DNA of 34,451 nt, taken from assembly GCA_029260055.1 (NCBI GenBank), contig JAJDDX010000174.1, positions 1 to 34,451 of the forward strand, in the 5' to 3' direction. Positions within the stretch are counted from its first letter, which is position 1. Each line of letters opens with the position of its first letter. Below are positions 1-34,451 of this stretch, piece after piece. The position numbers and the translations under genes were made by a program. The notes under the pieces were generated by a model. It made no database searches. It saw only the letters and a list, made by a program, of their open reading frames with translations, and was not told the origin of the DNA. This stretch comes from Phycisphaerae bacterium (lineage in GTDB: Bacteria; Planctomycetota; Phycisphaerae; UBA1845).

Positions 1-664
1 CGAGAGGATCGACTGTTCCATCAAGCAAGGCCTTGGCTCCGGCGTAGCTCTTTCCACCGTACGTCGTGAGAATCGGGTGCGGGTCCGCCAGCGTGAAGTC
101 GCCGATTTCGTCCATCAGGAACTGAAAACTGACGTTGATCTGGCCGGTCGTCTGGTCCGTGTGGATGCCGCTGGGGTAACTGGCCGCATTGTCTATGTAG
201 TATTGAAGCAACTCGAACCAGTTGTAGGGCCCGTTGAACTCCTTGTCCGTCGTGCACCAGCCGGAATCGGCGTTGCTGTGCGGGTTGGTGCGATGCTGGT
301 CCTCGATGACGATGATCTCGCCGGTAAACCCGCCCGGCCGGTTCAGAATCAGGTCGATCATCGCCTTCCCGACTTCGGTGTTGGTATACCCCTGTCTGGG
401 CCATTGCAGGTTCGGCCTGAGAAGGACGATGTCGTTGGCCCCGATGAACGCCTCAACTCCCCCATAAGCCATGTCAAAGACCTTGGCTACGTTCTGCGCC
501 GGCGTACCGTTGAGCGCGTGATAGACATCGCTGACCGCTCGGGTGGATGGCGCCCCGAGAAGAGAGCCCTTGCGGTACAACAATGCTCCGCCCAAGCTGG
601 CTGCGGTTGTGCGTAGGAAACTACGCCTCGATAAGTCTCTGCTCGATTCCCTTCCGCTGGACAT
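1..664 (-). CDS. Tat-exported DUF362 family protein (partial, runs off left edge)
   Basis: I read this open frame on the minus strand from an ATG at 662-664; it has no stop before the window edge, so only the first 221 codons are present. A GGAG Shine-Dalgarno lies about 8 bases upstream of the ATG. The N-terminus has a twin-arginine motif (SRRSFLRT, about residues 12-19) followed by a short hydrophobic, Ala/Gly/Leu-rich stretch, so Tat export is likely. The following part has the DUF362 signature: an Asp-Val-Tyr-x-Ala-Leu helix, then VLLRPNL and the 'YTNTEVGKAMIDLIL' segment. DUF362 proteins are often redox-associated, but their reaction is not established. It lies last in the minus-strand sugar operon, 318 bases past the carrier protein. 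Its role in polysaccharide assembly is unknown. Confidence 0.75.
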   Translation of the reverse strand, partial: MSSGRESSRDLSRRSFLRTTAASLGGALLYRKGSLLGAPSTRAVSDVYHALNGTPAQNVAKVFDMAYGGVEAFIGANDIVLLRPNLQWPRQGYTNTEVGKAMIDLILNRPGGFTGEIIVIEDQHRTNPHSNADSGWCTTDKEFNGPYNWFELLQYYIDNAASYPSGIHTDQTTGQINVSFQFLMDEIGDFTLADPHPILTTYGGKSYAGAKALLDGTVDPL

Positions 665-982
665 CGTTGTGCTCCAAACCTCGGTGCGCCGCGGGTCCTC
701 CGCCGGTCGGTATCGGGAAATGACTCTCGTAGCCCTGGACGCCTGTGTGTCGTACTGGCCTGCCATCGCGTGCTGACTGTCGCACGCGGGTGGCGCGTGT
801 ATTGCCGGGATGGAAAGATCTGCGGTCTTGATCCGGCCTATCTCGCAAACACATGCCGTCTGGAGAAGGCGGGACACGTCGAAGCGCGGACCCCGCAAGA
901 TAGACGCGGCCTGCGGAACGAAACGTAGGCTGCGCTACTCAAGGGGCTGTGAGGCGACGCAGCGTTTAGTTGGCTAGCCCAT
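665..982. other. Intergenic gap with no recognisable gene
   Basis: About 320 bases separate the acyl carrier protein stop from the DUF362 start. The short frames here lack coding character or recognisable motifs on either strand. I see no convincing terminator with a T-run and no clear sigma-70 promoter. Confidence 0.5.
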
Positions 983-1240
983 CTAGCCGGCGTTCGGCGC
1001 GCGACCGTTGAGCTTTCGCTCCACAAAGGCCGTGACGGCCTTGAGGCTGTCCAAGTTCTCGGGCACCATCTCCTTGTCGGCCACCTCGATCTGATACGTG
1101 TCTTCCAGAAACATGACCAGCTCGAGAATTCCGGTGGAGTCGACGATCCCCGACTCGAGAAGTGACTGGTGGGGTTCCAGTTCAGTCGCATCGCCGAGCA
1201 GGAAGTTATCCACGATAAAGGACCGAATGTGTTCTTCCAA
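983..1240 (-). CDS. Acyl carrier protein
   Basis: An 85-residue carrier protein that would hold an acyl or aminoacyl group as a thioester on a 4'-phosphopantetheine arm. The attachment serine is Ser35 in the motif GIVDSTGILELV, where DS-T replaces the usual DSL. Helix 1 (EEHIRSFIVDNFLL) and the acidic helix 2 to helix 3 region (FLEDTYQIEVADKEM) are typical. I chose the TTG at 1238-1240 because it gives a normal-length protein starting just before helix 1; the frame stays open upstream to an ATG at 1369, but that extension is Arg/Ser-rich and unlike a carrier protein. It follows the epimerase gene by 119 bases. Similar carriers occur in exosortase-associated clusters with an AMP-forming acyl ligase, and such a ligase is the first gene of this operon, so the ligase probably loads this carrier (inference). 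Confidence 0.85.
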   Translation of the reverse strand: MEEHIRSFIVDNFLLGDATELEPHQSLLESGIVDSTGILELVMFLEDTYQIEVADKEMVPENLDSLKAVTAFVERKLNGRAPNAG

Positions 1241-1359
1241 TAGTACTCTCGCTATCGCTACGGTTGGGGGCAGAGTCCAAGGGCAAAGTCGACTCAGCAG
1301 CCGACTACTGCGGGCGCTCCGGCGCGAACGCCCGCGCGCTCGGGTAAGCGATTCAAACG

Positions 1360-2469
1360 TCAGCCGCAAGTAGAGAGGAGCCGGGCCACAGCGCGTTCAG
1401 CGGCCTTTCCATCCCACAGTTTCGGCGGTTCCGGGACGCGGGGAGGATCGCTTCGGACTGCCCGATAGGCGGCAAGGATCGCATCCGTGGTCGTCCCGGC
1501 CAGTGTGTTTGTCCCATGAGTGAGCGTAATAGGCCGTTCCGTGTTCTCGCGGAGTGTCAGACAGGGAACACCTAACACGGTGGTCTCTTCCTGGATGCCG
1601 CCCGAATCCGTAAGGACGAGGGCGGAGTCGGCCATGAGCTTCACGAAATCCAAGTAGCCGAGCGGGCCGATCATGCGGAAGCCCGTGATCTGACGTACGC
1701 GCGAAAGCAGTCCAAGGCGTTCGAGACAGTGCGTGGTCCGCGGGTGCGCCGGCATGACGATCGGCAGCTCGGCGCAGATCTGTTCAAGCGCGCTGAGGAT
1801 TCCCAGGAGCATGTCGGCCGCATCCACGTTGCTCGGACGGTGCAACGTGAGCACGCTGTACGGCCTCGTCTTTAACCTCAGGGCGTTGACGACGTTGGAC
1901 TGCTCGGCGCGTTCCCGATTGCGCAGCAGGGTGTCGATCATGACATTGCCTATCAGGTGTACCTTGCCATCGGCAATGCCCTCGCGCCTGAGATTCTCGA
2001 CGCCGGCCGGCTCCGTGACGAAGAGCAGGTCGCTTAACGCATCGGTGACGAGGCGGTTGATCTCCTCCGGCATGCTGCGGTCGAAGCTGCGCAAACCGGC
2101 TTCCACGTGTGCGATTTTGATTCCGAGTTTAGCGGCGACGAGGGCGGCGGCAACGGTGCTGTTTACGTCGCCGACCACGACAACCCAGCTGGGGCTGCGC
2201 TCGATACAGATCGGTTCTAATCGGGTCATGACGTCGGCGGTCTGGACCGCATGCGTGTTGCTTCCGACGTCGAGATTCACGTCCGGCTTGCGAATCCCCA
2301 GCTCGTGGAAGAACGACCGGCTCATCTTCTGGTCGTAATGTTGTCCGGTGTGCACCAATAACGTCTCAGCCCGACCGTCTCGCTCCAGCGCGTCGACGAT
2401 CGGCACGATATTCATGAAGTTGGGGCGGGCGCCGCAGACACAGAGAATCAGGGGTTTGCGCATGCTCAT
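1360..2469 (-). CDS. wecB: UDP-N-acetylglucosamine 2-epimerase (non-hydrolysing)
   Basis: A 369-residue WecB/MnaA-type enzyme that interconverts UDP-GlcNAc and UDP-ManNAc in the cytoplasm, giving a ManNAc-type precursor for surface glycan. Visible family features are the N-terminal 'GARPNFMNIVPIV' strand-helix, HTGQHYD, EAGLRS in the middle, and the C-terminal DSGGIQEE followed by LRENTERP, which bind the nucleotide. Length is normal. The frame is open far upstream, but the ATG at 2467-2469 overlaps the TGA of the preceding reductase by four bases (ATGA), so translational coupling decides the start. No UDP-ManNAc dehydrogenase (WecC) is in the window, so whether ManNAc or its uronic acid is the end product cannot be told here. 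Confidence 0.93.
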   Translation of the reverse strand: MSMRKPLILCVCGARPNFMNIVPIVDALERDGRAETLLVHTGQHYDQKMSRSFFHELGIRKPDVNLDVGSNTHAVQTADVMTRLEPICIERSPSWVVVVGDVNSTVAAALVAAKLGIKIAHVEAGLRSFDRSMPEEINRLVTDALSDLLFVTEPAGVENLRREGIADGKVHLIGNVMIDTLLRNRERAEQSNVVNALRLKTRPYSVLTLHRPSNVDAADMLLGILSALEQICAELPIVMPAHPRTTHCLERLGLLSRVRQITGFRMIGPLGYLDFVKLMADSALVLTDSGGIQEETTVLGVPCLTLRENTERPITLTHGTNTLAGTTTDAILAAYRAVRSDPPRVPEPPKLWDGKAAERAVARLLSTCG

Positions 2470-3413
2470 ACTCGGCTTCGGCGATCTGACGCTGGGGCCT
2501 TGGCGGGCGGGTCGGAAGTCGTCCGGCGTTCCGCTCCGCGCGCTTCGAGATACGCGTTCAACGCGTCGTGCCATGGTCGTGGCCGGCGGTGGGCCAGTTG
2601 TATATAGGTCTCGGTATCCAGTGCTGAATAGCGCGGGCGTTTCGCCGCTCGACACAACTGATCGGTCATGATCGACTGCACCGTCGTAGCCAAACCGGCT
2701 TGCCTCACTATTTCCCGCGCGAATTCGAACCACGAACATTCGCCCGAGTTGGCAAAATGCACCGTGCCTTGTGCCTCGGCGTCGAGGAGCACAACGACAG
2801 CGTCTGCGAGGTCCGCCGCCAGCGTCGGACTCCCGATCTGGTCCGTGACCACCTTCAGTGGTTGTCCCGCCTCGGCCCGGGCGAGAATCGCCTCGACGAA
2901 GTTTCTACCTCCCGGTCCGAATAACCAGGAGGTGCGAACGATCAGGTGGCTGCAATCGGTCGAACGGACGGCCTGCTCGCCTTCCCACTTCGAACGGCCA
3001 TATACAGATAGCGGATTGGCTACATCACCCGGTCGGTAGGGCCGCTCGGCCTCCCCGTCGAAGATGAAGTCAGTCCCGAAGTGCACAAGCTTCGCGCCGT
3101 TCTCGGCGCACGCGGCTGCGAGATGGCCGGGGGCACGACCGTTCACGGCCATTGCCGTCTCGATATCGCTTTCGCAGCCGTCCACATCCGTAAAGGCGGC
3201 GGCGTTGACCACGACGGAGGGCTTGAGTTTGCCGGTGGCGACAAGGACGGCCTGACGGTCGCGGATGTCGAGCTCCGCAATATCCCAGGCCAACACCCGC
3301 TCGCGGGAGCCGCGCCCAAGCCGCCCGCGGAATCGGTCGACAAGCTGGCGGCCCAGCATGCCCTCGGCGCCCAGGACCAGGACGTCGCCGTTTGTCCACT
3401 TCGCGCTGCTCAT
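2466..3413 (-). CDS. rfbD: dTDP-4-dehydrorhamnose reductase
   Basis: A 315-residue extended short-chain dehydrogenase that performs the last step to dTDP-L-rhamnose. The N-terminal Rossmann motif is VLGAEGMLG, the catalytic pair is in YGRSKWEGE (Tyr-x-x-x-Lys), and NAAAFTDVD and RTSWLFGPGG are the usual RmlD segments. The last 30 residues are a charged, low-complexity extension past the family core. It overlaps both neighbours by four bases (ATGA at its start with RmlB and at its end with the epimerase), which places it firmly in the rhamnose operon. Confidence 0.93.
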   Translation of the reverse strand: MSSAKWTNGDVLVLGAEGMLGRQLVDRFRGRLGRGSRERVLAWDIAELDIRDRQAVLVATGKLKPSVVVNAAAFTDVDGCESDIETAMAVNGRAPGHLAAACAENGAKLVHFGTDFIFDGEAERPYRPGDVANPLSVYGRSKWEGEQAVRSTDCSHLIVRTSWLFGPGGRNFVEAILARAEAGQPLKVVTDQIGSPTLAADLADAVVVLLDAEAQGTVHFANSGECSWFEFAREIVRQAGLATTVQSIMTDQLCRAAKRPRYSALDTETYIQLAHRRPRPWHDALNAYLEARGAERRTTSDPPAKAPASDRRSRV

Positions 3414-4441
3414 TCCTCGACCCCAACCACTCCGCCGGGACCGTACTGTTTGTCATAGTACGTCAGGTACTCGCCCGTCTTGATTCGGCGCCACCAGTTC
3501 TCGTTGGCCACGTACCAGTCGATGGTCTCGATGATGCCCTCTTGAGAATCGATCCGGGGCTGCCAGCCGAGGTCGTCGCCAATCCGTGTGATATCCATCG
3601 CATAGCGGCGGTCGTGGCCGGGGCGGTCTTTGACATACTCGATCATCGAATCGTCGTGCCCGAGATAGTGAAGAATGCGACGTGCGATTTCGATGTTCGG
3701 TAGCTCTGACTCGCCGCCGATGTTGTATACACCGCCGGGCTTGCCGCGGTCGAGTACGGCCAGGATCGCTTCGCAATGATCCTGTACGTGGATCCAATCG
3801 CGAACATTCAATCCGTCACCGTAGAGCGGCACCTTCTGGCCCGCGAGAAGATTGGTCACGAACAGCGGAATCAGCTTCTCCGGAAACTGGAAGGGCCCGT
3901 AGTTGTTTGAGCAGCGCGTAATCAGCGTGGGTAGGCCGAACGTCGTTCGGTAAGCGTGTACCAGGAGGTCGGCTGCCGCCTTCGAGGCGCTGTAGGGGCT
4001 GCTCGGTGCGATCGGCGTGTTTTCGGTGAACTTCCCGGTTGGCCCGAGGGAACCGTATACCTCGTCCGTGGAGACCTGAAGGAAACGTCCGACGGCGTGC
4101 TCACGCGCGAGATCGAGGAGCACCTGCACGCCGACAAAGTTCGTGCGGACGAACTCCTGAGCGCCCATGATACTGCGATCGACGTGGCTTTCAGCCGCAA
4201 AGTTGACCACAGCGTCCAGATGTTCTCTGAAGACCGGAGCCACCACCCCGGCGTCACAAATGTCACCTCGGACGAAACGGAATCGCGGATCACAACTGCA
4301 GTCGGAGAGGCTCTCGAGATTGCCGGCGTAAGTAAGCGCATCAAGTGCGATGACTCGCACGTCCGGCCGCTCGCGAAGCAGGTAGCGGACAAAGTTGCTG
4401 CCGATAAAGCCGGCTGCCCCTGTGACGAGGATCTTGGACAT
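3410..4441 (-). CDS. rfbB: dTDP-glucose 4,6-dehydratase
   Basis: A 343-residue NAD-dependent dehydratase converting dTDP-glucose to dTDP-4-keto-6-deoxyglucose. The start MSKILVTGAAGFIGSNF gives the GxxGxxG nucleotide-binding loop at about residues 8-14. The motifs FAAESHVDRS, STDEVYGSLG, YSASKAAAD (catalytic Tyr-x-x-x-Lys) and RDWIHVQDHC are all present, and length matches the family. A longer frame exists upstream to 4567, but it is Arg-rich and lies over the end of the nucleotidyltransferase gene, so the ATG at 4439-4441 is preferred. It starts two bases after the RmlA stop. Confidence 0.95.
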   Translation of the reverse strand: MSKILVTGAAGFIGSNFVRYLLRERPDVRVIALDALTYAGNLESLSDCSCDPRFRFVRGDICDAGVVAPVFREHLDAVVNFAAESHVDRSIMGAQEFVRTNFVGVQVLLDLAREHAVGRFLQVSTDEVYGSLGPTGKFTENTPIAPSSPYSASKAAADLLVHAYRTTFGLPTLITRCSNNYGPFQFPEKLIPLFVTNLLAGQKVPLYGDGLNVRDWIHVQDHCEAILAVLDRGKPGGVYNIGGESELPNIEIARRILHYLGHDDSMIEYVKDRPGHDRRYAMDITRIGDDLGWQPRIDSQEGIIETIDWYVANENWWRRIKTGEYLTYYDKQYGPGGVVGVEE

Positions 4442-4443
4442 TG

Positions 4444-5217
4444 TCAGCTGAGCCCCTGTTGGACGAGCGGCTGGCTTGCCGCCGGCTCGTCGGTCTTGTT
4501 CGCTCCGCCTTCCGCAACGAGTCTCCATGCATGATCGAGAGACGGGAACGTTCCGGCGTCGGTCCACCAGCCGTCGAGAACATCGTAGCTCATCTTGCCC
4601 TGTTCGATGTAGGCGTTGTTTACGTCGGTGATCTCCAACTCGCCACGCCCGGACGGCTCCAGAGTACGGATGATGTCAAAGACCTGATGGTCGTACATGT
4701 AGATCCCGATCACCGCGAGTTCGCTCTTGGGCGCGGACGGTTTCTCCTCGATCGCGACGATGCGGCGATCCTTGATTTCGGCCACACCGAATCGTTCGGG
4801 ATCGGGCACGGCCTTGAGCAGAATCCGAGCTCCGCCGGGTTGCCTGGAGAACTCCGCGACGGCACCTCGAATGTTGTTCTCGATGATGTTGTCGCCCAGG
4901 ACGATGACGATCTTGTCGCCATCCGCGAAGTGTTCAGCCAGCCGCAGTGCGTCGGCAATGCCTCCTTCGCCCTCCTGGTAAGTGTAATGGAGATCTTGTA
5001 GGCCGAACTCGTGGCCGTTGCCGAGCAGCCGCAGGAAATCACCGGCGTCGTTGCCGCCTGTGACAATCATGATTTCCTCGATGCCCGCCGTGACCAGGCA
5101 TTCGATCGGATAGTAGATCATCGGCTTGTTATAGACGGGCAGCAGGTGCTTGTTCGTCACGCGCGTGAGCGGTGACAGCCGCGTGCCAAGACCGCCTGCC
5201 AGGATCACACCCTTCAT
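4444..5217 (-). CDS. rfbA: Glucose-1-phosphate thymidylyltransferase (short type)
   Basis: A 257-residue sugar nucleotidyltransferase that makes dTDP-glucose, the entry point of the rhamnose pathway. The signature loop GGLGTRLSPLT with a following KHLLPV segment is intact at about residues 7-27, as are VLGDNIIENN (metal-binding Asp region) and EKPSAPKSELAVIGIYMYD. It is shorter than the roughly 290-residue classic RmlA, which fits the short RmlA-like class. The alternative upstream start (MIGQERTAD) would overlap the preceding stop; the ATG at 5215-5217 lies one base after the cupin gene and puts the first beta strand at the N-terminus. Confidence 0.92.
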   Translation of the reverse strand: MKGVILAGGLGTRLSPLTRVTNKHLLPVYNKPMIYYPIECLVTAGIEEIMIVTGGNDAGDFLRLLGNGHEFGLQDLHYTYQEGEGGIADALRLAEHFADGDKIVIVLGDNIIENNIRGAVAEFSRQPGGARILLKAVPDPERFGVAEIKDRRIVAIEEKPSAPKSELAVIGIYMYDHQVFDIIRTLEPSGRGELEITDVNNAYIEQGKMSYDVLDGWWTDAGTFPSLDHAWRLVAEGGANKTDEPAASQPLVQQGLS

Positions 5218-5218
5218 A

Positions 5219-5683
5219 TCAGCCGTCCTTTCTTGCCCAATCATACGGGATGTCGCTGTCGTGGGGGTCCGCGCGGAATTCGTCGGGATCGTCGTAGTCG
5301 TAGAGCTCCGTCACGGTGTTGATCACAATAGCCTCGCAATCGCTGATGCACTTGAAACCGTGGTAGACCAGCGGTGGGATTTGCAGCAGCATCGGGTTGT
5401 ACTCGCCCATGAAGAACTCGTTGACCTTACCCTGCGTCGGCGAGCCCTCGCGGCTGTCAAACAGGACCACCTTCATCATGCCCCGGACGCAGACGAAGTG
5501 ATCCCACTGCTTCTTGTGGTAATGCCAGGCCTTGACCACGCCTGGATAGGCGGTCGTCATGTAGACTTGGCCGAACTTCTCCAGAAGCCCGTCGTCGGCA
5601 CGGAGCATCTCCATGAGCCGACCGCGCTCGTCCGGAATGACCTTGAGTCGCTTGATTTGTACGTCGTGAATCATCTGTGACAC
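5219..5683 (-). CDS. RmlC-like cupin, dTDP-4-dehydrorhamnose 3,5-epimerase family
   Basis: A small (about 154-residue) cupin resembling dTDP-4-dehydrorhamnose 3,5-epimerase, the step between RmlB and RmlD. It has the early histidine motif WHYHKKQWDHFVC, a VVLFDSREGSPT strand like the RmlC 'VDLRxxSPT', the IPPLVYHGFKC motif, and a TELYDYDDPDEFR tail. It is shorter than standard RmlC (about 180 residues) and diverged at the HYQ site, so a related sugar epimerase or isomerase is possible. Two starts compete. I prefer the GTG at 5681-5683 because a GGAGG lies nine bases upstream; the ATG at 5672-5674 would be 18 bases from it. It is one base from the next gene, and its position in an rmlCABD order supports the rhamnose role. 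Confidence 0.8.
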   Translation of the reverse strand: MSQMIHDVQIKRLKVIPDERGRLMEMLRADDGLLEKFGQVYMTTAYPGVVKAWHYHKKQWDHFVCVRGMMKVVLFDSREGSPTQGKVNEFFMGEYNPMLLQIPPLVYHGFKCISDCEAIVINTVTELYDYDDPDEFRADPHDSDIPYDWARKDG

Positions 5684-5765
5684 GGGATAGAGCCTCCGCA
5701 TCTTACGGCATGTCGCCTCTTCGAGGTTCGGCGGATTCGGTCGCGCGCGGCGATTCGCGGGCCCA

Positions 5766-6794
5766 TCAAGTGCCGTGCGCCTGGTCCACCCGGATCGCTG
5801 GAGCGAGCAGTCGGGCGGCTGTACGTCGCTTGGCTACGATGTCGTGGTATACGCGTTCGACCTGATCGACGGTGAGGCCGAGCGCGTTGCCCGCCTGATC
5901 GGCAGGTACGCCGTTCGTGAACGCACAAAGCAACAGATCCATCTGGTCGTAAGGCAACGCGAAGTAAAACTCCTCCTGGGTCTGGGGGAGGCTGTAGGTG
6001 TCCGTATCGGGCGGTTGGCGGCAGATCTCCTCGGGCACGCCGAGATGGCGCGCGAGCGCATAGACCTGCGTCTTGTAAAGGTGCGCGATCGGCTTGATGT
6101 CCGCCAGGCCGTCTCCCCCGCGCACGAAGAAGCCCAGGTCGTACTCGAGCCGATTCGGCGTTCCCAGGACAGCGAAGTTCCGCCGCTCGCCATGGTAGTA
6201 CTCGAGCAGCTTTCGAGTGCGCTGTTTCATGTTGGTCGAGGCCACAACCTGCAGGTAGACGTCCAAGGGCATGCGTTTCTTCTGCCGCACGCCCGCGGGC
6301 GACTCGATAACTAGATTGAAGTAGTTCAGGCGGTCTTCTTCGAGCAGCTTGTCCGCGACGGTGATCTTCTGCCGATAGCCGGGCCCGAACTCCGGGAAGA
6401 GTCGCCGGATGGCCTCGTCGCGCCGGCGGTAACAACCGAGGGATTCCAGCGTTGGAGCAATGTCCTCGATCAGGTATTCGATGCCGAGCGTGTCACAAAG
6501 GGCCTTGCCTCTGGCGGTGCTCTGGTCGGAAGAGTCTCGTTCCGGCATGAGCAACGCCGTGACGCGTTTCGAGTCCAGCGCTCGCACCGCAAGTGCCGCA
6601 CACACGGCTGAGTCGACACCGCCGCTTATTCCCACAACCACGCCGCGTCGCTGCAACTGCCTGCCCACGACGCCGCGCATGGCACGCTCGATCTCGAGGG
6701 AAACAGCCGCGCAGTCGATGTCGAGGACGTGCCGGCCGAAGTCGACCGCCGGGCCGTCAGCCGTTGCTTCCGAGCCTCTTGCAGTGGAAGTCAT
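5766..6794 (-). CDS. nadE: NAD synthase family ATP pyrophosphatase
   Basis: A 342-residue enzyme of the NAD synthase family. It has the ATP pyrophosphatase P-loop SGGVDS at residues 57-62, followed by segments typical of ammonia-dependent NadE: GTPNRLEYDLGFFVRGGDGLADIKPIAHLYKT is recognisable in pieces (for example GFFVRGGDG and DIKPIAHL), as is EEICRQPPDTDT. It has no nitrilase-type glutaminase domain, so it would need free ammonia. NadE would adenylate nicotinic acid adenine dinucleotide and amidate it. Here it sits 34 bases after an asparagine-synthase-type amidotransferase and 82 bases before the rhamnose genes, so it may be a housekeeping gene in an odd place or may amidate a sugar or acyl intermediate. 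The second view is inference only. Confidence 0.8.
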   Translation of the reverse strand: MTSTARGSEATADGPAVDFGRHVLDIDCAAVSLEIERAMRGVVGRQLQRRGVVVGISGGVDSAVCAALAVRALDSKRVTALLMPERDSSDQSTARGKALCDTLGIEYLIEDIAPTLESLGCYRRRDEAIRRLFPEFGPGYRQKITVADKLLEEDRLNYFNLVIESPAGVRQKKRMPLDVYLQVVASTNMKQRTRKLLEYYHGERRNFAVLGTPNRLEYDLGFFVRGGDGLADIKPIAHLYKTQVYALARHLGVPEEICRQPPDTDTYSLPQTQEEFYFALPYDQMDLLLCAFTNGVPADQAGNALGLTVDQVERVYHDIVAKRRTAARLLAPAIRVDQAHGT

Positions 6795-6828
6795 ACCACG
6801 ATCCCCATCTCCTCTGAGTCGCGATTTC

Positions 6829-8835
6829 TCACGCGGCGACGAGATCCGCAGCTACACATGGTTTCCAGTGATCCAACCCTCGTCCCAACGCGGCCGCGCG
6901 TGTGTTGAAGCTCTCCAGGTACAAATGCGCCATGAGCTGTAGCGTAAGGAGCCCGACAAGCGCCATCTCCTCTCGTTCGCCCGACATCCGGCCGCCCCGT
7001 CGACGAGCCTTGTCGACTAGCTTCGTCGCCGGACCGCAGTCCACCAAGCCAAACCGCGCGAGATAGGAAGGCGACAACAACTCCTCGACATAGTCAGGTG
7101 ACGCGGCACCGAACAGAGCGCGGGTCATCGGCGCGCGGTAGGGCTGTTTCGGACGCTGCCAGATGTCGCGGGGAAGGCGGCTGGCTGCGAGATTGCGCAA
7201 AGCTACCTTGTCCCGCAGGCCGCAGAGCTTCATACGTGCAGGCAGGCCGGCGCAGAAGTCGACTACTTCGGGATCCAAGAACGGATAGCGGACCTCTACG
7301 CTGTGCCCCATGGCAACGCGATCGCCCTGACAGCTGAGCAGATAGGAACTCATGAACGTCGTCATCTCGATGAGTTGGGCGCGCGACAGAGGCCGCCATT
7401 GGCGCCACCCTGGGGGAAGCATGCTCTCCAGGTCCGCCTCGATCTGGCCGTCGGTGATGGCGGCCCGTATATCCGGAGCCAGGAATCGCAACGCCCAGGC
7501 GGTGTTCTGCCATCGGACCATATGCGAGTAGAACGGGTGGTGTACTTCGGCTAGGCCACGACGGAAGAACTGCTGCCAAAGCCCGGTGGATTGTGTGGCG
7601 CCTTGCCCGATATAGGGGTACAGCCGGGCCAGAAGGGCGGGGCGGGCCGTGGAATCGGGCTGGCGGGCCCAGAACCTGCGCACCTTGTCCTCCTTGAAGA
7701 TGTGATAGCCTGCTAGGAGTTCGTCCGCTCCTTCGCCGGTGAGGACGACTTTCATCCCGTGCGATCGCACGATTTGCGAGAGCATGAAGAGCGGCGCTGG
7801 GGCTGTCCTGAGGAGGGGGGTCTCACAGTGCCATATGACCTCGCGCAGGACTTCGCCGATATCCGCGTCGCGGCAACGAATCTCGTGATGTTCCGTACCG
7901 AGCAACTCCGCCATGCGCCTTTGCTCGACCGTCTCGTCAAACTCGGGATCGTCAAAACGAACGGCGAAGGTCTGAAGGCGGCTCCCGTCGGTGTCGCGGA
8001 TAAGGGAGGCGATGACCGACGAGTCCAACCCGCCGCTGAGATAGGCGCCGACCGGCACGTCCGCCCGCAATCGCACGTTGACAGCGTGGTCAAGCCGCTC
8101 ACCCAATCCCTCGACAGCTTCGTGGAGGGGCATCGCCGCCAGCCCACCGTTCTCGGCGAAGTTTGGTCTCCAATACGTACTTACTCGCTCCGTGAGTTTC
8201 TCGTCGAACGAAACGGCTCGCCCGGGCGAGACACTCTGAACCCTCTGGAAAACCGTTGCGGGAGAGGGGGCCGCCCAGCGCGAAAACACCTTCACCAGGC
8301 CGGCGCCGTCAAAGGCGGGTTCGAGTTGCCCGCTGGCGAATAGCGCCTTCGCTTCGGAGGCGAAGAGTACCCGATCCGCAACACGCGCATAATAGAGGGG
8401 AAGGATGCCGACGCGGTCGCGCACCAACCAGAGCCGCCGTGACCGGTTGTCCCACAAGGCGAATGCGAATTGACCATTGAACTTGGCCCAGGCCTGCTGC
8501 CCGTACTCCTCGAAACTGTGAACGATCACCTCGGTGTCGCCACGCGTGTAGAAGCGATGCCCGCAGCGCTCCAAATCCCGGCGGAGCTCGACGTAGTTGA
8601 ATATCTCGCCGTTGAAGGTGATCCACACCGAACGGTCTTCGTTGTGGATCGGCTGAGCGCCGCCGGCAAGATCGATGATGCTCAAGCGGGTGTGGGCCAG
8701 CCCGACCCTGTCATCACGATACAACCCGTATCCGTCCGGTCCCCGGTGCCGCAGCATCGCTGCCATATCGCGAAGCTGCGCAAAGGGGACCGGGGCCATG
8801 CCCGCCTCGATATACATGCCGGCAATACCGCACAT
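6829..8835 (-). CDS. asnB: Asparagine synthase (glutamine-hydrolysing) family amidotransferase
   Basis: A 668-residue two-domain enzyme. The N-terminal glutaminase domain begins MCGIAG, with Cys2 as nucleophile after Met removal, and continues with RHRGPDGYG, LSIIDL and FNGEIFNY. The C-terminal synthetase domain has the ATP pyrophosphatase loop SGGLDS at residues 267-272 and TGEGADELLAGYH. It would move glutamine-derived ammonia to an adenylated carboxylate. Exosortase-linked gene clusters commonly carry an AsnB paralog whose substrate is not asparagine but an unknown cell-surface precursor; the location here between an acyl ligase and a NAD-synthase homolog favours that view. A gap of about 120 bases with no gene separates it from the ligase. 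Confidence 0.88.
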   Translation of the reverse strand: MCGIAGMYIEAGMAPVPFAQLRDMAAMLRHRGPDGYGLYRDDRVGLAHTRLSIIDLAGGAQPIHNEDRSVWITFNGEIFNYVELRRDLERCGHRFYTRGDTEVIVHSFEEYGQQAWAKFNGQFAFALWDNRSRRLWLVRDRVGILPLYYARVADRVLFASEAKALFASGQLEPAFDGAGLVKVFSRWAAPSPATVFQRVQSVSPGRAVSFDEKLTERVSTYWRPNFAENGGLAAMPLHEAVEGLGERLDHAVNVRLRADVPVGAYLSGGLDSSVIASLIRDTDGSRLQTFAVRFDDPEFDETVEQRRMAELLGTEHHEIRCRDADIGEVLREVIWHCETPLLRTAPAPLFMLSQIVRSHGMKVVLTGEGADELLAGYHIFKEDKVRRFWARQPDSTARPALLARLYPYIGQGATQSTGLWQQFFRRGLAEVHHPFYSHMVRWQNTAWALRFLAPDIRAAITDGQIEADLESMLPPGWRQWRPLSRAQLIEMTTFMSSYLLSCQGDRVAMGHSVEVRYPFLDPEVVDFCAGLPARMKLCGLRDKVALRNLAASRLPRDIWQRPKQPYRAPMTRALFGAASPDYVEELLSPSYLARFGLVDCGPATKLVDKARRRGGRMSGEREEMALVGLLTLQLMAHLYLESFNTRAAALGRGLDHWKPCVAADLVAA

Positions 8836-8957
8836 GCGTCAAACGCTTTCCAATGGACCTGTGGCTAGGACACCGTTGGGCTGCCGTCCGCGTCGGAAAT
8901 GGCCTTCAGGCAACGACAACCCAGCCTCTCGTTCGCTAATGTCGCCTGCTCGACGCA

Positions 8958-10478
8958 CTAGCGTCTCTTGATCTTCCCCGAGTCGGTCTTGGGCAGCGAT
9001 CCGCGGAACTCGACGAACTTGGGGACCAGGTAGTTCTCGAGGTTAGCGCGGCAGTGCTGGCGGATCTGCTGTTGGGTCAGCCCCGCACCGTTGCGGGGGA
9101 CTACGATGACCTTGATCGCTTGCCCGTCGATGGGGTCGTCCACGCCGATCACCGCGGCCTCGCTGACGTCATCCAGGGCGTAAAGGACGTTTTCGATCTC
9201 CTTGGGGCTGATCTTCTCGCCCTTGCATTTGAAGATGTCGTCCTTGCGTCCCACAAAGTAGAGAAAGCCCTCCTCGTCGGCGCGAAACAGGTCCCCGGTC
9301 AAGAGCACTTTCTCGCCCGGGATCTCGCCATCCTTCAAGCGCTCCTCGGTCTCGACCGGTTTGCCCCAGTATCCGCGCATCACATTGGCTCCGCGTACGA
9401 CCAGCTCGCCGACCACGCCGGGACCGACTCTCCGTCCGCCCTCGTCCACGACATAGGCTTCCGCGTTCGGCATAGCCTTGCCGACAGACGTGATTCTGTC
9501 CGCCAGCCTCTCCGGCGGCAGGTAGCCCACGCGCGTGCACTCGGTCAACCCGTACATGGAAAAGACCTGCGCGGCCGGGAAAAGCGCCTGGAGCTTGCGA
9601 ATGTGGGCGGGCGGGAAGGCCGCCCCGGTGTTGGAGAAGTACCGAAACGACGAGAGATCGAGACCGTCGAAGGGCGCCATCTGGAGTAGCGTCGCGAATA
9701 TCGTGGGAACGCCCGGCAGGCCTGTCACCCGGCATTCCTGAATCCGCTCGAGGATGCGGTAAGGAAAAGCAAAGGACCGTTCGAGAATGACCGTGAACCC
9801 GACTCGCGCTCCGGTCAGAATCTGGTACAAGCCGTAATCGAACGAGAGCGGAAGCACGCAGATGACCACATCGTCCGGAACGTTCCTAAGGTACGTCGAG
9901 ATCGACCACGTCGTGTTCGCCATGTTGTGATGCGTCAACATGACGCCCTTCGGGTGGCCTGTGGATCCCGATGTGTAGATGATGGACGCCAGATCCCGGT
10001 CAATCAGGCCGGGATCGCTCGGCGCCCCCGTGTCGCAGGCAAGCAGATCGACGAAGCATTGCCCGGGCGGGGCATCCGCCGCCGCCGGCGCCGTCCAGAT
10101 GACCGGTGGCGGCAACGACAATGCGGCGATCGTGGGACCCACCACGGCCGTCAAGCTCGGCTGCGCTATCAAGACCGACGCGCCACAGTCCTGGAGGATG
10201 TATGTGAGCTTCGCACGCTTCGCCGTGGGGTTCACGATCACGAACACGCCGCCCGCCTTCAGAATGCCGAAGACGGACACCACGACTTCTGCGGAGTTGT
10301 CCGCGAACACGGCGACGCGATCGCCACGCGACACACGCGCGCGCTGAAGCGCACAGGCAAGACGATCGCTGGCACGATCGATCTGACCGAACGTGTGGGT
10401 GGCGTCGCCGCAAACCACCGCGGCCTTTTCCGGCCATCGATCGGCGCTCGCATGCAAGAAGTCGTGAACCAGTATCAT
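8958..10478 (-). CDS. AMP-forming acyl-CoA/acyl-ACP ligase, exosortase-cluster type
   Basis: A 506-residue ANL-superfamily adenylate-forming enzyme. The P-loop motif is YTSGSTGHPKG (about residues 168-178), followed by MYGLTE, TGDLFRADEEGFLYFVGR in recognisable blocks (for example TGDLF), KCKGEKISPKEIE and the C-terminal catalytic lysine in PKTDSGKIKRR. It would activate a carboxylic acid as an acyl-AMP and pass it to a thiol of CoA or a carrier protein. The acyl carrier protein at 983-1240 is the likely partner. This is the first gene of the minus-strand operon. The ATG at 10476-10478 has no obvious Shine-Dalgarno, so a leaderless or weak start is possible. The acid substrate cannot be read from sequence. 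Confidence 0.9.
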   Translation of the reverse strand: MILVHDFLHASADRWPEKAAVVCGDATHTFGQIDRASDRLACALQRARVSRGDRVAVFADNSAEVVVSVFGILKAGGVFVIVNPTAKRAKLTYILQDCGASVLIAQPSLTAVVGPTIAALSLPPPVIWTAPAAADAPPGQCFVDLLACDTGAPSDPGLIDRDLASIIYTSGSTGHPKGVMLTHHNMANTTWSISTYLRNVPDDVVICVLPLSFDYGLYQILTGARVGFTVILERSFAFPYRILERIQECRVTGLPGVPTIFATLLQMAPFDGLDLSSFRYFSNTGAAFPPAHIRKLQALFPAAQVFSMYGLTECTRVGYLPPERLADRITSVGKAMPNAEAYVVDEGGRRVGPGVVGELVVRGANVMRGYWGKPVETEERLKDGEIPGEKVLLTGDLFRADEEGFLYFVGRKDDIFKCKGEKISPKEIENVLYALDDVSEAAVIGVDDPIDGQAIKVIVVPRNGAGLTQQQIRQHCRANLENYLVPKFVEFRGSLPKTDSGKIKRR

Positions 10479-10586
10479 GGTAAGGCTATCAATGCTCAGC
10501 GGCGCGGGGCTCGCGAGTGAGCCTCGAAACGAAGTTGAGGAAGCGTGCCGTCATGAGACGTATTCGTTGTACGGGGCTGCGTACAC

Positions 10587-10870
10587 TCACAACGCGGGAT
10601 CCACGTGGCGATCCACACACGCCTCGGTGAATCCGAAGAACTCGCTCGCGAGCTCAGTCAGAGCCGACGCATGGCCTCCGGTTCGGTCGCGAAGTCCACT
10701 TCAGGGGGCAGAGCGGACGCTGCGTCTCGGGTGAGGGCCAGAATGCCCCTGCCGGGAAGGGGGGGCTGCAAACTCGCGCCGGTCAGGGAACTCCCCGACT
10801 AGGAAGGACCGGATCTGCGTCTCCACGCCCGTGTTCGCGGTACCACCGATGATAGGTGACGATAGCCGGT
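10587..10870 (-). pseudogene. Possible decayed sulfotransferase-like N-terminal fragment
   Basis: On the minus strand, successive pieces in different frames read like one coding sequence. The first is IIGGTANTGVETQIRSFLVG, resembling the 'GGTgnTGTr' PAPS-binding P-loop of sulfotransferases. A piece containing RGILALTRDAASALPPEVDF follows, and the last piece, containing ELASEFFGFTEACVDRHVDP, ends at a TGA at 10587-10589. At least two frameshifts are needed to join them, and no start or C-terminal half is visible. Sulfotransferases are common in polysaccharide loci, which fits the setting. The family call rests on one loop motif, so confidence is low. Confidence 0.3.
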
Positions 10871-11089
10871 CCACTACGCCTGCGCCGGTCCAAGTGAGCC
10901 GCTCATGACGGTGCACGCGAGGCCGAAGCTGCGCCGCGGAAGTATCGGATCGTGCTGTCGTCGCGAGAAGCCAAGACTCCGCCCCCGTCGCGCAAGGCCG
11001 CCGCCGCCGCAACTCTCTGCACACACCAGGTTTACGGCTCGCGCGTCTTCGTGACTCTGTTTGTGACGATGTGGCCGGTTTGCCGCACC

Positions 11090-11110
11090 GTCGAACGTCG
11101 AACGTCGAAC
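11090..11110. repeat. Three tandem copies of a 7-base unit (GTCGAAC)
   Basis: The 7-base unit GTCGAAC occurs three times with no spacer. It lies in non-coding DNA between the divergent operons. No function is evident. Confidence 0.8.
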
Positions 11111-11583
11111 TCGGTCCGCGCGAACGTCAACAGCACCTCGGCGCGCGGCCACCCCCGCTGACAGGCACCGTACGATCCGACGTTGGCCAGTCGTAAGCCA
11201 CTCAACGAGAGGTGCAACCTGAGGCGGGCTTCCATTCCCGTGCTGCCGCACGCTAAACAGTTAAGCCACTATTCTAAAGCCGACTTCTTCAGGACGCAAC
11301 GGTGAATTGTGAATTTTCGACCTCCGGACCGGCGTTCCGCCGCGCGCCCGGACGCGGTCGGTCAAGGCTTCCTCCGTGTCGCCGAGCCCTGCTGTGACTG
11401 CCGCACCGTGCTCCGGGCCGAGGCCCCGTCCGGACAACAGCCACTGCGACACCTGATCCGGTTATCCGCTCCCCTGGGGAGAGGTCAAATCGCGGGGCTG
11501 ACGCGCCGCTACGCCGGAACGGAAAGCGGGCTTAGGGCCGGACTGACGCGCCACTCTTGCGACTATGTGGGCTCAGTTGAAGC

Positions 11584-11612
11584 TTGACACTCAGACGATG
11601 GATGATTAACTT
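11584..11612 (+). promoter_or_regulatory. Candidate sigma-70 promoter for the exosortase operon
   Basis: A perfect TTGACA lies at 11584-11589, and 17 bases further is TAACTT (11607-11612), a weak -10. It lies about 100 bases before the GTG start of the exosortase gene and is the best candidate that I see in this gap. The weak -10 keeps confidence low. Confidence 0.3.
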
Positions 11613-11709
11613 GGTGAACGGCACGGATGCCCGCGTTGCCGGCCGTTCTCAGGCGGCGGCGTGGAGTCACAGGTTCGTCGCTTTCAGTTCAACGTAGATT
11701 GGACATCTC

Positions 11710-13722
11710 GTGTCGACCACGCCAGCGCGAGAAACCAACTCGACGCGCATGCCGTTTCTGCCGGCTCGCGGAACATATGGTGCGGTGGATGTCGTCGTTC
11801 TTGAGAGTGCCATGTGGCCGACGCCTTCATGGCTTGGCGAGTCCCCGCGCGCGCTTCTGCCGCTGCCCGGCACGACGATACTCGAGGCGTTGCTTACCGA
11901 GTTGGGAACCGCCTTTGGCGGATGTATCGTCATCAGCGCGGCCAGCGATGGCGCACGGGCCGTGCGAGAAGTCGTGCAGCGGGGGCTGGGGGCGCAGAAG
12001 GTCCGCCTTGTCGAACAATCGCTGCCGCGAGGCGCGGCCGGGTGCATCAAGGCCTGCGAAGCGGGCTTTCGTACCGACGCTATCTTCGTCGCTGACGCGG
12101 CGGTCTGGCTCGAGGACGATCCGGAGTGGATGCTCAGGCAACATCAGGAACAAGGAAATGCCCTGACGGTCTTTTGTACGCGCCGCGCGTGTGGCGGTCG
12201 AGCCTTCCGGAACGGACGGATCGAGCCCGTCGGCCTCTATTGTTGTGACCGCGTCGTGCTGGATTTCGTTTCCGATCGGGGTTATCAGGATCTCAAAGAG
12301 CAACTCGTGCCGCGGCTTAGGCGAGCCGGGCTCAGGGTCGGGGCTGTCGTGCTGCCGGGCCAAACCCGGGAAGTCGTTGACTGGGCAACGTATCTGCATG
12401 CCCTGGAGAGATCACTGCATAGCTCGCGTCTTAGGGACCGCGGCTTCAGGCAACTCGCGCCGGGGGTCTGGTGCGGCGACTCGGTGGACATCGACGATCG
12501 GGCACGCGTGGTCGGTCCCGCATTCCTGGGCAGCGGCTGCACACTCGACGCCGGATCGGTCGTGGCGGGCCCCGCGTTCTTGGGAGATGGGTCTCATATC
12601 GGTTCACGGGCTTGGCTCGAACGCGTGGTAGCGCCACGGTGCGTGCGGATCGAGGCCGGAACTACCCTTACGGACGAGTTGCTGTGGGACCCGGTACGGC
12701 GACTCGAGGCCGGTAGCGCCGGCTTCGCGGAGGACTGGGCCGGTGTGGACGCAACGGCGACACTAACCGACCCGCCGTCGCCGCGACCCACAGCCCCGAG
12801 ATCGCCGGCGACGTCCCTGGCCGGAGCTTTGGCGAGTCCGACTGCAGCTGTCCTCGGCATAGTCAGCCTGTTCATTTGGGCGTTCCGCCACACATTCTCG
12901 GACCTTTGGCATGTCTGGCAGACGGACGCCGACTACGGGGCCGGCCAACTCGTCCCTGTTGTCGCCGCCTACATGGTTTTCGCCCGCAAGGACTGTCTCA
13001 AAGACCTGCGCATCGAGTTCAGCCTGGGAGGGCTCATCGTCTTCGGAATGGGGCTGACGGTGAATCTGCTGGGCTGCTCCTTCCTGTATTCGTCGCTCCA
13101 GAACTTGGGGCTTGTCGTATGCGCCAACGGGCTTGCCATGACTTTGCTGGGATGGCAAGGGTACAGACGTGTGTGGTACCCGCTGGTGTTCTTGCTGCTG
13201 ATGCTTCCATTGCCGGGAGGCGTTCACGATGCCGTGATGCTGCCCCTCCAGGGTTTCAGCGCGGTGATCTCCGGTGGCATACTCGAGGTCGTCGGCGTGC
13301 CGGTCGTGCGTTACGGTCACGTGCTGGAGGTCGGACAGCGGCAGATCGCGGTGGCGGAAGCCTGCAACGGCCTCCGTATGGCTCTGGCGTTCATCCTGGT
13401 GGCCGGCTCGGTCGCTTATCTCGTCCGGCGCCCCGGCTGGCAACGGGGTGTGCTCCTGCTGTCCAGCATACCGATCGCGATCACCTGCAACGTCGTTCGA
13501 ATCGTGCTGGCTGCCTGCCTCTATCGGGCTGGTTACGAGTGGCTCGCCGCCGGCACCGTGCACGACCTGGCGGGGCTTCTCATGATGCCGGCGGCTCTGT
13601 GTCTGATGTTCCTTGAACTCTGGCTGTTGACGGGCCTGACGCGATCGGTGAGCGAGGTGAAGCGCTTCGGCGCTGTATCCGCCGACCTTGCGTCGGTTCC
13701 GTCGAGGGGCACACTCGGATGA
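11710..13722 (+). CDS. Exosortase fused to an N-terminal nucleotidyltransferase-like/beta-helix domain
   Basis: This 670-residue protein joins two parts. Residues about 20-250 follow the layout of a sugar-1-phosphate nucleotidyltransferase (PRALLPLPGTTILEALL matches the 'PKALLPVxGKPIL' strand-helix), but the GGxGTR nucleotide loop is missing. Residues about 254-325 are hexapeptide-like repeats of a left-handed beta-helix. From about 378 it is a multi-pass membrane exosortase with the full catalytic triad: Cys552 in AEACNGLRM, Arg597 in CNVVRIV and His618 in TVHDLAG. Exosortases cleave PEP-CTERM-type tails at the inner membrane. The GTG at 11710 has a GGA about eight bases upstream; an in-frame ATG at 11749 has none. 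The gene ends with an ATGA overlap into EpsI. The fusion is discussed in the findings. Confidence 0.9.
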   Translation: MSTTPARETNSTRMPFLPARGTYGAVDVVVLESAMWPTPSWLGESPRALLPLPGTTILEALLTELGTAFGGCIVISAASDGARAVREVVQRGLGAQKVRLVEQSLPRGAAGCIKACEAGFRTDAIFVADAAVWLEDDPEWMLRQHQEQGNALTVFCTRRACGGRAFRNGRIEPVGLYCCDRVVLDFVSDRGYQDLKEQLVPRLRRAGLRVGAVVLPGQTREVVDWATYLHALERSLHSSRLRDRGFRQLAPGVWCGDSVDIDDRARVVGPAFLGSGCTLDAGSVVAGPAFLGDGSHIGSRAWLERVVAPRCVRIEAGTTLTDELLWDPVRRLEAGSAGFAEDWAGVDATATLTDPPSPRPTAPRSPATSLAGALASPTAAVLGIVSLFIWAFRHTFSDLWHVWQTDADYGAGQLVPVVAAYMVFARKDCLKDLRIEFSLGGLIVFGMGLTVNLLGCSFLYSSLQNLGLVVCANGLAMTLLGWQGYRRVWYPLVFLLLMLPLPGGVHDAVMLPLQGFSAVISGGILEVVGVPVVRYGHVLEVGQRQIAVAEACNGLRMALAFILVAGSVAYLVRRPGWQRGVLLLSSIPIAITCNVVRIVLAACLYRAGYEWLAAGTVHDLAGLLMMPAALCLMFLELWLLTGLTRSVSEVKRFGAVSADLASVPSRGTLG

Positions 13723-14459
13723 TCGGGAATCGCACAGCGCGACGGTACGCATGTGCCGTATGTGTGCTGCTTGTCGCCGGCTCGCTCCACGGTGCGATGC
13801 GTGCGTCGCGCGCAGGCGCTGCCTCAGTCTATCGACCGCTTTCGGTGCCGCTTTCGACGCTTCCGACGCAAATCGGTCCCTATCTCTACCGTCAGGACCT
13901 GACACTCGGTGCCGAGGTCATTCAGATCGCCGGCGTGGACAGGGTCGCCTACCGGGAGTACGCCGACACCGTGACGGGGCGGCCCTTGCACGTGTACGTT
14001 GGTTACTGGGGACGGCAGAACGCGGGGCTGGGCCATGGGCCGGATGTCTGCTATCCGGCGACGGGGTGGAGAAGCGAAGGTCCCGCCCGACATGACGTGC
14101 TCCGGTTCGTCGGCATCGACGGGACGAGCCTCGAGGCGCCGTTAATCACCCACCATTTCGAGCGCGCAGCGCCCGGCGGGATCCAACGCCGCGCGGTCGC
14201 GTTTCTGGCGGTAATAGGGGGGCAGTTCTGCTCGGATTGGCGGGGCGGGTTCCAGCATCGCCCGCCGGATTCGCCGAATGAGGGTTTCGTGGCGCACATT
14301 CAGGTTGCCACACCGGTGATCGGCTCGGCTTGGGAGGAAGCGGATCGGTGCGTGTCCGACCTGATGGAGGGGTTGCTGCCCGGTGCTTCGAGGTGCCTGT
14401 TCCGGAGCGAGCGGAGCACGCGCGAACGCCTCTCGCCGACACACGTGAGGGAAGGATGA
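13719..14459 (+). CDS. epsI: Exosortase-associated EpsI family protein (DUF3485)
   Basis: A 246-residue protein with an N-terminal hydrophobic signal or anchor (about residues 11-24) and an extracytoplasmic domain. The family hallmark GHGPDVCYPATGW is at residues 105-117, including Cys111. EpsI proteins are encoded beside or fused to exosortases and are thought to help exosortase or exopolysaccharide function outside the membrane; the exact role is unknown. It overlaps the exosortase stop by four bases (ATGA) and likewise overlaps the next gene, so the three are probably translated as a coupled unit. The Arg/Ser-rich last 20 residues are unremarkable. Confidence 0.88.
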   Translation: MIGNRTARRYACAVCVLLVAGSLHGAMRASRAGAASVYRPLSVPLSTLPTQIGPYLYRQDLTLGAEVIQIAGVDRVAYREYADTVTGRPLHVYVGYWGRQNAGLGHGPDVCYPATGWRSEGPARHDVLRFVGIDGTSLEAPLITHHFERAAPGGIQRRAVAFLAVIGGQFCSDWRGGFQHRPPDSPNEGFVAHIQVATPVIGSAWEEADRCVSDLMEGLLPGASRCLFRSERSTRERLSPTHVREG

Positions 14460-16594
14460 GCGACACACATGACCTGGTGGTAGCGATGCCCACTGAGCCG
14501 GCGGAGGCCGTCCGTTACGACGCGATCACCGAGTCCGGGGCCCTTGCGCCCGCGCTGCGATGCCGGTGGCGCACGGCGATGGTGGTCACGTTGACGATCG
14601 GGGCGGCTCTGGCTGCGGCGGTGTGGACGTTCGTTCGCCCGATGTACAAAGTCAGCGCCACAGCGCATGTCGCTCCCGTTGTCCGTCCCATCTTGTTCAA
14701 GGATGCGGACACGGACATCACTCGACGATACCACGAGTATATGGCCACCGAGGCGACCGTCATCGCCAGTCCCGCCGTGATCCTGGCTACGCTCGCGACT
14801 CCGGAAGTCCGGTCCCTGCGTTTCGTCACGACCACGCCTGCGCCGGAGCGCGCGATTACCTCAAGACTGGAGGTGGAGCAGATCTCCGGCACGCAGCTAC
14901 TGGAGATCTGTATGGTTGGCGACAGCGCCGAAGACATGGCCGTCATCGTCAACAGTCTCCTGGAGACTTACCTCCGCAAGAGCGGGGAGAAGAAGCAGGA
15001 GTGGGACGAGAAGATCCTCCATTCGCTGCGAGCCGAACAGGCCGAGCTTCAGGCTCGGATCAACGTGAAAAACATCGAGCTGCGGCAGCTCGCGACGGAG
15101 AACGGCCTCGCCACACCCGAAGACCCCGGTGCCGCGGGAACGACATGGGTGGCCGAACTGCGGCGGCTGCTCACGGAGGCACGGAAGGACCGGGCTTTGG
15201 CACAGGCCAAGCTGGAGGCGCTCGATGCCTCAAAGGGCGCCGACGAGTTCGTCGGAGCCACCTCCGAGGGGTATCGGGATTATCGCCGCGCCGATCCGGA
15301 ATGGCAGGACACGCACGGCCGACTCACGATGCTCGAAACGGCGGTGTTGGACGACGACCGGCTCGGGCGGGGCGCCCAGCATCCGGACGTGAAGGACCGT
15401 GCCGGGCGCCTCGAGAGCCTCCGCGCTGCGCTGAGCCTGCGAGAGTCGGAGCTTCGCGAGCAATGGCTAGGCTCGGTGCGGCAGCAACTGCTGGCTCAGC
15501 GGATGGACGCCGAGGTTACGACCACGGTGCTCGAGGCTGCGATCGACGATCTCAAGCTGCAGCAGTCAGAGGTGGCCCGGCAGACCTTCTTGCTGGACGA
15601 CATCCGCCACGAGCGCGAACGTCTTGAACATGCCCTCGCTCAGGTCCGGCAGAAAGTATGGAACGTGGAGGTGGAGCAGAACCGGATGGCGCGGGTGACG
15701 ATCGACTCGCGCGCCGTCGCGCCCGGCAAGCCGAACGTCGACAAGCGGCCCAAGTACACGGCCGCCGCTTGTCTGCTGAGCCTCTGTCTCGGCGCGGGGG
15801 CGGCCCTCCTTCGCCACCGCCTCGACAAGAGCGTGCGAGACCCCGCGGAGGTCACCGGTGTGTTGGGAATGACGCTCCTTGGCAGCATTCAACGCGTCCC
15901 CGGGACCAACGGCGCCATCCTGGCGTACGACGAGCGCGTGGCTGATCCACTTCGCGGTATCTCCGCAGCGCTGCTGGCGGCCTCGAAGGCCTCCAAGACG
16001 CACGGTCGATTGATCACGAGCCCCACGGCGCAGAGCGGAAAATCATCTCTGGCCGTGAATCTTGCCTGTAGTCTGGCTTCCACAGGCCGAAGCGTCCTGT
16101 TGGTCGACGGCGACAACAGCGGACAGGGGGTCACGCGGGCGTTCGAGAAGGTCAAAGCGTTGGGCTTGAACGAGTTCCTCCACGGCACGTGCGGCGCCGA
16201 GGCGGTTGTGCATGAAACGCATGTGGAAAACCTGAGGGTCATGCCGGCCGGCAGTCGGGACGTACGCTTCGGCGAGGTGCTCGCCAGCCGCCACGTTCAG
16301 GGCCGCCTGCGCGCCGTGTTCGAGCCGTACGACGAGGTCATCGTGGACTCGCCGCCGGTGCTGGCAAGCAGCGTGGCGGTCGTGCTGGCGACTCTCGTGG
16401 ACGAGGTCGTGATGGTGCTAAGAGCGGGGCGGTCCACGCAGCAGGAAGCTCAGACTGCCCGGCGATTGATGGAGACGGTGGGAGGCAAACTTAGCGGTGT
16501 CATCCTGAACGCCGTGGATCCCAAAACCGCGCCTTATTCGTACTACGGGTATGCTCCAATCGAATCCGACGCCTCGATGGAGACCAAGGACTAA
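14456..16594 (+). CDS. Wzc-like polysaccharide co-polymerase with BY-kinase domain
   Basis: A 712-residue inner-membrane protein controlling polysaccharide chain length and export. It has TM1 at about residues 41-60, a long periplasmic coiled-coil region (about 65-430, rich in Glu/Gln/Arg heptads), TM2 at about 434-453 and a cytoplasmic kinase domain. The kinase has Walker A SPTAQSGKSS (about 522-531), Walker A' VLLVDGD (about 547) and Walker B VIVDSPP (about 627). The C-terminal tail has a tyrosine cluster (PYSYYGYAP), the expected autophosphorylation region of bacterial tyrosine kinases. The start ATG at 14456 overlaps the EpsI stop by four bases; a longer upstream frame lies over EpsI and is rejected. 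Partners would be the Wza-like protein at 25603-26799 and the sugar transferase that follows. Confidence 0.9.
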   Translation: MSDTHDLVVAMPTEPAEAVRYDAITESGALAPALRCRWRTAMVVTLTIGAALAAAVWTFVRPMYKVSATAHVAPVVRPILFKDADTDITRRYHEYMATEATVIASPAVILATLATPEVRSLRFVTTTPAPERAITSRLEVEQISGTQLLEICMVGDSAEDMAVIVNSLLETYLRKSGEKKQEWDEKILHSLRAEQAELQARINVKNIELRQLATENGLATPEDPGAAGTTWVAELRRLLTEARKDRALAQAKLEALDASKGADEFVGATSEGYRDYRRADPEWQDTHGRLTMLETAVLDDDRLGRGAQHPDVKDRAGRLESLRAALSLRESELREQWLGSVRQQLLAQRMDAEVTTTVLEAAIDDLKLQQSEVARQTFLLDDIRHERERLEHALAQVRQKVWNVEVEQNRMARVTIDSRAVAPGKPNVDKRPKYTAAACLLSLCLGAGAALLRHRLDKSVRDPAEVTGVLGMTLLGSIQRVPGTNGAILAYDERVADPLRGISAALLAASKASKTHGRLITSPTAQSGKSSLAVNLACSLASTGRSVLLVDGDNSGQGVTRAFEKVKALGLNEFLHGTCGAEAVVHETHVENLRVMPAGSRDVRFGEVLASRHVQGRLRAVFEPYDEVIVDSPPVLASSVAVVLATLVDEVVMVLRAGRSTQQEAQTARRLMETVGGKLSGVILNAVDPKTAPYSYYGYAPIESDASMETKD

Positions 16595-18212
16595 GCGCGC
16601 ATTCCGACGGCGTTCGGGATGCCGCGCAGGGAGGATTGCCATCTTCCGCCGACCCACTGTCACGACGCTGATTCACTTCGACGCCTTAGCGTGCGGTCGA
16701 ACGGTTGCCGCCGGTTTCGCGGGGCTTGACAGTTGCGCCAAGTGCCTCCACGCAGTGCGGTCCCTCCGCCACGGAAACGGAAAGAGCCAAGCGTCCGTGC
16801 AGATCCTCCTGCCGGATTCATGCAGGCTCCGCGACGTAGCGCGCGCGCGCGAATTGGACGGGGCCTCGGTGATCGGCTACGCGGATGAGTTCGCGCTTGC
16901 GTCGACCTTTACGTGTAATGGACACGACGTCCGGATAGTGAACGGCAGGCTCGCGTCGGCTGTCAGCTGGCACGCGGTGAAGACGGGGGAACGGCGCCGG
17001 CACTGCGACGTGCTGGTGCTCTCGGTGCCGGACGACGCATCTGACGAGCACTATCCGGAGTCCGTGTGTGTCGACGCGACCGGACAAGTGATAAGCATCA
17101 GGCGGCACTATCCCGACTCCCCGGTGTCCGTGGATCTGCGGTCGGGGCGCGCAGTCGGCCTGATCTGTGCCGGAAGCAGCGCCGGCGCCATTGTCACGCA
17201 CCTCGCCGCGCACGGCTGGGGGCTCGACAGCATCGGCGGACTCACGCGGCGTTTCCACGTCGAGTGGTCCGACACCCCTTCGGCCCTCGGGCGACAGGCA
17301 CTCGGCGAACCCGCCGCAGTCCCCGACCGCAACGGTGCGCCGCCGCGGAAAAACGGCAACGAATTGTCCCGCCACCTGTCCGCGGCGCCGCCGAAGCTTG
17401 AGCCGGAAGCCAGCCTTCACCACCGGGCATCGCCCCGCCGAAACGGTCCAGGAGCGGCGGTTCTCCACTCCCAGCCGCGACCCGGAGCTTCGACGGCGTA
17501 CCGGTTCGCCAAGCGCTTCGGCGACATCGTCCTGTCTTCCGCCGCGCTATTGGTGCTGTTCCCAGTGCTGCTCGTGGTGGCGGTGATGATCAAGGTTACT
17601 TCGAAGGGGCCTGTGCTATTCGGCCATGTGCGCCAAGGCCTGGGCGGTCGAGAGTTCAAGTGCCTGAAGTTCCGCACCATGGTCACTGGGGCTCAAGCCA
17701 TTCAGAACGAACTCAGGAACGAGAACGAAGTGGATGGCCCACAGTTCAAGATCGCCCGCGACCCACGTCTTACCCGCGTGGGCGGCTGGTTGCGACGCTT
17801 CAACATAGACGAGGTTCCCCAGTTCGTGAATGTCCTGCTGGGCGACATGAGCCTGGTAGGGCCGAGGCCCTCGCCCGATGACGAAAACCAGTTCTGCCCC
17901 GTATGGCGTCGCGTTCGACTCTCGGTGCGACCCGGCATAACAGGCTTGTGGCAGGTCCTGCGCCTGCGCAGCCAATCCGACTCCGACTTCCAAGAATGGA
18001 TCTACTACGACCTGGAATACGTGACTCATCGTTCGCTCTGGCTCGACTGGCAGCTCCTGTGGCACACGCCGCATGCCATCTTCGCTTCGAGGAAGCTCGG
18101 CAAGTTCGCCGCCAAGCTTCAGCGACGCGGCATGTGCGTGCATTCCGCCAGGATTCCGCGCAGTGGCCCCCGCGAGTGCGATCGGGCTCGTCGTTCGGAG
18201 GGCAGACGGTGA
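16551..18212 (+). CDS. Polyprenyl-phosphate sugar-1-phosphate transferase with extra N-terminal domain
   Basis: The C-terminal half (about residues 310-520) is a bacterial sugar transferase that moves a sugar-1-phosphate onto undecaprenyl phosphate, the priming step of polysaccharide synthesis. It has a membrane segment at about 324-346, the KFRTM motif (about 373-377), NIDEVPQFVNVL, GDMSLVGPRP and RPGITGLWQV. The N-terminal half is soluble and not the usual multi-TM or CoA-binding-like part; segments such as CDVLVLSVPDD and SVCVDATGQVISI resemble a degenerate nucleotidyltransferase (inference). A Pro/Arg-rich linker (about 245-310) joins them. The start is uncertain: the ATG at 16551 overlaps the previous gene by 44 bases and has a weak ribosome site, but I find no better start before the conserved region. 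Confidence 0.85.
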   Translation: MLQSNPTPRWRPRTKRAFRRRSGCRAGRIAIFRRPTVTTLIHFDALACGRTVAAGFAGLDSCAKCLHAVRSLRHGNGKSQASVQILLPDSCRLRDVARARELDGASVIGYADEFALASTFTCNGHDVRIVNGRLASAVSWHAVKTGERRRHCDVLVLSVPDDASDEHYPESVCVDATGQVISIRRHYPDSPVSVDLRSGRAVGLICAGSSAGAIVTHLAAHGWGLDSIGGLTRRFHVEWSDTPSALGRQALGEPAAVPDRNGAPPRKNGNELSRHLSAAPPKLEPEASLHHRASPRRNGPGAAVLHSQPRPGASTAYRFAKRFGDIVLSSAALLVLFPVLLVVAVMIKVTSKGPVLFGHVRQGLGGREFKCLKFRTMVTGAQAIQNELRNENEVDGPQFKIARDPRLTRVGGWLRRFNIDEVPQFVNVLLGDMSLVGPRPSPDDENQFCPVWRRVRLSVRPGITGLWQVLRLRSQSDSDFQEWIYYDLEYVTHRSLWLDWQLLWHTPHAIFASRKLGKFAAKLQRRGMCVHSARIPRSGPRECDRARRSEGRR

Positions 18213-18279
18213 ACGTCCGGCGAGTCCGTGGCGTCGTTTGACGCCCGTCACGCGCGGCCAAGGCATAGGGACCCCCATC

Positions 18280-21200
18280 ATGCCTCGAAACCCGGAAGAG
18301 CACCGACGTGGACTTCGGCGCGTGCGATGGCTTCTGCTTGCCGGTTTCATCATTGCCGGTGGGGCGTGGGGCTCGTACGAGCTGTACGTGTTGCGGTTGC
18401 GGCAGAACACCGGCAAGTTACTCGTGCGCGCGCAGGAGGCCGTCGAAGCTGAGGATTGGGACGCCGCCGCGGTTGCCTACGGTCATTACCTGCAACGGCA
18501 GCCCGACGATGTCGAGGCGCTTGAGGCTTACGCCGACGTGCTTCTCGAACGGCTCGCGACGCGGGCGGATGCGACCGCCGCCGCGATCCGTGTGCTCCGG
18601 CGGCTGGTGAGCGCGAAGCCCGATAGCATCAAGGCCGTCAGGGATTCCACCGGTCTCTACCTTGCCATGCGCGACTTCGGCCCGGCCCGCGATATGGCGC
18701 AAAGCTGGCTTACCCTGGCTCCCGACTCGCCCGACGCCGCACTCGGGCTTGCCGCGGCACAGCGAGGACTTCGCAAGAGCGACGAGGCGGCACGTACCTT
18801 GGCTGAAGCAATAGAGCGGAGCCCCGGCGAGGCGAAGCTCTATCCGCTGCTTGTCACGCTGTTGGCTGACGATCTGGACCGCCCCGACGCCGCCGCGCAC
18901 CGCCTGGAACAAGCCCTCGTTGTCGGCCCCGAATCCGGCGATGTCCAACTCGCGGCGTTCTGGTTCCACAGTCGTCGTGGGACTACCGCGGATGCCGATC
19001 GTCATCTGCGACTCGCGCTCGACAGCGCGCCGGAGTCGTTGCGCGCGCTGCTCTCGGCGACGACATTCTACCTCTCGAGGGATCGCCCGGACGAGGCACG
19101 CGAGTGCCTTGACCGCGCCGGCGAGATTGCGCCGGGAAACCGGAACGTCTTGCTCGCTCGCGCTCTTTGGGCGCGTAAACAAGGGGAGCATTCATCCCTG
19201 CTGGATACGGCCGACGCGCTGCTCGACTACGCACAAGACACCGACCGAGCCTTCATAGAGAACGCTGCGGAATTGTACCTGCGCGCAGGATCACTCACAC
19301 AAGCCGATGAGTGCCTGAAGAAGCTGGCTGAGCTTCCCGGATCCGGCTCCGGCGCGGATCTCAACCTGCTACGGGGCATCCGGGCTGCTCTGGCGAGTGA
19401 CCACCACGCGGCCATCTCACACCTTCGGGCGGCGTTACGCGGCCAACCACCCGACCCATGGGCTCTGCACATGCTGGCTGTGTCCTGTACCGAGGTCGGT
19501 GACCTCGAAGCGGCTGCGGATGCGTGGCGACTCCTGGTACGCCACACGCGGGACGACAAGCGGGCTCGTCTGCAACTCGCCGAGTTGTCTTGGCGGCAGG
19601 GTCGCCTGGCGGAAGCAGTGGAGGCGGTTCGATCCATCGCCGGGCCCGCGGGAGGCCAAACCGCCGGCGGCGAACTCGTCGCGATTGCGTGCAGCCTGTG
19701 GGAGAGGGAGGGCACCAGCGGGTTCGAGGAGTACCGGGCGAGCCTTCGACCGACGTTGGACCTCGCCGCCGCGTCCGGACAGCACGGCGCGGCGTCGAAA
19801 CTCTGGCTGGTTCGTTGCCTGGTGCTCGGCGGGCTTCCGGACAAAGCCGTGGCGCTGTTCGATGAGCAACTCGTCGACGAGGCCGCCGGGATCGCCGTGG
19901 GGGCGGAGCTGATCCGCTTGTTCCTCGCCGAGGGACTGACAAATCGGGCGGATAAGGTTGTCGACGCGCTGATTCGAGAATTCCCGTTGGCGGTCGAGCC
20001 ACACGTTCTGAGAATCGAGGCATTGGCGTCCCAGGGGAGGATCGCCGAGGCTACGACGCACGTGATCCGGTGCGGTCTGCCGGTTGACTCGCGCGGGCCA
20101 GTGCATGCGGCTCTCGGACGGGGGCAGGTAGCTGCCGGGCAAGTCGAACGGGGCCTCGAGTCGTTGCGCCTTGCCGCCATGATACTCCCCCGAGATATCG
20201 CTGTCAGGCAGCAGCTCGCCAGGCATACGCCGGAACTGAGTGAGGCTCACGCGTGTTGTGACGAAATCCGTCTGATAGAGGGCGACGCGGGACTTCACTG
20301 GAAGCTGGAGAGAGCCGCCACCTTAATCAGGCTCGCACGATCCGACGAGTCCGCCGCCGAGTCCCGCGAGTTGCTCGACCAGTGCCTCGCCGAGCGACCC
20401 GAGTGGCGCCGGGCGCTGATTCTGCTCGGGCGCGCGCATGAGCGTGCGGGCAGGCTTGCCCAAGCCGTCGAGGCGTACCGATCCGCAACCGCCCACCGGG
20501 CGGAGCGCGGTGGGGATGCCGTAGCCATACATCTGGTGGAACTCCTGAACCAGCTAGGCCGGTTTGGAGAAGCCGATTCCCTGCTGCGGTCACTCGCGTC
20601 GTCGTCCAACGAGCCCTCGGTTCTTCACCTAGAGACGCGGCGACAACTTCGTGTCGGGGACATCGGCGCAGCACTGCAGACGGCGGAGCGCCTGGCTGAA
20701 CTCGAACCGCGCGTTCCGGCGCGGATCGCGTTGAACGCCGATCTCCACCTCCAAGCGGGCGACGCCGCGCGGGCAGAGGTGATCGCGAAGCGGGGGCTGC
20801 AACGATTCCCGGGATCCACGATCGTCGAGTGGTCGCTCTGTCGCGCGCTGCTTGCCCAGGGACGAGGCGACTCCGCCGAGGCTGTTGCCCGTGAGGCGGC
20901 CCAGCGGAGCGACGACGCCCCGCACTATCTCGTCTATGCGAACGTCCTTTCTCGCCTGGATCGTGAAGCGGACGCGGAAGCAGCCGTCGCACGGGCGCAA
21001 AAGGCTGCACCGCGGGACGCGGACACCTGGGCGGCGTGCGCCGACTTCTGGGCAGCGCATGACCGCCGCAAGCCGCAGCTCGACTGTGCGCGCAAGTCCG
21101 TTGCGCTGCGGGGTGTGGATCCGAGTCAGTCGCTAGCAATCGCCCGACTGCTGATCGCCGGCACAGCGCCCGACGAACATGCGGAGGCTGGTGCCATCGT

Positions 21201-22458
21201 GCGCCGACGCCTCGGCGCGGACCCAAACGACGCGGAAGCGCTGGTGCTTTCGGCGCAACTGGCGGTCTTGCAGACGCCGCCTGATCTCGCCGCGGCGGAG
21301 GCCGATCTCACTCTCGCCTTGTCGATCGATGCGAGACTGGTAAAGGCGTACAAGCTCCTCGGCTCGGTGCAATTCCGCGATGGCCGGTTTCAAGAAGCGC
21401 GCGAGACGGTTCTTGGAGGCATAGCGATCGCCGCGGGCGACCCTGACTTGCTTCTTGCGTCCGCGGAGATCCATGCCGCCCTGGGCGCTGCGGACAGGGC
21501 CATAGCTTCGCTCGGGCGGCTGTTGAGCCTGCGGCCTCGGATGCCTGCGGCCCAGCGTCTTCTCGCCCGGGTCTATCGGGAAGCCGGACAGGCGGACCGT
21601 GCCATCGCGTTTCTGGAAGCCGAGTTACGCGAGGGTCGCCGTACGGCGGATGAACTTACGATCCTCGCCGGGTTGTACGAGCATCAGCGGGATGGCGTGC
21701 GCGCCGGCGAGTTGCTGCGACGCGCGCACAAACTCGATCGGCGCTCGGCGAGGACGCACCGGGAACTACTGCGCTTCCAACTGAGGCAAGGCCACTTCGA
21801 GGGAATTCACGCGCTCGCCTCGGACCGGCGGCTGCATTTCCCGGAGGACGTGGAGTCGTGGGCTCTTGCCGGGCAGATGCTGGGCGGAACCGCGCCGGAC
21901 CCCAATCTGCGTGACACCGGTCTGAGGTGGTTGGGCGCCATCGCTCGAGATCACCCGGAGCATGCCGCGGATGCATTGCACCGCAGCGCGCTTTGCAGCT
22001 ATCAGCGCGGCGAGGTCGATCCGGCTGAAAACATGTTTCGGAAGGCCTTGGATCGTTCGCCCACACATCCCGGAGCCGTGAACGATCTTGCCTGGCTCTA
22101 TACCGAAGATCGCGGCGACCCCGAGCGGGCTCTGGCGCTGATTGACCGTTATCTGGAAGCGGGGGGAGCCGAGGGCGCGCACCTGCTCGACACGTACGGA
22201 GTGGCCCTCATGCGGGCCGGCCGGCTCGACGAAGCGCGGCGGAAACTCACTGCCTGTTTGAGGTTGGCCGGAAGATCTCGCACGCGGACAGCCGCCACGT
22301 TCCACTTGGGCCTTCTCCAGATAAGGGGCGGGGAGGTTATCCGTGGCGGGCACAGCGTGCGCGAGGCGCTCGACCTGGATGGACGGCTCGGCGGACTCAC
22401 CGACGACGAACGGGCCGAGGCGCTCCGGATCGTCTCGGCGCCGAACGCGCCCGGTTAG
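18280..22458 (+). CDS. Large membrane-anchored TPR-repeat protein
   Basis: A 1392-residue protein starting at the ATG 18280, with a basic N-terminus and one membrane helix at about residues 17-37. The rest is helical repeats rich in Ala, Leu, Arg, Asp and Glu, with many TPR-like units (for example AVAYGHYLQRQPDDVEAL near the start and AENMFRKALDRSPTHPGAVN near the end). TPR proteins are scaffolds. In proteobacterial exosortase loci a TPR lipoprotein (PrsT) of roughly 900 residues is common; this one is longer and has a membrane anchor instead of a lipobox. The frame is open back to 18073, but that part overlaps the sugar transferase. It lies 67 bases downstream of that gene. I infer a periplasmic scaffold for export or assembly. 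Confidence 0.85.
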   Translation: MPRNPEEHRRGLRRVRWLLLAGFIIAGGAWGSYELYVLRLRQNTGKLLVRAQEAVEAEDWDAAAVAYGHYLQRQPDDVEALEAYADVLLERLATRADATAAAIRVLRRLVSAKPDSIKAVRDSTGLYLAMRDFGPARDMAQSWLTLAPDSPDAALGLAAAQRGLRKSDEAARTLAEAIERSPGEAKLYPLLVTLLADDLDRPDAAAHRLEQALVVGPESGDVQLAAFWFHSRRGTTADADRHLRLALDSAPESLRALLSATTFYLSRDRPDEARECLDRAGEIAPGNRNVLLARALWARKQGEHSSLLDTADALLDYAQDTDRAFIENAAELYLRAGSLTQADECLKKLAELPGSGSGADLNLLRGIRAALASDHHAAISHLRAALRGQPPDPWALHMLAVSCTEVGDLEAAADAWRLLVRHTRDDKRARLQLAELSWRQGRLAEAVEAVRSIAGPAGGQTAGGELVAIACSLWEREGTSGFEEYRASLRPTLDLAAASGQHGAASKLWLVRCLVLGGLPDKAVALFDEQLVDEAAGIAVGAELIRLFLAEGLTNRADKVVDALIREFPLAVEPHVLRIEALASQGRIAEATTHVIRCGLPVDSRGPVHAALGRGQVAAGQVERGLESLRLAAMILPRDIAVRQQLARHTPELSEAHACCDEIRLIEGDAGLHWKLERAATLIRLARSDESAAESRELLDQCLAERPEWRRALILLGRAHERAGRLAQAVEAYRSATAHRAERGGDAVAIHLVELLNQLGRFGEADSLLRSLASSSNEPSVLHLETRRQLRVGDIGAALQTAERLAELEPRVPARIALNADLHLQAGDAARAEVIAKRGLQRFPGSTIVEWSLCRALLAQGRGDSAEAVAREAAQRSDDAPHYLVYANVLSRLDREADAEAAVARAQKAAPRDADTWAACADFWAAHDRRKPQLDCARKSVALRGVDPSQSLAIARLLIAGTAPDEHAEAGAIVRRRLGADPNDAEALVLSAQLAVLQTPPDLAAAEADLTLALSIDARLVKAYKLLGSVQFRDGRFQEARETVLGGIAIAAGDPDLLLASAEIHAALGAADRAIASLGRLLSLRPRMPAAQRLLARVYREAGQADRAIAFLEAELREGRRTADELTILAGLYEHQRDGVRAGELLRRAHKLDRRSARTHRELLRFQLRQGHFEGIHALASDRRLHFPEDVESWALAGQMLGGTAPDPNLRDTGLRWLGAIARDHPEHAADALHRSALCSYQRGEVDPAENMFRKALDRSPTHPGAVNDLAWLYTEDRGDPERALALIDRYLEAGGAEGAHLLDTYGVALMRAGRLDEARRKLTACLRLAGRSRTRTAATFHLGLLQIRGGEVIRGGHSVREALDLDGRLGGLTDDERAEALRIVSAPNAPG

Positions 22459-22702
22459 TTCCGCGAGCGCGACGTGGTATCGGTCTGCGGGGTCGGAGGT
22501 CGGCGCCGAAGCGGCCGGACGTGCCCGATTGTGCAGGCTTCTGCGGTTGCGGGGAAGTGGGATTTTAGGGCGATGGCACGGCGGCAGGGGCGCACCGCAG
22601 CCCTCGGTCGGGCCAAGCGGCGACTGATATATTGACATAGTGTAGCGACGAAACCATAATGGACGGTACAGTTCGGGGGGCGTCGAGACGAAAGGACGAG
22701 GT
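22459..22702. other. Intergenic leader before the first cargo gene
   Basis: About 240 bases of non-coding DNA between the TPR gene and the PEP-CTERM-like gene. The last 70 bases hold a strong promoter, so the cargo gene can be transcribed apart from the operon. I see no T-tailed terminator after the TPR gene. Confidence 0.5.
22632..22660 (+). promoter_or_regulatory. Strong sigma-70-type promoter of the PEP-CTERM-like cargo gene
   Basis: A perfect -35 TTGACA (22632-22637) and a CATAAT -10 (22655-22660, five of six) are separated by exactly 17 bases. It stands in an AT-richer patch of an otherwise GC-rich region, 42 bases before the ATG of the cargo gene, with AAAGGA and GAGG ribosome-site elements just before that ATG. 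Confidence 0.75.
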
Positions 22703-23422
22703 ATGAAGAATCCGTACTCTCGCGTTGCCATGCTCGCTGCGGTCCTCAGTGCGGTTGCCGCGCCGTCGCGGGCGGATCTGAGCGCGACCGTTGCACTCAC
22801 TGACAGCTACGGAGACAGCGGCGGTGCAGGTCACGGTGGTGAGTTTCTCGCCGCCTACTCGGGCTTCGATTTCACGCCCGCCACACTCAGTGAGGTCGCC
22901 GGCCATGTCGAGGTGTTCTGCGTCGAGCGGAGCGAGTTCGTAAGTTTCGGAACTCCCTACTTCGTGGAGATCAACACCGCGGCGGTAAACGGCGGAATCG
23001 GCGGCGGCTCGCCTGATCCTCTCAACGTCGAAACGGCATACCTCTACAACCAGTTCGTCACGCGCAACCTCGTCGGGTATGACTACGATGATACCGGTGT
23101 GGGTCGCACGGCGTCGGCGAATGCCGCGCAAAACGTGATCTGGTTCTTCGAGGACGAGCTGGAGGGGAACTCGTACAGGTGGGGGCTCACCGCGCAGGAG
23201 GCCGAGTTAGCTAGGGAGTTCTATCAGCAGGCCATCGCCACCGATTGGACGAACGTAGGCGAAGTGAGGATCATGAACCTGTACATGTCTGCCGACCGGA
23301 CCGGTCACAGGCAGGATCAACTCGTGATGGCCGTCGCTCCTGCTCCCGGCTCCACGTTTCTTGCCGTGCTGGGGCTTGCTCTGTGCGTCGCCGTCAGAAA
23401 GCGCTCCGGCGCAAGAGCCTGA
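22703..23422 (+). CDS. Secreted protein with PEP-CTERM-like sorting tail
   Basis: A 239-residue protein with a signal peptide (about residues 1-24, ending SRA) and a C-terminal sorting tail: VAPAPGS, a hydrophobic helix (about 216-232) and a basic end (RKRSGARA). That tripartite layout is the exosortase substrate signal, with 'PAPG' in place of PEP as in many non-proteobacterial versions. The middle domain (EVFCVERSEF, YFVEINTAAV, AAQNVIWFFEDELEG) resembles secreted PEP-CTERM proteins of unknown function with Asn/Gly/Asp-rich stretches. It is the probable cargo of the exosortase at 11710-13722. Its own promoter sits just upstream, so it is likely made in larger amounts than the machinery. Confidence 0.85.
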   Translation: MKNPYSRVAMLAAVLSAVAAPSRADLSATVALTDSYGDSGGAGHGGEFLAAYSGFDFTPATLSEVAGHVEVFCVERSEFVSFGTPYFVEINTAAVNGGIGGGSPDPLNVETAYLYNQFVTRNLVGYDYDDTGVGRTASANAAQNVIWFFEDELEGNSYRWGLTAQEAELAREFYQQAIATDWTNVGEVRIMNLYMSADRTGHRQDQLVMAVAPAPGSTFLAVLGLALCVAVRKRSGARA

Positions 23423-23549
23423 CGCGGATAGCACGCGACCGGATCGAATCCCGCCGCACATCGGGCTACCCGACCTGCTACCCTGACAATACCCCGCGGA
23501 GTCCTCGCGCGGTGCGGCGCGTGCGCATCTCGATCCTATCAGTGCAGGA

Positions 23550-23568
23550 AGTGCCAATAAGTGGCACT
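23550..23568. promoter_or_regulatory. Perfect inverted repeat (7-bp arms, 5-base loop)
   Basis: AGTGCCA and TGGCACT flank the 5-base loop ATAAG. It lies about 130 bases after the cargo-gene stop and is not followed by a T-run, so it is more like an operator or a processing site than a classical terminator. Confidence 0.5.
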
Positions 23569-23659
23569 AGAAGGATGGGGGGCGGTGCGCCGGTGCGGTT
23601 CGGTTTCGTCGTGGCGACTCCGGCTTCGAGGGGTTGTGGTGCGATGCGCCTGTTGCCGT

Positions 23660-23668
23660 GGCGGTAGC
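23660..23668 (+). promoter_or_regulatory. ops-like element GGCGGTAGC upstream of NusG-like gene
   Basis: The nonamer GGCGGTAGC equals the core of the ops element that recruits RfaH-type NusG paralogs in enterobacteria. It sits 120 bases before a gene for such a paralog and directly before a CCCGC/GCGGG hairpin. A 9-base match in GC-rich DNA can arise by chance. Confidence 0.3.
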
Positions 23669-23787
23669 ACCCGCTCCGCGGGCGGGGCGCAGCCGGGGCG
23701 AACCTGCGCGTTTGCCAAGAATCAGCCAAGCCACTACCATGAGTGCCGTGCCAATCGGCGAATTGCGCTAATCGGATTCCTGGATCG

Positions 23788-24381
23788 ATGAGCCAAGAGG
23801 ACAGCCCGCCATCTCCGGCCCCGCAGCGCGGCTCGTCAGGCGACGGCGATGCGCAGCAGCCGGTCGGCGACCAGGTGTCCGACGTGGCGAGATTCGTCGG
23901 CCGCTGGTGGGTCTTGCATACCCGCTCGCGCAACGAGAAGGTCGTGGCCGAGCATCTCACCCGCGGAGGCGTCCAGCACTTCCTGCCCCTGGTGGGGCGT
24001 GGTCGACACCGCGGCTTGCCGAGGAGTCGCACGTCGATTCCGCTGTTTCCCGGATATGTTTTTCTCTGCGGCGGCCCCGAGGACCGCGAGAAGGCCCTCA
24101 AGACCAATCGGGTCGCCAACGTGCTCGATGTGGCCGATCAGGAGCGGCTGAGGCGGGAACTCAGCCGCATCGAACGCGTCGTGAGCAGCGCCGGACCCGT
24201 CGGCCTTTACCCTCGACTCAAGACCGGGTGCCGTTGTAGGGTCACTACCGGCAGTCTTATCGGGCTTGAAGGCGTCGTTGTTCGGCGTCCAGGCCCGTGG
24301 CGGGTATACGTCGGCGTGGCGTTCCTGGGGCAATCGGCGGAACTCGAGATCGATCCTTCCATGCTCGAAGTTCTCGATTGA
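23788..24381 (+). CDS. NusG/RfaH/UpxY-like transcription elongation factor
   Basis: A 197-residue NusG paralog. After a Gln/Pro-rich 30-residue N-terminus, the NGN domain has WWVLHTRSRNEKVVAEHL, FLPLV, and the IPLFPGYVFL strand; a C-terminal KOW-type segment (GCRCRVTTGSLIGLEGVVVRR) follows. Specialised NusG paralogs inside polysaccharide loci bind paused RNA polymerase and let it read through long, poorly translated operons. The surface-glycan setting and the short length support this over the housekeeping NusG. The ATG at 23788 is used because the in-frame upstream stretch to 23743 has no NusG similarity. It converges on the minus-strand gene at 24478-25101. Confidence 0.87.
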   Translation: MSQEDSPPSPAPQRGSSGDGDAQQPVGDQVSDVARFVGRWWVLHTRSRNEKVVAEHLTRGGVQHFLPLVGRGRHRGLPRSRTSIPLFPGYVFLCGGPEDREKALKTNRVANVLDVADQERLRRELSRIERVVSSAGPVGLYPRLKTGCRCRVTTGSLIGLEGVVVRRPGPWRVYVGVAFLGQSAELEIDPSMLEVLD

Positions 24382-24477
24382 CCGTCGCTGGCATCCGGCC
24401 CACACCGCGGCCGAATTGGCAGGCGCGTTACAGGAAGCGCTCAGGGAGGGCAATACGCGACGAGCGGGAGTATGCCG

Positions 24478-25101
24478 TCACGCGAAGCGCCGGATCGCTC
24501 CCGCGATCAACAAGCCCATCGCGGCGAGCCATACCGCGCCCGGAACCGGCGCGGTCGACGGCGTCATGGCCGCGGCCTGGAACTCGGCCCATGTGACGCC
24601 GGCGGGGACGTTGAATTCCCAATCGGATCCGCTCCAAGACGCGGTTGCCGAGCCCGCCGGAAACAGGTCCGAGATCAGGTCATAGGTGTACAAGGTTATC
24701 GTGAAAGCCTGCGTCTCCGGATCGTCACGAAAGTGCGACTGCCACAGGAGTTCGCTAGTCGGATCACCCGCCGCCAGCGCTATGTGGCTGAATCGACCGG
24801 TCAACGAAAGCGGCTCTTCGTGCCATCCTTCCGTCGCCCACGGATCGGAGAAGTCCATCGCGGACCCTTCGAACCCCTGGTACGGGCGGACGGCTCCCGT
24901 CGGTTCTTCGGTGAGCGTCAGCGCCATGCCCAGCCCGCTGAAATCCGAGTCCGGGCCGAGGTCACTGGAGACGAGCCGGAAGTCTTGGTACCAGCTACCG
25001 CCGCTGGCGGGGTCCCCGACTGCCTCGAAGTACAAATCGCCGCGAGCAGCAGGAACGACTAGGAGCAAGGTTAACCCAATGCCGAGTTGTCGATGTGTCA
25101 T
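24478..25101 (-). CDS. Secreted protein with PEP-CTERM-like sorting tail (second cargo)
   Basis: A 207-residue protein read leftward. It has a signal peptide (about residues 1-21, ending AARG) and a C-terminal tail of APVPGAVWL, a hydrophobic helix and the basic end RRFA, so it is another likely exosortase substrate. The body (GSWYQDFRLVSSDLG, WSGSDWEFNVPAGVTWAEF) looks like a beta-rich extracellular domain, unassigned. The ATG at 25099-25101 is preceded by GGAGG at a good distance; the longer frame to 25200 adds a Cys-rich stretch with no signal sequence and is rejected. It is the only minus-strand gene among the machinery, so it must have its own promoter. Confidence 0.8.
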   Translation of the reverse strand: MTHRQLGIGLTLLLVVPAARGDLYFEAVGDPASGGSWYQDFRLVSSDLGPDSDFSGLGMALTLTEEPTGAVRPYQGFEGSAMDFSDPWATEGWHEEPLSLTGRFSHIALAAGDPTSELLWQSHFRDDPETQAFTITLYTYDLISDLFPAGSATASWSGSDWEFNVPAGVTWAEFQAAAMTPSTAPVPGAVWLAAMGLLIAGAIRRFA

Positions 25102-25159
25102 GGGACAGTACCTCCATCGTTCGAGCGCATCCCGACACCAGTCGTAGCAGATAGCCTGG

Positions 25160-25179
25160 TGCTCGGACTGCCCCGAGCA
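25160..25179 (-). promoter_or_regulatory. Hairpin in the leader of the second cargo gene
   Basis: TGCTCGG and CCGAGCA form a perfect 7-base-pair stem with a 6-base loop, about 60 bases upstream of the cargo ATG. It may affect transcript stability or be an operator; there is no further evidence. Confidence 0.4.
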
Positions 25180-25501
25180 TCCAATATGGTTAAGTAGCAA
25201 AACTACAGCCTCAGCAGCCCTACGTCAAGCGCTGGAATCGAAGAAGTCGTTCGGGGTTTTCCCGTGACAGGCGACGGGCTGGTTCGTGCGACACTGAACG
25301 CGGGCGGTCAAGCCACCGGGCCTCGCGTGCGGCTGCCATGGCTACGATCGGTCAGGTTATCGAGGGCGTCTCCGTTTCTGCATGGATGTCGGCAGGCGAT
25401 TCTCGCTCGTGAGAGACCCACTTGCGGCGACAGACACCCGGAAGGAGGAGTCGTTGGCGCGGCTCGAAGGCCGGTGGGCGGCGCCTGTCACACGGCAATC
25501 A

Positions 25502-25530
25502 TTGGATTGCCCAGTCGAGTTCTGTAGAAT
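25502..25530 (+). promoter_or_regulatory. Candidate promoter for the Wza-like gene
   Basis: TTGGAT at 25502-25507 and TAGAAT at 25525-25530 (a five-of-six -10) are 17 bases apart. The -35 matches only three of six positions. It lies about 70 bases before the export-gene ATG. Confidence 0.35.
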
Positions 25531-25602
25531 AGACCCTGATGCGGCTGGCATTTCGCCTTGGTTGAACATGAGAAAAAACGACGAGTGGCGAGGATTACCA
25601 CG

Positions 25603-26799
25603 ATGAGAAGTCAAGTGCAGCGCATGCAGTTACACTCGAGGACGGCTCTTGTCCGCCAGTGGCTCCCATTGACGGGACTTCTGGGGCTTATGTTTGCAGG
25701 ATGTACGCCGGACCACCGGATCAGCTTCTCACGGTTCCTGGAGACTCAGCGCGGCGCGGCGACCGCCGAGGCGGACGCGCCGGATGCGGCCGAACCGCGC
25801 ACCGCCGACGTCGACGAACTCCTAGCTCCGTACAGGGTCGGACCGTCCGATGTGCTGGGCATCTCCTTCGCGGGAATGGAGCAGCTCGGGTTGGTGTCGT
25901 CCGTCCAGGTTCGCGTCGATCGTAACGGGTCGGTTGACCTGCCGGTCGTCGGTTTGGTCGATGTGGCCGACAGGGAACTCGAGGACGTGGAGGATGCGAT
26001 TGCCGTCGCTTACGTTCCGAGCATCGTCCGCAGCGCGACGGTGCACGTCACGCTCGTGGAGCCGTACACGGTCAACGTGCTCGTCGTCGGCGCGGTGACC
26101 GAGCCGGGCCTGATACCGCTTCGTCGCGATGAGAGAAACACGCTGTTCGCGATCGTCGGGGCGGGGGGAGTGTCGGACGCCGCGTCCGGCTTTGCGTTCC
26201 TCAGGCGCATACGCGAACCCGATGAAGAGTACCGATACAACCTGCGGGATCCACGACAGCTTCGCGCGGTACTTTCGCTCGATCCGCTCGAGGACGGTGA
26301 CATCATCTCGGTGGAAGCGGCCCAGCCGAACACGATCTACGTCGGTGGCCTCGTGAACCTGATGGGGCCGCAGTCGTACCCGCAGGATACGGAAGTGACC
26401 ATCCTGCAGGCATTCGCGGCTGCGGGTGGAGTGCGCACCGACGTGTTCCCCAGAGAGGGGACACTGGTTCGGCGCACGCTGGATGGGACTGACGTGCATG
26501 TCAAGCTCGATCTGAATCGGCTCGCATGCGGACAGGATCCCAACATCGCACTTGCCCCAGGTGACATCCTGTGGGTGCCTGAAACGTGGGAGACGCGTGT
26601 CCAGGACTTCATCAACCGCAACATCTACGCGCGCGCTGGGATCAGCGTGAATTACAACGTGACCGGCGTGGAGTACTTGAACCGCGCGGGCCAGCAGAGC
26701 GGGCGATTCGGCGGCAGCCAGGAGGACATCTCCGATCCGTTCGGCTTCTTGACGAGGGCTTCAGCGTTGCAGGGACTCCAGGGCGCTTTGATACCCTAG
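25603..26799 (+). CDS. Wza-like polysaccharide export lipoprotein
   Basis: A 398-residue outer-membrane polysaccharide export protein. A lipoprotein signal peptide ends in the lipobox LMFAGC, with lipidated Cys34. The polysaccharide export domain starts at the APYRVGPSDVLGISF segment (about residues 76-90) and includes DRNGSVDLPVVGLVDV, followed by two SLBB-type domains (VNVLVVGAVTEPGLIPL and NTIYVGGLVNLMGPQSYP). It should form the outer-membrane channel partner of the Wzc-like protein at 14456-16594. The frame opens at a TTG at 25558, but the ATG at 25603 gives a normal signal peptide and has a GAGG about ten bases upstream. No gene of the sugar locus follows it in the window. Confidence 0.9.
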   Translation: MRSQVQRMQLHSRTALVRQWLPLTGLLGLMFAGCTPDHRISFSRFLETQRGAATAEADAPDAAEPRTADVDELLAPYRVGPSDVLGISFAGMEQLGLVSSVQVRVDRNGSVDLPVVGLVDVADRELEDVEDAIAVAYVPSIVRSATVHVTLVEPYTVNVLVVGAVTEPGLIPLRRDERNTLFAIVGAGGVSDAASGFAFLRRIREPDEEYRYNLRDPRQLRAVLSLDPLEDGDIISVEAAQPNTIYVGGLVNLMGPQSYPQDTEVTILQAFAAAGGVRTDVFPREGTLVRRTLDGTDVHVKLDLNRLACGQDPNIALAPGDILWVPETWETRVQDFINRNIYARAGISVNYNVTGVEYLNRAGQQSGRFGGSQEDISDPFGFLTRASALQGLQGALIP

Positions 26800-26804
26800 C
26801 CGTG

Positions 26805-26844
26805 TGTCGGACCAGCGATCTTTGCGCGGACGACTCACATTGGA
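26805..26844. repeat. Direct repeat, copy 1
   Basis: A 40-base sequence that matches the copy at 26951-26990 at 35 positions, with an exact 25-base core (26809-26833). The copies are 146 bases apart in the same direction, immediately after the export-gene stop. Confidence 0.85.
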
Positions 26845-26858
26845 TATAGGTGTGCCTG

Positions 26859-26908
26859 TCCCTCACGAAAACCTCGTCCAGCGTCCAATGCGCCTGCGCA
26901 AGTCGAAG
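26859..26908 (+). repeat. 50-base segment related to 33884-33933
   Basis: It aligns without gaps to 33884-33933 with 39 of 50 identical bases. In the plus-strand frame starting GTG CCT both encode a short stretch with PHEN followed by basic residues. This may be the N-terminal relic of an integrase (which often has a 'xHENxxLR' start), but that is a guess. Confidence 0.5.
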
Positions 26909-26950
26909 CCCGCTGGCGCCCTAAACCGCGGACATGTTCCGAGAGCGGTC

Positions 26951-26990
26951 TGTTGGACCAGCGATCTTTGCGCGGACGATACACGCTGGA
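26951..26990. repeat. Direct repeat, copy 2
   Basis: The second copy of the 40-base repeat, with the exact core at 26955-26979. It lies about 150 bases left of the transposase stop. Confidence 0.85.
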
Positions 26991-27142
26991 CACAGGGCCT
27001 CAGGCGACGTCAAAGGTCCGTGGATTCCGCCATCGATAGCCCGCAAAGGGCATCACGCCGATGACTCTGACGAACAAGCTTGAGAAGCTCGCGTCGACGC
27101 ACACGCATGGCGCTCGCCGGCCGCGCCGAGTGGTTGCAGTGC

Positions 27143-28480
27143 CTACGCTGCGCGTTTCAGTGAGACGATCGGAAGGTGTTGCCTTCCGTCGTGGAAGTCT
27201 ACCTTGAGCTGAAAGCGATCGCCTGGCTGGCCGGCGATGAGCGTGACAGGTTTGGCGCACGGCGACGGGCGAGGCCAGCGTTTTCGCGGTTCGATACGTG
27301 GCCACCGGTTGGCCGGCGGCAAACGAAAGTAGACTTCATCCGGCGTCATCCCCCTGAGTGTTGTGTGCGGCCGGTGTTCGTTGTACCACGCGAAGAAGGA
27401 AGTGAGTTCCCTGCGAAAGTCAGCCCGGCAGTGCGGCACCAAGATCCTGCGAGTTACCTCGTCTTTCATGGTCCTGATGAGCCGCTCGACAACCGCAATG
27501 CTCCCGTGTTTCCCAACCGCGCCAAACCGCGGTCGGATCGACTTGCGCCGGCACCAGCGCTTGAATGCCTCGCGCCAGAAGATGCTGTCCTTGTCGCAGA
27601 TGAGATGCTTCGGCGTTTCGTTCGCCCGCGCGATTGCCCTTCCAAGGAACGTGCGTGCCGAGAGCGAGTGAGGTCGTGTGCCAAGAACGGCGAAGCCCAT
27701 CGCGCGTCGAGAGTAGTGGTCTGTGATGACCGCCACCCACCAGCAAAACGGCCAGCACTGTGGTACTGCGCAAGGCAGCCAGGGCGCCCAGAAGCCGCCG
27801 CCTGTTGGCACGGCTGTCAGGTCGATGTGCCAGACGTGATTCGGCTTTCTCGCGGTAACCACGCGACCGGTTGATGCAGCGGCCTTCCGTGGTTCCGGAC
27901 GTGGTGGTTCCTTGAGGATCCGTCCGACCGTCGTCGCACCGAGATGCAGGCCGGCGCGGCACAGTATCTCGGCGATCTTGACCTTACCGAGAGCGGGGCA
28001 GAGAGTTTTGAGCCGTTGCACGGCGTAGCGGACGAACTCGGGGAACTTGTTCACAGGTTCGCGGATCTGCACGAGCGCATCGGCTCCTTGTTCGTCGAGC
28101 CGCCTCATCCAGGATGCGACCGTGGCGGCCGTTACGAGAAACGCATCGCCTGCCTGCTGAGTAGACCACGCCCGCGCGGCCCGCAGCCCAAGAATGGCCA
28201 TCCGTTCGGTCGGTGTGCAATGTGGCCGGTTCGGTGCAGCGACCCGCTTCATGCGGGCGTCCTTGATGCGGATCTCCTCTGTCAGCAGGGCCACCTGTTG
28301 CCTGAGCTGATCGCTTTCCGCCTTCAGCCGCACTCGGGCAACTTGGCAATTGGCTGCCCAACTGCGGGTGTAGTTCATCGCGAATTGCGCCAGCGAGATT
28401 ACGTGCAGCATGGCCGACTTGACACGGCCGGGCCAGCCACGCGGAAGCTGCGTTTTGAACGGTTCTGCTTGCTTGGCCAT
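27143..28480 (-). CDS. DDE integrase-type transposase
   Basis: A 445-residue transposase with an N-terminal coiled coil (RLKAESDQLRQQVALLTEEI), a helix-turn-helix region (about residues 90-140) and an rve integrase core. The catalytic residues are Asp220 in HIDLT, Asp296 in CDKDSIF and Glu332 in VVERL; the last two have 35 residues between them, the classic D(35)E spacing. The family signature YNEHRPHTTLRGMTP follows. It appears intact. The ATG at 28478-28480 has GGAGG four bases upstream, in a hairpin (28484-28505). I could not find convincing terminal inverted repeats, so the element boundaries are unknown. Confidence 0.88.
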   Translation of the reverse strand: MAKQAEPFKTQLPRGWPGRVKSAMLHVISLAQFAMNYTRSWAANCQVARVRLKAESDQLRQQVALLTEEIRIKDARMKRVAAPNRPHCTPTERMAILGLRAARAWSTQQAGDAFLVTAATVASWMRRLDEQGADALVQIREPVNKFPEFVRYAVQRLKTLCPALGKVKIAEILCRAGLHLGATTVGRILKEPPRPEPRKAAASTGRVVTARKPNHVWHIDLTAVPTGGGFWAPWLPCAVPQCWPFCWWVAVITDHYSRRAMGFAVLGTRPHSLSARTFLGRAIARANETPKHLICDKDSIFWREAFKRWCRRKSIRPRFGAVGKHGSIAVVERLIRTMKDEVTRRILVPHCRADFRRELTSFFAWYNEHRPHTTLRGMTPDEVYFRLPPANRWPRIEPRKRWPRPSPCAKPVTLIAGQPGDRFQLKVDFHDGRQHLPIVSLKRAA

Positions 28481-28483
28481 ATT

Positions 28484-28505
28484 GCCTCCAGGGATTGCCG
28501 GAGGC
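28484..28505 (-). promoter_or_regulatory. Hairpin covering the transposase ribosome-binding site
   Basis: In the transposase mRNA, GCCTCC pairs perfectly with GGAGGC, which contains the Shine-Dalgarno, across a 10-base loop. It would hide the ribosome site and lower transposase synthesis. Confidence 0.45.
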
Positions 28506-28604
28506 CATCATAACGGCTTGAAAGGAAAGGCGTTACGAGCAATCGGGCGTAGCGCAAGAATCGCTGGACCAGCACACCTCCTGCGTGTCGAGCAGGAACT
28601 CCAG

Positions 28605-28667
28605 TCTGAAAACCGGCCTTGCGGTGCCGAGAACGCGGTTTTTGGGGCCGAAAACACGGTTCCTGGA
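28605..28667 (+). repeat. Three imperfect tandem 21-base units
   Basis: Units at 28605-28625, 28626-28646 and 28647-28667. The last two read GCCGAGAACGCGGTTTTTGG(G) and GCCGAAAACACGGTTCCTGG(A). The period is a multiple of three and, in one plus frame, spells a 7-residue pattern (AEN-x-V-x-G). No start codon or homology shows that it is translated. Confidence 0.65.
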
Positions 28668-28669
28668 AA

Positions 28670-28713
28670 GCGCTACACTGGCGCTACGTTGGCGCTACGG
28701 TTGCGCTCCGCCG
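28670..28713 (+). repeat. Four imperfect tandem 11-base units (GCGCTACNNTG type)
   Basis: GCGCTACACTG, GCGCTACGTTG, GCGCTACGGTT and GCGCTCCGCCG follow one another with no spacer, two bases after the 21-base array. Confidence 0.75.
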
Positions 28714-28873
28714 GAGTTACAGGATGGTTGACCCCAAACAGACCCCGGAGGAGCGCCGAGCCGCTGCAGGGCGGCGGAGAATTCCGGGTGTACGTTCTTC
28801 CTAGAACCGAGGTTCTTCCGAACTCTCGGGCGCCAGCCGTATGATGGGACGGCACCCGGCTGATTAGCCATCC

Positions 28874-28902
28874 TTGACAATCATTGTTATTCGCGGTATG
28901 CT
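28874..28902 (+). promoter_or_regulatory. Promoter and operator of the ParD/ParE operon
   Basis: A perfect -35 TTGACA (28874-28879), a 17-base spacer and TATGCT (28897-28902) form the promoter. The 11-base palindrome ACAATCATTGT (28877-28887) overlaps the -35 and is a plausible binding site for the ribbon-helix-helix antitoxin, giving autorepression. AAGGAG at 28911-28916 is the ribosome site. Confidence 0.65.
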
Positions 28903-28926
28903 CGGGAGTAAAGGAGAAACGATGCC

Positions 28927-29220
28927 ATGAACGTCTCACTCACTCCGATCCTTGAGGAGCTTATCCAGCAAAAAGTCGCCACAGGGCTCTATAACTCAGC
29001 CAGCGAGGTGGTTCGCGAGGCTCTGCGGCTTCTTGAAGAGCGAGACGAGATGCGCAAGATGAAGCTCGGAACGCTTCGCGAGGAAATCGGCGTCGGGCTC
29101 GCCCAGCTTGAACGGCGTGAAGTGAGCGAGTATGACGACCAGTCGCTCGACACCCTCGCGACCGACGTAAAGGCCACGGGACGCAAACGGCTTGCCGCAA
29201 GGAAGAAACCACGGGCATGA
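28927..29220 (+). CDS. ParD-like type II antitoxin (ribbon-helix-helix)
   Basis: A 97-residue antitoxin. The N-terminal MNVSLTPILEELIQQKVATG and the following YNSASEVVREALRLLEERDE form a ribbon-helix-helix DNA-binding fold typical of ParD/CopG antitoxins; the charged C-terminus would wrap the toxin. The ATG at 28927 has an AAGGAG ten bases upstream; an ATG at 28922 is closer but meets a stop after two codons. It overlaps the toxin gene by four bases (ATGA). Such proteins bind and neutralise ParE and repress their own promoter. Confidence 0.88.
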   Translation: MNVSLTPILEELIQQKVATGLYNSASEVVREALRLLEERDEMRKMKLGTLREEIGVGLAQLERREVSEYDDQSLDTLATDVKATGRKRLAARKKPRA

Positions 29221-29513
29221 GCCGCTATCGCCTTTCCACGCAATCTCGCGCAGACCTGGATGACATCTGGCTCTATATCGCCTCGGACAACGTGGCCGCC
29301 GCCGACCACTTCATCGATGAGCTTGTGGGCAAGTTTCGAACGCTGGCCAAAGAGCCCGGCATCGGCCGCACACGGGATGAACTCGCCGAATCGCTTCGGA
29401 GCTTCCCTGTCGGCAATTACGTCATCTTCTATCGTGCGATGCAGGACGGCATCGAAGTTGTTCGCGTCCTGAGTGGCTTCCGCGACATTCCCACAGTCTT
29501 CACGGGCGAGTAA
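29217..29513 (+). CDS. ParE/RelE-superfamily toxin
   Basis: A 98-residue ParE-like toxin. Family features are the N-terminal YRLSTQSRADLDDIWLYIAS, the central FRTLAKEPGIGRTRDEL and the FPVGNYVIFYRAMQDGIEVVRVL strands, which match the ParE fold. ParE toxins commonly act on DNA gyrase, though targets vary and this is not shown here. It is translationally coupled to the upstream antitoxin. A GC hairpin (29527-29541) follows it. Confidence 0.88.
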   Translation: MSRYRLSTQSRADLDDIWLYIASDNVAAADHFIDELVGKFRTLAKEPGIGRTRDELAESLRSFPVGNYVIFYRAMQDGIEVVRVLSGFRDIPTVFTGE

Positions 29514-29526
29514 ACAGGGTGTCCTT

Positions 29527-29541
29527 CCCGGAGCCTCCGGG
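29527..29541 (+). terminator. GC-rich hairpin after the toxin gene, terminator-like
   Basis: CCCGGA and TCCGGG form a perfect 6-base-pair stem with a 3-base loop 14 bases after the toxin stop. There is no T-run, so a factor-independent terminator is uncertain. Confidence 0.3.
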
Positions 29542-29797
29542 GCTTGGTCGATTGATCGCGATCCCGCAACTTGGCGGACTGCATCATCGGTATTGCCGTG
29601 CGGCTTGCGTGTAGTCTCGCATGAAACGATCAGCGTGCCCGACAGCGACCGTTCACGGAAAAGGTCGCGGCGATCCCGGTCGGGTTGTTGTGAAGCACCA
29701 TGGAACGAGGCGTCCGTTGGTGCATATCGTCAACGCGCGCTGAGTTCCCGGGAGAACGTGACGATTCGTTTCGGGACGGGCACTGAAGGTAGGAACG

Positions 29798-32479
29798 GTG
29801 TCAGAGATCCGACTCACACCAACAGGGCATCTACATTGGGAAGCTCCTGAAGGCCAGGCCGAGCCTGCGCGATTGTCGGCGCTGAGGGATGTCTTCTCTC
29901 TCGACTGGCGGGATGGCCTCTTCACACTGGCGGCCGAGAAGATCGGCACGGGCGATTCGCTGACGCTGCGGTACTGGCAGGGTGTGGCGGATCGATATCT
30001 CACGGCGTTGTGCCACATCCCCGGGTCGACCGAGACGATCGAGGTTGAACCGCCATCGCCGGCCGAGGGTACGACCTGGGTGCTCACGGCCCCGCCCATG
30101 CGGGGTGGGGAGTATCTGACCGCGCAGGTTCTGCTGAACGTCTGGAGCACGTTGGACCAGTGGGCGACGGAAGCGATTCGCTCGGCTGGCGGGCTGGAGG
30201 CGTTCCTGCAGGCGCGGGCGCCGAAATGGCATCAGGTAGGTCGCGTCTGCTTTCATCTCGCTGAGAACAAGGACGATCAGGCCCGTCCATTCGCATTCCT
30301 TGCAACTTATGCAACCGGGTTCGGCGCCGGGGGGCGACTGAAGCACGTGCCGCTGCGCAGGGCATTGGAGCAGTATGCCGGCGCGAAGAACCGATCCGCA
30401 CTGATCAAGCTCCTCGCACCGGTCCAGCGGGCCGCCGAACGTTGCGAATGGGTGATGAAGCTGGTGGATTCCGGCGAAGTGTATCAGCCGACGGCGTGGA
30501 CGGCTCAACGGGCATACACGCTTCTGCGGACGGTGCCGGAGCTTGAAGACAGTGGTCTATCGGTCCGGCTGCCGGACTGGTGGAGGAAACGTGCGCGACC
30601 GCAGGTGTCGGTGACGATCGGCCAGAAGAGGCAATCCGCGCTCGGTGCCAAGGCGGTGCTGGATTTCGACATGAGGCTGGCACTGGGGGATGAGAGCTTC
30701 TCGCCGGAGGAGTTGGCCGAGTTGTTGGCCGGCGAAGACGGGCTGGTCCTGCTTAAGGGCCAATGGGTCGAGGTGGATCGGGAGAAGCTGCGGGAGGCGC
30801 TCGATCACTGGCAGGCCCTGAAACGGCGGGCGGCAGACGGAGAGATTTCCTTCATCGAGGGAATGCGTCTGTTGGCAGGTGCATCGGCCGACCTGAAGCA
30901 CGAAGAGCGGACCGACGAAGAACGTCCGTGGGTACACGTTTCCGCCGGCGAAGCGATGCAGGAGATTCTCGCGGGTCTGCGCGAGCCGAGTCAACTGGAC
31001 GCCGTCGAGCTTGTTGATGGGCTGCAGGGGACACTTCGACCCTATCAGCACGTCGGCCTGGCGTGGCTGCGGTTTCTGACGACGCTGGGACTGGGTGCCT
31101 GCCTGTCGGACGACATGGGGCTGGGCAAGACGATTCAAGTATTGGCGCTGATGCTGTGTGACCGGGACGAGGGATCCACGAAGCGGCGGAGGCCGTCGCT
31201 TCTGGTCGTGCCCGCCTCGCTCTTGGGCAACTGGCGCGCCGAGGCCAAGCGTTTCGCACCGTCGCTAAAGCTCACGTTTCTGCATCCGGCCGAGACAGAC
31301 CGTCAGGCGCTCGAGCGAATCGCCAAGTTTCCCGGCCGACGCCTTCGAGAGACCGATCTGGCTATCACTACGTACTCAATGCTGACCCGCCAGGAATGGT
31401 TGACGGGCTTGGAATGGCAGCTCGTGATCCTCGACGAGGCTCAGGCGATCAAGAACCCGTCGACGCGCCAGAGCAAGGCGGTGAAGAAGCTCTCCGCCCA
31501 AGCGCGGATTGTCCTGACCGGCACGCCGGTGGAAAACCGCGTCGGTGATCTGTGGTCGCTGTTCGACTTCCTCAACCCCGGCCTGCTGGGCTCAGCCGGC
31601 GTGTTCAAGTCGTTCATCAAGAGTCTGCAAGCACGGGAACAGAACCAGTTCGCGCCGCTGCGACGGCTGGTCGGACCCTACATCCTGCGCCGGATGAAAA
31701 CGGACCGTTCGATCATCGCCGACCTGCCGGAGAAGACCGAGACAACACGGTATTGCAGCCTGACAAAGAAGCAGGTCGCACTATACGAACAGGCCGTACG
31801 GCAAATGCGGTCGGCCCTGGAGAACACTGACGGCATGGCCCGGCGCGGGCTGGTGCTTCAAACGCTGATGCGACTGAAACAGATCTGCAACCATCCCAGC
31901 CAACTTTCCGGTGACGGAGACTACAGCCCTTCCGATAGCGGCAAGTTCGTCCGTCTCGGCGAGATCTGTGAGGAACTGGCCCAGCGCCAGGAGAAGGCGT
32001 TGATCTTTACGCAGTTCCGCGAGATCATTGACTCTCTGGCGGACTACATGGCTACGGTCTTTGGCCGGGCGGGGTTGGTGTTGCACGGCGGAACGAGTGT
32101 CAAGAAACGCAAGAGCGTGGTCGCGCAGTTTCAGGATGAGGACGGACCACCATTCTTTATCCTGTCGCTCAAGGCCGGCGGGACGGGCTTGAATCTGACT
32201 GCGGCGTCACACGTGATCCACTTCGACCGCTGGTGGAACCCAGCGGTGGAGAATCAGGCCACCGACCGCGCGTTCCGCATCGGCCAGAAACGAAACGTGC
32301 TGGTGCACAAGTTCGTCACCAACGGGACGGTTGAAGAACGGATCGACGAGATGATCGCGGAGAAGCGGCAGATGGCCGACGAAGTTCTGGGTCCCAACGG
32401 CGAGGTCAACTTGACGGAATTGCCTGACGACGAACTGATGCAACTTGTCCGACTGGACGTCACGCGGGCGAGTGTTTAG
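29798..32479 (+). CDS. SNF2-family DEAD/DEAH ATPase (helicase-like)
   Basis: An 893-residue SWI2/SNF2-type ATPase. The N-terminal half (about 1-400) is the variable part of bacterial SNF2 proteins. The ATPase core has Walker A DDMGLGKT at residues 438-445, DEAQ at 546-549, TGTPVEN, and in the C-terminal RecA domain KALIFTQFREI, SLKAGGTGLNL and QATDRAFRIGQ. It translocates on double-stranded DNA and remodels nucleoprotein; it is not a classical unwinding helicase. The GTG at 29798 has AGGA about five bases upstream. It is followed 14 bases later by a SWIM-domain gene, a pairing common in bacteria, so the two likely work together. No methylase or other defence gene accompanies it. Confidence 0.88.
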   Translation: MSEIRLTPTGHLHWEAPEGQAEPARLSALRDVFSLDWRDGLFTLAAEKIGTGDSLTLRYWQGVADRYLTALCHIPGSTETIEVEPPSPAEGTTWVLTAPPMRGGEYLTAQVLLNVWSTLDQWATEAIRSAGGLEAFLQARAPKWHQVGRVCFHLAENKDDQARPFAFLATYATGFGAGGRLKHVPLRRALEQYAGAKNRSALIKLLAPVQRAAERCEWVMKLVDSGEVYQPTAWTAQRAYTLLRTVPELEDSGLSVRLPDWWRKRARPQVSVTIGQKRQSALGAKAVLDFDMRLALGDESFSPEELAELLAGEDGLVLLKGQWVEVDREKLREALDHWQALKRRAADGEISFIEGMRLLAGASADLKHEERTDEERPWVHVSAGEAMQEILAGLREPSQLDAVELVDGLQGTLRPYQHVGLAWLRFLTTLGLGACLSDDMGLGKTIQVLALMLCDRDEGSTKRRRPSLLVVPASLLGNWRAEAKRFAPSLKLTFLHPAETDRQALERIAKFPGRRLRETDLAITTYSMLTRQEWLTGLEWQLVILDEAQAIKNPSTRQSKAVKKLSAQARIVLTGTPVENRVGDLWSLFDFLNPGLLGSAGVFKSFIKSLQAREQNQFAPLRRLVGPYILRRMKTDRSIIADLPEKTETTRYCSLTKKQVALYEQAVRQMRSALENTDGMARRGLVLQTLMRLKQICNHPSQLSGDGDYSPSDSGKFVRLGEICEELAQRQEKALIFTQFREIIDSLADYMATVFGRAGLVLHGGTSVKKRKSVVAQFQDEDGPPFFILSLKAGGTGLNLTAASHVIHFDRWWNPAVENQATDRAFRIGQKRNVLVHKFVTNGTVEERIDEMIAEKRQMADEVLGPNGEVNLTELPDDELMQLVRLDVTRASV

Positions 32480-32493
32480 GGAATGAGGATGTA

Positions 32494-33807
32494 GTGGCTT
32501 GGAGGCAATGGAGTCCGTACGTTCCCGTGGCCCGGCGACGCGCTAGCGCCTTACGCGAGATGTCCGCCCTCCGCGAGAAAGGCAGGGACATTCAGCCGAT
32601 CCAGATCGAAGGACGGACGATCGCACGGAGTTTCTGGGGCAAGGGATGGTGCGACCATCTCGAGTCGTTCTCCGACTATGAGAATCGTCTGCCGCGGGGG
32701 CGAACGTATGTTCGCAACGGCTCGGTCTGCCACTTGCACATCCAGCCCGGACGGATCGAGGCCATCGTCAGCGGTTCCGAGCTGTACAACATCAGCATCC
32801 GCATCAAGAAGCTGAAACCCGTCACCTGGAAATTGGTCAAGAGAAGGTGTTCCGGGCGGATCGGCTCCATGTTGGAGTTACTCCAGGGACGATTGTCAGA
32901 CCAGGTCATGACCGTCGTGACCGAGCGCAAGCAGGGCCTGTTCCCGCAACCACGTGAGATTCAACTGAGTTGCGACTGCCCCGATTGGGCGGTGATGTGC
33001 AAGCACGTCGCTGCCGCGCTCTACGGGGTCGCCAGTCGGCTCGATGACCGGCCGGAACTGCTCTTTCTCCTTCGCGATGTCAATGCGCAGGAGTTGATCT
33101 CCACCGAGTTGGCCGTTCCAGCCGCCGCGGGCACGGGCGATCGTCTGGACGACGATCAGCTCGGCGACATCTTCGGCATTGACCTTGATGTTGCGAGCCC
33201 AAAGCCGCCAGCCGCGAAGACCGGGCGGAAGAAACGTCGCCGCGCGGACAAGCGTGCCGCCTCGGCCAGTACGAAGAGGGAATCCCGCCCCGCGAAGCGG
33301 CCCAAGCCCGCGCCGACTGCGGGCCAGCCCAGGAGAATCAAGAGGACAGAACGAAAAGCCACCGTTCGCAAGAAACCAGCCCGAGGGGCGCCCAATGGCC
33401 GGGGGCGGAGCCGCAACGCTGGCGACGCCACACCGAGGATTCAACCGACTGGTAAGTCCGTGGCCCGACTCCGTAGGCAACTGAGGCTTTCGGCAGCCGA
33501 GTTCGCCCGCCGCTTGGGCGTTTCAGCGGCAAGCGTGTATCGCTGGGAGACAACGACGGGACGACTTAAGTTGCAGGCGCGACCCCTTGCCGCCTTGGCG
33601 GAACTACAACGGCAGGTTCGAGGGAAGTCGTCAGTGCGACCTGCCCTCGTGGGGTCATTCATCGCGTCTCCAAGATCGGCAAATCCGGTGTCGATGCCGA
33701 GGCGCGAACTTACAGCCGTGCGGTCTGTCACGACATTCTGCACTTTCGTGCGCGAGTTCTCGCCACTATGGCCAGCGTTGCCCCGGATTCCGGCTTCGCC
33801 TCATTGA
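32494..33807 (+). CDS. SWIM zinc-finger protein with C-terminal XRE-type helix-turn-helix
   Basis: A 437-residue protein. The N-terminus has the family start MAWRQWSPYVPVA; the SWIM zinc motif CxC-x6-CxH is at residues 160-171 (Cys160, Cys162, Cys169, His171). A long Lys/Arg/Pro/Ala-rich linker (about 230-320) leads to an XRE-type helix-turn-helix (about 322-372, SAAEFARRLGVSAASVYRWE). The last 60 residues look unlike the rest and may be read through from inserted DNA. The GTG at 32494 has a GAGG about five bases upstream. SWIM proteins partner SNF2 ATPases, which fits the 14-base gap to the upstream gene; function in DNA repair or remodelling is inferred. Confidence 0.82.
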   Translation: MAWRQWSPYVPVARRRASALREMSALREKGRDIQPIQIEGRTIARSFWGKGWCDHLESFSDYENRLPRGRTYVRNGSVCHLHIQPGRIEAIVSGSELYNISIRIKKLKPVTWKLVKRRCSGRIGSMLELLQGRLSDQVMTVVTERKQGLFPQPREIQLSCDCPDWAVMCKHVAAALYGVASRLDDRPELLFLLRDVNAQELISTELAVPAAAGTGDRLDDDQLGDIFGIDLDVASPKPPAAKTGRKKRRRADKRAASASTKRESRPAKRPKPAPTAGQPRRIKRTERKATVRKKPARGAPNGRGRSRNAGDATPRIQPTGKSVARLRRQLRLSAAEFARRLGVSAASVYRWETTTGRLKLQARPLAALAELQRQVRGKSSVRPALVGSFIASPRSANPVSMPRRELTAVRSVTTFCTFVREFSPLWPALPRIPASPH

Positions 33808-33840
33808 GCCTATGAAGTATCGGTTCCGTCAGGAGTTGCC

Positions 33841-33880
33841 GTGGAAGCGATGGCCGTGATGATTGAGTCATGGCTTCCAC
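33841..33880. repeat. Inverted repeat with GTGGAAGC/GCTTCCAC ends
   Basis: The 8-base arms at 33841-33848 and 33873-33880 are perfectly complementary and enclose 24 bases. It may be an element end or a hairpin; no T-run follows. Confidence 0.45.
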
Positions 33881-33883
33881 GTG

Positions 33884-33933
33884 TTCCTCACGAAAACCGT
33901 ATCCGGCGCCAAACGCGGCTGCTCAAGCCGAAG
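33884..33933 (+). repeat. 50-base segment related to 26859-26908
   Basis: It aligns without gaps to 26859-26908 with 39 of 50 identical bases. In the plus frame it reads VPHENRIRRQTRLLKPK and soon meets a stop, so any coding sequence is broken. Confidence 0.5.
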
Positions 33934-34068
33934 ATCGTTCGCGATTGAAGCTGTGGACCTGTGCCAGGATCGACGGATTCGCGGGTCTCAAGCGATGAAC
34001 GAGCAACAACGCGGATGTCAGCGCGTAGGTCGACTTGGAGTGAAGGCCGGCAGCGAAGGATCAAGAGC

Positions 34069-34332
34069 TCAAGCCGCGCGGCAGTATCGATGATGGAGCC
34101 CGCCGACCTGCGGGATCGCGATCACTCTGCCATGCTCCGGCGGTTCAACCTCGCGCGGCACGGGGGAGTTGCGGTCAAGCGAGAGATGCGTTCTCGAGTC
34201 ATGGTAGTACTCGAAGTAGGAACGCAGGATCCGGCGGAGATGTCGTTCGTTGAGAATGATGACGCGGGCGAGGCACTCTCGGCGGATCGATCCGATCAGG
34301 CGCTCGATGAACGGATTGGCCTGCGCCGTCAA
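34069..34332 (-). pseudogene. C-terminal fragment of an integrase/transposase
   Basis: On the minus strand this 87-residue frame matches the conserved C-terminal end of rve integrases: the IERLIGSIRREC segment (with the catalytic Glu), NERHLRRILRSYFEYYH, RTHLSLD and the terminal IPQVGGLHHRY. A stop codon lies directly before the TTG at 34330-34332 in the same frame, and the rest of the core with its two catalytic Asp residues is not joined to it. It is therefore a truncated relic, and its family differs from that of the transposase at 27143-28480. Confidence 0.8.
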
Positions 34333-34451
34333 TTACACCCGATGGTGCCAATCCGCCGCGACTCTTTCAGATCACGCATCCCTTCCATCCACTGCACGGA
34401 CGCGAGTTTGCGCTGGTGACCTGTCGTCACAACTGGGGCGAGGACCGGGTC

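Follow-up and report, generated by a model that had tools for sequence, protein, structure and literature searches.

The window, a 34,451-nucleotide stretch from a Phycisphaerae bacterium, holds an exopolysaccharide (EPS)/PEP-CTERM locus with an unusual gene (11710–13722, plus strand). Its 670-residue product joins a degenerate nucleotidyltransferase (NTase)-like domain, a left-handed beta-helix (LbH) and a linker to an exosortase. The gene is preceded by dTDP-rhamnose genes, including a canonical glucose-1-phosphate thymidylyltransferase, RmlA (4444–5244, minus strand), whose motifs are intact and which served as our active comparison, and by genes for an asparagine-synthase-like amidotransferase (6829–8835, minus strand) and an acyl-CoA ligase (8958–10478, minus strand). 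The last two resemble proteins of exosortase A systems and score under the curated cut-offs of those models. Downstream, all on the plus strand, lie an EpsI/DUF3485 exosortase-associated protein (13719–14459), assigned by profiles as a conserved neighbor, which shares 4 bases with the fusion gene; a Wzc-like chain-length determinant/tyrosine autokinase (14330–16594, start uncertain); an initiating polyprenyl glycosylphosphotransferase (GPT; 16551–18212); a PrsT-like TPR protein of EPS/PEP-CTERM loci (18073–22458); a probable PEP-CTERM cargo protein (22703–23422), with a weak motif under the cut-off; an UpxY/RfaH-type transcription antiterminator (23743–24381); and a Wza-type polysaccharide export protein (25558–26799). 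The kinase, GPT, TPR and Wza assignments likewise rest on profile matches. Where the EPS locus ends, a different module begins with an IS3/IS481-type transposase (27143–28480, minus strand), followed by a SNF2 helicase with DUF3670 (29798–32479, plus strand) and a SWIM/HTH protein (32494–33807, plus strand).

A sequence-only reading of the window had described one frame linking a sugar-nucleotidyltransferase-like and hexapeptide region (about residues 20–325) to a complete exosortase with Cys552, Arg597 and His618, and each part of this description proved correct. The open reading frame runs for 670 codons without interruption from a GTG at 11710, with an alternative in-frame ATG at 11752. It encodes a GT-A NTase-like domain (residues ~26–240; 11785–12429), a short LbH (hexapeptide) domain (residues ~244–335; 12439–12714), a linker (residues 329–375; 12694–12834) and the exosortase domain (residues 376–644; 12835–13641). 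The linker is poorly conserved in alignments, has a predicted confidence (pLDDT) below 50 and is probably disordered. In homologues it evolves like coding sequence, at a fast rate (dN/dS 0.3–0.5). More than 40 homologous genes, one of them in a single-contig genome (G361), read through the junction between the halves without interruption, which rules out a frame error or a missed gene boundary. Since the two halves also resemble each other and their neighbors in GC3 (0.71 and 0.79, against 0.75–0.79 in the neighboring genes), a chimeric assembly can be dismissed as well. In one other genome (G638, contig C211; locus L098:2–3457), the NTase–exosortase frame continues, uninterrupted by a stop codon, into a Wzz/Wzc-like chain-length protein, giving an open frame of 1384 residues and a possible triple fusion.

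The C-terminal half is a complete exosortase. Pfam Exosortase_EpsH (PF09721) spans residues 386–640, the full length of the eight-transmembrane-helix domain (E = 2.8e-55; 187.9 bits against a cut-off of 25.7), and TIGR02602 scores 145.2 against a cut-off of 105.55. The catalytic residues Cys552 (13363–13365, in the context AEACNGLR), Arg597 (13498–13500) and His618 (13561–13563) stand in their usual contexts and are invariant in 13 fused homologues. The surroundings are also those expected of an exosortase: an EPS locus, an EpsI partner and PEP-CTERM cargo, with 18 PEP-CTERM matches over the cut-off in the genome, which encodes one further, unfused exosortase. The protein reached no named subclass, however, scoring far under the curated cut-off of every Xrt subclass model listed (XrtD, 158 against 400; XrtW, 149 against 425; XrtA, 134 against 208), and none of the listed NCBIfam exosortase models aligns into the NTase–LbH module. 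In the AlphaFold2 model the transmembrane helices start at residue 377. Judging by hydropathy and positive-inside loops, the N-terminal domain would lie in the cytoplasm and the Cys/Arg/His site in the periplasm.

Sequence profiles match the N-terminal half weakly (Hexapep, 0.002; NTP_transf_3, 0.005; both under the Pfam cut-off), and its PDB sequence match is 8x7s, a UTP–glucose-1-phosphate uridylyltransferase (E = 6e-8). An AlphaFold2 model computed from 11 sequences (mean pLDDT 74.7, mostly 80–95 across residues 110–320) consists of a GT-A domain (residues 27–240) and a short left-handed beta-helix (residues 246–325), followed by the low-confidence linker; this is the two-domain fold of NDP-sugar pyrophosphorylases that the structure prediction called for by the sequence-only reading was meant to look for. 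Residues 20–337 superpose on tlr0611 (8x7s) with a Foldseek E-value of 1.8e-16 and a VIA-align Z-score of 27.2 over 311 residues. Other structural matches include GMPPB and eIF2B-epsilon (Z 25–27), a chain of the GMPPA/GMPPB complex (Z 25.6), ADP-glucose pyrophosphorylase (Z 23) and an eIF2B entry titled 'sugar phosphate activation' (7kmf).

The fold is retained and the active site is not. We aligned 37 fused and 14 stand-alone copies of the domain with four RmlA controls from the same loci. All four controls keep the GTR arginine, the PK lysine and the metal-binding Asp of the GD motif. Among the 37 fused domains, a single one retains the arginine, a single one the Asp, and not one the lysine; the stand-alone domains have lost all three (0/14 in each case). 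The window protein itself lacks these three residues of active NDP-sugar pyrophosphorylases. Its GGxGTRL nucleotide-binding loop is replaced by ESAMWPTPSW (typically GSRDFGRCPLA in the class-wide clade); across the N-terminal domains, Arg, Thr or another residue stands in place of the lysine, and most copies have Ala, Gly or Ser instead of the metal Asp. The triphosphate loop is gone, and the family alignment has a gap where RmlA carries its EKP segment. Other features persist: the PRGTAG loop, which resembles a base-binding loop, is conserved together with the DxKE motif, whose glutamate is present in 35/37 fused and 14/14 stand-alone domains. In three homologue pairs with unsaturated synonymous change, dN/dS of the N-terminal domain was 0.05–0.17, against the much higher values of the linker. 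Because the catalytic residues have disappeared from nearly all copies and the domain is yet under purifying selection, as in an inactive GMPPA-like NTase–LbH subunit, it is most likely a conserved pseudoenzyme rather than an enzyme that makes precursors. The proposal that it is a working glycan-precursor domain thus finds no support, and the loss of the motifs disfavors any active precursor enzyme, with the proviso that an unrecognized activity may be compatible with that loss.

The same module also occurs outside the fusion. In relatives it is found as a stand-alone gene adjoining tyrosine kinase (TyrK) and GPT genes, and, in other families as well as in the window's order, initiating GPTs carry it at their N-terminal end (hhalign probability 99.8%, E = 9e-28 over 274 columns), so that many loci hold two modules. 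GPTs with a degenerate N-terminal NTase–LbH module lie at L040:7639–9423, L041:4515–6368, L043:3478–5307, L044:12588–14678, L045:8246–10381 and L046:10079–11914. For the window's own GPT, profile comparison detected no relation between its N-terminal region and the module; the model of that region is NTase-fold-like, of low confidence (pLDDT 52.7), and its structural matches include the GlmU and IspD folds. Another locus (L075) shows the unfused arrangement, with individual genes for the NTase-like protein, a PEP-CTERM protein, the exosortase and EpsI lying side by side. One genome (G061) carries both a fusion and a stand-alone module (loci L052 and L056), and there the stand-alone gene adjoins a GPT gene with an overlapping frame. 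As many relatives pair an unfused exosortase with a stand-alone module, the covalent tether is not essential. The occurrence of the module in relatives' EPS operons, free or fused to GPT, supports the earlier suggestion that sorting is coupled to glycan synthesis.

The fusion is a recurring architecture across Planctomycetota. A survey of related genomes, which the sequence-only reading had recommended for what it took to be the most unusual protein of the window, found it repeatedly: in 10 of the 51 genomes of the window's family (the G016 copy runs off the end of its contig); in 34 out of a sample of 298 genomes of the class Phycisphaerae, counting matches that span both halves, from seven families and including the single-contig genome; and, in a protein-query survey, in three genomes of one family in another class. 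It is thus neither unique nor an oddity of one contig. Within the window's family the order fusion–EpsI–kinase–GPT–TPR is conserved. On the tree of N-terminal domains, this family's fusions group with stand-alone copies from the same family, and the AU test rejects a topology with all fusions in one clade (p = 0.004), leaving the fused state in two separate clades. The exosortase tree does not reject a single fused clade (p = 0.57). Both origins compatible with the two trees are therefore possible: the halves may have fused twice, or once with some of the fusions splitting again later.

How does this protein compare with known systems? It shares with the exosortase family (EpsH; PF09721, TIGR02602; XrtA, XrtD and XrtW) the multi-transmembrane Cys/Arg/His enzyme, the EPS locus, the EpsI neighbor and the PEP-CTERM cargo, and it differs from the named Xrt classes in its low subclass scores and its N-terminal NTase–LbH module. 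The best family and structure matches of that module are the Rv-type mannose-1-phosphate guanylyltransferase (NF052502) and tlr0611, compared with which it lacks the catalytic motif residues and scores only ~30–93 bits against the NF052502 cut-off of 440. In its two-domain fold and degenerate active site it resembles subunits of the GMPPA, eIF2B gamma–epsilon and GlgD type, which are soluble, whereas the window's module is attached to a sortase in the membrane. GlgD and eIF2B gamma/epsilon are inactive NTase–LbH subunits with regulatory or scaffolding roles, and by this likeness a role of the same sort is likely for the module described here. Exosortase fusions to EpsI, at the C terminus, and to CAAX-protease-like domains were described by Haft in 2006 (PMC1569441). 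The logic of reading a gene fusion as a functional link is the same in those cases, but both the partner and the end differ, the partner here being an N-terminal, predicted cytoplasmic pseudo-nucleotidyltransferase; the earlier claim that the protein departs from the described fusions is upheld to that extent. We found no description of an NTase–exosortase fusion in the open-access literature, where absence is weak evidence; the NTase–LbH–exosortase fusion thus appears to be new, within an exosortase family whose EpsI and CAAX-protease fusions are already known.

What might the module do? In eIF2B, dead NTase–LbH modules bind partner subunits of the NTase-like kind and act as sensors of sugar metabolites. 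A second precedent is GMPPA, which is non-catalytic and binds both GDP-mannose and its active partner GMPPB (PMC11228364). From these two cases we infer that the exosortase docks to the glycan-initiating machinery: the protein is a true exosortase whose probably dead, predicted cytoplasmic N-terminal module would serve as a docking subunit, possibly gated by a sugar nucleotide, a reading to which we give about even credence. Its partner could be another NTase-like module of the locus, either the one carried by the initiating phosphoglycosyl transferase or that of an active pyrophosphorylase, and a bound sugar nucleotide may also switch the module. Docking of this kind would bring the periplasmic Cys–Arg–His site of sorting to the place of lipid-linked glycan synthesis; PEP-CTERM cargo would then be cleaved when precursors are available and perhaps also joined to a putative glycan acceptor. 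There is a parallel in archaeosortases, whose substrate maturation involves enzymes thought to make the lipid acceptor and which co-localize with those enzymes (PMC7157517).

Other readings account for part of the same evidence. Conservation of the PRGTAG loop and the DxKE motif in a domain without its catalytic residues is also what a pure ligand sensor would display, one that responds to a bound nucleotide sugar or sugar phosphate by allosterically opening or closing the exosortase, without any protein docking; the sugar-phosphate-activated eIF2B state among the structural matches and the binding of GDP-mannose by GMPPA point the same way. A disordered, poorly conserved linker of ~47 residues would nonetheless be a poor conduit for allostery, and both the triphosphate loop and a counterpart of the EKP segment are missing, which makes a sensor of this kind rather unlikely in our estimate. 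If, instead, the domain were still an active nucleotidyltransferase supplying sugar nucleotides locally to the EPS machinery, it would have to work with non-canonical catalytic residues. The fold, the position in an EPS operon and the retention, in the window's family, of a VxDWxxYL Asp aligned with the second metal ligand of RmlA would fit. We nevertheless regard this as very improbable: the arginine, lysine and metal Asp that RmlA of the same loci retains are lost in nearly all copies, and the window already has an intact RmlA and the genome four further pyrophosphorylase-like genes.

The fusion might also mean nothing for function, a pseudo-NTase gene having been joined to the neighboring exosortase for co-expression only, with halves that work independently. 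The many relatives in which module and exosortase are separate genes, and the little-constrained linker, are consistent with such a neutral join. Against it, the two fused clades of the N-domain tree, kept across at least eight families, go beyond a one-off event, a counterargument tempered by the exosortase tree, which alone does not reject a single clade; we consider neutrality quite improbable. The docking reading can also be extended. Paired pseudo-NTase modules on the exosortase and the GPT may assemble a complex in the membrane through which lipid-linked glycan, once initiated, is passed on to sorted proteins, and the exosortase of these Planctomycetota would then be a glycan-coupling transpeptidase under control of the sugar-nucleotide pool. 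This extension is speculative, and we think it unlikely as it stands.

That dozens of related genomes share the fusion suggests a physical tie between protein sorting and synthesis of the surface sugar coat. Together with the presence of the same module on the transferase that starts the glycan, the fusion offers a concrete, testable physical link between the exosortase and exopolysaccharide synthesis, and it would extend the short list of known regulatory pseudo-nucleotidyltransferases to a bacterial membrane protein.
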